The notes under the pieces: model-generated
Seen by the model: the letters and a program-made list of their open reading frames with translations, nothing else
Databases searched by the model: none
Told to the model about the DNA's origin: nothing
In this document: in pieces, positions 1 to 64,000 of the stretch
How positions within the stretch are numbered: position 1 is the stretch's first letter
How the letters are laid out: every line of letters starts with the position of its first letter
Translations under genes and position numbers: made by a program
Assembly: GCA_951812805.1 (NCBI GenBank)
Contig: CATOSZ010000018.1
Coordinates: forward strand, 1-64,000
Direction of reading: 5' to 3'
DNA length: 64,000 nt
DNA from: an uncultured Alphaproteobacteria bacterium
GTDB lineage: Bacteria; Pseudomonadota; Alphaproteobacteria; GCA-2731375

Positions 1-106
1 GGTTTCGCGTGCCGTAGGCGCCGCCCAGCGTCATCACCCGGGTCAGCCCCCGCGCGCCCGCATCCCGCGGCGGAATCCCGCCATCGCCCGTCGCATGACT
101 CGACAT
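1..106 (-). CDS. Unidentified protein, N-terminal fragment (runs off window)
   Basis: The minus strand has an ATG preceded 6-11 nt upstream by a strong GGGAGGAG ribosome-binding site. It opens a frame that stays open to the window edge. Only about 35 residues are visible. They are Gly/Arg-rich and end in TRVMTLGGAYGTRN, which I do not recognise as a specific family. The gene faces away from the RDD-family gene to its right, with about 135 bp between them. Confidence 0.5.
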   Translation of the reverse strand, partial: MSSHATGDGGIPPRDAGARGLTRVMTLGGAYGTRN

Positions 107-243
107 CGTCTCACTCCTCCCTACAGCATTTCTCGAGGAGCTTAACGGAGGCGGAAGGCCGAGACTACGGCCACTGCGAAATCCGCCATCGCCCCATGAC
201 GTCGTCCATTCCAACGCCACGGCAAGACTTCAGCCGTGAACGA

Positions 244-702
244 TCATTCGTCCCGCACCACAAGAGTGCGCGCGACGATGTCGCCCAGGCGGCGATTCTG
301 ACGGTCGATCCGAGCAATGATGGTCCCGACCAGATAGAACGCAATGCCATCGACGAAACGCAACAGGTTTCGGGCCAGCGCCGCGACAATCCCGATCCTT
401 CCGCCTTGCCTGTCGGTGACCCGAGTGCCGAAGAGAAATTTACCGGGCGTCCAGCCGAGGGCCGCCTCCATGGTGGCGAAAACCAAAATGACAAAGAGGC
501 ATCCCACCAGGAGCGGAATGCCGGAAATCATTATGCCAGACTGTGTTTCGTCCTCGAAAACCGTGCCGAGCCCCGATAGCCAAGAAAATAACAATAGCAA
601 TACTACCGACAAAATAAAATCAATTATCCCGCCGGCGACGCGTAGTCCAACAGGTGCGATTTCTGGCAACATCCCTCTCCAGAACAGTTCAATGCTGCGC
701 AT
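244..702 (-). CDS. RDD family membrane protein
   Basis: This 152-aa integral membrane protein looks like an RDD-domain protein. The family is named for conserved Arg-Asp-Asp residues, has 2-4 membrane helices and mostly unknown function; some members affect ion or solute transport. Hydrophobic segments are visible at about residues 22-42, 58-80 and 110-128. The family motif GWTPGKFLFGTRVTD lies near residues 84-98 and ends in a basic stretch with R-RLGD-V near the C-terminus. It starts with ATG. The 5' part of the gene is AT-richer than its surroundings. It stands alone, with no operon partner on its strand. Confidence 0.8.
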   Translation of the reverse strand: MRSIELFWRGMLPEIAPVGLRVAGGIIDFILSVVLLLLFSWLSGLGTVFEDETQSGIMISGIPLLVGCLFVILVFATMEAALGWTPGKFLFGTRVTDRQGGRIGIVAALARNLLRFVDGIAFYLVGTIIARIDRQNRRLGDIVARTLVVRDE

Positions 703-779
703 GACTATCGCTCATGCTACCCCGCGTGAGATCGCAAATCCATCAATGACCATCGATCCGAAAATCGGCGCAAACAGCG

Positions 780-3197
780 TCAGGCGCGAAGCCGCATGTT
801 CTCCGGATCGTGCGGCGCGCCTGGAGAGAGGGTGGCCGGGCGGCGTTCGCCCAGGACTTCGACCTCCAGCTCCGCCCCGTCTTCGAGCGCCTCGGTTTCG
901 ACATAGGCAAGCGCGATGGCGCGACCGATCGTGTGACCATGCCCGCCCGAGGTGACGATGCCGACGCGGCGCGCGCCGGACCAGACGGGGGCATTGGTCA
1001 TCGGATCCGCGTCGCCCGGGTCGAGCGTCAGGCAGACGAGCCGCCGGGTCGAGCCCGTCTGCATCTCCCGCTGCAACGCCGCGCGGCCGACGAAGTCCGG
1101 CTTGTCCAGGCGGACGAAGCGCTCCAACCCGGCTTCCAACGGCGTGTACTCGCTGGTGAGTTCCAGCTTCCAGGCCGGGTAGGCCTTTTCCAGGCGCAGG
1201 GAGTCCATTGCATACATGCCGAAATCCACGATGCCCGCGTCGGCGCCCGCCGCCATCACGTCCTCGTAGACCGTCGCCATATGCGCCATCGGCAGGTGCA
1301 GCTCCCAGCCGAGCTCGCCCACATAGTTGACGCGGATCGCCAGGGCTTCGGCGAAGCCGACGGTGATCCATTGCGCCGTCAGCCAGGGGAAGGCCGCGTT
1401 CGTGAGATCGGCCTCCGTCACCCGGGCCAGCACATCGCGCGATTTCGGTCCGGCCACGATCAGGGTGCCGTAGTGTCCCGTGACGTTGTCGATGCGCACC
1501 TCCGCACCCGCCGGTACCCGGGCGCGCAGTAGGTCCAGGTCGTGCTCCTCCGCCGCGGCAGCCGAGGCGATGTAGAAGCGGTCCTCGGCGAGGCGGGTGA
1601 CGGTGAACTCGGAGACCACGTGGCCGCTTTCGAGGCAGGCGTAGGCAAGCGCGATGCGGCCGACGCGGGGCAGGCGCCCGGCGACGATGCGGCCCAGCAT
1701 GGCGGCGGCGTCCCGACCCTCGACCCTGAATTTGGCGAAGCCGCCGAGGTCGAGGACGCCCGCCCGCTCCCGCACCGCGCGGCATTCGGCGCCGATCGCC
1801 TCGAACCAGTTGGTGTGGCGGAAGCTCGGCCGCCGTTCGCCGTCCGCCCCCGCCGGCACGAACCAGGTCGCCCGTTCCCAGCCGCCCCGTGCGCCGAAGC
1901 GGGCGCCCTTGGCCTTCAGGGCTTCATAAAGCGGGGTGCGCCGGGCCGGCCGGCCCGCCGGCCATTCGTCGTGCGGAAACGCCGTGGCGTATTCGTGGCT
2001 GTAGAGTTCGACCGCCTTCTGCACCGCGTAGCGCTTGGTGGCGTAGGCGCCGAAGCGGCGCGGATCGATCTCCCAGGTATCCCACTCACCCTCGCCCTCG
2101 ACGATGATGTCGGCCAGCAGCTTGCCGGCGCCGCCGCCCTGCACGATGCCGAAGCTGAAGGCGGCACAGAGATAGTGGTTCGGCTGTCCCGTCGCCGGGC
2201 CGACCAGCGGCAGGCCGTCCGGCGTATAGGGGATCGGCCCGTTGATGGTGTTGCGCACGCCGCTCTCGCCGAGCGGCGGGACCCGGGCGATGGCGTTCTC
2301 GATATAGCTCTCCAACCGGTCGAGGTCGGGCGGCAACAACTCCATGCCGAAGTCGGGCGGCACCCCGTCCTCGGCCCAGGTCCGGCAGTTAAACTCGTAG
2401 GGGCCGAGGATCAGGCCGCCGCGTTCCTGGCGCAGGTAGTAGGAATCGTCGGGATCACGCAGCAGCGGCAGCATGGTCTCCCGGCCTTCCAGGCTCGCCA
2501 CCGCCTCGGTCACCAGATACTGGTGTTCCATCGACACCATGGGCAGACGCAGGCCGGTCATCGCCGCGACCTCGTGCGCCCGGTAGCCGGCGGCGTTGAT
2601 CAGGATCTCCGCCGTGACCTCCCCCTTGGGCGTCGTCACCCGCCAGGCGCCGGACGCGGTGCGCGCGATCGCCGTCACCGGGCATTGGCGCTGGATCTCC
2701 ACGCCGCCGTCCCGTGCGCCCTTGGCCAGCGCCTGGGTCAGCTGGCTCGGGTCGATGTGGCCGTCGTAGGGGTCCCAAAGCGCGCCTTCGAGCCCGTGCG
2801 TGCGGATCGGTGGATAGCGCTCCCGGAGGCCGTCGAGGTCCAGCAGCTCGTAGGCCAGTCCCTGGTGGCCGGCCATGGCGGCGATATGGCGGAACTCGGC
2901 CATTCGCTCAGCGCTCTGCGCCAGGCGGACGCTGCCGGTCATGTGGTGGCCGACCGGCTGGCCGGTCAGCTCTTCCAGGCGCTGGTAGAGGAAGACGCTA
3001 TAGGCCTGCAGCCGCATGATGTTGTAGCTGGTCGAATAGGTCGGGCAGTTGCCCGCCGCATGCCAGGTCGAGCCGGAGGTGAGCTCGTCCCGCTCCAGCA
3101 GGACGATGTCGCCCCAGCCCTTGGCCGCCAGGTGATAGGCGGTCGAGCAGCCGGCGACCCCGCCGCCGACGATGACCACGCGGGCCTGTCGCTTCAT
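780..3197 (-). CDS. FAD-dependent demethylase, dimethylglycine/sarcosine dehydrogenase type with C-terminal GcvT fold
   Basis: This 805-aa protein has the layout of dimethylglycine and sarcosine dehydrogenases. An N-terminal DAO/FAD fold begins with IVGGGVAGCSTAYHL (residues 8-22). The GSTWHAAG motif near residue 46 holds the His that carries covalent FAD in dimethylglycine dehydrogenase. A linker domain follows, then a GcvT-type folate-binding half from about residue 430 that includes NYVGELGWELH. Such enzymes oxidatively remove N-methyl groups and pass the one-carbon unit to tetrahydrofolate. The ATG overlaps the stop of the upstream methyltransferase-like gene by 4 nt (ATGA), so the two are translationally coupled. 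The substrate is not determined; dimethylglycine, sarcosine or another N-methylamine are all possible. Confidence 0.85.
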   Translation of the reverse strand: MKRQARVVIVGGGVAGCSTAYHLAAKGWGDIVLLERDELTSGSTWHAAGNCPTYSTSYNIMRLQAYSVFLYQRLEELTGQPVGHHMTGSVRLAQSAERMAEFRHIAAMAGHQGLAYELLDLDGLRERYPPIRTHGLEGALWDPYDGHIDPSQLTQALAKGARDGGVEIQRQCPVTAIARTASGAWRVTTPKGEVTAEILINAAGYRAHEVAAMTGLRLPMVSMEHQYLVTEAVASLEGRETMLPLLRDPDDSYYLRQERGGLILGPYEFNCRTWAEDGVPPDFGMELLPPDLDRLESYIENAIARVPPLGESGVRNTINGPIPYTPDGLPLVGPATGQPNHYLCAAFSFGIVQGGGAGKLLADIIVEGEGEWDTWEIDPRRFGAYATKRYAVQKAVELYSHEYATAFPHDEWPAGRPARRTPLYEALKAKGARFGARGGWERATWFVPAGADGERRPSFRHTNWFEAIGAECRAVRERAGVLDLGGFAKFRVEGRDAAAMLGRIVAGRLPRVGRIALAYACLESGHVVSEFTVTRLAEDRFYIASAAAAEEHDLDLLRARVPAGAEVRIDNVTGHYGTLIVAGPKSRDVLARVTEADLTNAAFPWLTAQWITVGFAEALAIRVNYVGELGWELHLPMAHMATVYEDVMAAGADAGIVDFGMYAMDSLRLEKAYPAWKLELTSEYTPLEAGLERFVRLDKPDFVGRAALQREMQTGSTRRLVCLTLDPGDADPMTNAPVWSGARRVGIVTSGGHGHTIGRAIALAYVETEALEDGAELEVEVLGERRPATLSPGAPHDPENMRLRA

Positions 3198-4762
3198 GGC
3201 CCGTCCCTCCCGCCGGCGCGCATCGCCGCGCGCGGCAATCGGATGGGAAAGTGGGCGCGGATGCGCGCGTCCGTCTCCGGGTCGATATGGGCGGGATAGT
3301 GGCTGCCCAGGATCTCGCGGGCGAGACGACGCGCGCGTTCCCGGATATCCAACGCACCGGCGTCGGCCCAGTCCGACGGGCTCGCCCGGTCGCCCAGCGC
3401 CGGGTAGGTGTATTCCCGCTGCATCAACGCCAGCGTCTGGTCGTCGCCGAGGTAATGCACCGGGCCGTCCACCACCCCGCGCATGGTCCGGACCGACAGC
3501 GTGTCGTCGTTCACCTCGATCCCGCGCACGCAGCGCAACACCGCGCCCAGCATGTCGTCGTCGATAACATAGCTCTCGAAGGCGGCACCCAGCAGGCTCG
3601 CGTGCATGCCCGCGGCCTCGTACACCAGGTTGGCCCCGGCGAGCCCGGCGAGCGCGGTGGTATAGCCCTTCTCGTAGCCGGACTGGGCGTCGGGGATCTT
3701 GGCGTCGGCCATGCCGGCGGCGACGCCGTTCGGCAATCCGTAATAACCGGCCATCTGCGCCGCGGCGGCGGCCAGCAGGGCCTGTTCGCCGCTGCCCCCG
3801 CTCATCGCGCCGGTGCGCAGGTCGGAAACGAAGGGCCAGGTGCCGAAAATGGTCGGATGGCCCGGCTTCAACGCATTGACGTAGAGGGTGCCGGCGATGA
3901 CCTCCGCCACCGCCTGGGCCAGCGAGCCGGCGAGTGCGGCCGGGCTGGTCGCCCCCGCCTGGCCGGCGGAGAGCAGCAGGATCGGCATGCCGCGCGCCAC
4001 CCCCGCCTCGAGGCAGCGGCAGGCGTCCTCGGCGAAGCGCAATGGCGGCACCACGAAGCAGCACGACATGGAGACGAAGGGCCGGGCGGCGAAGGCGCCC
4101 TCGCCGCCGGCGATCATGTCCAGCATGTCGACCGTAGCGTGCACCGCCTCGGGCGTGGTGAAGGCGGTGCCGATATGCTTGCTCGTGCCGGCGACGGCGG
4201 CATAGCAGGTGTTGAGGTCCATCTCGAAGGGGTCTTCCAGGTCGCGGGCGACGACGGAGCGCTGGAAGAAATGGATGTTCTCGCGGGTGTCGACCAGGCG
4301 CGCGATATCGTAGAGATCGCGCAGGGTGGAATCGCGATAGGCGCCACTGTCGAGGTCGACCAGATGCACCGCCGCGCCGGCGGTACCGAAATGCACCCGG
4401 CGGCCGGACAGCTGCATGTCGTGGCGGGCGTCGCGCCCATGCAGCACCAGGTCGCGCGGAATGCGGGCCAGCATGTCCTCGACCATCGCGCGGGGGAACA
4501 GCAGCCGGCCGTTCTCCGACAACCGGGCACCGACCGCCTGCAGGGCCGCGACGCAGCTCGCGATCGGCTGCGCCATGCCGATGCCTTCCAGGATGTCGAG
4601 AACGGCGTGATGGACCTTGTCCATGTCCGCCACGCTCAACGGGCGGAAGCTGCCGCCGAGCTGGCCGGGACCCACCGCGCGGATCTCGGGCGGACGGGCG
4701 CGTTCCGCGCGGCGGGCCTCGCGGCCGCCGGAACGACGGGACTTCGAGCGCTGTTCGTTCAT
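3194..4762 (-). CDS. MttB-like (trimethylamine methyltransferase family) protein, non-pyrrolysine
   Basis: This 522-aa protein belongs to the MttB/trimethylamine methyltransferase family (TIM-barrel corrinoid-dependent methyltransferases). No internal TAG is read through, so it is of the non-pyrrolysine type; characterised members of that type act on glycine betaine, carnitine and related quaternary amines. The first ~35 residues are a basic Arg-rich extension. The barrel carries family-like segments such as GTSKHIGTAFTTPEAV and ADAKIPDAQSGYEKGY. No corrinoid-protein gene lies nearby. It is followed, with a 4-nt overlap, by an FAD/folate demethylase and preceded by an AraC-type regulator, so a role in N-methyl compound breakdown is inferred. 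The chemistry without a corrinoid partner is unclear. Confidence 0.8.
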   Translation of the reverse strand: MNEQRSKSRRSGGREARRAERARPPEIRAVGPGQLGGSFRPLSVADMDKVHHAVLDILEGIGMAQPIASCVAALQAVGARLSENGRLLFPRAMVEDMLARIPRDLVLHGRDARHDMQLSGRRVHFGTAGAAVHLVDLDSGAYRDSTLRDLYDIARLVDTRENIHFFQRSVVARDLEDPFEMDLNTCYAAVAGTSKHIGTAFTTPEAVHATVDMLDMIAGGEGAFAARPFVSMSCCFVVPPLRFAEDACRCLEAGVARGMPILLLSAGQAGATSPAALAGSLAQAVAEVIAGTLYVNALKPGHPTIFGTWPFVSDLRTGAMSGGSGEQALLAAAAAQMAGYYGLPNGVAAGMADAKIPDAQSGYEKGYTTALAGLAGANLVYEAAGMHASLLGAAFESYVIDDDMLGAVLRCVRGIEVNDDTLSVRTMRGVVDGPVHYLGDDQTLALMQREYTYPALGDRASPSDWADAGALDIRERARRLAREILGSHYPAHIDPETDARIRAHFPIRLPRAAMRAGGRDGP

Positions 4763-4858
4763 CGCACACCTGACGCAATTGCCGGGAACGCGTTCGTCCG
4801 GTACGGCGACGAACAGGCGAAGTGTGCGCCCGCCCGCGGCATCGAATCGCGCGGGCCG

Positions 4859-4885
4859 GCGACAGCTTGTGTCAGAACAGCGACA
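4859..4885 (-). promoter_or_regulatory. Candidate AraC-type operator: direct repeat TGTCGC spaced 21 bp
   Basis: On the minus strand the hexamer TGTCGC occurs twice in the same orientation, with starts exactly 21 bp apart (two helical turns). It lies about 97-123 bp upstream of the mttB-like start and just downstream of the regulator's stop codon. Direct repeats at this spacing are the usual layout of AraC-family binding sites. The assignment to the neighbouring regulator is inference. Confidence 0.4.
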
Positions 4886-4890
4886 TTGGG

Positions 4891-5874
4891 TCAGGCGACG
4901 GCGCGGCGGTCCTGGCGCGGGGAGTGGCCGTAGGCGGCACGGTAGAGCTGGCTGAAATAGGTCGGCGAGGAAAAGCCGCAGGCAAAGGCGATCTCGGCGA
5001 TGCGGAGGTTGGTCTGCTCGACCATGCGCCGGGCCGCCTTCAGGCGGATGCTCATGTAGTAGTGGCCGAGCGTGGTGCCGAGGTGGCGGCGGAACAGCCG
5101 CTCCAGCTGCCGCTTCGACAGGCCGACGGCGAGCGCGAGTTCCGGCGGCCGCAGCGGCACCTCGACGTTCGCCTCCATCAGGCCGACGCAGGTCACCAGC
5201 TTCGGGTGGATGGAGCCCAAGCGGTTGACCAGCGCCATGCGCTGGGGGTCGGTCGGCGCACGGACCCGCTCGAGCACGAAGCAGTCGGTGATCTCGCCGG
5301 CGAGATCCCAGCCATGCTCCGCCGCGATGAGCGCCAGCATCATGTCGAGGGCGGCGGTGCCGCCGGCGGCGGAGAATCGCTTGCCGTCGAGCTGGTAGAG
5401 ATCGGTCGAGACCTCGAGCTCCGGGAAAGTCTCGAGGAAGGCGGGCAGCACCTCCCAGTGCATGGTGCAGGGATGGCGGCCCATCAGTCCGGCGCTGGCC
5501 AGCACATAGGCCCCGGTGCACAGGCCGCCGAGCTTGGCGCCGTGCCGGTCGAGCCGACGCAACCAGGCGAAGACGGCGGGCTCGCGGTAGGGCGCGGGAT
5601 CGAACGGCCCGATGACGACGACCGTGTCATAGGCCGGCGCCTCGCGCACCGCCCGGTCGGCGGGCGTCGCCATGTCGTTGGAGGCGGTGACCGGCCCGCC
5701 GTCGACGCTGATCACCTCCCAGCCATAGAGCGCTGAATCGCGCAGCCGGTTGGCGGCGCGCATCGCCTCGATCGCCGAGACGAAGGCCAGCATGGAAAAG
5801 GTCGGGGCAAGGAAGAAACCGACGCGCCGTTCAGCCGGGCCGGCGAAGATCCCATGTCGCTCAGCTGCCGTCAT
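4891..5874 (-). CDS. GlxA/GbdR-like AraC-family transcriptional regulator
   Basis: This 327-aa regulator has an N-terminal DJ-1/PfpI (GATase-1-like) domain, roughly residues 16-185. The nucleophile-elbow-like segment GGLCTGAYVLASAG is visible there. A C-terminal AraC HTH pair follows: LALAVGLSKRQLERLFRRHLG and then IAEIAFACGFSSPTYFSQLYR. This architecture matches GbdR/CdhR-type activators of glycine betaine, carnitine and dimethylglycine catabolism. The ATG at 5874 gives a leader of normal length; an upstream in-frame GTG at 5928 would add 18 residues. It is co-directional with, and 128 bp upstream of, the mttB-like/demethylase pair, which it probably controls. Confidence 0.85.
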   Translation of the reverse strand: MTAAERHGIFAGPAERRVGFFLAPTFSMLAFVSAIEAMRAANRLRDSALYGWEVISVDGGPVTASNDMATPADRAVREAPAYDTVVVIGPFDPAPYREPAVFAWLRRLDRHGAKLGGLCTGAYVLASAGLMGRHPCTMHWEVLPAFLETFPELEVSTDLYQLDGKRFSAAGGTAALDMMLALIAAEHGWDLAGEITDCFVLERVRAPTDPQRMALVNRLGSIHPKLVTCVGLMEANVEVPLRPPELALAVGLSKRQLERLFRRHLGTTLGHYYMSIRLKAARRMVEQTNLRIAEIAFACGFSSPTYFSQLYRAAYGHSPRQDRRAVA

Positions 5875-5978
5875 GCCACGATCCACGTGTCGATCGCCGT
5901 CGAAGACGGGCGGGCTCGGTTGCACCACTATCGCGGTGACGCTACTCCCATTCCGGGTGCCGGCGCCAGCGAATTATT

Positions 5979-6230
5979 TCAGGCGGTGTCGAGGCAGGCG
6001 GCATGGCCTTTGACCACCCGTTCCGTCGAGGCCGGATGGGTCGCGAGGCGTGCCTCGGGCCGGATCGGCCGGCGCACCAGCTCGCCCCCGCAGTTCGGGC
6101 AGAGACCCTGGAATCGCACCGTCGCGCAGTCCCGGCAGAAGGTGCATTCATAGGAACAGATCACCGCCTCCCCGCTGGCGGGCGGCAGATCGCGATCGCA
6201 GCATTCGCAGTTCGGTTTCAGGGTCAGCAT
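5979..6230 (-). CDS. DUF1272 domain zinc-ribbon-like protein
   Basis: This 83-aa protein is almost entirely a DUF1272 domain. It opens with MLTLKPNCECCDRDLPP and has Cys pairs CECC, CSYECTFCRDC and CPNC, followed by GGELVRRP. The eight regularly spaced cysteines suggest two bound zinc ions; the function is unknown. The last ~25 residues (from about RPEARLAT) extend past the usual domain end. A GGAGG-type ribosome-binding site precedes the ATG. It is divergent from the secreted Cys-repeat gene. Confidence 0.8.
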   Translation of the reverse strand: MLTLKPNCECCDRDLPPASGEAVICSYECTFCRDCATVRFQGLCPNCGGELVRRPIRPEARLATHPASTERVVKGHAACLDTA

Positions 6231-6321
6231 CGTTTGCCTCCTCCGCGCAAGGGGCTAGGCTAGCGGAGGCGATTCGCCGTGGCCAGGGGGCATCGGCGGT
6301 GCATGAATCGGGAGTGATCCG

Positions 6322-7083
6322 ATGCGCGTCTCCATTCTCGCGATTTTGCTGGCCGCGCTCGCCGCAAGCCATACCGCCTGGGCGCAAAGCGGGGAGATCC
6401 CCTGCGCCGAGGCCTATCCCGCCGTCGCCGGCATGTTCGCCGCGGCCGAGCGTCACGGCTCGGACGGACTCTGCTACGCCTGTCCCGACGGGCACCGGCG
6501 GACGGAGCGGTCTCTGGTCTCGCCCCAGGCCTGCCAGCTGGCGGGCACCGCGACCCACTCCAAGGCCGAAAAGCACGACAAGGCGGCCGGCAGCGTCGCC
6601 AAGGCCTGTCCGAAGGGGCAGTTCCTCTCGATCCGGGACGGGCATTGCTATTCCTGCCCGCCGGGTGCCAAGCGCACGATCAGCGCGATCACCTCGCCGC
6701 GCGCCTGCGTCCTGCGCGCCGCCTATGCCAAGGCGATCCCCCGCGGCTCGCCATTCCCCTGTGCTGCCCGCTATCCCGCCGATGGGACCTTCGAAGCCGC
6801 CTTCCGCCGGCCCGAAGACGGCAAGTGCCACGCCTGTCCGACGGGCTACGCCTGGAAGGGCAAGGCCTGCCAGGCGGTGGCGCGCAAGGCCTTCGCGGCA
6901 TCGACGCGCGCCGGCAAGGGTCCATTCTGCAAGGGCGGCGCCCGCTTCTCCGTGCCCAAGGGCCATTGCTATCGCTGCCCGCCCGGCCATCGTTGGAGTG
7001 TCGTCGGCGACGTCGCCGGGGCGAAGGCCTGCGTCAAGCGCGCCGCCAAGCCGGTCCGGGCCGCGGTCCGGCGCGAGAAATAA
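6322..7083 (+). CDS. Secreted Cys-repeat protein of unknown function
   Basis: This 253-aa protein has a clear signal peptide: a basic N-terminus, a Leu/Ala core and cleavage likely after AWA near residue 21. The mature part holds four imperfect repeats of the form C-[YH]-x-C-P-x-G followed about 10-15 residues later by A-C: CYACPDGHRR, CYSCPPGAKR, CHACPTGYAW and CYRCPPGHRW. Extra pairs of Cys lie between repeats. The even Cys count suggests periplasmic disulfides, or possibly metal or heme binding, though no CxxCH heme motif is present. It is Lys/Arg-rich at the C-terminus. I recognise no named family. It stands alone between divergent and convergent neighbours. Confidence 0.7.
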   Translation: MRVSILAILLAALAASHTAWAQSGEIPCAEAYPAVAGMFAAAERHGSDGLCYACPDGHRRTERSLVSPQACQLAGTATHSKAEKHDKAAGSVAKACPKGQFLSIRDGHCYSCPPGAKRTISAITSPRACVLRAAYAKAIPRGSPFPCAARYPADGTFEAAFRRPEDGKCHACPTGYAWKGKACQAVARKAFAASTRAGKGPFCKGGARFSVPKGHCYRCPPGHRWSVVGDVAGAKACVKRAAKPVRAAVRREK

Positions 7084-7089
7084 CCCCCG

Positions 7090-7401
7090 CTACAGGTCCC
7101 GCGGATCGTCGACGAAGAGGTGCGGCTCGTCGCCTGCCGGTGTCGCCGCCAGGATAGTCACCCCCGCGGCCGAGCGGAAACGATGCCAGCAGGCCTTCGG
7201 CACGACGACAAGGGCGCCCGCCGCCAGATCCAGGGTCTGAAGCTCGTCGTCGACGATGATGTCGAATTCGGTGGCGCCCGCGATGATCTGCACCAGCTCG
7301 TCGCCGGCGAGATGGCGTTCCCAACCCGCGTTGCCGTCGAAGCTGCCGACAGCGATCCGGGCGTCCTTGAAATCGCCCTGGCCCAGGCCGCGGAATGTCA
7401 A
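7090..7401 (-). CDS. Small cupin-domain protein with 5' end altered by an IS insertion
   Basis: This is a single-domain cupin of about 100 residues. The motif-1 region is GWERHLAGDELVQIIAGATE and motif 2 is GALVVVPKACWHRF, containing the conserved His. Cupins of this size are metal-binding storage, isomerase or sensor proteins. The frame begins TTG-ACA-TTC; the TTG and ACA codons belong to the terminal inverted repeat of an IS21-family element, and native sequence begins only at the TTC codon. The original start was therefore lost, and any expression would rely on the TTG within the IS end. It could equally be a 5'-truncated pseudogene. Confidence 0.65.
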   Translation of the reverse strand: MTFRGLGQGDFKDARIAVGSFDGNAGWERHLAGDELVQIIAGATEFDIIVDDELQTLDLAAGALVVVPKACWHRFRSAAGVTILAATPAGDEPHLFVDDPRDL

Positions 7402-7470
7402 TCAGCATTTAATTCTGACCCCCTATCGGCGTGCAAAATTGACCCCCCCCCTCCCTTGCTTCGACGGAGG

Positions 7471-7573
7471 TTGTCCCGGTAGTCCACGGGAGGGCCCCGC
7501 GCGGCTTCGTGTAGCGCTTTGCGTTACGCGGAGCGAAGCCGCGTGGGAGGGGCCTGTGGGCCCACCGGGACAA
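7471..7573. repeat. Long imperfect inverted repeat (103 bp) in the IS21 left arm
   Basis: The outer arms TTGTCCCGGT (7471-7480) and ACCGGGACAA (7564-7573) are perfect complements. Inner arms GCGGCTTCG (7501-7509) and CGAAGCCGC (7534-7542) pair as well, and GGGCCCC/GGGGCC segments lie between. The whole segment can fold into one GC-rich cruciform or hairpin. It lies between the IS end and the IS256-like remnant and encodes no protein. Confidence 0.7.
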
Positions 7574-7687
7574 CCGGGCCGGCGGCGGAACGTGGGGATC
7601 AGGTGGGGTTCTTGAAGTGGCAATGAGCTTTTGAAGTAGTGTCCAGACTGTTCTGCAAGTTTGTCATGGCTGCCGATGAGGGCCACC

Positions 7688-7735
7688 GGCATGCCTGGCG
7701 CGGAGATTTCGATTGCTCGGAGCGCCAGGCATGCC
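7688..7735. repeat. 14-bp inverted repeat GGCATGCCTGGCGC / GCGCCAGGCATGCC
   Basis: Perfect 14-bp arms are separated by 20 bp, immediately downstream of the IS256-like transposase fragment's stop. It may be the original terminal structure of that element. There is no U-tract, so it is not a typical intrinsic terminator. Confidence 0.55.
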
Positions 7736-7744
7736 GAGCCGCCG

Positions 7745-7920
7745 TCAGGCGGCTTTCTGGATGCGTTCGCTTTTGCTCTCCTTGAGATGGATCATGTTGA
7801 GCTAGCGGTTGGCATCCAGCCAGTCCTCATGGATTTCGATCGCGAGAGCCCGGACCAGCCGGAGGCAGCTCATCCACCCCATCGGCCCGGACTTGTGCCC
7901 CAGCTACGAAACCCCTTTTG
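7745..7920 (-). pseudogene. C-terminal fragment of an IS256-family transposase
   Basis: The minus strand reads CLRLVRALAIEIHEDWLDAN-R, then an in-frame TAG, then LNMIHLKESKSERIQKAA and a TGA. This closely resembles the end of IS256/mutator-type transposases, which close with an RLxxAL-E-x-E-W...RYLNM pattern. The TAG replaces the expected Tyr codon of RYLNM. Everything upstream, including the DDE core, is missing, so it is non-functional. Confidence 0.55.
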
Positions 7921-7968
7921 CAGAACAATCTGTACAGGACCCGTTTTGATTTGCCCGCCTTTGCGATG

Positions 7969-8017
7969 AAAGCCCCCAGGCTGATTGGCTCCATATAGCG
8001 GATCAGCCTGGGGCTTT
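7969..8017 (-). terminator. Hairpin downstream of istB
   Basis: AAGCCCCCAGGCTGAT and ATCAGCCTGGGGCTT form a 15-bp stem with one bulged C and a loop of about 17 nt. It begins 14 nt past the istB stop on the minus strand. Flanking T/A runs are short, so termination efficiency is uncertain. Confidence 0.5.
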
Positions 8018-8030
8018 GCTTACAGGGCGG

Positions 8031-8762
8031 CTACTTTTGTCGTCGCTGTTTGCTTTGTGCGAAGCGGTAAGACATGTTGCCTGTTTCGATGATTGCGCAG
8101 TGATGCGTTACACGATCCAGCAACGCGGTTGTCATTTTTGCATCTCCGAAGACGGAGACCCATTCCCCGAACTCCAGATTGGTGGTGATGATGACGCTGG
8201 TCTTCTCATAGAGTTTGCTGATCAGGTGGAACAAGAGCGCACCGCCGGATTTGGGGAATGGGATATAGCCCAGTTCGTCGATGATGACGCAATCCATGGC
8301 CGTCAGTTGCCGGATGATCTTGCCGGCGTTGCCTTCGGCCTGTTCCTTGATCAGCGCATTGATCAGATCGACGGCGTTGAAGAAACGGACCTTCTTTCCC
8401 TGATTGATCAACAGCGTCCCCAGAGCAATGGCGATGTGGGTTTTGCCCGTACCGGTTCCGCCCACCAGAATGAGGTTGTGGGCCTCCTGGGTGAACTGCC
8501 CTGAGCAGAAGGGGTCGATTTGCGCTTGGGTGACGGCGGCTAGGCCGTAATCGAAAGTGGCGAAGTCCTTATGGTGGGGGAACTTCGAGGCCCGCATTTG
8601 GTGCTGGATAGAGCGCACCCGGCGCTCTACAGTCTCGGCGTCGATCAGTTGCTTTATCGCAGTGGTCAGACTTGGCGGCTTGCGCGCGGCCAGCAAAGCT
8701 TCGGCGCAAGCCGCCATTCCATACAGCCTCAGGGCGATCAGTTGGTCTATCAAAGCTTTCAT
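8031..8762 (-). CDS. istB: IS21-family helper ATPase IstB
   Basis: This 243-aa AAA+ ATPase is related to DnaC/DnaA helpers and acts with IstA in target capture. Walker A is [13 protein letters not shown] near residues 99-111, Walker B is [13 protein letters not shown], and the sensor segment is [13 protein letters not shown]. Length matches the family (about 240-260 aa). The ATG at 8762 overlaps the istA stop (ATGA), giving translational coupling. The frame is intact, so the element may still be active. An upstream extension to 8786 would lie entirely inside istA and is not needed. Confidence 0.92.
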
Positions 8763-10258
8763 GCGACGGCCTCCCCGGCAACGCACAGCGTCTCATAGCG
8801 CTTGCAGTCCGCTTCGGGCCGCAAGGTCAGTTGCGGATAGGCGTGGCTCTCGCCCCATGGCGCGATGACCGGCTCCACCAGTTGGTTGATCAGATTGATG
8901 ATGGCCGGAAGGCGCAGCGTGTTCTGCTCCACGGCCAGTTCACAGGCTATCTCGACCACCTCGATCCCGTGATCCTGGGCCAGCAGGAGCAGATCGACAA
9001 ACTCCCGGTCCCCGCCTTTGCCGGCCATGTAATGCGCCCTGACCCGGTGCATCGCCTCAGGCAATTGCCAACCCACAAAGGGCGCGCCATCTCTCAGCGC
9101 GCCGGGCTTGCGGTCGAGTAGGGGCAGGTAATGCCAGGGCTCGAAATAGCTGGCGTTGCGGGTAAAGCGGCGCTTGTGCTCGGCAATCACATTCTGCCCT
9201 GACACAACCACGATCCGGTCCGCATAGGCGCGCAGAGAGACAAGCTCCCCGGCGAACCGGGAGGGGACGCTATAGCGATTGGTGGCATATTGGACCAGAC
9301 AGGTAGAGCGGACACGAGCGGCCTTCTCAACATAGCCGTCAAAAGCCCGGCCCAGGGGACGCAGTTCGGCGCACTCGTCTGCGAACACGTCCGAGATCTT
9401 GCGATCCGATTGTTCGGGGTGGGCGCGATTCGCCAATTCCTCGCAGCGCAGACGCAACCAGCCGTTCAGCGCATCCAGATCGTCAAAGGCGGGCTTGGGC
9501 GCAAACAGCTGTCCCCGCAGGAACCCAACCTGGTTCTCAATCTGACCCTTCTCCCACCCCGCCGCGGGTGTGCAAGCAACCGGTTCCATCACATAGTGGT
9601 TCATCAACGCCAGAAAGCGCGGATGGAACACACGGTCCTTAGAGCGCGAAACATAGGTTACCATCGTCTTGGGGTTGTCGATGATCACCCGGCGCGGTAC
9701 GCCGCCATAGAAAGACATCGCCCGTGCAAAGGCGTCCAGCACCATCTCCTGAGATTCGCTGGGATAGGCAACAACAAAGGGCTTGCGGCTATGACATAGG
9801 CGGAAGTGGGCAACCTTTACCTTCTGCTCGACACCGCCCAGGACAGCGTATTCCGTGCTCCAGTCAAACTGGAGCGCGTCACCTGCCGTAAAGTGCAACG
9901 GAATGAACGCATCCCCCGATCCGGCGCCAGAACGCTTCAGGTCGCGGACAAACCTCTGAACCGTCGAGTAGGATCCGCTATAGCCTTCCGACACAAGCTG
10001 CTCATAAAGCTTCTTGGCCGTCCGGCGCTCACGGCGCGGGCGCCCCAGGTCCTGCTCAAAGAGCGCCCGAAGCCGGCTGGCGAAGCCATCGCTAAGCTTA
10101 CGCCGGACGGGTGAAACGCGCCGCTGATAGCTCGGTGGATCGCCGTCCTTCAGATACTTCTTAATCGTGTTCCGCGACAAACCAGTCTGACGAGATACAG
10201 ATCGGATACTCCGACCCTCCCGTAATATCCAACGTCGGATCTTCAATACGCTTTCCAT
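8759..10258 (-). CDS. istA: IS21-family transposase IstA
   Basis: This 499-aa DDE transposase starts with an HTH region ([20 protein letters not shown], then [11 protein letters not shown]). An rve integrase core follows: first Asp in LQFDWSTEY, second Asp in IIDNPKTM, and Glu in [10 protein letters not shown] Mu-C-like C-terminal part completes it. Length and domain order are full for the family, so it is probably functional. I chose the ATG at 10258, just before the conserved LKIRRW; an in-frame GTG at 10285 would add nine residues. It is read outward from the right IS end, where CCCACC-type repeats lie upstream. Confidence 0.92.
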
Positions 10259-10438
10259 CAATACCACCTGCTCTTTCCTCCGCACTGTTCCGTGCGGATG
10301 CTAGCGTTCCAGGTGGGTCAATTCTTACCGCTCATAACCCACCAAAGTGGGTCAGTTTTGCATGCCGATTCACAGCCCGGGGTTATTGAACGTGTCGTCC
10401 GCGCGCGGATCCGAATCCGAGGAAAGAAGGCAGCAGGC

Positions 10439-10834
10439 ATGAGCCAGGTGGAAATCGTCCAGGCCCCTGATCTCGACGGGTGTCGCGAGGCGTTCGTATT
10501 GCGGGAAGATCGGGTCGGCCATTATCCGGAATTTCGCGATTTCTTCGCGCGCACCTTCGACCTCGAGCGGGTCGGCCTGGCGACGCCCGGCTATCTTCGC
10601 GGACCCTCCGGCATGAGCTATGCCGTCGTCTTCCTCGGCCGCAGCGGCGAGCCGTTCCCCGCCGGCGTGGAGCTGTTCGCCCTGCCGGCGGCGTTGGAGC
10701 CACTCGACGACGCGGCGGTGGACAAGGATCTCTGGGCCATTCTCGGCTGGATGATCGACGGCGTCGGCCCGCCCTGGAGCCGCGCGGACCTGGAGGCGAC
10801 GGGGCGGCTGTACCGGATCCCGGCGACGCGCTGA
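10439..10834 (+). CDS. Conserved-looking small protein of unknown function
   Basis: This 131-aa acidic, soluble-looking protein has no signal peptide or membrane segment. It includes LREDRVGHYPEFRDFFARTF and AILGWMIDGVGPPWSRADLE; I do not recognise a family. The ATG follows a purine-rich GAGGAAAGAAGG ribosome-binding stretch. The codon use is typical of the rest of the window and unlike the IS genes, so it is chromosomal. It lies 64 bp right of the IS21 end, divergent from the cupin gene, so the IS sits where their shared promoter region was. Confidence 0.65.
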   Translation: MSQVEIVQAPDLDGCREAFVLREDRVGHYPEFRDFFARTFDLERVGLATPGYLRGPSGMSYAVVFLGRSGEPFPAGVELFALPAALEPLDDAAVDKDLWAILGWMIDGVGPPWSRADLEATGRLYRIPATR

Positions 10835-10929
10835 TCGGCCACCGCCGAAACGTGCGGCCTTGTGCGCTTTCGACGCTGCGCCTATCTCAAATCGGGTAGG
10901 AGGGGTCCTCTCGGCGCCCCTCCTCCCAC

Positions 10930-10963
10930 ACCACCGGGCATACGTTCTACGTACCACGGCGGT
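10930..10963 (-). other. Group II intron domain V candidate
   Basis: The RNA strand ACCGCCG-UGG-UACG-UAGAA-CGUA-UGCC-CGGUGGU forms a 7-bp lower stem (one G-U), a bulge and a 4-5-bp upper stem, exactly 34 nt. It overlaps the last codons of the maturase gene. The following stem (GGAGGGG/CCCCUCC, about 10898-10928) with an unpaired A in CUACCC fits domain VI and the branch point. Confidence 0.55.
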
Positions 10964-12386
10964 TTCCGGTCAGTTGTAACGCGAGATACCTATCGGTCAT
11001 AGGGACAAGCCCCTGGCCTTCGAACCAAGCCAGGGTCATGGCTTCGGTGGCTTGATAGCTGAGGGACTTGCGCCACCAGCCCTTGCCGGAGAGAGCCAAG
11101 ATCCAGGCCCGCCGCTCGGGCACCCCGAGGCTTCGCAGGAAGTCCGCTTGCGCCTTGGTGCGCTTGCATTGCTTGAGCCGGACACAGCGCAGTTTTCGAC
11201 GGATCCAGCCGTCGAGACGCCGAAGCTGGCTCGCGCAACGGGCATGGCGGAAGTACGTCACCCAGCCGGCGAGGAAGCCGTTGAGTTCGCCGACCATGCG
11301 CGCGAGGCTGATGCCCCGGTTGCGCCGGGTGATCTCGCGAACCCGTTGCTTCGCCCGCCGCAGGCTTTGCGGCGCGATGCCGAGCGATCCATCCGACAAC
11401 AGCCGGTGGCCGAGGAACTTGCGGTCCCCGGCCGGAGCGACGGCACTTTTCTCCTGGTTGACCCGCAGATGCAACCTGCCTTGGAGGAATTCGGCGACCG
11501 AGGCCATCACCCGCTCGCCCGCCGCTCGAGTGCGAACGTAGATGTTCACGTCGTCGGCATAACGGCAGAAGCTATGGCCCCGCGCCTCCAGCATCCGGTC
11601 CAGATCGTCCAGTAGAAGATTGGCCAGCAGCGGCGACAGCGGGCCGCCTTGCGGCGTGCCCTCATGGCGCCGGATGCAGACGCCGGTCTGCATCATCCCC
11701 GCTTGCAGAAAGCGACGGATGGTGCGCAGCAGGCGCTTGTCGCCAATCCGCCCAGCCAGTCGGGACATCAGAATGTCGTGATTGACCCGGTCGAAGAACG
11801 CCTCCAGATCCAGGTCGACCACAATCCCGCGGCCTTCGGCAACGTACTTACCCGCTTGGGCCAGAGCATCGTGAGCGCTCCGGCCCGGACGGAAGCCGAA
11901 ACTCGAAGCCGAGAAACCCGGATCGAGGATCGGCTGAAGGACGTGCAGGATGGCTTGCTGAACCAGACGATCCAGCACCGTCGGGATGCCCAATTGCCGC
12001 ATCCCGCCTCCCGGCTTGGGGATCGAGACCCCCTTCACCGGTTGGGGCCGATAGTCGCCTCGCGACAACGCCGCCACCAGCGCGTCCTTGTGATCGACGA
12101 GCCAGAGCCGCAGGTCTTGGATGGTCATCCCATCCACGCCCGCCGACCCCTTGTTCGCCTTCACCCGCTTGTAGGCTTGGTTCAGGTTGGCGGAACTCAC
12201 CACCCGTTCCATCAGGTCTTGCGTCAAGGCTCGTTGCCGGTCCAACGCCGTGCGCACTTGTGGCACCTCGCAGGCTCCAGTTCCGGTTCCGCCGTCACCA
12301 GGGGCCTCGGGGCGCAGCGCCTTCATCAGGGCCTCGTCGAAAAGGTCCAATTGATAGCCACCGCCTTGCTGCCGCTCCATGCTCAT
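10947..12386 (-). CDS. ltrA: Group II intron reverse transcriptase/maturase
   Basis: This 479-aa intron-encoded protein carries the RT blocks in order: GSAGVDGMT (about residue 79), GFRPGRSAHDA, DLDLEAFFDRVNHD (catalytic Asp), GTPQGGPLSPLLANLLL, CRYADDVNIYV (YADD active site) and FLGHRL. A maturase X/thumb region with ELNGFLAGWVTYFRHA follows. It ends TGNRRGT with no HNH endonuclease domain, as expected for the class C lineage. It assists splicing and reverse transcription for retrohoming. The frame is complete, so activity is plausible. Confidence 0.92.
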   Translation of the reverse strand: MSMERQQGGGYQLDLFDEALMKALRPEAPGDGGTGTGACEVPQVRTALDRQRALTQDLMERVVSSANLNQAYKRVKANKGSAGVDGMTIQDLRLWLVDHKDALVAALSRGDYRPQPVKGVSIPKPGGGMRQLGIPTVLDRLVQQAILHVLQPILDPGFSASSFGFRPGRSAHDALAQAGKYVAEGRGIVVDLDLEAFFDRVNHDILMSRLAGRIGDKRLLRTIRRFLQAGMMQTGVCIRRHEGTPQGGPLSPLLANLLLDDLDRMLEARGHSFCRYADDVNIYVRTRAAGERVMASVAEFLQGRLHLRVNQEKSAVAPAGDRKFLGHRLLSDGSLGIAPQSLRRAKQRVREITRRNRGISLARMVGELNGFLAGWVTYFRHARCASQLRRLDGWIRRKLRCVRLKQCKRTKAQADFLRSLGVPERRAWILALSGKGWWRKSLSYQATEAMTLAWFEGQGLVPMTDRYLALQLTGNRRGT

Positions 12387-12797
12387 CGAGTTGGTCCAGA
12401 CTGCTCCTTGCTATTCGGATTCGGCCCTTCGGCGCCTCGCGGCCCCTACTATGGCCTCGGCTGACTTCTCCACCGCCGTCGCTCCCCGTCGCCGGGTCGC
12501 TACTCGGTTCCCCCGAGAGCGCTGGAGATCTCCCTGGGTAAAACCTTGATCTTTCCGCCGGTCGCGGCCGGATTTACCAATGCGATGTCCGAACGACTAT
12601 CGGGCATCGCCATCCATTGCTGGCTTACCCCATCGCACCGGCCTGATATCCGGTTTCTGTTCGTCCGCTCCGGATTTTGCCTCCGGCTTCCTCCCCACCC
12701 CACCTCGCGGCGACGCAGTTGCCTTCAGCTAACGGTTCCGGTCGTTACGGCCCGTAGAGAACTTCCATCTCCTAGATCAACGCCATGCCAGGCACAC

Positions 12798-12825
12798 AAG
12801 AAAAAGGGCGCCCCGCAGGGCGCCC
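12798..12825 (-). terminator. Rho-independent terminator of the sRNA (UNCG loop)
   Basis: The 8-bp stem GGGCGCCC/GGGCGCCC closes a TGCG loop (UNCG class, very stable). It is followed on the minus strand by TTTTTCTT. The U-tract ends exactly at the predicted 5' end of the group II intron. Confidence 0.85.
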
Positions 12826-12929
12826 GAAGCGACATCCAACCGGGTTGAGGGCATGAACGGTTGGATAGAGAGGGAAAGCTACACTCAAGGTGAAGGCCCC
12901 TTGCCGGTAGGACCGCCTCGCGGCCTTCG
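12798..12929 (-). ncRNA. Candidate sigma-54-dependent small RNA, about 130 nt
   Basis: Downstream of a perfect -24/-12 element the minus strand encodes three neat hairpins. Hairpin 1 pairs GAAGGCC (12928-12922) with GGCCTTC (12898-12892). Hairpin 2 pairs ATCCAACCG (12866-12858) with CGGTTGGAT (12842-12834) around a 15-nt loop. Hairpin 3 is the terminator. The linker between hairpins 1 and 2 and the second loop are pyrimidine-rich (TTTCCCTCTCT; TGCCCTCAACC), the kind of single-stranded patch that can pair with purine-rich ribosome-binding sites. No credible protein is encoded. The transcription start is predicted to within a few nt from the promoter. I recognise no known RNA family. Confidence 0.65.
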
Positions 12930-12939
12930 GGTACTACGT

Positions 12940-12956
12940 AGCAAGGGGCGTGCCAA
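12940..12956 (-). promoter_or_regulatory. Sigma-54 (-24/-12) promoter
   Basis: The minus strand reads TTGGCACGCCCCTTGCT, a full match to the RpoN consensus YTGGCACG-N4-TTGCW, with GG and GC dinucleotides 12 bp apart. It predicts transcription starting near 12929-12932, heading into the three-hairpin sRNA. By chance such a full match is rare. Confidence 0.8.
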
Positions 12957-12995
12957 CTTTTACGATCTGCGGAAAACCAACGATTTTTTGTTTCC

Positions 12996-13013
12996 ATCAC
13001 CCAAATAGGTGAT
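12996..13013. promoter_or_regulatory. Candidate enhancer palindrome ATCACC-N6-GGTGAT
   Basis: This 18-bp inverted repeat (ATCACC, CAAATA spacer, GGTGAT) is centred about 75 bp upstream of the predicted sRNA start. Sigma-54 promoters need an activator bound upstream, and this position and symmetry suit a dimeric NtrC-type activator. Which activator binds is unknown. Confidence 0.45.
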
Positions 13014-13023
13014 ATTTCCAATT

Positions 13024-13037
13024 ATGGCACGTGCCAT
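13024..13037. promoter_or_regulatory. Candidate enhancer palindrome ATGGCACGTGCCAT
   Basis: This perfect 14-bp palindrome is centred about 100 bp upstream of the predicted sRNA start and 26 bp from the other palindrome. It contains TGGCAC in both directions. It may be a second activator site; sequence symmetry and position are the only evidence. Confidence 0.4.
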
Positions 13038-13127
13038 TTCGATACATTAATTCAGATCTAGGAATAGTCGGTCAAATTGATCAGTCCCGAATTGGGAATT
13101 TGCCGCTATTTTCGATAAAGACCGCCC

Positions 13128-14312
13128 TCAGCCTTCCGGCGCCAATCTTTTTTCGACCAGGCGCGTCCAGTAGCTCGCGCCGAGAGCGAGAATCTCGTCG
13201 TTGAAGTCGTAGCCGGGATTGTGCACCTGGCAGGCTTCGCCCCCCTGGCCGGTTTCGTCGCCGTTGCCGATGTAGATATATGCCCCGGGGCAGGCCTCCA
13301 GCATATCGGAGAAGTCCTCCGAGGCCATGACGAGGGAGCGGTTGCGGTCGACGTTCTCCTCGCCGACCAGGTCCGCGGCGACGGTCGCGACGAAGGCCGC
13401 CTCGTCCACGTCGTTCACCAGCGGGCGGAAGATGTCGCGGAAGTCGACCTCGGCGCGGGCGCCGAAGCCCTCGGCGATGCCGCGTGCCAGCTCGCCGATA
13501 CGCCGTTCGACCAGGGCCATGGTCTCGCGGCTGAACACGCGCACGGTGCCGCCCAGGCTCGCGTCGTTGGGGATGACGTTGTAGGCGTCGCCCGCGTGCA
13601 GGCGGGTGATCGAGAGGACGACGGTGTCGTGCGGGCGGGCATTGCGGGCGACGATGGTCTGCAGGGCGGCGACGATCTGCGCCGCGATCGGCACCGGATC
13701 GATCGAGCCCTCCGGCCGCGCACCGTGGGCGCCCCGGCCGATCACGCGCACGTCGAAGAAAGCGCCGCCCGCCATCATCGGCCCGGACCGGATGGCGAAC
13801 TTGCCGGGCGCCACGCTCGGCGTGTTGTGCATGCCGTAGATCCGTTCCATCGGGAAATCGCGAAACAGGCCGCCCTCGACCATCGCGCGGGCGCCGCCCA
13901 GGCCCTCTTCCGCCGGCTGGAAGACGAAGTGGACGGCACCGTCGAAGTTCCGGGTTTCCGCCAGATGGCGGGCCGCGCCGAGCAGCATGGTGGTATGGCC
14001 GTCGTGGCCGCAGGCGTGCATCTTGCCGGCCTGGGTCGAGCGGTGGGCGAAGTCGTTCGCCTCGTCGATCGGCAGGGCGTCCATGTCGGCGCGCAGGCCG
14101 ATGGCACGCGGGGTGTTGCCGACGCGCAGCGTGCCGACGACGCCGGTGCCGGCGAGGCCGCGATGCACCTCGATGCCCCACTCCGCCAGTAGGCCGGCGA
14201 CGATGTCCGAGGTCCGCGTCTCCTCGAAGCCGAGTTCGGGATGGGCGTGGATGTCGCGGCGGATCCGGGCGAGCTCGTCGGCCCGCGCGGCGATCTCGGG
14301 GATGATGTTCAT
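13128..14312 (-). CDS. M20 family amidohydrolase (hippurate/N-acyl amino acid hydrolase type)
   Basis: This 394-aa M20D metallopeptidase/amidohydrolase has family markers in order: RRDIHAHPELGFEE (residues 19-32), LRADMDALPIDE, KMHACGHDGHTTMLL (metal-binding Cys, His, Asp), FQPAEEGLGGARAM, and MASEDFSDML near the C-terminus. Relatives hydrolyse N-acyl or N-carbamoyl amino acids, hippurate or IAA conjugates in the cytoplasm. ATG start. It is divergent from the aldolase/TauD/enolase operon with about 130 bp between the starts, so it may supply or clear a substrate for that pathway. The exact substrate cannot be told from sequence. Confidence 0.88.
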   Translation of the reverse strand: MNIIPEIAARADELARIRRDIHAHPELGFEETRTSDIVAGLLAEWGIEVHRGLAGTGVVGTLRVGNTPRAIGLRADMDALPIDEANDFAHRSTQAGKMHACGHDGHTTMLLGAARHLAETRNFDGAVHFVFQPAEEGLGGARAMVEGGLFRDFPMERIYGMHNTPSVAPGKFAIRSGPMMAGGAFFDVRVIGRGAHGARPEGSIDPVPIAAQIVAALQTIVARNARPHDTVVLSITRLHAGDAYNVIPNDASLGGTVRVFSRETMALVERRIGELARGIAEGFGARAEVDFRDIFRPLVNDVDEAAFVATVAADLVGEENVDRNRSLVMASEDFSDMLEACPGAYIYIGNGDETGQGGEACQVHNPGYDFNDEILALGASYWTRLVEKRLAPEG

Positions 14313-14444
14313 GGGCGCGTCGTCCTTCCGTGCCGGGGCCCGCCACTCTGCCCGCGCGGGCCGCACTGTCAAGGGCCGACTGGACCCCTTGCGGCCGTGG
14401 TGGCATTCTGCCCGCGACCCTTTCCCGCACGGAGCCTTCCCGCC

Positions 14445-15227
14445 ATGAACATCGCCGCCCAGGGCGTCCAGAACGCCAACATCGAAGAGACCCGCCGCCA
14501 GGCCCGCATCGACCTCGCCGCCGCGCACCGCATTGCGGTGATGCACGAGTTCCACGAGGGCATCTTCAACCACTTCACCCTGGTCGTGCCGGGCACCACC
14601 GATCGCTATTACCAGATCCCCTTCGGCCTGCACTGGTCGGAAGTGACGGCGAGCTGCTTCATGGAGGTCGGCTTCGACGGCGCCCTGCTGGCCGGTGAGG
14701 GCGAGATCGAGCGGTCCTGCTATTGCATCCACGCGCCGATCCACGAGCTGGCGGGGCACGCCACCGCCGTCTTTCATACCCACATGCCCTATGCCAGCGC
14801 GCTCACCCGGCTGAAGGACATGCACATCAAGCCGATCGGCCAGACCGAGCTCGGCACGATGATGCAGACCGGCTACGACTATCTCTATACCGGCCCCGCC
14901 TTCGTCCGCGAGGAGGGCGTGCGCCTGGCCGGCGTGCTGGGCGATAAGGGTATCTTGATGATGGCGAACCACGGCGCGCTCACCGTCGGCCGTTCCGTCG
15001 CCGAGGCCTACGACCGGCTCTACTATCTCGAGCGGGTCGCCCAGGTGCAGCTCTATGCCATGTGGAGCGGGCAGGAGTTGAACCCGTTGCCCGAGGAAAC
15101 GATCCAGAAGACCTACGACATCTACAAGAGCAAGTCGCCGAAGTATGGCGGCAAGTCGAACCACGAGCATCACTTCCAGGCCCTGAAGCGGATACTCGAC
15201 CGGCGCGAGCCGGACTACCGCGACTAG
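14445..15227 (+). CDS. Class II aldolase/adducin family protein
   Basis: This 260-aa class II aldolase/adducin-fold protein shows the zinc-binding pair of the family in FHTHMPYASALT (His-x-His near residue 105) and the later His in MANHGALTVG. Family members are L-fuculose-phosphate aldolases, ribulose-5-phosphate 4-epimerases and decarboxylase-like proteins. An uncharged substrate is possible because a clear phosphate-binding signature is not evident. GGAG lies 8-11 nt upstream of the ATG. It is the first gene of an operon with a TauD dioxygenase 15 bp downstream. Confidence 0.85.
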   Translation: MNIAAQGVQNANIEETRRQARIDLAAAHRIAVMHEFHEGIFNHFTLVVPGTTDRYYQIPFGLHWSEVTASCFMEVGFDGALLAGEGEIERSCYCIHAPIHELAGHATAVFHTHMPYASALTRLKDMHIKPIGQTELGTMMQTGYDYLYTGPAFVREEGVRLAGVLGDKGILMMANHGALTVGRSVAEAYDRLYYLERVAQVQLYAMWSGQELNPLPEETIQKTYDIYKSKSPKYGGKSNHEHHFQALKRILDRREPDYRD

Positions 15228-15242
15228 GCGGGCGGGGCGGTC

Positions 15243-16160
15243 ATGGCGCTCGCCCGGCCGGAGGTGCTGCCCCGGATCGTGCCCACGGGCGCCGCGCTCG
15301 GCGCCGCGGTGGTGGATCTCGACGTGACCCGCCCCGTCTCCGCCGAGGCGGCGGCGGTGTTGAACCGGGGCCTCGACGAGCACGGTGTGCTGCTGGTCCG
15401 CGGCCAGCCGATGACGCCCGGCGAACTCACCGCCTTCTCGCGCGTCTTCGGCGCGTTGCAGCCGCACGTGCAGAAGATCTACCACCATCCCGAAGACCCG
15501 AACGTGGTCGTCATGACCAACCGCAAGCCCGACGGCAGCTTCAACGAGGCGGGCGCGCGGCGGGGTGCGACCGAGGAGACCCGGCACGGCTGGCATTCCG
15601 ATCTCGCCTACGATCCGGTGCCGGCCAAGGCGACGCTGCTGCACGCCCAGGCGGTCCCCTCCTCCGGCGGCAACACCTGCTTCTCGAACGCCTTCCGGGC
15701 TTATGGCGACCTGTCGGACACGCTGCGCCGCCGGCTCGACGGGCTGGAGGGGGAATTTCCCTACGGCGGCCATACCCGCAACAAGGCGACCGCGCTCGCC
15801 GCCAGCACCCTCGATGCCGAGGCGCAGAAAAGCGCGCAGGCCGTCCATCCCATCGTCGTCGCCCATCCGGTGACCGGCCGGCCGGCGATCTATGCCAACC
15901 CGCTGGTGACGTCCTGCATCCTCGGCCTGGACAGGGCCGAGAGCGAGGCGCTGATCGAGGCGCTGGCCGGCGCCCTCGACCGGCCCGACTATCGCTGGGA
16001 GCATGTCTGGTCGCCGGGCGACACGCTGATCTGGGACAACCGCGGCGGCACCATGCATACCGGCCGCCTCGACTATCCGCGCGCGGAGGAGCGGACCTTC
16101 ATCCGCACCACGGTCACCGGCGCGGCGATGATCCCCCACCGCCTGCCGGCCGACGCGTGA
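15243..16160 (+). CDS. TauD/TfdA-family Fe(II)/2-oxoglutarate dioxygenase
   Basis: This 305-aa TauD/TfdA dioxygenase has the Fe-binding His-x-Asp in GWHSDLAYDPVP (about residue 118), the distal His in TMHTGRLDYPR and the 2-oxoglutarate-binding Arg shortly after (RTFIRTTVTG). Such enzymes hydroxylate sulfonates, phenoxyacetates or carboxylates and split off the resulting leaving group. The stop overlaps the GTG start of the downstream enolase-superfamily gene by 4 nt (GTGA). Substrate unknown; together with an aldolase and an enolase-superfamily dehydratase or racemase it suggests breakdown of a hydroxy acid or ether. Confidence 0.88.
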   Translation: MALARPEVLPRIVPTGAALGAAVVDLDVTRPVSAEAAAVLNRGLDEHGVLLVRGQPMTPGELTAFSRVFGALQPHVQKIYHHPEDPNVVVMTNRKPDGSFNEAGARRGATEETRHGWHSDLAYDPVPAKATLLHAQAVPSSGGNTCFSNAFRAYGDLSDTLRRRLDGLEGEFPYGGHTRNKATALAASTLDAEAQKSAQAVHPIVVAHPVTGRPAIYANPLVTSCILGLDRAESEALIEALAGALDRPDYRWEHVWSPGDTLIWDNRGGTMHTGRLDYPRAEERTFIRTTVTGAAMIPHRLPADA

Positions 16161-17248
16161 AGATCCAGCGTATCGAGACGTTTGCCCGGCCCGAGGTCGC
16201 GCTGGTCCGCGTCACCGCCGAGGACGGCCTGCAGGGCTGGGGCCAGGTTGCGCCCTATCACGCCGACCTGACGGCCGCGGTGCTGCACCGCCAGGTGGCG
16301 CCGCACGCCCTCGGCCAGCCGGCGGACGATCTGATGGGCCTGGAGACCCGGATCCTGGAGGCCGAGTACAAGTTCCCGGGCTCCCACGTCTGCCGCGCGC
16401 TCGGCGGCCTGGACACCGCGCTCTGGGATCTCGCCGGCAAGCGGGCCGGCAAGTCGGTCTGCGAGCTGCTCGACGGCACGCCCCGCCCGGTACCGGTCTA
16501 CGGTTCCTCCATGCGCCGGGACATCGGCCCCGTGGACGAGGGCGAGCGCCTGCGACGGCTGGCCGGCGAGCAGGGCTACCGCGCCTTCAAGTTCCGCATC
16601 GGCGTCGAATGCGGCCATGACGGCGACGCCTGGCCCGGCCGCACCGAGGCGATCGTGCCCGCCGTGCGCCGCGCGCTCGGCGACGATTGTCACCTGATGG
16701 TCGACGCCAATAGCTGCTACACCCCCGCCAAGGCGATCCAGGTCGCGGAGCTACTGGCCGAGCACGGCATCGCCCACTACGAGGAGCCCTGCCCCTATTG
16801 GGAGCTGGAATGGACCGCCCAGGTCCGCGAGGCGGTGCCGATGGACGTCACCGGGGGCGAACAGGACTGCATGATGGGCCAGTGGCGGCGCATGCTCTCT
16901 CTTCCGGCGGTCGACATCGCCCAGCCGGACGTCTGCTACATCGGCGGCCTGACCCGCACGATCCGTGTCTTCGACATGGCCGCGGCGGCGGGCCTGCCCT
17001 GCATCCCCCATTCCGCCAACCACACGCTGGTCACGGTCTTCTCCCTCCACCTGATGGGCGCCCATCCCAACGCCGGCCCGCATGTCGAGTTCTCGATCGA
17101 GGACGACCCCTGGGCCCGGGGCATCTATGAACCGGTCCTGATCGCGCGCGACGGCAAGGTGCAGATCCCCGACGGCCCGGGCTGGGGCGTGGAGATCGCC
17201 GAGGACTGGCTGGCCGGCGCATCCTACGCGGAAAGCGTGCTGGAATAA
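16157..17248 (+). CDS. Mandelate racemase/muconate lactonizing enzyme family protein
   Basis: This 363-aa enolase-superfamily enzyme has a capping domain in residues ~1-115 and a barrel after it. The base motif is FKFRIGVE (K-x-R) near residue 142. The three metal ligands appear in MVDANSCY (Asp), HYEEPCPYWE (Glu) and TGGEQD (Glu), and a catalytic His in PHSANHT. The pattern matches the mandelate racemase subgroup (acid-sugar dehydratases or racemases). The GTG start, coupled to tauD, is chosen because VKIQRIETF aligns with the usual N-terminus. It is the last gene of the operon. Confidence 0.87.
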   Translation: MKIQRIETFARPEVALVRVTAEDGLQGWGQVAPYHADLTAAVLHRQVAPHALGQPADDLMGLETRILEAEYKFPGSHVCRALGGLDTALWDLAGKRAGKSVCELLDGTPRPVPVYGSSMRRDIGPVDEGERLRRLAGEQGYRAFKFRIGVECGHDGDAWPGRTEAIVPAVRRALGDDCHLMVDANSCYTPAKAIQVAELLAEHGIAHYEEPCPYWELEWTAQVREAVPMDVTGGEQDCMMGQWRRMLSLPAVDIAQPDVCYIGGLTRTIRVFDMAAAAGLPCIPHSANHTLVTVFSLHLMGAHPNAGPHVEFSIEDDPWARGIYEPVLIARDGKVQIPDGPGWGVEIAEDWLAGASYAESVLE

Positions 17249-17343
17249 CCGCGCGCCGACAATTACTTGCAAAGAACAAGTCTTTCTGACAAATTGCTTT
17301 CGATCTGCAAGCAATTCCGAGTACCCTCGATGGACCGCCGCCC

Positions 17344-18231
17344 ATGAACCGCGCGATGACCACGGCCGACTGGGCGTTGCTGCTGACGGCGGCGCTGCTT
17401 CTCGGCAGTACGTTTCTCTTCCTCAACATCGCCATCCGGGAGATCACGCCGCTCACCTCGGCGGCGCTGCGCACGCTGATCGCGGCGCCGATCTGCTGGG
17501 GCTTGATGCGGGCGTTCGGCGTCCGCCTGCCGTGCACGCGGGAGGGCTGGGTGGCGCTCGCCTGGCTGGGCCTGCTGACCGGCGCCATCCCCTTCGGTGC
17601 GATTTCCTGGGGCCAGCAGCATATCGAAAGCGGCATGGGCGGCATCCTGTTCGGCACCATGCCGATCCTGACCGTCGTGCTGGCGCCGCTGTTCCTCGCC
17701 GAAGAAAGCTTCACCCGCCGGCGCCTGGCGGGCGGGGCGGCGGGTTTCGTCGGCATCGTCCTGCTGGTGGGCCCTTCGGTGCTGGCCAACGCGAGCACCC
17801 AGGTCCTCGGCATCGCCGTCACCTTTCTCGCCCCGCTGAGCCACACCCTCGGCGCCATCTACGCCCGCCGGCAAAGCGGCCTGACCCCGCCCGCCATGGC
17901 CACCGGCCAGATGGTCTTCGGCGCGGTGATCCTGGTGCCGCTCGCCTTCGCGTTCGAAGCGCCGCTCGACCTCAGCCCAAGTCCGGCGGCGATCGGCGCC
18001 ATCCTGGTCGCGGGCGTTTTCTGCACCGCGATCGCCATGAGCCTCTATTTCGTCGTGGTCCGCCGGATCGGCGCTACCCGCAGCACGCTGATCCCGCTGT
18101 TCTTCCCCGTCGTCGCCGTGGTCCTCGGCACCGTGCTGCTGGGCGAGCGGTTGCCGCTCGAAGCCTTTGTCGGGCTGGCGTTGATTCTGGCCGGCGCGAT
18201 CGCCGTCAGTGGCCGTACGCCAGGCGCCTGA
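17344..18231 (+). CDS. DMT superfamily transporter (EamA family)
   Basis: This 295-aa inner-membrane protein has ten predicted hydrophobic helices in two EamA repeats; each repeat ends near an LL-GE-type segment (LFLAEE; LLGERLPLEAFVG). The family exports amino acids and other metabolites. It starts with ATG 95 bp after the enolase-superfamily gene, in the same direction. It could serve that pathway or be independent. The intergenic sequence is AT-rich. Confidence 0.88.
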   Translation: MNRAMTTADWALLLTAALLLGSTFLFLNIAIREITPLTSAALRTLIAAPICWGLMRAFGVRLPCTREGWVALAWLGLLTGAIPFGAISWGQQHIESGMGGILFGTMPILTVVLAPLFLAEESFTRRRLAGGAAGFVGIVLLVGPSVLANASTQVLGIAVTFLAPLSHTLGAIYARRQSGLTPPAMATGQMVFGAVILVPLAFAFEAPLDLSPSPAAIGAILVAGVFCTAIAMSLYFVVVRRIGATRSTLIPLFFPVVAVVLGTVLLGERLPLEAFVGLALILAGAIAVSGRTPGA

Positions 18232-18266
18232 AAATCGAGGATGCGGAGAAGATCATCGAATTGGCG

Positions 18267-18295
18267 TTGAGTTTTGCCGCGAAGGCGCGTATATG
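18267..18295 (+). promoter_or_regulatory. Sigma-70 type promoter for rplY
   Basis: TTGAGT and TATATG are separated by 17 bp. They lie 83-111 bp upstream of the L25 start, in the only sizeable gap before that gene. Confidence 0.5.
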
Positions 18296-18377
18296 GTCGC
18301 CGCCGAATTCATGACGGCGCGATGCCGCCGGACCGGACATATGGCCGGACGGCAACCCGTCGGTTAGGGAGATAGTG

Positions 18378-19046
18378 ATGAGCGACATCAGCGAGATCCA
18401 CGTCGAGGGCCGCGAGGGCACCGGCAAGGGCGTCGCGCGCCAGCTGCGCCGCGACGGGCGGGTTCCGGCCGTCGTCTACGGCCTGGACATGGCGCCGCGC
18501 GCGCTGTCCATCAACCAGCGCGAGCTGGAGGCGGAGTTGAACCGGGGCGGGTTCATGAACCGGCTCTATAACCTGCGCCTCGACGATCTGGTGCAGCGGG
18601 TGCTGCCGAAGGACATCCAGTTTCACGTGGTTTCCGATGCGCCGATCCATGTCGACTTCCTGCGCCTCTCGGAAGATGCGGAGATCACCATCGCCGTGCC
18701 GGTCGTCTTCGTGAACGAGGAAGAAAGCCCGGGCCTGCGCCAGGGCGGCGTGCTGAACGTGGTGCGCTACGAGGTCGAGGTGAACGTCCGCGCCGACGCG
18801 ATCCCGGAGAACATCGAGGTCGACCTCACCGGCCTGGATCTGGGCGACAGCCTGCACATCTCCGCCGTGACCCTGCCCGAGGGCGCGACCCCGGCCATCA
18901 CCGACCGTGACTTCACCATCGCCACCGTCGCCGCACCGAGTGTCCAGGAAGAAGAGACCGAAGGCGACGAAGAGGGTGTCGAGGGCGAGACGCCGGAGGG
19001 CGAGGGCGCCGAGGGCGAGGCCGAGGGCGAAGCGTCGAACGAGTAG
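18378..19046 (+). CDS. rplY: 50S ribosomal protein L25/general stress protein Ctc
   Basis: This 222-aa two-domain (TL5/Ctc) L25 binds 5S rRNA. The N-terminal L25 domain (residues ~1-95) has [24 protein letters not shown]. The C-terminal beta domain continues to about residue 190, with [18 protein letters not shown]. The final ~30 residues are a highly acidic Glu/Gly tail, typical of alphaproteobacterial Ctc proteins. The ATG follows TTAGGGAGATAGTG; an in-frame GTG directly before it is less likely. The pth gene follows 7 bp downstream, the usual pairing in this group. Confidence 0.93.
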
Positions 19047-19053
19047 TCAGACG

Positions 19054-19686
19054 GTGCTGCTGCTGGTCGGCTTGGGCAATCCGGGCGCGGACTATGCGCG
19101 GAACCGGCACAATATCGGCTTCATGGCGCTCGACGTGCTGGCCGAGCGCCATGGCTTCACCCCCTGGCGTCGCCGCTTCCAGGGCCAGGTCGCCGAGGGG
19201 CGGCTCGGCCCGGAGAAGGCGCTGGCGCTGAAGCCGACCACCTATATGAACGAATCGGGCCGTGCCGTCGGCGAGGCGGCCCGCTTCTACAAGATCGAAG
19301 CCCCCGACATTGTCGTGTTGCACGACGAGATCGACCTGGCGCCCGGCAAGTTGCGCATGAAGACGGGCGGCGGGCATGCCGGTCACAACGGCCTGCGCTC
19401 GATCCATGCCCATGTCGGGGCCGATTATCGCCGGATCCGCCTCGGTGTCGGGCATCCGGGCGACAAGAACCGGGTCAAGAATTTCGTCCTGAAGGACTTC
19501 GGCAAGGCCGACCAGGACTGGCTGCCCGATCTGCTGGACGCCATGGCCGAGGCCGCGCCGCTGCTCGTGCGCGGCGATGACGCCGGCTTCGCCAGCAAGG
19601 TTGCGCTGATCCGCAACCCGCCCGAACACAAGCCGAAACCGAAACCAAAGCCGACACCGACGCCCGGGACCGACCCGGCCGCCTGA
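19054..19686 (+). CDS. pth: Peptidyl-tRNA hydrolase
   Basis: This 210-aa Pth cleaves peptidyl-tRNA released from stalled ribosomes. Signatures are [20 protein letters not shown] (catalytic His in RHNIG), [30 protein letters not shown] (catalytic Asp) and GHNGLRSI. The GTG start is the only initiator just ahead of [10 protein letters not shown] and lies 8 nt after the rplY stop. The C-terminus has a Lys-Pro/Thr-Pro repeat tail of about 20 residues after the enzyme fold. Confidence 0.95.
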
Positions 19687-19707
19687 ACCCCGCAAAGGAG
19701 CCAGCCC

Positions 19708-20301
19708 ATGATCGAAGCGACCGTACTGACCGACCGCTTCGAGCGGGCGCTGGTCTATACCGCCCAGGTGCACGGCGGACAGCTGCGCAAGGGCACCGGC
19801 ACGCCCTATCTCTCCCATCTTCTGGCCGTCGCGGCGACGGTGCTGGAATATGGCGGCGACGAGGACACGGCGATCGGTGCCCTGCTGCACGACGCGGCGG
19901 AAGACCAGGGCGGACGGCCCCGCCTCGCCGACATCCAGGCCCGCTTCGGTGCGCGCGTCGGCGCCATCGTCGAGGCCTGCTCCGACAGCCTGGAAGAAAG
20001 CGGCGTGGCGAAACCGCCGTGGGCGGCGCGCAAGGAAGCCTATATCGCCCATCTCGGCGAGAAGGACGCCGCGACGCTGCTGGTCTCCCTCGCCGACAAG
20101 GCGCATAACGCCCGCGCCATCCTGCGCGACGCTTCGAAAGACGACCCGGGCGCGGCGGTCTGGGGCCGCTTCAGCCAGCCGCGCGGGAAGACGCTCTGGT
20201 ACTACGAAAGCCTGGCCGCCCGTTTCGCCGAGCTGTTGCCGGGCCAACTGGCGGAAGAGTTCGCGGAGACGGTCCGGGCGCTGCGTGCGGCACCGCACTG
20301 A
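19708..20301 (+). CDS. HD-domain protein related to RelA/SpoT hydrolase domain
   Basis: This 197-aa single-domain protein has the HD metal-binding layout: the first His in TPYLSHLLAVA, HD in GALLHDAAEDQGG (about residues 58-70) and a late Asp in LVSLADKAHNARAILRD. This matches the stand-alone SpoT-like/MESH1 hydrolase fold, which removes pyrophosphate from (p)ppGpp or other nucleotides. There is no synthetase or TGS domain. AAAGGAG precedes the ATG, which is 21 bp after pth. The role could be ppGpp breakdown, but related proteins act on other nucleotides. Confidence 0.8.
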   Translation: MIEATVLTDRFERALVYTAQVHGGQLRKGTGTPYLSHLLAVAATVLEYGGDEDTAIGALLHDAAEDQGGRPRLADIQARFGARVGAIVEACSDSLEESGVAKPPWAARKEAYIAHLGEKDAATLLVSLADKAHNARAILRDASKDDPGAAVWGRFSQPRGKTLWYYESLAARFAELLPGQLAEEFAETVRALRAAPH

Positions 20302-20373
20302 GGTCCACTCGCTTGACAGCCGACGGCGCGCGGGCAAAGTGGCGCCGATGGCGGCTTCAGCGGGAGGACGGGC

Positions 20374-21423
20374 ATGAAGGGCGTGGTGTTTCTGGGTGAG
20401 CGGAAGCTCGCCCTGCAGGAGTTTCCCGATCCGACCCCGGGACCGGACGACGTGATCCTGGAGATCAAGGCCTCCGGCATGTGCGGCACCGACCTGAAGG
20501 CCTACCGCGAGCCCTTCGTGCCGGGCGTCGTGCGCGGCGGCATCAAGCGGTCCGAGACGCCGGTCATCGCCGGGCACGAGCCTTGCGGTGTGGTCGTCGA
20601 GGTCGGCGCCAACGTCTCCGAACGGCGCGCCCGCGTCGGCCAGCGGGTGATGGACCACCACTATCAGGGCTGCGGCGTCTGCCGGCATTGTGAGACCGGC
20701 TGGCGGCAGATGTGCGTCGACGGCGCCATCGTCTTCGGCTCCGTCGATCACGGCGCACACGCCCCCTAAATGCGGGTGCCGGCCGCCACTCTGGTACCAC
20801 TGCCCGACGACCTGAGCTTCGAGACCGGTGCGGCGATCTCCTGCGGTACCGGCACCGCCTACGGTGCGCTTCGCCGCCTCGAGCTGTACGGCGATGAGAC
20901 CATCGCCATCTTCGGCCAGGGCCCCGTCGGCCTCTCGGCGACGCAGCTGGCGCACGCCATGGGCGCGCGGGTCATCGCGCTGGATATCTCGGAGAGCCGG
21001 CGACAGATGGCCCTCGACCTCGGTGCCGAGGTGGCGATCGATCCCGCGGCCGACGACGCGGTCGAGGCGATCCGCACGCTGACCCGGGGCGAGGGGGCGG
21101 AGAAGACCCTCGACTGTTCCTCCTCGCCCGAGGCCCGCGCCCAGGCGGTACGGGCGACCCGGGCCTGGGGGGCCTGCTGCTATGTCGGCGAGGGCGGTGA
21201 GGTCACCCTCGAGGTGAGCCCCGACCTGTTGCGCCGGCAGGTGACGTTGATGGGATCGTGGACCTTTTCCACCGTCGGCCAGGCGGATTGCGCCCGCTTC
21301 GTCGCCGAGCGCGGGATCGACGTCGACCGCCTGTTCACCGAACGCTGGCGCCTCGACCAGGCGGAAGAGGCCTATACGCTGTTCGACCGGCAGCAGACCG
21401 GCAAGGGCGTCTTCACGCCGTGA
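20374..21423 (+). pseudogene. Zinc-dependent alcohol dehydrogenase split by an in-frame TAA
   Basis: Read through, this is one 349-codon MDR-family dehydrogenase. The catalytic zinc region is GMCGTDLKAYRE and GHEPCGVVVEVG, the structural zinc site is CGVCRHCETGWRQMC, and the NAD-binding fold starts FGQGPVGLSATQLA. Codon 132 (20767-20769) is TAA, right after DHGAHAP, and is followed immediately by ATG in the same frame. Relatives usually have a Tyr or Lys there, so one base change explains it. Either the gene is inactivated, or two peptides of 131 and 217 residues are made and associate. The stop overlaps the next gene's GTG. Confidence 0.75.
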
Positions 21424-22100
21424 TCGACAAGCGGGTATCGGGGGTGGCGGCCGCGCTGGCGGGCCTGGAAACCGGCGCGCGGGTGATGGTCAACGGCTTC
21501 GGCGGGGCCGGCTTGCCGATCGCCTTGGTCAAGGGCCTCGGCGCCGGCGGCGCGGGCGGGTTGACGATCATCGCCAACACGCTGCGCATGATCGAAAGCC
21601 ATGCGCCGGAGCTGTTCACCGAGCGCCGGGTCACCGGCGCCATCGCCAGCGCGGCGCGCAGCCGGGGCGAGGGCACGGCGATCTTCGAACAGCAGATCTT
21701 CGACGGCGCCCTGGCCTGCGAGCTGGTCCCCCAAGGCAGCTTCGTCGAGCGGATCCGCGCCGGCGGTGCGGGCATTCCCGCCTTCTATACGCCGACCGGG
21801 GTCGGCACCGAGCTGGCCGAGGGCCGCGAGCTGCGCGAATTCGACGGCCGCCCTTGTGTGCTGGAGACGGCGATCCGGGCGGATTTTGCGCTGCTGCGCG
21901 CCGATCGGGCCGACCGCTGGGGCAACGTCGCCTGTGCGGGCAGCCAGCTGAACTTCGCCCACGCGATGGCGAGCGCGGCGACGGTGACCGTGGTCGAGGT
22001 GCACGAGATCAGCGCCGAAGCGCTGCCGCCGCACGGTATCGACATTCCCGGCATCTTCGTCCAGCGCATTGTCGAGATCCCGCGGGAGGATAGCGCATGA
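21420..22100 (+). CDS. CoA-transferase subunit A (3-oxoacid CoA-transferase type)
   Basis: This 226-aa family I CoA-transferase alpha subunit has the CoA-binding glycine motif VNGFGGAGLPIALVKGL (residues ~22-38) and later segments IPAFYTPTGVGT and RADRWGNVA. It pairs with the beta subunit downstream to move CoA between succinyl- or acetyl-CoA and an oxoacid. The GTG start overlaps the dehydrogenase stop (GTGA), so translation depends on ribosomes leaving that reading frame; the upstream TAA may therefore lower its expression. Confidence 0.88.
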   Translation: MIDKRVSGVAAALAGLETGARVMVNGFGGAGLPIALVKGLGAGGAGGLTIIANTLRMIESHAPELFTERRVTGAIASAARSRGEGTAIFEQQIFDGALACELVPQGSFVERIRAGGAGIPAFYTPTGVGTELAEGRELREFDGRPCVLETAIRADFALLRADRADRWGNVACAGSQLNFAHAMASAATVTVVEVHEISAEALPPHGIDIPGIFVQRIVEIPREDSA

Positions 22101-22771
22101 CCGACAGGCTTTCCCGCCGGCAGATCGCCTGGCGCGCCGCCCGCGACCTGGCCGACGGCGCCTATGTCAACCTCGGCCTTGGCATGCCGGTGCTGGTCTC
22201 CGACCATGCGCCGGTGGGGCGCGAGATCATGTTTCATTCGGAGAACGGCATCGTCGGCGTGGGCCCGGTGGCGGATGCGGGCGCGGCCGATCCCGATCTC
22301 ACCGATGCGGGCAGCCGCCTGGTGACGTTGGCGCCGGGTGCGGCATTGGTCGACTCGGCCGAGGCCTTCGCGATGATCCGGGGCGGCCATGTCGACGTCA
22401 CCCTGCTCGGCGGTTTCCAGGTCTCGGCGGCGGGCGACCTCGCCAATTGGGATTCGCGCAGCCGGGTGAAGGGGCGCCTGGTCGGCGGCGCCATGGACCT
22501 GGCGGTCGGCGCCAAATCGGTCCGCGTGCTGATGGCGCACACGACGCGCGAGGGTGACGCCCGCCTGGTCGAACGCTGCGATCTGCCGCTCACCGCGCTT
22601 TCGGCCGTGGACCGGGTCTACACCGATCTCGCCGTCGTCGACGTCACGGCGTCCGGCTTCCTGGTGCGCGAGATGATCGCCGGCCTCGACGCCGCCGCCC
22701 TGCGAGCCGTCACCGCCGCCCCGCTCGAATTCGCGGACGACGTCGCGATATTGGCGCCGCCCGTGCTTTGA
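22097..22771 (+). CDS. CoA-transferase subunit B (3-oxoacid CoA-transferase type)
   Basis: This 224-aa beta subunit carries the active-site SENG motif in FHSENGIVGVGP (about residues 51-62), whose Glu forms the covalent CoA thioester. GLGMP and LGGFQVS segments match beta subunits such as ScoB/PcaJ. The ATG overlaps the A-subunit stop by 4 nt. Candidates for the carboxylic acid are acetoacetate, 3-oxoadipate or a related oxoacid; the linked dehydrogenase suggests the acid is made from a hydroxy acid. Confidence 0.88.
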   Translation: MTDRLSRRQIAWRAARDLADGAYVNLGLGMPVLVSDHAPVGREIMFHSENGIVGVGPVADAGAADPDLTDAGSRLVTLAPGAALVDSAEAFAMIRGGHVDVTLLGGFQVSAAGDLANWDSRSRVKGRLVGGAMDLAVGAKSVRVLMAHTTREGDARLVERCDLPLTALSAVDRVYTDLAVVDVTASGFLVREMIAGLDAAALRAVTAAPLEFADDVAILAPPVL

Positions 22772-22816
22772 ACTTCCGCGGCAGACCCGCTCGAAACGGC
22801 CCGCGGTCGTGGCGCG

Positions 22817-23872
22817 TTATTCTACGAGCGAGGCCAGCACGACATCGGTGAAGACGCCGACCGGCAGGCGCCAGGCGTCGGCAGCGTTGTAGTTGCCGGC
22901 GGTGACGACGAGGGAGAGGCCGAGGCCGGGGGCCGCGACGAGGCGCTGGCCGCCGTTGCCGAAGGCGCCGTACCAAGGCCGGCCCGAGCGTGAGAAGTGG
23001 CCGATCCACCATTGGTAGCCATATTCGATCCGACGCTCGACCGCCACGTGCTCTTCGGCCACGACATGGGGCGTGAGCATCGCCTCGATCCAGGCGGGCG
23101 GCAGCAGGTCGCGCTCACTCCCGCGGGCGCACTCGTTCACCAAACGGCCGATCCGGGCGAGGTCACGCGGGCGCATCCTGAGGCCCGAGGCCGCCGCGGC
23201 CTCGCCGTCGCTGCCGAGCGTCCAGGCCACGTCCTCGATGCCGAGCGGCGTGAACAGCCGGGCGCGGGCATAGTCGAGCAGCGCCATGCCGGTCCCGCGC
23301 GCGATCAGTTGCGCCAGCAGCGCCGTCGCCCCGCCGCAATAGCGCCATTCGGTCCCGGGAGCCGTCCGGCGAGGCCGCTCCAGGATGAAACGGCAGGTGT
23401 CGTCGGCCGCGTCCATCATCCGCTCGGCGTTGCGCGGGTCCGCATAGGACAGCGACTCGTCCCACTCGATGCCGAGCGTCATGGTGAGCGCATGGTGCAG
23501 GGTCATGGCGCGCCGTGCCTCATCGCCGACGAGGTCGGCGTACTCAGGAAAGGCATCGACCAGCGGCGTTTCCGGTGGCGGCACCCGGCCGTCCCCGAGC
23601 GCGATCCCGTAGAGCAGCGCGACGACGCTCTTCGAGACGGAGCGGACGTCGTGCAGGGTCTCCGGCCCGAAGGCGACAGCGCCGAGCGGCCGGCCCCAGC
23701 ACTCGTCCGGGCCTTCGAAATAGGCTTCCAGCAAGATGGCGTCGTCGCGGGCGACGACGACGCCGTGCAGGCCGGCCATCTCCGGCCGGGCCGCGAAGGC
23801 CTGCAGCCGCGCTGCCATCGCGCGATCGAAGCCGGCGTCTTCCGGCCGCGCATGGCGCCATTCCCAGTTCAT
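22817..23872 (-). CDS. Serine hydrolase, class C beta-lactamase family
   Basis: This 351-aa penicillin-binding/esterase-fold protein has the Ser-x-x-Lys motif in [13 protein letters not shown] (about residues 82-94) and the usual second-motif Tyr in WRYCGGAT, with Gly where beta-lactamases have Asn. [11 protein letters not shown] lies near the C-terminus in place of a KTG box. No signal peptide is visible, so it is probably a cytoplasmic esterase or amidase rather than a beta-lactamase. I chose the ATG at 23872; an upstream in-frame TTG at 23902 is possible. It is divergent from acs. Confidence 0.83.
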
Positions 23873-23979
23873 CTCCGCTGTCCCCCGCTCGGCTATGGAC
23901 AACGATCGTAGAGCATGTTTGTTTTCCAGGGGACAGGATTTCAGGGCGCCGGGCGCGCCCGGAGAGAGGGGTGAGGGCG

Positions 23980-25929
<1,950 letters not shown>

Positions 25930-26012
25930 AGGGGGGCGTGCCACCGCGCGTCTCGGGCCGATCGAGACGCGCCTCGGCCATTGATCTCGAAACGGCAGCC
26001 TGTCGGCAATTC

Positions 26013-26041
26013 TTGACGTTTGCGTTTCATGATCCTAGCTT
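26013..26041 (+). promoter_or_regulatory. Sigma-70 promoter of the Xre/RES toxin-antitoxin pair
   Basis: TTGACG and TAGCTT are 17 bp apart in a short AT-rich stretch, ending 30 bp before the antitoxin start. The -35 is strong and the -10 weak. Confidence 0.5.
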
Positions 26042-26048
26042 TATGAAA
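26025..26048. promoter_or_regulatory. Inverted repeat TTTCAT-N12-ATGAAA overlapping the TA promoter
   Basis: Perfect 6-bp arms flank 12 bp and span the -10 region. This is the expected place for autorepression by the Xre-type antitoxin or the antitoxin-toxin complex. Confidence 0.5.
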
Positions 26049-26071
26049 TCAAAATAGGAGTATGGAGAACG

Positions 26072-26410
26072 ATGTCCGGTGCAATCGCGAGCATCATCGA
26101 CGACCTCGAACACAGGGGCCGGCTCAAGGGCACCGACATCGCGAACATCGCCGACGTATCGGCGGCGACCGTATCCCGGTGGCGGACGGGGAAGGCGGTG
26201 CCGCATCCGCGCACGCAGCTGATCATCGCCGACCTGCGCTATGTCGTGGATCGACTGTCGGATCTCTATACCCCGGACGAAACAAGGGTATGGCTGCATG
26301 CCCGCAACGCGTTGTTGGACGGTGAACGTGCGATCGACCTGATCCATCAGAATCGAACGGAAGAGGTATTGTCCGCGATCGAGCGTCTCGACGCGGGAGC
26401 GTTCATCTGA
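26072..26410 (+). CDS. Antitoxin, Xre/MbcA/ParS family
   Basis: This 112-aa protein has an N-terminal helix-turn-helix (TDIANIADVSAATVSRWRTG, residues ~22-41) and a C-terminal toxin-binding region. The latter contains the family pattern DETRVWLHARNALLDGERAIDLI. It would bind DNA and neutralise the RES-domain toxin encoded 2 bp downstream. Base composition is lower in GC than the surroundings, which suggests acquisition. An AGGAG site lies about 15 nt upstream and GGAGAACG 8 nt upstream of the ATG. Confidence 0.88.
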   Translation: MSGAIASIIDDLEHRGRLKGTDIANIADVSAATVSRWRTGKAVPHPRTQLIIADLRYVVDRLSDLYTPDETRVWLHARNALLDGERAIDLIHQNRTEEVLSAIERLDAGAFI

Positions 26411-26412
26411 CC

Positions 26413-26982
26413 ATGCCCGGCCCTCGGCGTGCCCGTGATGTTGCACTGCTGGACGCTCTTGATGGCTTCGAATCGCAGGCCCTCGATCTCGAAGCCTGGC
26501 GAATTGCCCGTCTCGGAAGAAATCCGATACAAGGGCACAAGTCCGGCGGGCGCTGGGATCCACCGGATGGCTTCGATGTCCTCTATACCGCCCTGAATTG
26601 CGAAGGCGCCAAGGCGGAGATTTTTTTTCATTTGAACCGGGCGCCGGTATTTCCGTCGAGCCTGAGGTTTCTATTGCACAGATTGCGAGTCCGTACCGAG
26701 AGGACGTTGTCGATCCCCGATCTGGAAACCTTGAAACGGCTTGGTGTCGACACGGACCGATTCTCGGAAGTCGGCTACCGTGATGCGGTGTCCCGCACGC
26801 AGGAGATCGGCGACGCGGCCCACTTCATCGGCTATGATTCCCTTCTCGTCCCGAGCGCCCGCCATGCCGGTCGGAACCTGGTCGTGTTTACCGAAAGAGT
26901 CGATTTGAACAGGGATCTCGAAGTGATGGAGAGCGGCGAGGTCGACTGGGAAGCTTACCGGCGTGAAAACAACCCGCGCTGA
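26413..26982 (+). CDS. RES-domain toxin
   Basis: This 189-aa RES-family toxin is named for conserved Arg, Glu and Ser residues, visible as WRIARLG (Arg near residue 31), AKAEIFFHL (Glu) and YDSLLVPSARH (Ser). Characterised RES toxins deplete NAD+ by hydrolysis or phosphorolysis and arrest growth. It follows the Xre antitoxin by 2 bp, the standard order of this type II system. A poly-T run of eight (26623-26630) within the frame is a possible slippage site; the frame is intact here. Confidence 0.88.
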   Translation: MPGPRRARDVALLDALDGFESQALDLEAWRIARLGRNPIQGHKSGGRWDPPDGFDVLYTALNCEGAKAEIFFHLNRAPVFPSSLRFLLHRLRVRTERTLSIPDLETLKRLGVDTDRFSEVGYRDAVSRTQEIGDAAHFIGYDSLLVPSARHAGRNLVVFTERVDLNRDLEVMESGEVDWEAYRRENNPR

Positions 26983-27033
26983 AGTGACGCCGTTCCGAAA
27001 AACCTTTCACGGCCCGCCCCGGTACCGCGACTG

Positions 27034-28302
27034 ATGGCCCTGCAACGCGGCTGGATCATCTGGGGCGCCGGCGCGGCGCTGTTCGCCTTTGCGTTCTTTC
27101 ATCGCGTGGCGCCGGGCGCCATGTTCGATCAGTTGATGCGGGACTTCCAGGCCGGTGCCGCGGTGCTCGGCAATCTCGCGGCCTGCTATTTCTATGCCTA
27201 TGCGGCGATCCAGATTCCGGTCGGGCGCTGGATGGACCGTTTCGGGCCCCGGCGCATGCTGTTGATCGCGGCGATTCTCACCGCCGTGGCGAGCGGGCTG
27301 TTCGCCGCGAGCCAGAGCGTCTGGCTCGCCTATGCCGCCCGTCTCGCGGTCGGCGCGGCCAGCGGAATCGTCTTCGTCGGCGTGCTGACCCTGGCGGCGC
27401 GCTGGCTGCCGGCCCGGCGTTTCGCGCTCGCCACCGGGCTCACGCAATCGGTCGCCATGCTCTCCGCCGTGGCGGCGCAAGCGCCCCTCGCGTTCGTCGT
27501 CGAGGCGTTCGGCTGGCGCTGGGCGATGGCGGCGGGTCTGCCGGTCGGCCTCCTGCTCGGCGCGTTGGTCTGGGGCCTGACGCGGGGCGAGGGCGCCGCC
27601 GCCCGCGCGATGCCCGAGGCGGCGCCCCCGCCGCTCGGCCAGGCGCTCCGCCAGCTGCTCGCCCGACGGCAGACCTGGGTCGCGGCGCTCTATTGTTCGG
27701 CCATGAGCGTGCCGATGATCTGCTTCGCCCTGCTCTGGGGGGTCGCCTACCTTGCCCAGGCCAAGGGGCTACCGCGCGCCGACGCCAGCCTGGGGGCGGC
27801 GGGCATGCTGTTCGGCTGGGCCCTCGGCGCGCCGGCGATCGGCTGGCTCTCCGACCGGCTCGGCCGGCGCCGGGCGCCGATGCTGGCGGGGGCGCTGGTC
27901 GCCTGTGCGCTCTGGTGCCTGTTTCTGGCGGTGCCGGACATGCCGTTGCCGGCGCTGTTGGCCGTCGTCTTCGCCATCGGTGTCGCCTCCAGCGCCATGC
28001 CGCTATCGTTCGCGCACGCCCGCGAGACCAATCCGGCGGGCATCGCCGGCCTCGCCACCGCCTTCGTCAACTTCGCCTCCATCCTGGCGGGCGCGCTGGC
28101 CCAGCCGCTGGTCGGCTGGCTGCTCGACCTGGCCTGGACCGGCGCCAGCGCCGACGGCGCCCGCGTCTTCGAGGCCGCGGCCTACGAGCGGGCCTTCGGG
28201 CTGTTCCCGCTCGTCGCCCTGCTGGGCGTGGTCAGTGCCCTCTGCCTGGTGGAAACCCGCTGCCGGCCCCTGGCGGACCCGCTCGCAGCCCGGATAGACT
28301 GA
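27034..28302 (+). CDS. MFS transporter
   Basis: This 422-aa protein has twelve predicted membrane helices. The MFS loop 2-3 signature is GRWMDRFGPRRMLLI (about residues 68-82), and a matching loop 8-9 signature is WLSDRLGRRRAPML. The family moves small solutes using proton gradients; the substrate is unknown. An ATG start follows the toxin gene by about 50 bp but shares no overlap. The SDR gene follows 35 bp downstream in the same direction. Confidence 0.87.
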   Translation: MALQRGWIIWGAGAALFAFAFFHRVAPGAMFDQLMRDFQAGAAVLGNLAACYFYAYAAIQIPVGRWMDRFGPRRMLLIAAILTAVASGLFAASQSVWLAYAARLAVGAASGIVFVGVLTLAARWLPARRFALATGLTQSVAMLSAVAAQAPLAFVVEAFGWRWAMAAGLPVGLLLGALVWGLTRGEGAAARAMPEAAPPPLGQALRQLLARRQTWVAALYCSAMSVPMICFALLWGVAYLAQAKGLPRADASLGAAGMLFGWALGAPAIGWLSDRLGRRRAPMLAGALVACALWCLFLAVPDMPLPALLAVVFAIGVASSAMPLSFAHARETNPAGIAGLATAFVNFASILAGALAQPLVGWLLDLAWTGASADGARVFEAAAYERAFGLFPLVALLGVVSALCLVETRCRPLADPLAARID

Positions 28303-28337
28303 GGCCATGGAGAATGCGGGACATACGGATTGAAGCC

Positions 28338-29372
28338 ATGGCAGAGGCCAAGACCGTCCTGGTGACGGGGTCGAGCGGTTTCATCGCCAAGCCCATCGTC
28401 CGCGATCTGCTGCGGGCCGGCCACCGGGTGGTCGGCTCCCTGCGCACGCCCGCGCGGGCGGACGAGGTCCGCGCCGCCGTGCGCCCGGCGCTAGCGGGAA
28501 TCGAGGATTTCGAGGACCGGTTGCAGTTCGTCCCCCTCGATCTCGGCCGCGACGCGGGCTGGGACGAGGCGATGGCGGGGATCGACGTGCTCATGCACAC
28601 GGCCTCGCCGTTTCCGATGTCGCAGCCGAAGGACGAGGCGGCGTTGATCCGGCCGGCCGTCGACGGCACGCTGCGCGCCTTGCGGGCCGCGGCGCGGGCG
28701 GGGATTGGCCGGGTGGTGCTGACCTCGTCGACGGCGGCGGTCATGTACGGCTCGCACGAACCCGGGCCGGCGGGCTATGTCGAGGACGACTGGAGCGACG
28801 TCGACGATCCCTATATCACCGCCTATTCCAAGTCGAAGACCCTGGCGGAGCGGGCGGCCTGGCGCTTCGTCGCGGAGGAGGCGCCGGAGATGGCGCTCAC
28901 CACCATCAACCCCTGCCTGGTGCTGGGCCGCCCGCTCGACGGGCACTACGGCACCTCGCTGCAGGTGATCGAGCGGCTGCTCCGGGCCCGCGAGCCGATG
29001 CTGCCCGACTTCGGCGTGCCGATCGTCGACGTCGACGACGTGGCAGCGATGCATGTCGCGGCGATGGACACCGACGCGGCGGCGGGCAAACGGATCATCG
29101 CCGCGGCCGACACCCTGTGGTTCCTGGAAATCGCCCGCCGGCTCGGGGCTGCTTACCCGCAGCGGCGGATTACGACCCGTCGCGCACCCGAATTCGTGGT
29201 TCGCCTGGTGGGCATGTTCGACAAGTCGGTCCGCTCGATCCTGCCGACGCTCGGCCGGCGCGAGGTTTTCGACACCGCCCGGGCGCGCGACCTCCTCGGC
29301 ACGAACTTCGTTGCGGCCGAAGACAGCGTGCTCGCCGCGGCGCGTTTCATCGTCGAGAGCGGCCGGGTCTGA
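28338..29372 (+). CDS. NAD(P)-dependent epimerase/reductase of the extended SDR family
   Basis: This 344-aa extended short-chain dehydrogenase resembles dihydroflavonol/aldehyde reductases. The nucleotide motif is TGSSGFIAKPIV (residues ~9-20), catalytic Ser in TSSTAAVMYG, and Tyr-x3-Lys in AYSKSKTLAE. A GVPIVDVDDVAAMHV segment is typical of the group. Cytosolic, NADPH preference likely. It is tightly followed by a flavin monooxygenase with a 7-bp gap, so they may act on the same ketone or aldehyde. I chose the ATG before AEAKTVLVTGSSG. Confidence 0.85.
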   Translation: MAEAKTVLVTGSSGFIAKPIVRDLLRAGHRVVGSLRTPARADEVRAAVRPALAGIEDFEDRLQFVPLDLGRDAGWDEAMAGIDVLMHTASPFPMSQPKDEAALIRPAVDGTLRALRAAARAGIGRVVLTSSTAAVMYGSHEPGPAGYVEDDWSDVDDPYITAYSKSKTLAERAAWRFVAEEAPEMALTTINPCLVLGRPLDGHYGTSLQVIERLLRAREPMLPDFGVPIVDVDDVAAMHVAAMDTDAAAGKRIIAAADTLWFLEIARRLGAAYPQRRITTRRAPEFVVRLVGMFDKSVRSILPTLGRREVFDTARARDLLGTNFVAAEDSVLAAARFIVESGRV

Positions 29373-29379
29373 CGGGGCC

Positions 29380-30699
29380 GTGGCGGCGCGCAAACGCATC
29401 GCCGTGATCGGTGCCGGTGCCGCCGGGCTCTCGGCCGCCAAATACATGGCCGCCGCCGGCTTCAACGTGACGGTGTTCGAGCTCGGCTCCGAGATCGGCG
29501 GCATGTGGTGCTACCGCAACGACAACGGCCTGTCCTCGGCCTACCGCACGCTGCATATCAACACGAGCCGGAGCGTGACCCGCTTCCACGACCTGGACTT
29601 CGACGCCGATGTGCAGGCCTTTCCCGATCACTGGGACATGCACCGCTATCTGGTGAAATACGCCCGCCACTTCGATCTCGAACGGCTCATTCGCTTTCGC
29701 ACCGCCGTCGTCGACGCCCGCCCGCAGTTCTCGCCGGGGCGCGAGGCGCCGGTGTGGGAGCTGGAGCTTTCCGATGGCACCACGGCGCGTTTCGACACGG
29801 TCATCGCCGCCACGGGGCATCTGTCGGAGCCGTTGCACGTCGCCGGCTTCCGCGACGACTTCGCCGGCACCTATGTCCATGCCCATGATTACAAGGAACC
29901 GGAAGACTTCGTCGGCCAGCGGATCTGCGTCGTCGGCGTCGGCAACAGCGCCTGCGACATCGCCAGCGACGTCTGCGTGACCGCACCGCGTTGTGTGCTG
30001 GTCGCCCGCTCCGGCGTCATCATCCTGCCGAAGCTCTTTTGCGGGCGGCCCTTCACCGACATCACCCGCAAGATCCAGCGGTCCTGGATCCCCGCCCGGC
30101 TGCGCCGCCGCCTGACCGCCGCCCTGACCTGGCTGGTGCACGGCGACATGGCCCGGCTCGGCTTCCGGCCGATGCGGGAACGTGTACACACGACGTCGAA
30201 CGGCACCATCGTCACCGATATCGCCTACCGGCGGATCGAGGTGAAGCACGAGATCACCGCCATCGACGGCCACCGCCTGAGCTTTTCCGACGGCACGGCG
30301 GAGGACTTCGACACCCTCATCGCCGCCACCGGCTACCGCATCACCCTCGACTATATCGCGCGCGACATCGTGCCCCTGGAGGACAACCGCCTGCGGCTCT
30401 ACAAGCGCATGGCGCAACCCGGCTGGCCCGGGCTCTATTTCATGGGCTTCTTCAACACCGATACCGCCCTCAACATGGTGTTCGAGCATCAGGCCCGCTG
30501 GATCGGCGAAATCGAAACGGGCGTGGCCGTGCTCCCCGCCGAGGCCGAGATGTGGCGCGACATCGAGGCGCAGGAAGCCTGGGTCGCCGGACGCTTCAAG
30601 GACACGCCCCGCCACACCATCGAGGAGGAGCACGTGCCCTATCTCTCGGCCCTGGCGAAATCGCTTCGCGTGATGCGGCGCCATGCCCGACGGGCCTGA
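29380..30699 (+). CDS. Flavin-containing monooxygenase (FMO/BVMO type)
   Basis: This 439-aa class B flavoprotein monooxygenase has the FAD motif AVIGAGAAGLSAAKYM (residues ~9-24), the family signature FAGTYVHAHDYK (FxGxxxHxxxY) and the NADPH motif VVGVGNSACD. It also has the ATG-type linker TVIAATGHLS. It inserts one oxygen into a ketone or a nitrogen or sulfur compound. The GTG start lies 7 nt after the SDR stop and is the only initiator close to the FAD fold. It forms an operon with the SDR gene. Confidence 0.86.
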   Translation: MAARKRIAVIGAGAAGLSAAKYMAAAGFNVTVFELGSEIGGMWCYRNDNGLSSAYRTLHINTSRSVTRFHDLDFDADVQAFPDHWDMHRYLVKYARHFDLERLIRFRTAVVDARPQFSPGREAPVWELELSDGTTARFDTVIAATGHLSEPLHVAGFRDDFAGTYVHAHDYKEPEDFVGQRICVVGVGNSACDIASDVCVTAPRCVLVARSGVIILPKLFCGRPFTDITRKIQRSWIPARLRRRLTAALTWLVHGDMARLGFRPMRERVHTTSNGTIVTDIAYRRIEVKHEITAIDGHRLSFSDGTAEDFDTLIAATGYRITLDYIARDIVPLEDNRLRLYKRMAQPGWPGLYFMGFFNTDTALNMVFEHQARWIGEIETGVAVLPAEAEMWRDIEAQEAWVAGRFKDTPRHTIEEEHVPYLSALAKSLRVMRRHARRA

Positions 30700-30787
30700 G
30701 CGCCGATAAAGTGGGGTGACGCGGCCGGCGCCGGCCGCCTATCATGGCGCCGTCGCCACCTTGTCACGACTTTGGGAGAGCCATGCC

Positions 30788-31843
30788 ATGCGCGCCATGC
30801 AAGTGATCGAATGGGGGAAGCCGCTCGAGCTTCGCGAGATGGAAACGCCGGAGCCCAAGGGCCGGGAGGTCCTGGTGCGGATCACCGCCTGCGGCGTCTG
30901 CCACAGCGATCTGCATATCTGGGAGGGCGGCTTCAATCTCGGCGACGGCGAATTCGCCCGGGTCGAGGACCGCGGCGTCTACACGCCCTTCACCATGGGA
31001 CACGAACCGCTCGGCACGGTCGAGAAGCTCGGCCCGGAGGCCGAGGGCGTCGAGGTCGGCGGCTCCTATATCGTCTACCCCTGGATCGGCTGCGGCGACT
31101 GCGCGCATTGCCGCGATACGGAGACGGAACTGCTCTGCGCCTCCCCCCGGGTCATCGGCACCCGGGTCGACGGCGGTTATGCCGACTACGTCATCGTGCC
31201 GGACGCCAAGTATTTAGTGGATTACACCGGGGTCGATCAGAACCTCGCCTGCACCTACGCCTGTTCGGGGCTGACCGCCTACAGCGCCCTGAAGAAGCTG
31301 CCGGAGCTCGGCGCCGAGGACCATGTCATGACCATCGGCGCGGGCGGCGTCGGCCTGAGCGCGGTGCATTTCGCCTCGGCCGTGACGCCGGCGAAGATCC
31401 TGACCGCCGACGTCGACGGCACCAAGCGGGCCGCCGCCCGCCAGGTCGGCGCACACGACACGATCGACAACGCCGAGGCGGACGCGGTCGCCAAGGTGCT
31501 GGAGATGACCGGCGGCGGGGTGGCGGCGACCATCGACTTCGTCGGCCGGCCCGAGACCTCGCGCTTCGGCGTCGACTGCCTGCGCAAGGGCGGCGTCCAG
31601 GTGCAGGTCGGCCTCTACGGCGAGAAGTCTTCCGTGCCGCTGCCCTTCTTCCCGCTGAAGATGATCTCCATGCTCGGCTCCTACGTCGGCAACCTGCGCG
31701 AGATGCGCGAGCTGATGGAACTGGTCAAGGATGGCCGGGTGCCGCCGATCCCGATCGAAACCCGCCCGCTGGAGGCGGCCAACAGTGCGCTGGACGACCT
31801 CGTCGCCGGCAACGTGCTGGGCCGCGTGGTGCTGAAACCCTGA
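30788..31843 (+). CDS. Zinc-dependent alcohol dehydrogenase
   Basis: This 351-aa MDR-family alcohol dehydrogenase has the catalytic zinc motif CGVCHSDLHIWEG (about residues 36-48) and GHEPLGTVEKLG. The structural zinc site is CGDCAHCRDTETELLC, and the NAD fold begins TIGAGGVGLSAVHF. It oxidises alcohols or reduces aldehydes. Start: the ATG in frame with RAMQVIEWG; another ATG 5 nt upstream is out of frame. The stop overlaps a small membrane-protein gene (TGATG). Confidence 0.9.
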   Translation: MRAMQVIEWGKPLELREMETPEPKGREVLVRITACGVCHSDLHIWEGGFNLGDGEFARVEDRGVYTPFTMGHEPLGTVEKLGPEAEGVEVGGSYIVYPWIGCGDCAHCRDTETELLCASPRVIGTRVDGGYADYVIVPDAKYLVDYTGVDQNLACTYACSGLTAYSALKKLPELGAEDHVMTIGAGGVGLSAVHFASAVTPAKILTADVDGTKRAAARQVGAHDTIDNAEADAVAKVLEMTGGGVAATIDFVGRPETSRFGVDCLRKGGVQVQVGLYGEKSSVPLPFFPLKMISMLGSYVGNLREMRELMELVKDGRVPPIPIETRPLEAANSALDDLVAGNVLGRVVLKP

Positions 31844-31983
31844 TGGAGACCGCGCTCGGCCTCCTCGTCATCGCCGTCATCGGCGTCGTCACCTGGAAGG
31901 TGCTGCGCCGGGGCAAGCGTGTGGGCGGGGATCCCGGCGACGACCCGACCGACCCAACCGACCCGAGGAGACCACGACCATGA
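31843..31983 (+). CDS. Small single-pass membrane protein (46 aa)
   Basis: The ATG overlaps the dehydrogenase stop (TGATG) and the TGA overlaps the ATGATG of the GST gene. The peptide has one hydrophobic helix (ALGLLVIAVIGVVTWKVL, residues 4-21), then a basic KRGK-like stretch and an Asp-Pro-Thr repeat tail. Tight coupling on both sides and helix-plus-charged-tail design argue for a real gene. No family recognised; it could be a membrane anchor or a small regulatory subunit. Confidence 0.5.
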   Translation: METALGLLVIAVIGVVTWKVLRRGKRVGGDPGDDPTDPTDPRRPRP

Positions 31984-32573
31984 TGACGCTTTATGGCTCC
32001 CCCGCCTCGCCCTTCGTGCGCAAGACGCGGATGAGCGCCCTGATCGCCGGCGTCGACGTCGACTTCCAGGCACTGGCGGCCGACGACGCCCGCCTCCAGG
32101 CGGCCAATCCGCTGGGCAAGGTTCCGGCCCTGGTGCTGGAGGACGGCGGCGTCCTCTTCGACAGCAAGGTGATCTGCGAATATCTCGACGGCCTGGCGTC
32201 GACGCCGGTGCTGTTCGCCGCCCGGGGGCGGGAACGCTTCGACCTGCTGACCCGGGGCGCACTTGCCGACGGCATGCTGGAAGCCGCCGTGCTGATCGTC
32301 TACGAGGGCCGCTTCCGCCCCGAGGCGATGCGCGTGCAGGATTGGGTCGACCATCAACAGGGCAAGGTCGACCGCGGCCTCGCGCACCTGACGGCGACCC
32401 TGCCGGGCGCGGGCTTTCACCTGGATTATGCGACCATGTGCGCTGCCATCGTGCTGGGCTATCTCGACTTCCGCCAGGACGGCCGCTGGCGTGACGGCCA
32501 CCCGGACCTGGTCGGCTGGCTCGACGCCTTCGCCGCCGAAGTGCCCGCCTACGGCACGACGATGCCCGGCTGA
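31980..32573 (+). CDS. Glutathione S-transferase family protein
   Basis: This 197-aa GST has a thioredoxin-fold N-terminal domain (residues ~1-78) with YGSPASPFVRKTRM, the cis-Pro in GKVPALVL and the glutathione-contacting DSKVICEYLD. An all-helical C-terminal domain follows. It conjugates glutathione or acts as an isomerase. Two adjacent ATGs (31980 and 31983) are both possible. Its location after oxidoreductase genes suggests detoxification of reactive products. Confidence 0.88.
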   Translation: MMTLYGSPASPFVRKTRMSALIAGVDVDFQALAADDARLQAANPLGKVPALVLEDGGVLFDSKVICEYLDGLASTPVLFAARGRERFDLLTRGALADGMLEAAVLIVYEGRFRPEAMRVQDWVDHQQGKVDRGLAHLTATLPGAGFHLDYATMCAAIVLGYLDFRQDGRWRDGHPDLVGWLDAFAAEVPAYGTTMPG

Positions 32574-32622
32574 CGGCGCTGGCCGTGAGCCGCCAAAGGG
32601 GAAAGGAAGAGGGTAGAGAAAT

Positions 32623-32697
32623 TGGAGCGGGCGATGAGATTCGAACTCACGACTTCAACCTTGGCAAGGTTGCGCTCTACCCCTGAGCTACGCCCGC
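32623..32697 (-). tRNA. tRNA-Gly (GCC anticodon)
   Basis: The minus strand folds as a complete cloverleaf: acceptor stem GCGGGCG/CGCCCGC, anticodon stem-loop CAACC-TTGCCAA-GGTTG with GCC in the middle, and a T-arm with GTTCGAATC. The discriminator is T and the CCA end is encoded. GCC reads GGC/GGU glycine codons, which are abundant here. Confidence 0.95.
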
Positions 32698-32710
32698 GTC
32701 CGGGGCCGGG

Positions 32711-32738
32711 ATAATAGTCAAATCCCTCCCGCTTGCAA
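32711..32738 (-). promoter_or_regulatory. Promoter of tRNA-Gly
   Basis: On the minus strand TTGCAA and TATTAT are 16 bp apart, and the -10 lies 14 bp before the tRNA 5' end. It is back to back with the rpsT promoter. Confidence 0.6.
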
Positions 32739-32775
32739 GTGCCAATTCGGCGCTTGGGAAATTCGTCGCGGGCGG

Positions 32776-32804
32776 TTGACCCCGGGCCCGGCGCCGTCTA
32801 TAAG
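32776..32804 (+). promoter_or_regulatory. Sigma-70 promoter of rpsT
   Basis: TTGACC and TATAAG are separated by 17 bp, and the -10 is 38 bp before the rpsT ATG. It is the best sigma-70 match I noticed in the window. Confidence 0.7.
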
Positions 32805-32842
32805 CCCGCGGTTCATTTCAGCGGGAAAGATGTCTCCACGCC

Positions 32843-33109
32843 ATGCCCAACAGCACCTCCGCCAAGAAGCGCCTGCGCCAGACCGAGCGCAAGACCACGG
32901 TCAACCGGGCCCGGATCAGCCGGGTGCGTACCTATGTGCGCAAGGTCGAGGAGGCGATCCAGAGTGGTGACGCCACCGCCGCCAAGGCCGCCCTCACCAT
33001 CGCCGAGCCGGAGCTGATCCGGGGCGCCCAGAAGGGCGTCCTGCATCGCAACACGGCGCAACGGAAAGTCTCGCGGCTCACGCAGCAGATCCGCAAGATG
33101 AGCACGTGA
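32843..33109 (+). CDS. rpsT: 30S ribosomal protein S20
   Basis: This 88-aa, strongly basic helical protein starts [18 protein letters not shown], the typical S20 N-terminus. It continues with [20 protein letters not shown] and ends with [12 protein letters not shown]. It binds 16S rRNA near its 5' end. Length is normal (about 88). It precedes dnaA, an arrangement known in alphaproteobacteria. A clear promoter lies upstream and a terminator downstream. Confidence 0.96.
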
Positions 33110-33140
33110 GCCGGCGCGCGATTCGCGCGCCTCGATCCTT

Positions 33141-33166
33141 CGCGGCCGCCCCCGGGCGGCCGTTTT
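33141..33166 (+). terminator. Rho-independent terminator of rpsT
   Basis: CGGCCGCC and GGGCGGCCG pair as a GC-rich stem around a short C/G loop and are followed by TTTTC. It begins 32 bp after the rpsT stop. Confidence 0.75.
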
Positions 33167-33170
33167 CATT

Positions 33171-33572
33171 TGATTCAGCACCTGTCCGGCGACGTCCCGT
33201 CAACCTGCGCCGCCGCCGCCTTCCATATGTTGTGGCGCCCGAGCGCCCAGGGCACGAGAGGCGGGCCAATTTTTTCCGTGTTCTTCATTTGCTCTCGTTG
33301 CCACCATCGGGGCTTTCGCACTACTGTAATCGGGCGGTCGGGGAGACTGTACGGCACATCAAAGCTAGTATTCGTCGAGAAAACGGCGCGCGGGACAAGT
33401 ATATCTCGCGGCAATGGACGCTCGTGGAAATAATTGGCAAGAAAAAAGAACGGCGGGGCCCAAGATGACGAAGCGGACGATCAGGTGGGGCACCTTGGGC
33501 GCGGGATACGGAAACATCGGTCATCGAGCGGTCTTCGCGGCACGTTCCGCCGGTTCGCGCTGAGCCTCGGCG
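33171..33572. other. Intergenic region between rpsT and dnaA (about 400 bp)
   Basis: I see no credible gene here; the open frames lack family features. It is AT-richer than its flanks, especially 33265-33440. I looked for DnaA boxes (TTATCCACA-like) on both strands and found none convincing, so I do not call an origin. A weak promoter-like pair TTGCCA...TACTGT lies near 33298-33327 and could drive dnaA. Confidence 0.5.
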
Positions 33573-34946
33573 ATGGACCCGCGGGATCAAGAGCGCTGGG
33601 AGCGCGTGCGCGCCAAGCTGCGCGCCGAGTTCGGTGACGCCGTCTTCAACAGCTGGCTGAAGTCGTTACGACTTGAAAGTGTCGCGGGCGCCGGAATCCA
33701 ACTGGCGGCGCCGACCCGGTTCATGCGCGACTGGGTCGCCTCGCGCTATGCCGAGGGCATTCGCGTCATCTGGCAGGCCGAGGACGCTGGCATCAAGGCC
33801 GTCGAAATCGTCGTCCGCGCCCGCCCGGAACCGGCCGCCGAAGCGCCGGCCGTCGCGGACGAGGCGGCACCCACGGCCCTGCCCGCCGCCGCCAGCCCCC
33901 GCGAAGAGGCGGCCCGCGGGCTCGGCTCGCCCCTCGATCCCCGCTTTACCTTCGAGAGTTTCGTGGTCGGTCGTTCGAACGAGCTGGCCTATGCCGCGGC
34001 CCGCCGCGTCGCCGACAGCGCCGACGTGCAGTTCAACCCGCTGTTCCTCTATGGCGGCGTCGGCCTCGGCAAGACCCATCTCATGCATGCCATCGCCTGG
34101 CATATTCGCGAGCGCCATCCCGACCGGCGGGTGGTCTACCTCTCCAGCGAAAAATTCATGTACCAGTTCATCCGGGCGATTCGCGACAAGGATTCCGTCG
34201 GCTTCAAGCAGCGCTTCCGCGCCGTCGACGTGCTGATGATCGACGATGTGCAGTTCTTCAGCCGCAAGGATTCGACGCAGGAGGAGTTCTTCCACACCTT
34301 CAACGCATTGGTCGACCAGAAGAGCCAGATCGTCATCTCGGCCGATCGCTCGCCCTCGGACCTGGAGGATGTCGAGGAACGGATCCGCTCGCGCCTCGGC
34401 TGGGGGCTGGTCGCCGACATCCACCACACGGACTATGAACTCCGCCTCGGCATCCTGCAGGCGAAGCTGCAACGCGGCCGGGTCGAGGCGATCAGCGACA
34501 AGGTGCTTGAGTTCCTGGCGCACCGCATCACCTCGAACGTGCGCGAGCTGGAAGGCGCCCTCAACCGGCTGACCGCCTACGCGGAGCTGGTGGGCCGCCC
34601 GGTGACCATGGAGCTGGCGCAGGAAGTGCTGCAGGATCTGCTGCGCGCCAACGACCGCCGGGTCACCATCGAGGAGATCCAGAAGAAGGTCTCCCAGCAC
34701 TACAACATCCGCCTCGCCGACATGCATTCGGCGCGCCGCGCCCGTAACGTCGCCCGCCCCCGCCAGGTCGCGATGTTCCTTGCCAAGCAACTCACCACCC
34801 GCTCCCTGCCGGAGATCGGCGGCAAGTTCGGCGGCCGCGATCACACCACGGTCATGCACGCCATCAAGCGGATCGAGGAATTGCGCCAGCTCGACTCGAC
34901 GCTGGCCGAGGACATCGACCTGCTGCGCCGGATGCTGGAAGGCTGA
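33573..34946 (+). CDS. dnaA: Chromosomal replication initiator protein DnaA
   Basis: This 457-aa DnaA has domain I (residues ~1-80, FNSWLKSLRLES), an Ala/Pro-rich linker, an AAA+ domain III and the DNA-binding domain IV. The AAA+ domain has Walker A LYGGVGLGKTHLMHAIA near residue 159, Walker B VLMIDDVQFF and sensor-1 VISADRSPSDL. Domain IV carries the box-reading signature GGRDHTTVMHAIKRIEEL. It opens the origin for replication. No dnaN/recF follow, as is common in alphaproteobacteria where dnaA is separate. ATG is 12 nt after a weak GCTGAG site. Confidence 0.97.
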   Translation: MDPRDQERWERVRAKLRAEFGDAVFNSWLKSLRLESVAGAGIQLAAPTRFMRDWVASRYAEGIRVIWQAEDAGIKAVEIVVRARPEPAAEAPAVADEAAPTALPAAASPREEAARGLGSPLDPRFTFESFVVGRSNELAYAAARRVADSADVQFNPLFLYGGVGLGKTHLMHAIAWHIRERHPDRRVVYLSSEKFMYQFIRAIRDKDSVGFKQRFRAVDVLMIDDVQFFSRKDSTQEEFFHTFNALVDQKSQIVISADRSPSDLEDVEERIRSRLGWGLVADIHHTDYELRLGILQAKLQRGRVEAISDKVLEFLAHRITSNVRELEGALNRLTAYAELVGRPVTMELAQEVLQDLLRANDRRVTIEEIQKKVSQHYNIRLADMHSARRARNVARPRQVAMFLAKQLTTRSLPEIGGKFGGRDHTTVMHAIKRIEELRQLDSTLAEDIDLLRRMLEG

Positions 34947-34962
34947 ATCTCCGCGACGACGC

Positions 34963-36261
34963 CTATGGCGCGGCCTTGGGCGTGTCCTCCGCCGCGCCGA
35001 TGTTCCGCATGTCCAGGCTGTTGTCGCCCCAGATCCACATCAGGGCCAGGATCACCAACCCCTCCAGGCCGTTGATGGTGAGCGCCCAGGAGACGCCGTA
35101 GGTCTCCGCCAGCCAGCCGACATGGAAGAAGCCGAGGGGACCGGTGCCGATGCAGAGCGTCAGCACCCCCATGACCCGGCTGCGGTAGGCGGGCGGTGCG
35201 CTCATGTAGGTGAGCGTGCCTTGCATCGCGGCGAAGCAGGCGCTGCACATGCCGATCACCACCAGGGCCAAGGTGACGATGACAAGCGAGTGAAACGGGC
35301 CGCCCGCGACATGGGAGAGCACGCCGAGATAGAGCACGCCCACGAGATACAGCGCCGTGCCGCCGAAATAGATGCGGTAGAACCACTGCGGACGGGCCAG
35401 GAACGCGACCAACATGGCGCCGACGAAGGCGCCGAGCCCTTCCATCGCGGTGATGGCGCCGACACCCGAGGGGTCGAGGCCGAGCCGTTCCTTGCCGAGG
35501 ATCGGGATCATCGAGGTGAAGGAGAAGCCCCAGACGTTGAAGACGATGGTAATCGCCAGGATCCGCCGAAGCTTCTTCTGCGAGAGCACGAAGAGGACGC
35601 CGCCGATCAGTTCGCGGCCGAGCGCGGGTTTGGCGACACTCTCGATCGCGGCGGGCAGGCGGGCGAGGAACAGCAGAACGAGGCAGCCGGAATAGACCAC
35701 GGCCGAGAGGACGAAGACCCCGGTGATGCCGACCATCTGCAGCATGACACCGCCCAGCAGCGGGCCGGCCATGCGGGTCGCGTTGCCGGTGGCGCTGTCC
35801 AGGCTCATGGCGGCGGACAGCGCACCCTGGCTGAGGTCGCCCAGCAGGCGGCGGCGGATCGGCATGTCGGTCGCCCAGAAGATCCCGCTCAACAGGGAGG
35901 CGACGGCGATATAGAGGTAGGGCAGCTGGCCGAGGTGGGACAGCACGGCCATCACCGTGGAGACCGCCACGATCATCACCATCGAGGCGGCGAGCATCAG
36001 CTTGCGGTCGAGCCGGTCGGCGAGCGCGCCAACAATGGGTCCCAGCACGGTGAGCGGCAGCATCCAGAACACCGGCACCAACGAGACCAGCAGCGGCGAG
36101 TGGGTGATCTCGAAGGTATAGATGCCCATGGCCAGCAGCTGCAGCCAGCGCACGACGCCGGTCAGGCCGCCGATGCCCCAGATGCAGAGGTAGGACGGAT
36201 CGCGGGTGAGCCGGCCGATGGCGCTCTCCGCCCGGCCGGCGCCGTCGGCCTGCACCGCCAT
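34963..36261 (-). CDS. MFS transporter (MFS_3/enterobactin exporter-like)
   Basis: This 432-aa protein has about twelve membrane helices. A signature loop GALADRLDRKLMLAAS lies near residue 80, a second-half loop near AFLARPQWFYRIYFGG, and APPAYRSRVMGVLTL resembles the MFS_3 group used for siderophore or drug export. The ATG start is at the right end and the gene converges on dnaA with 16 bp between stops. An IS481 element lies 58 bp upstream and may have separated the gene from its original promoter. Confidence 0.85.
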   Translation of the reverse strand: MAVQADGAGRAESAIGRLTRDPSYLCIWGIGGLTGVVRWLQLLAMGIYTFEITHSPLLVSLVPVFWMLPLTVLGPIVGALADRLDRKLMLAASMVMIVAVSTVMAVLSHLGQLPYLYIAVASLLSGIFWATDMPIRRRLLGDLSQGALSAAMSLDSATGNATRMAGPLLGGVMLQMVGITGVFVLSAVVYSGCLVLLFLARLPAAIESVAKPALGRELIGGVLFVLSQKKLRRILAITIVFNVWGFSFTSMIPILGKERLGLDPSGVGAITAMEGLGAFVGAMLVAFLARPQWFYRIYFGGTALYLVGVLYLGVLSHVAGGPFHSLVIVTLALVVIGMCSACFAAMQGTLTYMSAPPAYRSRVMGVLTLCIGTGPLGFFHVGWLAETYGVSWALTINGLEGLVILALMWIWGDNSLDMRNIGAAEDTPKAAP

Positions 36262-36313
36262 CGCCCTCTCCGTCGTTACCGCCCGCGCGGCCCCGCCTCC
36301 GGTATACCGCGTG

Positions 36314-36318
36314 CTCGC
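36314..36318. repeat. Target-site duplication CTCGC, left copy (right copy 37437-37441)
   Basis: The five bases directly before the left inverted repeat are repeated directly after the right inverted repeat of the IS481 element. This fixes both ends of the element. Confidence 0.85.
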
Positions 36319-36416
36319 TGACTAGGTTCAGATAGATGTGAGACGCGCCTCTGGCGGCAGAGGCGGGGATCTCCGAAGCTGTGAGTTGCGAGACCAACAG
36401 CTTGAAGGAGATCCCC

Positions 36417-37424
36417 ATGCAGGTTTTTGGCCTGCCCCGACATGTTATCAGGGGTTGGAGGACGGCGTCGCGTCTGAACGCGGAGCCCGACACTAAATGC
36501 GTAGCGTTCAGACGCGACGCCGTCCGGCGTTGGCATCGGGCCCGGCGTGACGGCTTGACGGCCGAGGCGGCGGCCCAGGCGGTGGGCGTGCCGCGTAGCA
36601 CGCTCTATCGCTGGGACGAGCGGTTGGAGCCGCGCTCGCGCGCGCCTCGCCGCCGTCGTCGCCGAGAGTGGTCGAGTGCGGTGCTGCGTCGGCTTGAACG
36701 GCTGCGCCGCGACTTCCCGATGTGGGGCAAGGCCAAGCTCGGACCGCTGCTGCGCCGAGAGGGCTTCACCTTGTCGGACAGCACCGTTGGTCGCATGCTC
36801 GCCCATCTGGTCGCGCGCGGCGTCGTTGTGCCGGTGCCCGTGGCGCGACGACGCGCCAAGGGCAAGAGAGCCAAGCGCCCACACGCCAAGCGTTTGCCGA
36901 AGGGGATGAAGGCAACGGCCCCCGGCGATCTGGTCCAGCTCGACACCTTGAGCATCACGCCGGCCGGCGAGCGCACGGTCAAGCAGTTCACCGCCTACGA
37001 TCCCGTCAGCCGCTTCACCTGTGCCAAGGCCTTCCGCAGAGCGACCGCCAGGAACGCCGAGAGTTTCCTCGACAAACTCGTGGCCGACCTGCCCTTCCCC
37101 GTGAAGGCCATCCAGGTCGACGGTGGATCCGAGTTCATGGCCGAGTTCGAGGCCGCCTGCGAGAGCCGAAAGATCCCCGTCTATGTCTTGCCGCCGAGGA
37201 CGCCGCAGCTCAATGGCGGCGTCGAGCGAGCCAACGGCGCATGGCGCTACGAGTTCTACGCCTGCCATGACATCGAGGACCAGCTCGACAAACTAAACCC
37301 ACAGATCGACAAGTTCGCCAACATCTACAACACCTTCAGGCCTCATGGAGCCTTGAAAGGTAAAACCCCCGAGGAGTACCTTCGACAGATCACAGCCAAG
37401 AAGACCTCGTCGTCTCATATGTAG
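36417..37424 (+). CDS. IS481-family transposase
   Basis: This 335-aa DDE transposase has an N-terminal HTH (LTAEAAAQAVGVPRSTLYRW, about residues 46-65), a linker, and an rve integrase core. The first Asp is in DLVQLDTLSI, the second in IQVDGGSEF, and the Glu in NGGVERANGAWR. The C-terminus FRPHGALKGKTPEEYL is typical of IS481. The ATG follows AAGGAG by 6 nt. A perfect 20-bp inverted repeat lies inside the 5' coding part (residues ~15-36). The frame is complete. Confidence 0.92.
   Translation: MQVFGLPRHVIRGWRTASRLNAEPDTKCVAFRRDAVRRWHRARRDGLTAEAAAQAVGVPRSTLYRWDERLEPRSRAPRRRRRREWSSAVLRRLERLRRDFPMWGKAKLGPLLRREGFTLSDSTVGRMLAHLVARGVVVPVPVARRRAKGKRAKRPHAKRLPKGMKATAPGDLVQLDTLSITPAGERTVKQFTAYDPVSRFTCAKAFRRATARNAESFLDKLVADLPFPVKAIQVDGGSEFMAEFEAACESRKIPVYVLPPRTPQLNGGVERANGAWRYEFYACHDIEDQLDKLNPQIDKFANIYNTFRPHGALKGKTPEEYLRQITAKKTSSSHM
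36461..36524. repeat. Perfect 20-bp inverted repeat inside the IS481 transposase gene
   Basis: GACGGCGTCGCGTCTGAACG (36461-36480) is perfectly repeated in inverse at 36505-36524, around a 24-nt loop. In RNA it forms a very stable hairpin 45 nt into the transposase coding region. It may limit translation, or be a small palindromic insertion. Confidence 0.8.
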
Positions 37425-37580
37425 TGAACCTGGACACTCGCTTGAACGCGAAGGGGTCTGCTGCTAGCGTCCAAAGCACGCTGTCTTGTCCGTACATCCC
37501 TGCCACGAAACGACGGATCCACGCGGCCCGGATGCCGTCCCCGTCCGATGTGGCGCGAGCTCGAGTGAAGAGACCGATCC

Positions 37581-38675
37581 TTGGCAGTGAAGACAACCCT
37601 CAAGGTCCTGTCCGTCGGCGCCCTCGTGGTGGCCGCCGGCCTGCTCGCCTGGGAAGTCTTCTACTGGATGACCCACGTCTACGAGGACGACGCCCGGGTG
37701 CAGACGGACCTGACCAACATCTCCGCCCAGGTCAACGGCAAGATCGCCGAGATCCTGGTCCCCGAGGGCGGCTTCGTAAAGAAGGGCCAGCCGTTGGTCC
37801 GCCTGGTCGACGACGACGTCGCCAAGAATATCGATGCGCTGGACACCGACCTCAGCCTCGAGCGCGCGCGGCGCGCCCGCCTGGTATCGGAAAAGGAAGC
37901 CTTCGAGATCGACCTGTTCAGCCGGCTGGCGACCCAGCGGGAGAAAATCCGCGCCATCGAGGTGACGCACGCGAGCCTCGCCGCGCGGCTGAAACTCGCC
38001 GAGAAGAACCTCGCCCGGGTGCAATATCTCTATAAGAAGAAGCTGAAGCCCGAGGACCAGCTGACGCTCGAGCAGGACAAGGTTTTGGTCCTGCGCGGCG
38101 AAGAAGCCCGCCTCGCCGCCGAGCGGCAGGTCGCCCGCAAGGAGCTCGAGCAGTTCGCCGCCGCCTCCAAGCAGATCCAGGTCATTGAGGAAAAGATCAA
38201 GATCTCCGACATCGAGCAGGCCCGCATCGCCGATGCCATCGCCAAGCAGCGGATCGAACTCGGCTACCGCCGGATCGGCAGCCCGATCGACGGGACGGTC
38301 GGCCGGGTGCTGCGCTTCGCCGGCGAATACGTCGAGGACGGCGTGCCGATCCTGATGCTGCACGACCCCGATCTCTACTGGATCGAAGCCCGCGTCGACG
38401 AGGACCAGATCCGCCATGTGAAGGTCGGCCAGGAGGTGCTGATCGACCTCGACGCCTATCCCTTCGACGATTTCTACGGCCAGGTGGTACGCATCGGCAG
38501 CGTCACCGCCGGCCGCATGGGCATCGACGCGGGCGGGCGCAACGGCGTCAGTTTCGGCGGCAACAGCGAGCGGGTCCCCGTCCGCATCTCGGTTCGCAAT
38601 CCGCCGCCCAATATCGCCCCCGGGATGCGGGCCGACGTCAATATCCGCATCTACGAGGACATCAAGCTCTGGTAG
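37581..38675 (+). CDS. HlyD family secretion/efflux periplasmic adaptor protein
   Basis: This 364-aa membrane-fusion protein has one N-terminal membrane helix (VLSVGALVVAAGLLAWEVF, about residues 9-27). A lipoyl/biotinyl-like half follows (ISAQVNGKIAEILVPEGGFV), then a long coiled coil (~75-220), a second lipoyl half (YRRIGSPIDGTVGRVLRFAG) and a beta-barrel region. It bridges an inner-membrane pump to an outer-membrane channel. The start is uncertain: TTG at 37581 is used; GTG at 37587 is also possible. No cognate pump gene lies next to it; the neighbouring IS481 element may have interrupted the locus. Confidence 0.82.
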   Translation: MAVKTTLKVLSVGALVVAAGLLAWEVFYWMTHVYEDDARVQTDLTNISAQVNGKIAEILVPEGGFVKKGQPLVRLVDDDVAKNIDALDTDLSLERARRARLVSEKEAFEIDLFSRLATQREKIRAIEVTHASLAARLKLAEKNLARVQYLYKKKLKPEDQLTLEQDKVLVLRGEEARLAAERQVARKELEQFAAASKQIQVIEEKIKISDIEQARIADAIAKQRIELGYRRIGSPIDGTVGRVLRFAGEYVEDGVPILMLHDPDLYWIEARVDEDQIRHVKVGQEVLIDLDAYPFDDFYGQVVRIGSVTAGRMGIDAGGRNGVSFGGNSERVPVRISVRNPPPNIAPGMRADVNIRIYEDIKLW

Positions 38676-39240
38676 CGCCGCGCTGGAGGATGGTGAGGCG
38701 GGCGGCGCCGTAGCGGCGCTCGTCCCGAACGGCGAAGCCGTCGGGGGGCGTCCAGGCTTCCTTGGCGCCGGTCTCGACCACCACCAGGGCCTCCGGCGCC
38801 AGCCAGCCGTCCGTGGCGAGGGCCGCCAGCGCCGTCGCCGCCAGCCCTTCGCCGTAAGGCGGATCGAGAAGGGCGAGGTCGTGCGGCCCCGGGGCCCGGC
38901 CGGGCCGGGTCGCATCGCGGCGCAAAATCAAGATCTCGTCGTCCTCGCCCCCGAAACCCCGCGCGTTGCGCCGCGCCAGCGCGATCGCCTCGGCCGAGCG
39001 GTCGATCAGGGTCAGGCTGCGCGCGCCGCGGCTGAGCGCTTCCAGGCCCAGCGCGCCGGTGCCGCAGAAGGCGTCCAGCACCCGGGCGCCCCGCGGCATG
39101 GCGCCTTCGGTCGCGTCGTAGGGGCCGTGCGCCAGGTGATCGAACAGGGCCTGGCGGACCCGGTCCGAGGTCGGCCGGATGGCACGGTCGGCCGGGCTTT
39201 CCAGGCGGCGGCCACGGAACCTACCGCCGACGATCCGCAT
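38662..39240 (-). CDS. rsmD: 16S rRNA (guanine(966)-N2)-methyltransferase RsmD
   Basis: This 192-aa methyltransferase begins MRIVGGRFRGRRLESP, the typical RsmD start. The SAM-binding motif is LDAFCGTGALGLEALSRGA (about residues 55-73) and the catalytic motif is LLDPPYGEG. It methylates G966 in 16S rRNA. It overlaps the end of the pseudouridine synthase gene by 20 nt on the same strand, and its own 3' end overlaps the convergent HlyD gene by 14 nt. ATG start. Confidence 0.94.
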   Translation of the reverse strand: MRIVGGRFRGRRLESPADRAIRPTSDRVRQALFDHLAHGPYDATEGAMPRGARVLDAFCGTGALGLEALSRGARSLTLIDRSAEAIALARRNARGFGGEDDEILILRRDATRPGRAPGPHDLALLDPPYGEGLAATALAALATDGWLAPEALVVVETGAKEAWTPPDGFAVRDERRYGAARLTILQRGATRA

Positions 39241-39982
39241 CGCCCGCCAGATCGAAGTTGGCCGCCGCCGGGCCGAGCTGGTCGATCAACACCTTCCGGC
39301 GTACCGCCGCCACCTCGCCGCGCGGCAGATCGCCGAGCTGGAAGGGGCCGAAGGCGACGCGGATGAGCCGCGTCACGTCGAACCCGAGATGGCCGCAGAT
39401 CTTGCGTACCTCCCGGTTCTTGCCTTCCTTGAGCGAGATCGACAGCCAGGCGTTGGCCCGTTGCACCCGCTCCAGCCGCGCATCGATGGGGCCGTAGCGC
39501 ACACCGTCGATCACGAGCCCGTCGGCGAGGCGCGCGAGCGCTTTCTCGTCCACCGTGCCGTGCACGCGGACCCGGTAGCGCCGCGTCCAGCCGGTCGCCG
39601 GCAGTTCCAGATGCCGGGCGAGCGCGCCGTCGTTGGTCACCAGCAGCAGGCCTTCCGACGCGATATCGAGACGGCCGACCGAGATCACCCGGCCGAGGTC
39701 CGCCGGCAGCGCGGCGAACACGGTCGGACGGCCCTCGGGATCGCGGTGCGAGGTCACCAGGCCGGTCGGCTTGTGATAGCGCCAGAGCCGGCAGGGCTCG
39801 GCCCCGGCGAGCGGCTTGCCGTCGACGAGGATCCGCGCCTCCGGCCCGACGGCGAGCGCGGGCGAGCTCAGCGTCTTGCCGTCGACGACGACGCGGCCCT
39901 GCTCGATCCAGCGTTCCGCCTCGCGGCGCGAACAGAGGCCGGCGCGGGCGATCCGCTTGGCGATGCGTTCTGTCTCGGCGAT
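39221..39982 (-). CDS. Pseudouridine synthase RluB/RsuA family, probable ATC start
   Basis: This 253-aa enzyme has an S4 RNA-binding domain (ERIAKRIARAGLCSRREAER, then GRVVVDGKTL) and a catalytic domain. The catalytic Asp lies in VGRLDIASEGLLLVTND, with YRVRVHGTVD and LKEGKNREVRKICGHLG following. It makes pseudouridine in rRNA. No ATG, GTG or TTG exists in frame between the upstream stop (TAG) and the S4 domain. An ATC codon sits 5 nt after a perfect GGGAGG site (39988-39993), exactly where an ATG would be expected. An in-frame GTG at 39757 would delete the S4 domain. Confidence 0.8.
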   Translation of the reverse strand: MAETERIAKRIARAGLCSRREAERWIEQGRVVVDGKTLSSPALAVGPEARILVDGKPLAGAEPCRLWRYHKPTGLVTSHRDPEGRPTVFAALPADLGRVISVGRLDIASEGLLLVTNDGALARHLELPATGWTRRYRVRVHGTVDEKALARLADGLVIDGVRYGPIDARLERVQRANAWLSISLKEGKNREVRKICGHLGFDVTRLIRVAFGPFQLGDLPRGEVAAVRRKVLIDQLGPAAANFDLAGDADRRR

Positions 39983-40041
39983 GGCGGCCTCCCGGGCTGG
40001 CTGTCGGGGGAGCTATAGCACGGCCTTGACCGCTGGGCGCG

Positions 40042-40503
40042 ATGGCGATCAAGCTCGGTCCCATGGAGGCCATGGACATCGCGTTGGAGGAGGCCCGCGC
40101 CGCGGCGGCGGCGGGGGAGGTGCCGGTCGGCGCGGTCGTGCTGGCCGCCGACGGCCGGGTGCTGGCCAGGGCCGGCAACCGGGTCGAGACGGTGCGGGAT
40201 CCGACCGCGCACGCGGAAATCCTGGCGATCCGCGAGGCGGCGGCGCGTCTCGGCACGCCGCGCCTTGCGGGTTGCGCGCTCTATGTGACGCTGGAGCCTT
40301 GCGCGATGTGCGCCCAGGCGATCAGCCTCGCCCGCATCGCCCGGCTCTACTGGGGCGCGGACGACCCCAAGGGCGGCGGCGTCGCGAACGGCGCACGCGT
40401 GCTGCACCAGCCGACCTGCCACCACCGCCCGGAGCTCTTTCCCGGCATCGCCGAGCGCGAAAGTGCCGAATTGCTGCGGGCCTTCTTTCGCGCGCGGCGT
40501 TGA
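40042..40503 (+). CDS. tadA: tRNA adenosine(34) deaminase TadA
   Basis: This 153-aa cytidine-deaminase-fold enzyme converts A34 to inosine in tRNA-Arg(ACG). Zinc and catalytic motifs are PTAHAEILAIREAA (His-Ala-Glu, about residue 56) and TLEPCAMCAQAI (PCxxC). VANGARVLHQPTCHHRPEL matches TadA's tRNA-binding part. The ATG at 40042 is used; the internal Met at residue 8 is also possible. It is divergent from the pseudouridine synthase, 59 bp between starts, a pairing often seen in alphaproteobacteria. Confidence 0.93.
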   Translation: MAIKLGPMEAMDIALEEARAAAAAGEVPVGAVVLAADGRVLARAGNRVETVRDPTAHAEILAIREAAARLGTPRLAGCALYVTLEPCAMCAQAISLARIARLYWGADDPKGGGVANGARVLHQPTCHHRPELFPGIAERESAELLRAFFRARR

Positions 40504-40662
40504 TCCAACCGGGTCGAAATCGAAGCCGGCGGGCGAATCGTCGCGCCCTCGGCCGGCCCCCTTCCCTTGGCTCCGCACTCCGACTAGAGTCCGCGCGCCG
40601 GGCGGGTGCCGGCAGGCGCCCACCCTCCCCATCGACCCGCTCAGACGCCGAGGAAGGACCAC

Positions 40663-41868
<1,206 letters not shown>

Positions 41869-42002
41869 TCCCGGCGGGGGGCGCGGCGCCCGATCCGGCA
41901 CCGCGCCCCACCCGGAACCGATAGCCAAACCATCCGAAATCCCCGCAGCCCGCGCCACGGCGGGCGGCCGAAGGGCCGCTTTCAGCGGGAGCGCTTCGGG
42001 CC

Positions 42003-43130
42003 ATGACGACGCCGGCACGGGAGTGGCGGCCGATCCTCGTCTCATCGGCGATCCTTTCGCTCGCGCTGCTGGGCGATGCCCTGCTTTATGCCGTGCTGCC
42101 GTTGCACGCCGCCACGTTCGGCATCAGCCTCGTCTGGGTCGGTGTCCTGCTGTCGGCCAATCGTTTCGTGCGGGTCTTCGCCTATGGCCTGGTCGCCCGG
42201 GCGACGGCCCGGATCGGCATCCGCCGCACCTGCCTGCTCGCCGCGCTCGGCGCGGTGGTCTCGACCGGGCTCTATGGCCTCGGCGAGGGGCCGGCGGTGT
42301 TGCTGCTCGCCCGGGTGCTCTGGGGCCTGGTTTATGCCGCGCTGCTGTTGATCACGCTGGCCTACGCGGTCGAATACCGGGCCGCGGCCGGCGCGCGGAT
42401 CGGCGTCAGCCGCACGGTGCAGCGCGTAGGGCCCATTCTGGCGCTGGCGCTCGGCGCCTGGCTTACCGGCCTGCTCGGGCCGCAAACGGTCTTCGTGCTG
42501 TTGACCGCCGTTACGGCGTTGGCCCTGCCGCTCGTCTATCTGCTGCCCCCCGACCCGCCCCGGGCCACGACGCCCGCGCCGCCGACCCGCGCGCTCGGCC
42601 GGCCGCGGGCCATCGACATTCTGTTCTTTCTGCAAGGCCTCGGCGTCGACGGCGTCTTCGCCGTCACCATCACCGTCATCCTGGCCCGCGAGATGCCGGT
42701 CGCCACGGCCGTGCTGCTGGGCGGCATGCTGCTGGCGCTGCGTCATATCGGCGAGGCCGTGGCGGCACCGGCCTTCGGCTGGTTCGCCGACCGGCACGGC
42801 GCGCGCGGCACCTTCCTCTTCGCCATGGCCGCGACCATCCTCGGTTTCGTCGCGATCGCGAGTGGCCTGACACTCGCCGGCGCCCTGGCGATGCTGGTGT
42901 TTCGCGGTGCGCTCGCCTCGCTCGGCCCGGCGCTCATCGTGCAAGGCATCGATGCCGACGAGCCGGCTGTCGGCCATTTGGCCCGCATGCAGGCCTGGCG
43001 CGATCTCGGCGCGGCGCTCGGCCCGCTGGGTGCTGCGGCCCTGCTGCCGCTGATCTCGCCCGAGGCCCAGCATGCCCTGGTCGCCCTGGTGCTGGCCGTG
43101 GCGCTGCTGCTGGCCTTGCGCCGGACCTGA
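42003..43130 (+). CDS. MFS transporter
   Basis: This 375-aa protein has twelve short predicted helices. MFS half signatures are VARATARIGIRRTCLLAALG (about residue 60) and FGWFADRHGARGTFLFAM. Between the halves is a Pro/Ala-rich loop. Substrate unknown; it resembles small drug-export-like permeases. It lies 134 bp after the acyl-CoA dehydrogenase and 71 bp before dapB, all on the plus strand, but has no tight coupling to either. Confidence 0.83.
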   Translation: MTTPAREWRPILVSSAILSLALLGDALLYAVLPLHAATFGISLVWVGVLLSANRFVRVFAYGLVARATARIGIRRTCLLAALGAVVSTGLYGLGEGPAVLLLARVLWGLVYAALLLITLAYAVEYRAAAGARIGVSRTVQRVGPILALALGAWLTGLLGPQTVFVLLTAVTALALPLVYLLPPDPPRATTPAPPTRALGRPRAIDILFFLQGLGVDGVFAVTITVILAREMPVATAVLLGGMLLALRHIGEAVAAPAFGWFADRHGARGTFLFAMAATILGFVAIASGLTLAGALAMLVFRGALASLGPALIVQGIDADEPAVGHLARMQAWRDLGAALGPLGAAALLPLISPEAQHALVALVLAVALLLALRRT

Positions 43131-43201
43131 AGCATGATTTCCCGCCCGGCGTCGCACGCGCTATCCTCGCCGCGAGGAAACCGCTTCGGGAGGGTGACGA
43201 G

Positions 43202-44017
43202 ATGAACGACGTCAGAATGGGCGTGCTCGGCTGTGCCGGCCGCATGGGCCGGGCGCTGCTGCATGAGATTTCCGGAACCGAGGGTGCCACCATCGCCGGC
43301 GGGATCGAGCGGTCGGGCCACGAGACGATCGGGCAGGACCTGGGCGCCCAGGCGGGTCTCGGCGGCCTCGACATCGCCGTCGGCGACGATCTTCGCGCCC
43401 TGATGGCGGCAAGCGACGTCGTCCTCGACTTCACCGCGCCGATGGTCACCGTGGCGGCGGCGGCGCTGGCGGCGGAAACCGGCACGGCGTTGATCGCCGG
43501 GACCACCGGCATCGAGGCGGAGGACGAGGCGCGGATCACGGCGGCGGGCGAGAAGACCGTCATCGTACGGGCCGCCAATTTCTGTGTCGGCGTCAACCTG
43601 TTGCAGCAGCTCACCCGGCAGGTCGCCGCCGTCCTCGATCCCGATTTCGATATCGAGGTGGTCGAAATCCATCACCGCCACAAGGTCGATGCCCCCTCCG
43701 GCACCGCGCTGGCATTGGGCATCGCGGCGGCCGAAGGGCGCGGCGTGGTGCACGACGAGGTGACGGAGCGCGGACGCGACGGCATCACGGGCGCGCGGGC
43801 GCGCGGCGCCATCGGCTATGCCTCGCTGCGTGGCGGCAACGTCGCGGGCGAGCACTCCGTGATCTTCGCCGCGGACAACGAGCGCATCGAACTCACCCAC
43901 AAGGCGGGCGACCGCTCGATCTTCGCCCGCGGCGGCGTCCGCGCCGCACTCTGGGCCCGGGGCCGCGCACCCGGGCGCTATTCCATGCTGGACGTCCTCG
44001 GCTTCGGCGATACTTAG
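43202..44017 (+). CDS. dapB: 4-hydroxy-tetrahydrodipicolinate reductase
   Basis: This 271-aa enzyme of lysine and diaminopimelate synthesis reduces hydroxytetrahydrodipicolinate with NAD(P)H. The nucleotide motif is VLGCAGRMGRALL (residues ~8-20). The active-site signature is EVVEIHHRHKVDAPSGTALA, with catalytic His and Lys, preceded by ANFCVGVNLL. An AGGGTGACG site precedes the ATG. It ends convergently with moaE, overlapping it by 4 nt. The gene stands alone. Confidence 0.95.
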   Translation: MNDVRMGVLGCAGRMGRALLHEISGTEGATIAGGIERSGHETIGQDLGAQAGLGGLDIAVGDDLRALMAASDVVLDFTAPMVTVAAAALAAETGTALIAGTTGIEAEDEARITAAGEKTVIVRAANFCVGVNLLQQLTRQVAAVLDPDFDIEVVEIHHRHKVDAPSGTALALGIAAAEGRGVVHDEVTERGRDGITGARARGAIGYASLRGGNVAGEHSVIFAADNERIELTHKAGDRSIFARGGVRAALWARGRAPGRYSMLDVLGFGDT

Positions 44018-44475
44018 CCAGACGTCTCCCGCCAGCGTTTGGCCGCCTCGTCGTCGCTTTCGCGGGCATCGACCCATTTGTCGGCGCCGCCGGTCGCTTC
44101 GAGTTTCCAGAACGGTGCCTTGGTCTTCAGCCAGTCGATCAGGAAGGCGCAGGCTTCCAGCGCGGCGTGGCGATGGGCGGAGCTGGCGGCGCAGAGCACG
44201 ATGCGATCGCCAGGCTCGAGCCGGCCATAGCGGTGCACGATCAGCACCTCGTCGAGCGGCCAGCGTTCCTTCGCCTCGGTGGCGATGCGTTCCAACTCCC
44301 GCTCCGTCATGCCGGGATAATGCTCCAGCGTCATGGCCGAGACCTCCGCGCCGCCATGAATGTCGCGGACCAGGCCGACGAAGGAGGCGAGGCCGCCGAC
44401 CCCGTGCCGGCCTTCGGTCAGGGAATCGAGCTCGGCGCCGATGTCGAAATCCTCGCGCTGCACCTTCACCGTCAC
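44014..44475 (-). CDS. moaE: Molybdopterin synthase catalytic subunit MoaE
   Basis: This 153-aa large subunit of molybdopterin synthase converts precursor Z to molybdopterin with thiocarboxylated MoaD. Motifs are ASFVGLVRDIHGGAEVSAMT, LEHYPGMTERELERI, HRYGRLEPGDRIV and SAHRHAALEACAFLIDWLKT; the last Lys-rich loop KTKAPFWKLE is part of the active site. GTG start, 4 bp after moaD. It is the last gene of the pgsA-mobB-moeA-moaD-moaE operon. Confidence 0.94.
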   Translation of the reverse strand: MTVKVQREDFDIGAELDSLTEGRHGVGGLASFVGLVRDIHGGAEVSAMTLEHYPGMTERELERIATEAKERWPLDEVLIVHRYGRLEPGDRIVLCAASSAHRHAALEACAFLIDWLKTKAPFWKLEATGGADKWVDARESDDEAAKRWRETSG

Positions 44476-44479
44476 GGCC

Positions 44480-44731
44480 CTAGCCTCCCGTCACCGGCGG
44501 AAAGAAGGCGACCTCGCTGGCGCCCCGCACACTGTCGCCCGGCTGCGCGTGTTCCTGGTCGACGGCGCAGCGCACCACCCGGGTATCGCCCAGCGCCTCG
44601 GCATGGGCGGGGGAGCGGGTCTTCAGATGCTCGATCAGGTCGGCGACCGTCGCCACGTCCTCGGGCGGCGTGACGGTTTCTTCGGCCATGCCGACCCTCT
44701 CGCGCAGCCAGGCGAAATAGAGCACTTTCAC
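44480..44731 (-). CDS. moaD: Molybdopterin synthase sulfur carrier subunit MoaD
   Basis: This 83-aa ubiquitin-fold protein ends in the obligatory Gly-Gly (FFPPVTGG), the site of adenylation and thiocarboxylation. It begins VKVLYFAWLRERVGMAEE, typical of MoaD. The GTG start overlaps the moeA stop by 4 nt (GTGA). Confidence 0.92.
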   Translation of the reverse strand: MKVLYFAWLRERVGMAEETVTPPEDVATVADLIEHLKTRSPAHAEALGDTRVVRCAVDQEHAQPGDSVRGASEVAFFPPVTGG

Positions 44732-45984
44732 CGCATCACCTCCGAAAAGGGCAGGAAATCCACCATCGTCCCCGGCTCCAGCCGGGTCACGTCCTCGGCG
44801 ATTTCGACCAGGCCGTCGGACTGCACCAGGGAGGAGATGATGCCCGAGCCCTGGCGCTCGAACTTGCGCGCACAGAGGCCGCCGTCCCCGCCGCGGGCGA
44901 GGCGGGCGCGAACCCATTCGCGGCGGTCGGGCTTTTTCTTGTGGCTGAAGCCGGCGGCGACCCGGAACAGGGCGGGCGCCAAATCACGCGCGCCGGCGCG
45001 TTTGAGAATCAGCGGCCGGGCGAAACGGAGAAAGCAGACCATCGCCGCCACCGGATTGCCGGGCAGGCCGATGAAGGCGGTGCCGGCGATGGTGCCGAGC
45101 GCCAGCGGTCGCCCGGGCTTGATGGCGATGCGCCAGAAATGCAGGGCGCCCTGCGCCTCGACCGCGGCCTTCACATGGTCCTCTTCGCCGGTCGAGACCC
45201 CGCCGGAGGTGACCAGCACGTCGAGGTCCGCCGCCGCCTCGCCCAGCCGGCGGGTGATCGTCGCCCGGTCGTCGGCGAGAATACCGAGATCGACGACGTC
45301 GACCGGCAGCTGGCGGGCGAGCGCCATAAGCATATGGCGGTTGGCGTCGTAAACGGCGCCGGGACGCAGGGCGGTGCCCGGCTCCTGGATTTCGTCGCCA
45401 GTCGAGAACACGCCGAGACGAAGGCGGCGGAACACCGGCAGGCGGTCGTGGCCGATGGCGGCGGCGAGCGCGATTTCCTGGGGACGGAGCCGGGCCCCGG
45501 CGGCGAGCGCCACGGCGCCCGCGGCCACGTCTTCGCCGGCGAGACGCCGGTTGGCGCCCGCCTTCAGGCCTACCGGCACGGTGATCGTGCCGGCGTCCAG
45601 GCGGATATCCTCCTGCATCACCACGCAATCGGCGCCGGCCGGCAGCACGGCACCGGTGAAGACCCGCACGGCCGTGCCCGGCGCTATTCTACCGGCAAGC
45701 GGATGGCCCGCCGCCGCGCGCCCGGCGAGGCGTAAGTCCGTATCGCCGGTGGTCGAGAGGTCGGCGAAGCGCAGCGCATAGCCGTCGACCGCCACGTTGT
45801 CGTGCGGCGGCGAGGCGATGGCGGCCTCGAGGTCGGCGGCCAGCACCCGACCGTCGGCCGCGCCGAGGTCGATCTCCTCGCGCTCCGCCACCGCGCCGAC
45901 GCGGGCGTCCAGCATCGCCAGGGCCTCGGCGACGGGCAGCAACTTGCCGCCGAAGGCGAAGCAATCGTCGGTCAGCTGGGTCAT
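44728..45984 (-). CDS. moeA: Molybdopterin molybdenumtransferase MoeA
   Basis: This 418-aa protein inserts molybdate into adenylylated molybdopterin. Motifs include the N-terminal SPPHDNVAVDGYALRF (about residues 58-73), VRVFTGAVLPAGADCVVMQED, FSTGDEI, YDANRHML, TSGGVSTGEEDHVKAA and GLPGNPVAAMV. All are in MoeA order. Length is normal. The ATG overlaps the mobB stop by 4 nt. It is cytosolic and acts after MoaD/E. Confidence 0.95.
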   Translation of the reverse strand: MTQLTDDCFAFGGKLLPVAEALAMLDARVGAVAEREEIDLGAADGRVLAADLEAAIASPPHDNVAVDGYALRFADLSTTGDTDLRLAGRAAAGHPLAGRIAPGTAVRVFTGAVLPAGADCVVMQEDIRLDAGTITVPVGLKAGANRRLAGEDVAAGAVALAAGARLRPQEIALAAAIGHDRLPVFRRLRLGVFSTGDEIQEPGTALRPGAVYDANRHMLMALARQLPVDVVDLGILADDRATITRRLGEAAADLDVLVTSGGVSTGEEDHVKAAVEAQGALHFWRIAIKPGRPLALGTIAGTAFIGLPGNPVAAMVCFLRFARPLILKRAGARDLAPALFRVAAGFSHKKKPDRREWVRARLARGGDGGLCARKFERQGSGIISSLVQSDGLVEIAEDVTRLEPGTMVDFLPFSEVMR

Positions 45985-46490
45985 GCGACCCGGCTCCGGG
46001 CCGCCAGGTGTTCGACGATGAAATCGGCGATCCGGGCGACATCGTCGAGCGGCAGGGCGGGTACGGAAAGGCCGGGGATCGGCGCATCCGTCGCCACGGC
46101 GATCACCGCGCCGTCCTCGGCCGCGAGCAGGGGATGCCCCAGCGCTGGGCGATGCACCTCCAGCTTCTCGTGGTCGCCGTGCTTGAAGCCTTCGACGAGT
46201 ACCAGGTCGACCGGGCTCAACCGCGCCAACAGTTCCGCCAAGGTCGGCTCCCCCGCCGCGCCGTGCTCGCGGATCAGGGCCAGGCGCCGGGCGGAGGAAA
46301 TCAGCACCTCCGAGGCGCCGGCCTCGCGGTGGCGATGGGAATCCTTGCCGGGCTTGTCGACCTCGAATTCGTGGTGCGCGTGCTTGACGGTCGAGACGGT
46401 GAGGCCGCGGGCGATCAGAGCCGGCAACAGCTCGACCAGCAGGCTGGTCTTGCCCGCGCCGCTCCACCCGGCGATGCCGAGGATCTTCAC
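45981..46490 (-). CDS. mobB: Molybdopterin-guanine dinucleotide biosynthesis adaptor protein MobB
   Basis: This 169-aa P-loop GTPase has a Walker A GIAGWSGAGKTSLLVEL (residues ~5-21). The region TVKHAHHEFEVDKPGKDSHR and LVLVEGFKHGDHEKLEVHR are typical of MobB. It assists MobA in adding GMP to molybdopterin, implying bis-MGD enzymes in this cell. The GTG start overlaps the pgsA stop by 4 nt. No mobA lies in the window. Confidence 0.93.
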   Translation of the reverse strand: MKILGIAGWSGAGKTSLLVELLPALIARGLTVSTVKHAHHEFEVDKPGKDSHRHREAGASEVLISSARRLALIREHGAAGEPTLAELLARLSPVDLVLVEGFKHGDHEKLEVHRPALGHPLLAAEDGAVIAVATDAPIPGLSVPALPLDDVARIADFIVEHLAARSRVA

Positions 46491-47095
46491 GAGGCCTGCC
46501 TCGATTCGTCGGACGGGCCGTTCCCGGACTCGCGGTCGTTTTCCTCGGTCATGTGGCGGAAGCCGGTCTTGAGATAGTCGTAGCCGGTATACATCGTCAG
46601 GATCGCCGCGACCCAGAGGCAGATGACGCCGATCGGATGGGCCGGAATGGCGGCGGGCGCCGCGTCGCCAACGATGAGGAAGGCGATCGCCAGCATCTGC
46701 ACCATGGTCTTCCATTTGGCGAGCTTGGAGACGGGCACGGAGACGCTGAGTTCGGCGAGGAATTCGCGCAGGCCCGAAACCAGGATCTCCCGGCAGAGGA
46801 TGACCAGGGCCGGCAGGATGGTCCAGTCGGCGATATGATCGACATAGACCAGCATCATCAACGTCGCCGCGACCAGCAGCTTGTCGGCGATGGGGTCGAG
46901 GAAACGGCCGAGGCCGCTGACCTCGCCGCGGGCGCGGGCGAGATAGCCGTCGAGCCAGTCCGTCACGCCGGCGAGCGCGAAGATCGCCAGGACGACCCAG
47001 TTGGCGATCGGCGGATCGAACAGGAAGGCGACCAGCATCGCCGGAATCGCCAGGATCCGCGACAGAGTCAGGAGATTTGGCAGGCTCGTGATCAT
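46487..47095 (-). CDS. pgsA: CDP-diacylglycerol-glycerol-3-phosphate 3-phosphatidyltransferase
   Basis: This 202-aa membrane enzyme makes phosphatidylglycerol phosphate. The CDP-alcohol phosphotransferase motif D-x2-DG-x2-AR-x8-G-x3-D-x3-D is complete: DWLDGYLARARGEVSGLGRF then LDPIADK. Four to five membrane helices are visible and the C-terminal tail is charged. The start MITSLPNLLTLSRI matches the family; an upstream in-frame start at 47149 would add 18 residues. It is the first gene of the operon with the molybdopterin genes. Confidence 0.94.
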   Translation of the reverse strand: MITSLPNLLTLSRILAIPAMLVAFLFDPPIANWVVLAIFALAGVTDWLDGYLARARGEVSGLGRFLDPIADKLLVAATLMMLVYVDHIADWTILPALVILCREILVSGLREFLAELSVSVPVSKLAKWKTMVQMLAIAFLIVGDAAPAAIPAHPIGVICLWVAAILTMYTGYDYLKTGFRHMTEENDRESGNGPSDESRQAS

Positions 47096-47176
47096 GCTCT
47101 GGCCATCGTTACGCAGCCTGAATATAGCATCGCGAGCCGCCGACGACACGTCCCGAAGGCGTGAGAGTCCCGCAAT

Positions 47177-47623
47177 TCAGAGCAGCGCACCCTCCAACCG
47201 CAACAGCGCCACCTTGGTCTCCAGCCCGCCGTCGCCGGAATAGCCGCCGAGCCCGCTGGCCGCGACCACCCGGTGGCAGGGGATCAGCACCGGGATCGGG
47301 TTGGCGCCGCAGGCGGTACCGACCGCCCGGGCAATGCCGCCCGCCCGGTCCGCGAGCCGGCCGTAGGTCCAGGTATGGCCGTGCGGAATCTCGCACATGC
47401 CGCGCCAGACCGCGCGTTGGAATTCGGTGCCCTCGGGCCGGAAGGGCAGGTCGAAGTCCGCCGCCTCGCCGTCGAAATAGGCCTCCAGCAGATCGCGGGC
47501 CCGGGCGAGCAGCGGCGTCTCCGCCTGATCGCGGCCCCAGCCCCAGTCGAGGGCGACGATATGGCCGTCCTCCTCGCTGACCGTCAGGTCGCCGATCGGA
47601 CTGCGGAGGGAGAGTTGCGGCAT
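47177..47623 (-). CDS. ogt: Methylated-DNA-[protein]-cysteine S-methyltransferase
   Basis: This 148-aa O6-alkylguanine DNA alkyltransferase has the suicidal Cys motif IPVLIPCHRVVAASGLGGYS (PCHRV). The preceding helix-turn-helix is TEFQRAVWRGMCEIPHGHTW and there is a TYGRLADRAG segment. It repairs O6-methylguanine stoichiometrically. The N-terminal domain is short and there is no Ada activator domain. The ATG is followed directly by PQLSLRSPIGDL. It stands alone, upstream of pgsA on the same strand. Confidence 0.9.
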   Translation of the reverse strand: MPQLSLRSPIGDLTVSEEDGHIVALDWGWGRDQAETPLLARARDLLEAYFDGEAADFDLPFRPEGTEFQRAVWRGMCEIPHGHTWTYGRLADRAGGIARAVGTACGANPIPVLIPCHRVVAASGLGGYSGDGGLETKVALLRLEGALL

Positions 47624-47756
47624 GGCGGGGCCTCGATCGTGACGCGGGGAATGGATGGCGAAGCCTAATCCGATTCGCCCCGGTGTCGCCATGCCCCTGT
47701 CTGCTCGACGCCAATCGATCTGATAGACTCGCACCGTCCGGGGGAGGTGGCGGTCG

Positions 47757-50700
47757 ATGGCGTCCGAAATCGAGCAATGGCTGGCCGGATTGGGGCTGGC
47801 GGCGCACGCGGAGGTCTTTCGCGACCATGAGATTGATCTCGATGCGGCCAGGGACCTGAACGAGGAGGATCTGCGCGAGCTCGGCCTGCCGATGGGGCCG
47901 CGCAAGAAGTTGCTCCGTGCGATCGGCGAGCTCGACGAGGCCCCCGACGTGGCGCCGGCCGCGGCCCTGTCGGTCGAGGCCGAGAGGCGCCAGCTCACCG
48001 TGCTGTTCTCCGATCTGGTCGGTTCGACCCGGCTATCGCAGCAGCTCGACGCGGAAACCCTGCGCGAGGTCATGGGTCGGTACCAGGATACCGTCTCCGC
48101 TCTCGTCGCCGCCGAGGACGGGCATGTCGCCAAGTATCTGGGCGACGGCGTGCTGGCCTATTTCGGCTGGCCGCACGCACACGAGGATCAATCGGAGCGG
48201 GCAGCCCGCGCCGGCTTGCGGATCGCCGCCGCGGTCGCCGGGCTGTCGGGCGGCGGCGAACCGCTGGCAGCCCGGGTCGGGATCGCCACCGGTGCGGTCG
48301 TCGTCGGCGAGCTTTCCGGCGAAAGCGGCGCCATCACCGGCGAAACGCCCAATCTCGCCGCGCGTTTGCAGGCCGAGGCGGCGCCGGGCGAGGTGGTGAT
48401 CAGCGACGTCACTCGCCGGTTGCTGGGCGAGGCCTTTGCCCTCGACGATCTCGGCGCCCGCGCCCTCGACGGCTTCGAGGCCCCGGTGCCGCTGTGGCGG
48501 CTGCGGGCCGAGCGCGTCGTCGACAGCCGCTTCGAGGCCGCACGGGGCACGGCCCTCACCCCCTTCATCGGGCGGGCGAGCGAGCTGGCCCTGTTGGAAG
48601 AGCGCTGGGCCCTGGCGCGCGGCGGCGAGGGCCAGGTAGTGCTGATCTCCGGCGAAGCCGGTATCGGCAAGTCGCGGCTGAGCGAGCGCCTGCGCCGCCG
48701 CCTGGCCGGGGAGCGCCTGCATCTGATCCGGCATCAGGCTTCGCAACAACACACGAACACCCCCCTGCACGCGCCGATCAACAGCCTGCGCTCGACCATC
48801 GGCTTTCGCGCCGAGGACACGGTGGCGGTACGACTCGACAAACTCGCGGCCTGGCTGACGCGAAGCGGCATCGAGGATGCGGAGACCGCCGCGCTCTACG
48901 CCGATCTCTTCGACCTCGACTACGAGGGGCGCTGGCCGCGGCTGACGATGACGCCTGCCGAACAGCGCCGTCGCACCTTCGAAGCCTTGACCGCCAATTT
49001 GCTGCGGCTGGCGGCCGACCGACCGGTGCTGATGATCGTCGAGGATATGCACTGGGCCAATCCGACGGGGCTGGAACTCGTCGAGGCTCAGGTGGCGGCG
49101 ATCCGCGAGGCCGCCGTGCTGATGGTCGTCACCCATCGCCCGCAATGGCAGGCGAGCTTCCGCAACCATGCCCATGTCGCAATCCTGCAGTTGAGCCGCC
49201 TCGGCCGCGCCCAGGGCGCGGACATCGCCCGCGCCGTCGGCGGCGACGGTCTCGGCGACGATGCGGTCGCGCGCATCGTCGCCCGGGCGGACGGCGTGCC
49301 GCTCTTCATCGAAGAACTCACCAAGACGGTTCTGGAAGAAGGCGAGGACGACGACATTCCGACCAGCCTGCAGGCCTCGCTGTTGGCGCGCCTCGACCGG
49401 CTCGGCCCCGAGGCGCGTGAGCTGGCGCAGCTCGGCGCGACCATTGGCCGGGAGTTTTCCCGCGCGCTTCTGGGTGCCGTGTCGACGCGGGAGGCCAGCG
49501 CCATCGACGCGGCACTGGACCTGATGGTCCAGGCCGAGCTGGTCTACCGCCAGAGCGGCGTGCCGGACGAGCGCTACATCTTCAAGCATGCGCTGGTCCA
49601 GGATACGGCCTACGATTCGCTTCTGCGCGCGCGGCGGCGGGAATTGCACGGTCGCATTGCTGGGGCCCTGGCCCGGGACGGCGACGACGGCGAACCGGGC
49701 CTGCTGGCGCATCACTATACGGAGGCCGCGATGACCGTCGAGGCGGTCGACGCCTGGCGCCGGGCGGGCGAGCTGGCGCTGCGACAGTCCGCCATGGTCG
49801 AGGCGTTGCGCCATCTGGAGACCGGTCTCGACCTGTTGGCAACGTTGCCGGAGGACGAGACGCGCGACAGCACCGAGCTCGACTACCAGCTGATCATGGG
49901 CCGGGCGCTGATGGCCGCGCAGGGTCAGAGCGCGGAGGGCGCGGCCGAAGCCTATGCCCGGGCTCGCGACCTCGGCCGCAAGCTCGGCGACGCACGGCGG
50001 CAGTTCCGCGCGCTGTGGGGCGCGTGGCGCAACCATCTGATGCGGGCGAATTACCGGCAGGCGACCGAGATCGGCGCCGACTGCGTAGTCCAGGCGGACG
50101 CTTCCGGCGATACGGCGCTCGTCCTCGGCGCCGGGTTCGCCTATGGCGGCACGCTCGCCCTCGCGGGCGACCTCGTCGGGGCCCGCGACCATCTCGAACG
50201 CATGCTGCCGCTGCACGACGCTGAGGCCCATGCCTCGCTCGCCTTCGATTTCGGCCAGGATCCGGTGGCCTCCATGCTGGCCTATCTCTGCTGGGTGCAT
50301 TGGGCGCTCGGCGACGACCGTCGTGCCCGTGCGCGCGGCGATGCCGGCCTGGCGCTGGCCCGCCGGCTCGACCATCCTTTGACCCTGAGCCAGGTGTTGA
50401 ACTACGTGGCGCTCGGCGCATCGCTTCGTTGCGACTGGCCGGAGGTGCGGCGGCTGACCGAGGAGAACGTCGCCTTTGCCGAGGCGCGCGGCTTCCCGCA
50501 GACCTATTGGCTGGCCGTCGGCCTCAGGGCCCGCGCCGTATTCGCGCTCGACGGCGATGCGGCCGCCGTCGACGCCTTGGAGCACGCGGCCGGCGAGCGG
50601 CGCGCCATCGGCCTCAAGGCCGGCACCATGCTCGAGCATGCCCTGCTGGCGGATGCGCAGCTGGCCGCCGGCCGGCACGAGGCGGCAGGCCGGACCCTCT

Positions 50701-51008
50701 CCCAGTCGATCGCGTTCGCCCGGGAGAGCGGCGAGCAATTCCATCTCGCCGAACACTACCGCCTGGATGGCGTCCGCCTGCTGGCCGAGGGCGAGCGCGA
50801 CGCGGCGAGGGCCCGCTTCCAAGAGGCTCTCGATCATGCCGCCGCCCGGGGCGCCCTGGCGCTGGAACTTCGCGCCGCCGTGGACCTTGCCCGGATGGAA
50901 CCGGACGCCGCGCGGCACCGACTGGCGGAGATCGTCGCACGCTTCGAGGCCGATCAGGACACGGCGGAACTGGCCCAGGCTAGGCGGCTGCTGGCGGTCG
51001 AGGGGTGA
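47757..51008 (+). CDS. SAM domain-adenylate cyclase-AAA ATPase-TPR regulator
   Basis: This 1083-aa protein has four parts. A SAM domain (residues ~1-60; EIEQWLAGLGLAAHAEVFRD) comes first. A class III nucleotidyl cyclase domain (~75-255) follows, with LFSDLVGSTRLSQQL, KYLGDGVLAYFGWPHA and GIATGAVVVGEL. Next is an AAA/STAND-like ATPase (~265-560) with Walker A ISGEAGIGKSRL and Walker B LMIVEDMHW, and last a helical TPR-like C-terminus. The cyclase has metal-binding Asp residues (SDL, GDG). Ligand unknown. The stop overlaps the next gene's GTG by 4 nt. SD GGGGGAGG precedes the ATG. Confidence 0.88.
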   Translation: MASEIEQWLAGLGLAAHAEVFRDHEIDLDAARDLNEEDLRELGLPMGPRKKLLRAIGELDEAPDVAPAAALSVEAERRQLTVLFSDLVGSTRLSQQLDAETLREVMGRYQDTVSALVAAEDGHVAKYLGDGVLAYFGWPHAHEDQSERAARAGLRIAAAVAGLSGGGEPLAARVGIATGAVVVGELSGESGAITGETPNLAARLQAEAAPGEVVISDVTRRLLGEAFALDDLGARALDGFEAPVPLWRLRAERVVDSRFEAARGTALTPFIGRASELALLEERWALARGGEGQVVLISGEAGIGKSRLSERLRRRLAGERLHLIRHQASQQHTNTPLHAPINSLRSTIGFRAEDTVAVRLDKLAAWLTRSGIEDAETAALYADLFDLDYEGRWPRLTMTPAEQRRRTFEALTANLLRLAADRPVLMIVEDMHWANPTGLELVEAQVAAIREAAVLMVVTHRPQWQASFRNHAHVAILQLSRLGRAQGADIARAVGGDGLGDDAVARIVARADGVPLFIEELTKTVLEEGEDDDIPTSLQASLLARLDRLGPEARELAQLGATIGREFSRALLGAVSTREASAIDAALDLMVQAELVYRQSGVPDERYIFKHALVQDTAYDSLLRARRRELHGRIAGALARDGDDGEPGLLAHHYTEAAMTVEAVDAWRRAGELALRQSAMVEALRHLETGLDLLATLPEDETRDSTELDYQLIMGRALMAAQGQSAEGAAEAYARARDLGRKLGDARRQFRALWGAWRNHLMRANYRQATEIGADCVVQADASGDTALVLGAGFAYGGTLALAGDLVGARDHLERMLPLHDAEAHASLAFDFGQDPVASMLAYLCWVHWALGDDRRARARGDAGLALARRLDHPLTLSQVLNYVALGASLRCDWPEVRRLTEENVAFAEARGFPQTYWLAVGLRARAVFALDGDAAAVDALEHAAGERRAIGLKAGTMLEHALLADAQLAAGRHEAAGRTLSQSIAFARESGEQFHLAEHYRLDGVRLLAEGERDAARARFQEALDHAAARGALALELRAAVDLARMEPDAARHRLAEIVARFEADQDTAELAQARRLLAVEG

Positions 51009-51814
51009 GCGACCTGCCGCTGCCCCCCGGGGCCGAGCCCGACGGGGCGGTCTTCGAGACCGCGACCAGCTGGCTGCGCCCGGTGCTCTGGCGTGGCCAG
51101 CCGGCCATGGTCAAGCGCCTGAAACCCCATTCCGACGAGGCCGCCGGCGCCGCCTTCCTCGCTCATTGGCGCGGCGAGGGCGCGGTCCACCTTTACTGGT
51201 CCCGGGGCGATGCCCTGATCATGGAACGGGCGACGGGCACCGCCTCGCTCCGCGCGATGGCGCTCTCCGGCGGGGACGACGGCGCCGCCGATATCCTGGC
51301 CGCGACTGTTCGGCGGCTGCACGGGGCGGCCGGCGTGGTGCCAGCGGCGGCGGAGCCCCTGGCGGTGCGCTTCCGGGCCTTGTTCGAGCGGGCGGACGAC
51401 CATCCCGCGCTCGCCACCGGCGCGGCCGTCGCCGAGGCTCTGCTGGCCGTGCCCGAGGGGCCGCAGGTCGCCTTGCACGGGGATTTGCACCACGACAATC
51501 TGCTCGACGGCGGCGCCCGGGGCTGGTTGGCGATCGATCCCAAGGGCGTGGTGGGCGAGCGGGCCTACGAGGTCGCGAACCTGCTGCGCAATCCCTCACC
51601 CGAGGCGGCCCTTGTGCTGGACCCGGATCGCGCGCGCCGGCATGCCGCGCTCTATGGCCGGCGGCTCGGCCTCGATGCGGACCGTATCCTGCGCTTCGGC
51701 CATGCCCACGCCGCACTCTCGGCCGCCTGGGACCTGGAGGACGGCATCGATCCGAGCTTCAGCCTGGCCTGCGCCGGGATGCTGGACGGCCTCACCGACG
51801 TGCGGATAGGCTAG
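51005..51814 (+). CDS. APH(6)-like aminoglycoside/small-molecule phosphotransferase
   Basis: This 269-aa kinase-like protein has the APH catalytic loop VALHGDLHHDNLLDGG (about residues 155-170; catalytic Asp, Asn) and the metal-binding IDPKGVVGERAYEVANLL. The N-terminal ATP-binding lobe has the Lys in AMVKRLKP. This matches the APH(6)/StrB-like group (PF04655), which can act on streptomycin, but such kinases are often chromosomal with other substrates. The GTG start overlaps the cyclase-ATPase gene stop (GTGA), so both are made together. Confidence 0.82.
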   Translation: MSDLPLPPGAEPDGAVFETATSWLRPVLWRGQPAMVKRLKPHSDEAAGAAFLAHWRGEGAVHLYWSRGDALIMERATGTASLRAMALSGGDDGAADILAATVRRLHGAAGVVPAAAEPLAVRFRALFERADDHPALATGAAVAEALLAVPEGPQVALHGDLHHDNLLDGGARGWLAIDPKGVVGERAYEVANLLRNPSPEAALVLDPDRARRHAALYGRRLGLDADRILRFGHAHAALSAAWDLEDGIDPSFSLACAGMLDGLTDVRIG

Positions 51815-51833
51815 CCGCAAAGGAGCCCGACCC

Positions 51834-52802
51834 ATGACCGATACCCCCAAGAGCGCCGGCTGGCGCGAGCATTCGCGCTATCCCGATCCGGCGATCGAGA
51901 TCCTCGACGAGCGTTTCGAGCAATACCGGATCTTCTCCGCCGCGGTGGAACGGCTGCATACCGGCTGTCGCTGGTCGGAGGGGCCCGTGTGGTTCGGCGA
52001 CGGGCGCTATCTGCTGTGGTCGGACATTCCGAACAACCGGATCTTGAAGTGGGAGGAGGAGACGGGCGCCGTCTCGGTTCATCGCAAGCCGACGGACTTT
52101 GCCAACGGCAACACGCGCGACCGCCAGGGCCGCCTGGTAACCTGCGAGCATGGCGGGCGGCGGGTGACCCGAACGGAGCACGACGGCGCCGTCACCGTGC
52201 TGATGGACCGTTTCGAGGGCAAGCGGCTGAACTCGCCGAACGACGTGGTGGTGAAGTCGGACGGCTCCATCTGGTTCACCGATCCGGTGTTCGGCATCCT
52301 CGGCAACTACGAGGGTCACAAGGCGGAGCCGGAAATCGACCAGGGGGTCTACCGGATCGACGGTGAGAGCGGCGAGGTCTCCTGCCTGACGACCGACGTC
52401 CTGGGGCCGAACGGGCTCTGCTTCTCGCCGGACGAAAGCCTCCTTTATGTGGTCGAGTCGCGCGGTGTGCCGACGCGCAAGATCCTCGCCTACGACGTGA
52501 CCGCCGACGGGCGGGACATCACCGGCAAGCGGGTCTTCATCGACGCCGGCCCCGGCGGCACGCCGGACGGCATGCGCTGCGACGTCGACGGCAACCTGTG
52601 GTGCGGCTGGGGCATGGGCACGGCGGAACTGGACGGCGTGCTGGTCTATGCGCCGGACGGGGCCAAGATCGGCCGCATCGCGCTGCCGGAACGTTGTGCC
52701 AACGTCTGCTTCGGGGGGCGAAAGCGCAACCGCCTGTTCATGGCGGCGAGCCAGTCGCTTTATGCAGTTTATGTCAACACGCAAGGCGTGGCGGGGGGTT
52801 GA
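51834..52802 (+). CDS. SMP-30/gluconolactonase/LRE family protein
   Basis: This 322-aa six-bladed beta-propeller has metal ligands in SEGPVWFGDGRYLLWSDI (Glu near residue 50), LNSPNDVVVKSDGSIWFTD (Asn and Asp) and CFSPDESLLYVVES (Asp). The family hydrolyses sugar lactones such as gluconolactone. An AAAGGAG site precedes the ATG. An enolase-superfamily enzyme follows 3 bp downstream; lactonase plus acid-sugar dehydratase is a common pairing in aldose oxidation pathways, so that role is inferred. Confidence 0.87.
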   Translation: MTDTPKSAGWREHSRYPDPAIEILDERFEQYRIFSAAVERLHTGCRWSEGPVWFGDGRYLLWSDIPNNRILKWEEETGAVSVHRKPTDFANGNTRDRQGRLVTCEHGGRRVTRTEHDGAVTVLMDRFEGKRLNSPNDVVVKSDGSIWFTDPVFGILGNYEGHKAEPEIDQGVYRIDGESGEVSCLTTDVLGPNGLCFSPDESLLYVVESRGVPTRKILAYDVTADGRDITGKRVFIDAGPGGTPDGMRCDVDGNLWCGWGMGTAELDGVLVYAPDGAKIGRIALPERCANVCFGGRKRNRLFMAASQSLYAVYVNTQGVAGG

Positions 52803-52805
52803 GAG

Positions 52806-53900
52806 ATGAAGATCAGCGGTTTCGAGGCCACCACGCTCGCCATTCCCGAGGACGATCCGCTGGCGAACATGCCGGAGGAGGACGGCCGCATGCGGCCCGT
52901 CGTCATCCTGCGCCTGCGTACCGACGACGGCATCGAGGGCATCGGCATCACTTTCTACGCCGGAGCGATGACCGGCAGCCTGAGGGTCGCGGTCGAGGAA
53001 CTGGCGGCCCTGACGATCGGTGAGGATCCGCTGCGCGTCGAGCGGATCGCCGCCAAGCTGATGGCCGGCACGGGCGATTCCTGCGGGCCCGGCGGCATCT
53101 TCACGCTGGCGCAATCGGCGATCGACATCGCGCTCTGGGATATCAAGGGCAAGGCGCTCGGCCAGCCGCTCTGGAAACTGCTCGGCGGCCACCGCGACCG
53201 GGTGCCGACCTACGCCTCGGGCGCGCTGCGCCGCGGCCTGAGCGACGATCAGGCGCAGACCGCGGCCCGCCGCCTGCTCGACAAGGGTTTCACCCAGATG
53301 AAGACGCAGATGGCGCTGCCGGGCAACCCCTCGATCCGGGACGAGGTCCGCCGCGTCGCCTGCATCCGCGAGGCGATCGGCCCCGACATCCAGCTGATGT
53401 GCGACATCAACCAGCGCTGGCGGCCGGAACAGGCGATCGATATCGGCCGCCGGGTCGAGGAGGTCGGCCTGTTCTGGCTGGAGGACGTGACCCGGGCGGA
53501 CGACTACCAGGGCCTCGCCCGGGTGACGGCCGCGCTGTCGACGCCGATCGCGGGCGGCGAGTATCTCTGGGGCATCGAGCCGTTCCGCCAGATGATCGAG
53601 GCGCAGAGCGTCGACATTCCGATGATCGACATCGTGCGCGCCGGCGGCGTCACCCCCTGGATGAAGATCGCCGGCATGGCGGAAGCCTTCAACCTGCCGG
53701 TGGTCAGCCACGTGATGCCGGAGATTCTGGTCCATCTCATCGCCGCCTGCCCGAACGGCCTGACCGTCGAATACATGCCCTGGATGTTGAAACTCTACGA
53801 AGAGACGCCCACGATCGAAAACGGCGAGATGATCCTGCCCACCACCCCGGGCCTCGGCCTGAAATTCGACGAAGCCGCCATCGCCGCCTTCACCGTTTAG
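52806..53900 (+). CDS. Mandelate racemase/muconate lactonizing enzyme family protein
   Basis: This 364-aa enolase-superfamily enzyme has a capping domain (residues ~1-125) and a barrel. The metal ligands are MCDINQRW (Asp), WLEDVT (Glu) and IAGGEYLWG (Glu); a His lies in VVSHVMPEI; the base strand has QMKTQMAL. It most likely dehydrates or racemises an acid sugar in tandem with the SMP-30 lactonase. It is a different subgroup from the 16157-17248 enzyme (different base motif). ATG 3 bp after the lactonase stop, with GGTTGAGAG as a weak ribosome-binding site. Confidence 0.87.
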   Translation: MKISGFEATTLAIPEDDPLANMPEEDGRMRPVVILRLRTDDGIEGIGITFYAGAMTGSLRVAVEELAALTIGEDPLRVERIAAKLMAGTGDSCGPGGIFTLAQSAIDIALWDIKGKALGQPLWKLLGGHRDRVPTYASGALRRGLSDDQAQTAARRLLDKGFTQMKTQMALPGNPSIRDEVRRVACIREAIGPDIQLMCDINQRWRPEQAIDIGRRVEEVGLFWLEDVTRADDYQGLARVTAALSTPIAGGEYLWGIEPFRQMIEAQSVDIPMIDIVRAGGVTPWMKIAGMAEAFNLPVVSHVMPEILVHLIAACPNGLTVEYMPWMLKLYEETPTIENGEMILPTTPGLGLKFDEAAIAAFTV

Positions 53901-53943
53901 TCGCGCCGGCCCTGAACGACGCCGGCCCCCGCGACGCCACAGG

Positions 53944-54005
53944 CCTCAATAGGGGTCAGGACTTGAATGTTGAATTCAACATTCAAGTCCTGACCCCTAT
54001 TGAGG
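53944..54005. repeat. Perfect 62-bp palindrome
   Basis: Each arm is 31 bp and complementary without mismatch; there is no spacer. One arm starts CCTCAATAGGGGTCAGG and the centre is GTTGAATTCAAC. It lies 43 bp after the enolase-superfamily stop and 105 bp before the DUF1684 gene. The CCTGACCCCTATT-type end resembles REP-like elements mobilised by REP-associated tyrosine transposases (RAYT), but no such transposase is present. It could also act as a bidirectional transcription stop. Confidence 0.9.
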
Positions 54006-54110
54006 TGATCGACGGTCCTGTCGGTGGCCGGTCGTCGGGGTGGATGGAACGGGTGGGGTGTGCGGGCTAAGGTCCGCGCTCGGTCGGTTGCGACGAGGAG
54101 CGGGTGCGCC

Positions 54111-54746
54111 ATGGTGTTGTCGAGTGAGGCGTGCTCCGCGCCGTTGCAGGTCGCGGACTGGCGCCGGCGCATGGGGCTGCTCTATCAACGGGTTCGCGAG
54201 GCGAGCGATCCGGTCGCGGGCTGGACGTTGTGGCGCCAAGGGCGCGACCGGCTGTTCGCGGAACATCCCCAATCCCCGCTCGCCGCCGCGGCGCGTCCGG
54301 CGTTCGCGGGCGTCGACTATTTTCCCTATGACCCTCAGGCCCGCTTCGAAGTCGCGCTCGAACCCGTCGACGGCGAGACGGAAAGCTGGGATATCGGTGC
54401 CGACGGTGTGCTGCGGCCCCGCGCCATCGCCCGCACCCGGGGCCTCGAAGACCGGTACGGCGGCGAGCTGACGCTCTTTTGGCTGGCGACCTATGGCGGC
54501 GGATTGTTCCTGCCCTTCGCGGACGCGACATCGGGCGTCGAGACCTTCGGCGGCGGGCGCTATGCGTTGGACACGATCAAGAGCGCCGACCTCGGCATGG
54601 CGGGGCAGCGCCTGATCGTCGACTTCAATTTCGCCTGCTATCCCTCCTGCGCCCACGACGCCGCCTGGAGCTGCCCCCTCGCGCCGCCGGAGAACCGTCT
54701 GCCGAACCGGGTCGTCGCCGGCGAACGCGGTGGCGTCACCCGGTGA
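54111..54746 (+). CDS. DUF1684 domain-containing protein
   Basis: This 211-aa protein matches DUF1684. The N-terminal half has WRQGRDRLFAEHPQSPL and FPYDPQARFE. The family's C-terminal signature is DFNFACYPSCAHDAAWSCPL then APPENRLPNRVVAGE, with conserved Asn/Tyr/Cys residues. Function unknown. No signal peptide is visible. The ATG at 54111 follows a GAGGAG site by 9 nt. Its end overlaps the convergent flavin monooxygenase by 11 bp. Confidence 0.87.
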   Translation: MVLSSEACSAPLQVADWRRRMGLLYQRVREASDPVAGWTLWRQGRDRLFAEHPQSPLAAAARPAFAGVDYFPYDPQARFEVALEPVDGETESWDIGADGVLRPRAIARTRGLEDRYGGELTLFWLATYGGGLFLPFADATSGVETFGGGRYALDTIKSADLGMAGQRLIVDFNFACYPSCAHDAAWSCPLAPPENRLPNRVVAGERGGVTR

Positions 54747-56061
54747 AGTGCCGGTTTGCCGGGCGGGGGAGGCCGAGGTTCTCGCGCAAGGTCTTGCCCT
54801 CGTAGGCGGTGCGGAACAGGCCGCGGCGCTGCAGCGCCGGCACCACCCGATCCACCATGTCGTCGAGCCCGGCCGGCAGATAGGGGAACATGACGTTGAA
54901 GCCGTCCGAGCCCTCGGTCATCAGCCATTCCTCCATCGCGTCGGCGATGCTTTCGGGCGTGCCGACGAAGGCGAGGCCGGAATAGCCGCCGAGGCGCTGC
55001 GCCAGCTCGCGCACCGTCAGGTTTTCGCGCCGGGCGAGGGCGATCGCGCGGTCCCGCCCACTCTTGGAGGCGTTGCTTTCCGGCACCTCGGGCAACGGCG
55101 CGTCGGGATCGAAGACCGAGGCGTCGTGGCCGAGCGCGATGGACAGCGAGGCGATGGCGCTGTCGTAATGCACCAGGCTGTCGAGCAGGGCCCGCTTCTC
55201 GCGGGCCTGCTGAACCGTATCGGCGACGACGACGAGGGCACCGGGGAGGATTTTCAGGTGATCGGGGTCGCGGCCGAGCGCCGCCATGCGCGTCTTGATG
55301 TCGGCGTAGAAACGTTGCCCCTCGGCCAGCGTCGCGTGCGAGCAGAAGATCATCTCCGCCGTTTCCGCCGCCAGCTGGCGTCCGGCCTCCGAGGCGCCGG
55401 CCTGTACGATCACCGGCCAACCCTGCACCGGGCGGGCGATGTTCAACGGGCCGCGCACGGAGAAGAACTCGCCCTCGTGGTCGAGCCGGCGCAGGCGGTC
55501 GGGATCGAAAAAGACGCCGCTTTTCGCATCGTGCAGGAAGGCGTCGTCGGCCCAGCTGTCCCACAGGCCGGTGACGACGTCGAAATACTCCCGCGCCCGG
55601 CGATAGCGCTCGCCGTGCTCCATCTGCCCGGACTGGCCGAAGTTGAGGGCGGCGTCGGGGTTGGAGGTCGTGACCAGGTTCCAGGCCGCCCGCCCGCCGC
55701 TGATGTGGTCGAGGGAGGCGAAGCGCCGGGCCACTGTGTAGGGCGGTTCGAACGTGGTCGAGGCGGTGGCGATCAGGCCCAGGTGCTCCGTCACCATCGC
55801 CAACGCCGGCAGCAGGGTCAGCGGATCGAAGGAGGTTACCGTCGCGCTCCGCTTCAGCGCTTCCATCGGCATGTTGAGGACGGCCAGATGATCGGCCATG
55901 AAGAAGGCGTCGAACAGGCCGCGCTCCAGGGTTTGGGCGAAGCGGGTGATGTGGGCGAGGTCGAAATTGGCCTCCGGCGTGCCGCCCGGATAGCGCCAGG
56001 CCGCCGTGTGGATCGAGACCGGGCGCATGAAGGCGCCGAGCTTCAGCTGGGAACCGGCCAT
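54736..56061 (-). CDS. LLM-class flavin-dependent monooxygenase (NtaA/SnaA/DszA/SoxA family)
   Basis: This 441-aa FMNH2-dependent oxygenase has family segments HTAAWRYPGGTPEANFDL, TLERGLFDAFFMADHLAV, TVARRFASLDHISGGRAAWN, VTTSNPDAALNFGQ and PVIVQAGASEAGRQLAAETA. Relatives oxidise NTA, dibenzothiophene sulfone or similar. It needs a flavin reductase, none of which is in the window. It is the second gene after the SDR gene on the minus strand, 29 bp apart, so the two may act together. Confidence 0.88.
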   Translation of the reverse strand: MAGSQLKLGAFMRPVSIHTAAWRYPGGTPEANFDLAHITRFAQTLERGLFDAFFMADHLAVLNMPMEALKRSATVTSFDPLTLLPALAMVTEHLGLIATASTTFEPPYTVARRFASLDHISGGRAAWNLVTTSNPDAALNFGQSGQMEHGERYRRAREYFDVVTGLWDSWADDAFLHDAKSGVFFDPDRLRRLDHEGEFFSVRGPLNIARPVQGWPVIVQAGASEAGRQLAAETAEMIFCSHATLAEGQRFYADIKTRMAALGRDPDHLKILPGALVVVADTVQQAREKRALLDSLVHYDSAIASLSIALGHDASVFDPDAPLPEVPESNASKSGRDRAIALARRENLTVRELAQRLGGYSGLAFVGTPESIADAMEEWLMTEGSDGFNVMFPYLPAGLDDMVDRVVPALQRRGLFRTAYEGKTLRENLGLPRPANRHFTG

Positions 56062-56090
56062 TGCCGCGCCCTCCCTCTATACGTCCCGCC

Positions 56091-56852
56091 CTAGATCGCG
56101 GTCTGGCCGCCGTCGACATAGACGCAGGTGCCGGTCATGTAGGAGGCTTCGTCGGAGGCCAGGAACAGCACGACATTCGCCACCTCGACCGGCTCCGCCG
56201 GCCGGTTCAGCATGGTGTCGGCGCCGAAGCTCTCCCGGTATTCCGCGTCGCTCTGGCCGAGTTCGCGGGCCCGGCCCTTGTGATGGTCGGTCCAGATCGG
56301 CCCGGGGCCGACCGCCATGACGCGGATCCCTTCCGCCGCATGGTCGCGCGCGGTCGAGCGGGTCAGGCCCTGGATCGCGGCCTTGGTGGTGTCGTACATC
56401 ACCGTGCGCGGCCCGGCGAGGAGGGAGCGGATCGAGGCGATATTGACGATGACCCCGCCGCCCTGCGCCGCCATCAACCCAATCGCCGCCTTGGAACAGA
56501 AGGCGAAGCTTTTGAGATTGACGCCCAGCATGCGGTCCCAGTCCGCTTCCGAGGCCTCGGTCACGGTCAACCGATGGCGGATGCCGGCATTGTTCACCAG
56601 CACATCGAGGCGGCCGAACCGCGCCGCCGCCGCCTCGACGAAACCGCCCGCCGCCGCCGCGTCCGAGACGTCGGCCTTGTGGAACCAGGCGTCGGGCGTG
56701 GCGAGTTCCGCTTCGAAGGCGCGCCCCTTTTCCTCGTCCCAATCGCAGAAGGCGACCTTGGCGCCCTCGTCCAGAAACCGGCGCACCGTAGCGCCGCCGA
56801 TGCCGCCGCCGCCGCCGGTGATCGCCGCGACCTTGCCGTCCATCCTGCCCAT
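56091..56852 (-). CDS. Short-chain dehydrogenase/reductase
   Basis: This 253-aa classical SDR has the nucleotide motif AITGGGGGIGGATVRRFL (residues ~10-27), the NNAGIRH structural motif, catalytic Ser in NIASIRS, and Tyr-x3-Lys in MYDTTKAAIQGLT. The C-terminus ends FLASDEASYMTGTCVYVDGG, as usual. It reduces a ketone or oxidises an alcohol with NAD(P). It is transcribed with the flavin monooxygenase. ATG start. Confidence 0.9.
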   Translation of the reverse strand: MGRMDGKVAAITGGGGGIGGATVRRFLDEGAKVAFCDWDEEKGRAFEAELATPDAWFHKADVSDAAAAGGFVEAAAARFGRLDVLVNNAGIRHRLTVTEASEADWDRMLGVNLKSFAFCSKAAIGLMAAQGGGVIVNIASIRSLLAGPRTVMYDTTKAAIQGLTRSTARDHAAEGIRVMAVGPGPIWTDHHKGRARELGQSDAEYRESFGADTMLNRPAEPVEVANVVLFLASDEASYMTGTCVYVDGGQTAI

Positions 56853-57090
56853 GTTTCGTCCCTCACGTTCGCACCGAGCCAGGCCGGATCATATACCAGG
56901 AAACGGCATCGGCGCCTCCGGGTGGCAACCACGTTTCCTGTAACGACGCCTTAATACTTGGACGATTACATACCCGGGAAGGAAGACGAGCTGCGGGGCG
57001 CAACTCGTCTGGGGCTTGGAGCTTCTCCGAACAGAGGCGCTGCCAATCTCATCGTGAGAGTGCGGACCAACGCGGTCCGAAGACAGAAAC

Positions 57091-59277
57091 ATGGGACGAA
57101 AAACGATGACAGATGATACGACGATTTCGATCGAAGTCGATGCTGAAGCGACGGAGCGCCGGCCGCGCCGCCGGGGAGTCGTCTCCTTGGGCGTGCGGGG
57201 TCGCTTGATCGCCGGTTTCGCGGCTATTGCGCTGATTCTGGTGCTGTCGATCGGCACGACGATCGTGAAAGTCGGCGGCATTGGCGAAAACGTCCAACGG
57301 ATCAACGATCTGCGCGTACCGACCGCCTTCGCCAGCGGTTCCATGGTGCGCAACATCTATGCCTCGCTCGCGGCTCTCAGGGGCTGGATGCTGACCGGCA
57401 ATGCCGCCTTCAAGGCGGAACGGGCCGCGGTCTGGCAAGAGATCGAAGCGACGGAAGCCCGAATGGACGGGCTGGCCGAAAGCTGGACGAACCCGAAAAA
57501 CGTCGAGGTCTGGAACGGCTACAAGGCCATCCTCGCCGAATTCAAGGCGGCGCAGGCGAAGGTCGAGGGCATCGCCCACAGTCCGGACGAGCAGCCGGCC
57601 AACAAGATCCTGTTGACCGAGGCCGCGCCGAAAGCCGCGGTGCTGTTGGCGAACATCACGAAAATGATCGACGACGAGATGGGCAAGGCGCCGACGGCCG
57701 AGCGTCGCGCCCTGTTGGGGGCCATGGCGGATGTCCGGGGAAGCATGGGCGTGAGCCTGGCCAACATTCGGGCCTACCTGCTCTCGGGCAATGCCAAGTT
57801 CCGCACGGCCTTCGACAAGTCCTGGGCCAAGAATACGCAGCGTTTCGCGGATCTCTCCGGCATGACCGCGCTCTTCTCCCCCGTACAGAGCGAGGCGTTC
57901 ACGGCGTTCGCGGCGGCACGCAAGACGTTCGCCCCCTTGCCGGCGAAGATGTTCGACATTCGCGGCTCGAAGATGTGGAACATGGCGAACCACACCCTGG
58001 TGAGCGAGGCCGCGCCGCGCGCGGGCAAGCTTCTCGCGATCCTGCTCGGCGCCAAGGACGAGGCCGGCGCTCGCGCGGGCGGCATGGTCAACAATCAGCG
58101 GATGCTGCTCAGCGACGATGCCGCTACGGCCCTGGCCGATGCCGAGCTTCTGGACACGATCGTGTGGAGCCTGCTGGCGATCGGCCTGGCGGCCACGGCG
58201 ATCATCGTCTTCCTGACCTCGCGCTCGATCGTCAATCCGGTCAACGCCATGACCGGCGCGATGACGAGACTGGCAGCGGGGGATACCGCCACCGAGGTCC
58301 CGGCCCAGAACCGCACCGACGAAATCGGCCACATGGCAAAGGCGGTGCAGGTCTTCAAGGACAATGCCATCGAGGTCGAACGGCTGAAGGTCGAGAGTGA
58401 GGAGGCCGAGCGGCGTGCCGCGGAGAAACGCCGCCAGGAGATGCTCGAACTCGCCGATCGCTTCGAGGGCAGCGTCAAGGTGTTGCTGGAGCAGGTCGCC
58501 TCGGCCTCCACCGAACTGGAAGCCACGGCGGAGAGCATGACCCGGATGGCGGAGGGTGCGAACGCGCAATCCGATGCCGTGCAGGCGGCGTCCGAGCGGG
58601 CGAGCGGCAACGTGAATACCGTCGCCTCGGCCTCGGAGGAACTGTCGGCCTCGATCGCCGAGATTTCCAACCAGGTTTCGAACTCCGCCGGAATCGCCAG
58701 CGAGGCGGTCAGCTCCTCCGAGCAGGCGACGCGCGACGTGCAGGGGCTGGTGGAGGCCAGCCGTAAGATCGGCGAGGTGGTCGACCTGATCAACGACATC
58801 GCCGGTCAGACCAACCTGCTGGCCCTGAACGCCACGATCGAGGCGGCCCGGGCCGGCGAGGCCGGCAAGGGCTTCGCCGTGGTCGCCTCCGAAGTGAAGA
58901 ACCTGGCCAGCCAGACGGCGCGGGCGACCGAGGAGATCGCCAGCCAGATCAGCGGTATCCAGGGGGCCACCCAGGGTGCGGTGGGCGCGATCGAGGGCAT
59001 CTCCAAGACGATCGGGCAGATCGACGAGATCTCCGGCATGATCGCGGCCGCGGTCGAAGAACAGGGCGCGGCGACCAGCGACATCTCGCGCAACGCCCAG
59101 GAGGCGGCGCGCGGCACCGACGAGGTTTCCTCCAACGCGTCGGGCCTCAGCCAGGCGGCCGGCGAGACGGGAACCTCCGCGGAACAGGTGCTGGAAGCGG
59201 CCCGGGAACTCTCCGGCCAGGCCGAGACTCTGCAAGCCGAAGTCGGCCAGTTCCTGAGCGAGGTGCGCGCCGCCTGA
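57091..59277 (+). CDS. Methyl-accepting chemotaxis protein
   Basis: This 728-aa transducer has an N-terminal cytoplasmic acidic/Arg-rich stretch of ~30 residues, TM1 (~36-58), a periplasmic sensor domain of about 290 residues, TM2 (about 350-372), a HAMP domain, and a long signalling coil. The coil tip is [20 protein letters not shown] then [19 protein letters not shown], and [14 protein letters not shown] follows. No conserved pentapeptide tether for CheR is visible at the C-terminus. It senses an unidentified ligand. The acidic N-terminal leader before TM1 is longer than usual. Confidence 0.93.
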
Positions 59278-59302
59278 CCACCATTCGGCATCCCGAGTCG
59301 GG

Positions 59303-59332
59303 ACGGGGAGCGTCATCGACGCTCCCCGTTTT
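59303..59332 (+). terminator. Rho-independent terminator of the chemoreceptor gene
   Basis: The 12-bp stem ACGGGGAGCGTC/GACGCTCCCCGT has a 3-nt loop and ends in TTTT. It begins 26 bp after the stop codon. Confidence 0.85.
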
Positions 59333-59575
59333 GCGTCGGGCGGGGTCGGAATCGTGGGTGAATGGCATTCACGGACAAACCAACACTGGACATTTCCGTC
59401 GAAGGAGATGAAGAATTCACCAGGTTCGGTGCGTCCGGCCGGAAATCGGAGCGAGGCTCCGGGGGAGGGGACGGGACGGGGTCCCGGGATGCACGATCCG
59501 ACGACATGACGACAGAAAATACGTCGCCCGCCGATCGCGGCACCGGCGACGGGCAACCAGAGAGGAAACAAGGCA

Positions 59576-61213
59576 ATGCGTCTCAAGTCCTTGCTCATGG
59601 CGACCGCGTTGGGTCTCGGCCTCGGCCTCGGCCTCGGCGGCGGTCTCCAGGCAAAAGAACTGAAGTTCGCGTTCCAGGGAACGCTGAACTCGCTCGACCC
59701 CTACAACCTGAACGAAACCTTCCACCTGGGTTTTCAGGGCAACATCTACGAAGGCCTGATCCGCCGCGGCGCCGATCTGACCATCGAGCCGGCATTGGCC
59801 GAGCGCTGGGAAGTGATGGAGCCGACCCGCTGGCGCTTCCACCTGCGCAAGGGCGTCAAGTTCCATGACGGCAGCCCCTTCACCGCCGACGACGTGGTGT
59901 TCTCCGCCGACCGCTCCCGCGCCGAAGGCTCGGACGTCAAGACGCGGATCGCCGCCGATACCAAGGTCGTGAAGATCGACGATCACACCGTCGATTTCAT
60001 CACCTCCAAGCCCAACCCGATCATCCACGTCGAGTGGGGCACCTGGTACATCATGTCCAAGGCCTGGGCGGAGAAGAACAACGCGGTGAGCCCGCAGAAG
60101 CTCTCCGGCAACGAGGAAAACTTCGCCACCCGTCACGCCAACGGCACCGGCCCCTTCAAGCTGGTCAGCCACGAGAGCGGCGTGAAGACCGTGGCCGAGG
60201 TCAACCCCGACTGGTGGGACAATCCCAACAAGGAGCACAACGTCACCAAGGTGACGTTCACGCCGATCGGCTCGGACGCCACCCGCGTCGCGGCCCTGCT
60301 GTCGGGCCAGGTCGACATGGCCTTTCCGATCCCGGTGCAGGACCAGAAGCGGGTCGCCGGCAACGCCGACACGCGGATGCTGATCGGGCCGGAGCTGCGG
60401 ACCATCTTCCTCGGCTTCGACCAGTACTCGGACGAGCTGATCTACGGCAACGTCAAGGGCAAGAACCCGTTCAAGGACAAGCGGGTGCGCCAGGCCTTCT
60501 ATCAGGCGGTCGACATCGAGGCGATCAAGAAGAAGGTGATGCGCGGCCTCTCCGAGCCCTCGGCGCTGATGATCGCGCCGTCGCTGACGGCGATCAAGGA
60601 CGACCGCTTCAAACGGCATGCCTATGATCCGGCGAAGGCCAAGGCCCTGCTGGCCGAGGCCGGCTATCCGAACGGCTTCGAGACAGCGATGGACTGCCCG
60701 AACGACCGCTACGTCAACGACGAGGCGATCTGCCAGGCCGTGGTCTCGATGCTGGCCAAGGTCGGCGTGAAGATCAGCCTGCTGGCCCAGCCGAAGGCGA
60801 AGTATTTCCCGAAGGTGCTGGCGCCGAACCTCGACGTCAGCTTCTATCTCCTCGGCTGGACGCCGGGCAGTCTCGATTCCTGGAACGTGCTGCACAACCT
60901 GCACGGCTGCCCCCGGGTGTCGGACTCCGCAGCCGTCTGGAACAAGGCGGACCGGGACAAGATCGGTCGTGGCAAGTTCAACCTCGGCGGCTATTGCAAC
61001 CCCGAGGTCGACGCGCTCACCGACCAGATCCTGAGCGAGACGGACCCCGGCAAGCGCAACGCCATGATCGAGGCGGCCTATGCCAAGTCGATCGGCGACA
61101 TCGCCTATGTGCCGTTGCACCAGCAGGCGCTGGCGTGGGGCGTGCGGGGCGGTATCGAGCTTGCCCAGCGGGCGGACAACCAGTTCGCCTGGCGTCACGT
61201 CCAGGTCAAATAG
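59576..61213 (+). CDS. ABC transporter substrate-binding protein (family 5, peptide/nickel type)
   Basis: This 545-aa periplasmic binding protein has a signal peptide with an unusual Gly-Leu repeat core (LGLGLGLGLGGG, residues ~13-24) and cleavage near LQA-KE. Family 5 features: FQGTLNSLDPYNLNETFHLG, RWRFHLRKGVKFHDGSPFTA, NGTGPFKL, LDSWNVLHN and VRQAFYQAVDIEAIKKKV. It delivers oligopeptides or similar ligands to the permeases downstream. AGAGAGGAAACAAGGC precedes the ATG. A strong hairpin separates it from the permease genes. Confidence 0.92.
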   Translation: MRLKSLLMATALGLGLGLGLGGGLQAKELKFAFQGTLNSLDPYNLNETFHLGFQGNIYEGLIRRGADLTIEPALAERWEVMEPTRWRFHLRKGVKFHDGSPFTADDVVFSADRSRAEGSDVKTRIAADTKVVKIDDHTVDFITSKPNPIIHVEWGTWYIMSKAWAEKNNAVSPQKLSGNEENFATRHANGTGPFKLVSHESGVKTVAEVNPDWWDNPNKEHNVTKVTFTPIGSDATRVAALLSGQVDMAFPIPVQDQKRVAGNADTRMLIGPELRTIFLGFDQYSDELIYGNVKGKNPFKDKRVRQAFYQAVDIEAIKKKVMRGLSEPSALMIAPSLTAIKDDRFKRHAYDPAKAKALLAEAGYPNGFETAMDCPNDRYVNDEAICQAVVSMLAKVGVKISLLAQPKAKYFPKVLAPNLDVSFYLLGWTPGSLDSWNVLHNLHGCPRVSDSAAVWNKADRDKIGRGKFNLGGYCNPEVDALTDQILSETDPGKRNAMIEAAYAKSIGDIAYVPLHQQALAWGVRGGIELAQRADNQFAWRHVQVK

Positions 61214-61237
61214 CCTGATCTTTCAGGCAACGCCGAA

Positions 61238-61271
61238 GGGCCCGGGTTCCGGCATCGCCGGACCCGGGCCC
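61238..61271 (+). other. GC-rich mRNA hairpin between binding-protein and permease genes
   Basis: GGGCCCGGGTTCCGGC and GCCGGACCCGGGCCC form a 15-bp stem with one bulged T and a 3-nt ATC loop. A smaller hairpin GCCTGA/TCAGGC (61213-61228) precedes it. There is no U-tract. In other binding-protein operons such stems protect the upstream mRNA and raise its level over the permeases. Confidence 0.6.
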
Positions 61272-61297
61272 CGACGCTTTCCAACCCCCGGGATGCC

Positions 61298-62281
61298 ATG
61301 ATCGCGCTCGTCATCCGCCGTGTCTTTCAGTCCTTCGTCGTCATGCTGGTCGTCGCACTGCTGGCGTTTACGCTGTTCCGCTATGTCGGCGATCCGGTAG
61401 CGATGATGGTCGGTCAGGAGACCTCGCTGGAGGAACGCGCGCAGCTGCGCGAGACCCTCGGCCTGAACGACCCGGTGCCGTTGCAGTTCGCGAACTTCGT
61501 CTGGAACACGGTGCAGGGCAAGCTCGGCATCTCCTACCAGATCGGCCGGCCCGTGGCGGACCTGATCTCGGAACGCCTGCCGGCGACCCTCGAGCTTTCG
61601 CTCATCGCCGCGCTCTATTCCCTGATCGTCGGCATTCCCATGGGCATCTATACGGCGCTGCATCCCTCGCGCTTTCTCTCCAAGGTGTTTCTCACGACCT
61701 CGCTCATCGGCATTTCGCTGCCGACCTTCCTGATCGGCATCCTGTTGATCCTGCTGTTCGGCGTGCATCTTGGCTGGCTGCCGACCTTCGGGCGGGGCGA
61801 GGTGACGGACCTCGGCTGGTGGACGACCGGCCTGCTGTCGACGACGGGCTGGCAGTCGGTGCTGATGCCGGCCTTCACCCTCGGCATGTTCCAGCTGACC
61901 CTGATCATGCGCCTGGTGCGCTCGGAGATGCTGGAAGTGCTCCGGACCGACTACATCAAATTCGCCCGCGCCCGCGGCCTCGCCAACCGGGCGGTGAACT
62001 TCGGCCATGCCCTGAAGAACACCCTGGTGCCGGTCATCACCATCACCGGGCTGCAGGTCGGCTCGATCATCGCCTTCGCCATCATCACCGAGACGGTATT
62101 CCAATGGCCCGGCATGGGCCTGCTGTTCCTACAGGCGATCCAGTTCGTCGACATCCCCATCATGGCGGCCTACCTGGTGCTGATCGCCCTGTTCTTCGTC
62201 ATCATCAATCTGGTGGTGGACATCCTCTATCACGTCGTCGATCCGAGATTGCGGATCGAGGCGCAAAACGCGCACGGTTGA
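61298..62281 (+). CDS. ABC transporter permease (DppB/OppB type)
   Basis: This 327-aa inner-membrane permease has six predicted helices. It starts VIRRVFQSFVVMLVVALLAF, has the long periplasmic loop after TM1, and carries the EAA-type coupling loop DYIKFARARGLANRAVNFGHALKN with the conserved Gly. It pairs with the DppC-type permease 19 bp downstream. ATG start 26 bp after the hairpin. Confidence 0.93.
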   Translation: MIALVIRRVFQSFVVMLVVALLAFTLFRYVGDPVAMMVGQETSLEERAQLRETLGLNDPVPLQFANFVWNTVQGKLGISYQIGRPVADLISERLPATLELSLIAALYSLIVGIPMGIYTALHPSRFLSKVFLTTSLIGISLPTFLIGILLILLFGVHLGWLPTFGRGEVTDLGWWTTGLLSTTGWQSVLMPAFTLGMFQLTLIMRLVRSEMLEVLRTDYIKFARARGLANRAVNFGHALKNTLVPVITITGLQVGSIIAFAIITETVFQWPGMGLLFLQAIQFVDIPIMAAYLVLIALFFVIINLVVDILYHVVDPRLRIEAQNAHG

Positions 62282-62299
62282 GGGACGGGAGACAGACCC

Positions 62300-63205
62300 A
62301 TGCTGGACCGTATTCTCGACAGCGACATCTGGTACAGCTTTCGCCAGTCGAAGGTGACGATGACGGCGGCGGTGGTGACGGTGCTGTTGATGGCCTCCGC
62401 CGTGCTGGCGCCGTTGATCAGCCTACAAAACCCCTTCGACCCGGCGAGCCTCGATCTGCTCGACGCCTTCCTCCCTCCGATCTGGCAGGACGAGGGCGTC
62501 TGGACGTATCCGCTCGGCTCCGACGACCAGGGCCGCGATATGTATTCGGCGATCCTCTACGGCAGCCGGGTTTCCCTGCTGGTCGGCTTCGCCAGCGTCG
62601 TCTTCGCGATGATCCTCGGTGTCGGCCTCGGCCTGATCTCGGGCTATGTCGGCGGCGCGGTGGACGCGGTGATCATGCGCGTCGCCGACGTGCAGATCAG
62701 CTTTCCCTCGATCCTCATCGCCCTGCTGATCGACGGCGTGATGCGCGGCATCGTGCCGAAGGACCAGCACGACCAGCTGGCGGTCTATGTCCTGGTCGTG
62801 GCGATCGGCCTCTCGCAATGGGTTCAGTTCGCCCGCACCGTGCGCGGCTCCACCATGGTCGAGCGCAACAAGGAATACGTCCAGGCGGCCCGGGTCATCG
62901 GCGTGCCGCCGTTCCTGATCATGCTGCGCCACGTGCTGCCCAACGTCACCGGCCCGGTGCTGGTGATCGCCACCATCGGGCTGGCGGTCGCGATCCTGAC
63001 CGAGGCGACGCTCTCCTTCCTGGGCGTCGGCGTGCCGCCGACGGAGCCCTCGCTCGGCACCCTCATCCGCATCGGCAACGACTTCTTGTTTTCCGGCGAA
63101 TGGTGGATCGTGATCTTCCCGGGCTTCACGCTGGCCGCCTTGGTGCTGGCCGTGAACCTTCTCGGCGACTGGCTGCGCGACGCCCTCAATCCCAAGCTGC
63201 GTTAG
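62300..63205 (+). CDS. ABC transporter permease (DppC/OppC type)
   Basis: This 301-aa inner-membrane permease has the N-terminal OppC segment (PLGSDDQGRDMYSAILYGSR), about six helices, and the coupling loop ERNKEYVQAARVIGVPPFLI. It ends LLGDWLRDALNPKLR, as usual. The ATG follows GGGACGGGAG by 7-9 nt. ATPase genes are not inside the window; the strand changes at the end, so they must lie elsewhere. Its last 20 bp overlap the convergent gene. Confidence 0.93.
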   Translation: MLDRILDSDIWYSFRQSKVTMTAAVVTVLLMASAVLAPLISLQNPFDPASLDLLDAFLPPIWQDEGVWTYPLGSDDQGRDMYSAILYGSRVSLLVGFASVVFAMILGVGLGLISGYVGGAVDAVIMRVADVQISFPSILIALLIDGVMRGIVPKDQHDQLAVYVLVVAIGLSQWVQFARTVRGSTMVERNKEYVQAARVIGVPPFLIMLRHVLPNVTGPVLVIATIGLAVAILTEATLSFLGVGVPPTEPSLGTLIRIGNDFLFSGEWWIVIFPGFTLAALVLAVNLLGDWLRDALNPKLR

Positions 63206-64000
63206 CCCGGGCGGCCGACCACCAGCCGAGCCATGCTTCGCCGTCGTGCGCGAAGCGCTCGCCCGTCAACGCCGTCAGCGCGCCTGACACCTGGGCGCGG
63301 AGCCAGGCCGGATCGCCTTCGACGTCGAGGCGGGCGACCAAAGCGTCGACGACGGCGCGTTCCCTCTGGCCGGCGGCGGCGACGGCCCAGATCGCGGTGG
63401 GTTGGGGCGAGAAGTATTTCTCGAAGGCGTTTGCCGGCCGGTCCCAGGGTTGCCCGAGCAGGGCCGTGGGAACCTCCCCTCGGCGCGCGAGGCCCATCGC
63501 CCAGAGCAGCATCGAGGCGCCGATGTCCGCGGCGGCCACGTCCATCTGGCCGCCGAAAGCCGGCACCGTGCCCGCGGGCCGGCGCGCTTGCAGGCGGCCT
63601 GCGAAGAAGCCTGCCGGCGCGCCGTCGCGGACGGCCGCGAAGATCGCCCGGCGCAAGGCACCCCGGGCGTGGTTCTCGTAGCTTTCGGGCCGCGCCAGCA
63701 GCGCGTCGAGCTTCGCCGCCCGATCCGCCCAGTCGACGTCGCCCCGCGCCGCGGCGAACTGTATCGGCGGGGCCGGCGGCGGGGCGGCGTCGGAAAGGAT
63801 GCGCCGGCGCGGCCCCCAGACGATGCCGCGCCCGTCGTCCCCCGCGCCCGCGGCATAGACGGTGCCGGCGACGATTCCAAGCGAACGCGGCTCGCCGCCC
63901 GATAGCATGCCTTCACCGCGCCATTCGGCACCGTCGACGCTGGACCAGAGCCGACCACCGCCCTTGGTAAGCGAGATCGCCCAGAGCCGTTGGCCGTCGC
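63186..64000 (-). CDS. Unidentified protein, C-terminal part (runs off window)
   Basis: The minus-strand frame is open from the window edge to a TAG at 63186, giving at least 271 residues. The visible N-terminal part (WSSVDGAEWRGEG...SLGIVAGTVYAAG) looks like repeats of a beta-propeller or sialidase-type fold. The rest is Ala-rich and helical. I do not recognise a specific family. It converges on the permease gene with a 20-bp overlap. Confidence 0.6.
   Translation of the reverse strand, partial: DGQRLWAISLTKGGGRLWSSVDGAEWRGEGMLSGGEPRSLGIVAGTVYAAGAGDDGRGIVWGPRRRILSDAAPPPAPPIQFAAARGDVDWADRAAKLDALLARPESYENHARGALRRAIFAAVRDGAPAGFFAGRLQARRPAGTVPAFGGQMDVAAADIGASMLLWAMGLARRGEVPTALLGQPWDRPANAFEKYFSPQPTAIWAVAAAGQRERAVVDALVARLDVEGDPAWLRAQVSGALTALTGERFAHDGEAWLGWWSAARANAAWD

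Follow-up and report, generated by a model that had tools for sequence, protein, structure and literature searches.

On its minus strand, the window (the whole stretch of 64,000 nucleotides that was analysed) carries a short gene that we consider likely to specify an RpoN-controlled, base-pairing and trans-acting small RNA (sRNA) of a new family. Comparison with related genomes supports a conserved RNA structure, a conserved promoter and hairpin loop, a putative activator site upstream, tandem paralogues in one genus and a distribution over most of the sampled order. The gene and its promoter are located as follows.

12801..12929, minus strand: sRNA gene of about 130 nt; start deduced from the promoter and end from the terminator, supported by covariance-model homologues and covariation
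12956-12940, minus strand: sigma-54 promoter TTGGCACG-CCCC-TTGCT (-24/-12), found by pattern match and kept in nearly all of 25 copies

The original prediction, made from the letters of the window, had placed a perfect RpoN promoter on this strand, and the pattern search located it there. The element TTGGCACGCCCCTTGCT was the sole promoter match in the window when up to one mismatch was allowed, against a chance expectation of 0.11. Exact matches were found only twice in the whole 7.4-Mb genome, each time at a copy of the sRNA locus, and the reversed promoter, used as a control on the same genome, gave 0 exact matches. Promoter conservation in relatives had been set beforehand as a test of the prediction, and TTGGCAYG-N4-TTGC (-24/-12) indeed recurred in nearly all copies (n = 25), the core TGGCAYG-N4-TTGC lying about 12 nt ahead of the RNA. 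RpoN itself, a sigma factor of stress and nutrient responses, is encoded in all 15 genomes of the order. The transcript would start near position 12929, about 12 nt past the GC of the -12 element, as had been proposed.

Folding and comparison of the relatives divided the RNA into these elements.

12928-12892, minus strand: hairpin 1, from folding; across relatives double changes affect 4 of 6 pairs of the outer stem and 3 of 3 of the inner stem
12877-12867, minus strand: pyrimidine-rich linker TTTCCCTCTCT, largely unpaired in the centroid fold
12867-12833, minus strand: hairpin 2, with 9-10 perfect pairs and a 15-nt loop; double changes in 8 of 9 pairs among relatives
12854-12843, minus strand: loop of hairpin 2, ATGCCCTCAACC (DNA: TGCCCTCAACC), a putative seed, from sequence comparison and folding
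12825-12801, minus strand: intrinsic terminator with a UGCG (UNCG-type) loop and five T, from folding; the stem covaries in relatives

Three hairpins, the last of them a terminator with a UNCG loop and a U-tract, had been described beforehand, and the folding showed this description to be accurate. The two pyrimidine-rich stretches that had been pointed out are present as well, one as the largely unpaired linker and the other within the hairpin-2 loop. The linker reads GCUUUUCUCUC or similar in most relatives, and UGCCCUC of the hairpin-2 loop was present in 24 of the 25 copies while the flanking stems vary. Folding z-scores were -3.1 for the window copy and -7.7 for the relative in genome G004. 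Compensatory base changes, the second test that had been laid down in advance, were strong. In a MAFFT alignment of nine sequences 94% of the cells pair, 13 of 29 pairs are double-changed and 0 of 500 shuffles reached the covariation score. In the alignment of 25 sequences, which was fitted to the structure and hence leans towards it, both partners change in 20 of 29 pairs, and none of 500 shuffles did as well; sliding the partners by 1-3 columns reduced pairing from 95% to 21-48%. Thus, judged from the aligned copies, the three helices have strong support from compensatory changes.

The initial DNA search returned two copies: one, identical, on a different contig of the window's assembly, and the other, diverged, in G004, a genome of the same family (record JANQKO010000056.1, an Alphaproteobacteria metagenome bin). 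The G004 copy keeps the promoter and the core AAAGCTTTCCCTCTCTGTCCAACCGTTGATGCCCTCAACCCGGTTGGAT, and its hairpin 1 and terminator differ in sequence yet still fold. A covariance-model search of relatives, as had been asked for with the original prediction, was carried out in three rounds. Model R1, built from two copies (window and G004), detected the RNA in six more genomes of the family; R2, built from nine of the R1-stage copies, extended the matches to all of one genus, g3; and R3, built from 25 copies, which match by construction, recovered it from 14 of the order's 15 genomes, with E values of 2e-20 to 4e-46. These 15 genomes sample the order through the single family present in the collection. 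By R3 no copy of the RNA was found in G003, which does encode RpoN; thus the RNA is not essential in the order.

Beyond the family, a search of 385 genomes across the class gave no match that combined promoter and loop, under strict filters by which distant relatives may be missed. The weak class-wide model matches, including that in G148, mostly had the promoter or the loop missing. The match in G177 was likewise set aside. At this locus (L072; G177:C32:385256-385389), which belongs to a different family of the class, a terminator follows a sigma-54-like promoter within about 135 bp, and the UGCCCUCA loop of hairpin 2 is missing. The locus is possibly a different sigma-54 sRNA. A BLAST-type DNA search with the core found one relative only, this type of search being too insensitive for the others. 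The exact pattern scan of an 84,980-genome collection gave 8 matches; only the G004 record was judged a homologue by inspection, the others having neither hairpin-2 loop nor terminator. Terminator-like fragments were all that was obtained from a plasmid collection. In Rfam 15, no family scored above gathering for the sRNA when the whole window was searched, and a permissive search of window and relatives gave weak matches below gathering; the near-misses suhB/mmgR (20.4 bits versus a gathering value of 41), TarB and SorY were driven by the terminator. A literature search for the motifs as strings returned nothing relevant. The original prediction had recognised no known sRNA of such structure, and the RNA family is apparently previously undescribed.

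Most g3 genomes contain two copies, 260-370 bp apart and each with its own promoter and terminator, and G007 contains three. The loop of copy A is UUCGUGCCCUCAA and that of copy B CCCGUGCCCUCAGG. In the tree, the A and B paralogues split on one branch with 99/97 support, which points to a single duplication that predates genus g3; the family offers a clear example in which tandem sRNA paralogues separated before a genus diversified and were both retained. Where the context could be read in g3, the copies are in most cases flanked by an alpha/beta-hydrolase gene on one side and a convergent SnoaL-like gene on the other, with a different arrangement in G008. At the window locus and at that of G004 there is only one copy of the RNA, surrounded by other genes, which favours a trans-acting RNA. 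Neighbouring genes vary from genus to genus, which speaks for a gene of its own and against a cis element. RNA structure and terminator of this unit are conserved, and its copies share no ORF. A second G008 copy (L066; G008:C397:1654-1816) has a damaged core and has lost the loop, with an intact copy elsewhere in the same genome; it may be a decaying paralogue.

The upstream regions share a 17-bp dyad, roughly YGYCYCA-N3-TGRSACR (near TGYCYCA-N3-TGRSACA), about 76 bp 5' of the -24 box. When a matrix was used from which the tested genome had been left out, the best match lay 74-78 bp upstream in 18 of 22 g3 copies, compared with 4% of shuffles. NtrC operators have a 7-3-7 layout, and the dyad of the sRNA family has it too. 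The window contains the following candidate sites and palindromes.

13046-13030, minus strand: putative enhancer-binding-protein site 1, TGTATCGAAATGGCACG; best match of the g3-only matrix (14.5 bits, p ~0.001 versus shuffles)
13031-13015, minus strand: putative enhancer-binding-protein site 2, CGTGCCATAATTGGAAA, weak; second match of the g3-only matrix, 74 bp upstream of the -24 box
13037-13024, minus strand: palindrome ATGGCACGTGCCAT, overlap of putative sites 1 and 2
13013-12996, minus strand: palindrome ATCACC-N6-GGTGAT

Both palindromes had been proposed as activator sites. The proposal survives for ATGGCACGTGCCAT, in modified form, as the overlap of two dyads, and fails for ATCACC-N6-GGTGAT, which matches no element conserved in relatives. 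By our estimate a 14-bp perfect palindrome such as ATGGCACGTGCCAT is unusual, and 6-bp arms whose spacing is free come close to chance. In G001, of genus g2, the g3-trained matrix found TGTGCCAAATTGGCGCA at 76, and CGGTTCGATATGGCACG occupies a place comparable to site 1 of the window. The conserved dyad at 74-78 bp is thus a putative enhancer-binding site of the family, with the exception of G004, where the promoter is kept but the matrix scan showed no upstream site of the family type. Between operator and promoter, most g3 copies also have a recurring A/T-rich block of the GGCTGAAAACNGCGATTTTT type about 20-45 bp before the -24 box, possibly a DNA-bending (IHF-like) site. When a regulon was searched with the degenerate operator, a sigma-54 promoter stood at the matching distance in only one case outside the sRNA loci, in G002:C44 (L192; near 13478, minus strand). 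There the operator CGTCCCAACATGGCACA lies 78 bp before the sigma-54 promoter TTGGCACGGATCCTGCA of a gene for a PAS_5-domain protein, and co-regulation of this gene with the sRNA is possible.

In the mechanism we propose, an NtrC-type enhancer-binding protein would bind one, two or three dyads located some 75-120 bp 5' of the -24 box and drive RpoN polymerase, and the RNA would end at the intrinsic terminator. From the promoter and the fold we infer that such a transcript, dependent on RpoN, would expose two pyrimidine-rich segments that stay unpaired, namely the linker (UUUCCCUCUCU or its GCUUUUCUCUC variant) and the hairpin-2 loop. Loop and linker would most likely pair, probably with Hfq, to purine-rich mRNA stretches, e.g. 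ribosome-binding sites, and the paired mRNAs would be turned down while the signal of the activator is present. In one genus the diverged tandem copies A and B would work in parallel.

In 8 genomes, targets were sought with TGAGGGCACG, the complement of the g3 loop. Matches of this sequence outnumbered those of the reversed control even when the sRNA loci themselves were left out, and the 60 inspected sites lay mostly within coding frames, with no recurring 5' region among them. The start-region sites G007 L151 and G009 L164 were rejected as targets, each being single and not conserved. As a tentative extension, one RpoN-dependent activator might, through an operator of the TGTCYCA-N3-TGRGACA type, control the A/B sRNAs and the PAS-domain protein as a lineage switch, with the UGCCCUCA loop and the UUUUCUCUC linker as a new seed pair. 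If this somewhat doubtful picture were true, sub-specialised tandem sRNAs would act within one regulon through seeds unlike the known alphaproteobacterial sRNA seeds.

To our knowledge, sigma-54-dependent sRNAs are few, and the well-studied Qrr, GlmY/Z, NrsZ and CrcZ are all gammaproteobacterial. The Qrr RNAs comprise several paralogues that work in parallel. As proposed here for the window RNA, Qrr of Vibrio (LuxO/SypG) are sigma-54 sRNAs switched on by enhancer-binding proteins (PMC10162802); they differ, however, in sequence and structure, belong to another class and gave no Rfam match. NrsZ of Pseudomonas (RpoN with NtrB/C) is likewise a stand-alone sRNA induced by RpoN and an enhancer-binding protein (PMC9308961), a control that the window RNA would share. 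Unlike the latter, NrsZ is 226 nt long, lies beside ntrC and carries the motif ACAGGCAG in stem-loop I; it comes from another bacterial class, and no Rfam match was obtained. GlmY/GlmZ of Enterobacteria (QseF/GlrR) are also a sigma-54-linked paralogous pair, and their activator site TGTC-N10-GACA (PMC8745638) resembles the TGTC-N9-GACA of the family but is one base longer between the half-sites; the family sites, 17-bp dyads of the N9 type, thus depart from the GlrR/QseF site. Moreover, GlmY/Z act via RapZ on glmS (PMC7073468), a route that sets them apart from the window RNA, to which they gave no Rfam match.

Within the same class, alpha-r14/NfeR1 and cuckoo (CcsR) RNAs also form hairpins with pyrimidine-rich unpaired motifs. 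NfeR1 has been linked to NtrC and has a sigma-70 promoter, and the unpaired regions of its family carry the anti-Shine-Dalgarno CCUCCUCCC (PMC10746234). Membership in alpha-r14/cuckoo was rejected, as CCUCCUCCC is absent in 25 of 25 copies and a sigma-54 promoter is conserved instead of a sigma-70 promoter. The window RNA adds a well-supported sRNA family for a little-known alphaproteobacterial order, in which promoter, activator-like site, structure and putative seed are defined by comparison, and one covariance model, one operator and two seeds are gained as probes for finding the activator and the targets.

The main alternative to a base-pairing sRNA is a sigma-54-controlled RNA that titrates a protein in the manner of a sponge; CrcZ does so with Hfq, and Rsm/Csr RNAs with RsmA. 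The strongly kept single-stranded motifs and the tandem copies would suit titration. The RsmA/CsrA motif is GGA in a loop, and the CrcZ type has A-rich repeats; the UGCCCUC loop and the linker are instead pyrimidine-rich with neither of these features, and no motif is repeated inside one RNA. We therefore regard a sponge as rather unlikely, even with RpoN-driven CrcZ as a precedent (PMC9308961). A leader or short-protein gene, with the promoter serving a small ORF or some gene downstream and the terminator acting as an attenuator, appears very improbable. Some g3 copies do have an ORF of about 44 codons from near +1 (MKVEWH...), and in the window an intron and further genes follow downstream. 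This frame, however, is open in some copies and reads ATG-TAA at the same place in several others, and it is lost in G004 and in the window, whose copy has no reading frame in common with the others, in line with the earlier statement that no protein fits this stretch. Furthermore, the base changes track stems and not codons, and the downstream genes vary from one genus to another, with a convergent orientation in most g3 genomes.

The sRNA is followed in the window by a group II intron of about 1.9 kb, which the original prediction had overlooked and which begins at about 12797-12799, directly behind the sRNA terminator.

10890..12799, minus strand: group II intron, not part of the sRNA; Rfam group-II-D1D4-3 and D1D4-1, ends uncertain by 1-3 nt
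10947..12386, minus strand: intron-encoded reverse transcriptase/maturase; RVT_1, GIIM and TIGR04416 (394.6 bits, cut-off 300)

Intrinsic terminators are the places where group II introns of class C integrate (PMC4424553). Here, insertion right behind such a terminator is combined with a group II reverse transcriptase/maturase, so the sRNA terminator probably served as the intron target; class C is suggested by the position, the models matched being Rfam D1D4 domains and a generic maturase. Because the intron follows exactly on the terminator, from about 12798, and the locus lies inside a long repeat, the stretch could also be taken for a landing site or accessory of the intron or of the duplicated segment and would then have no regulatory function itself. 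We hold this to be extremely unlikely, since in relatives the RNA is followed by other genes and no intron, with promoter and loop conserved there, and since the general preference of class C introns for terminators (PMC4424553) makes the RNA the host site and not the guest. A base-pairing sRNA under RpoN control remains the preferred reading for this stretch.

The long repeat, likewise missed at first, spans more than 10 kb (window 7396-17720; L006 1-12233) and is duplicated on contig C7 with 100% identity. The C7 copy has two intron units in tandem. Either the segment was duplicated very recently or the repeat is an effect of the assembly. Elsewhere in the window, an Rfam PYLIS_3 match at 3613-3712 (minus strand) falls within an mttB-like ORF at 3194-5521 (minus strand) that is open without an amber codon, and this ORF appears to encode a non-pyrrolysine MttB homologue.
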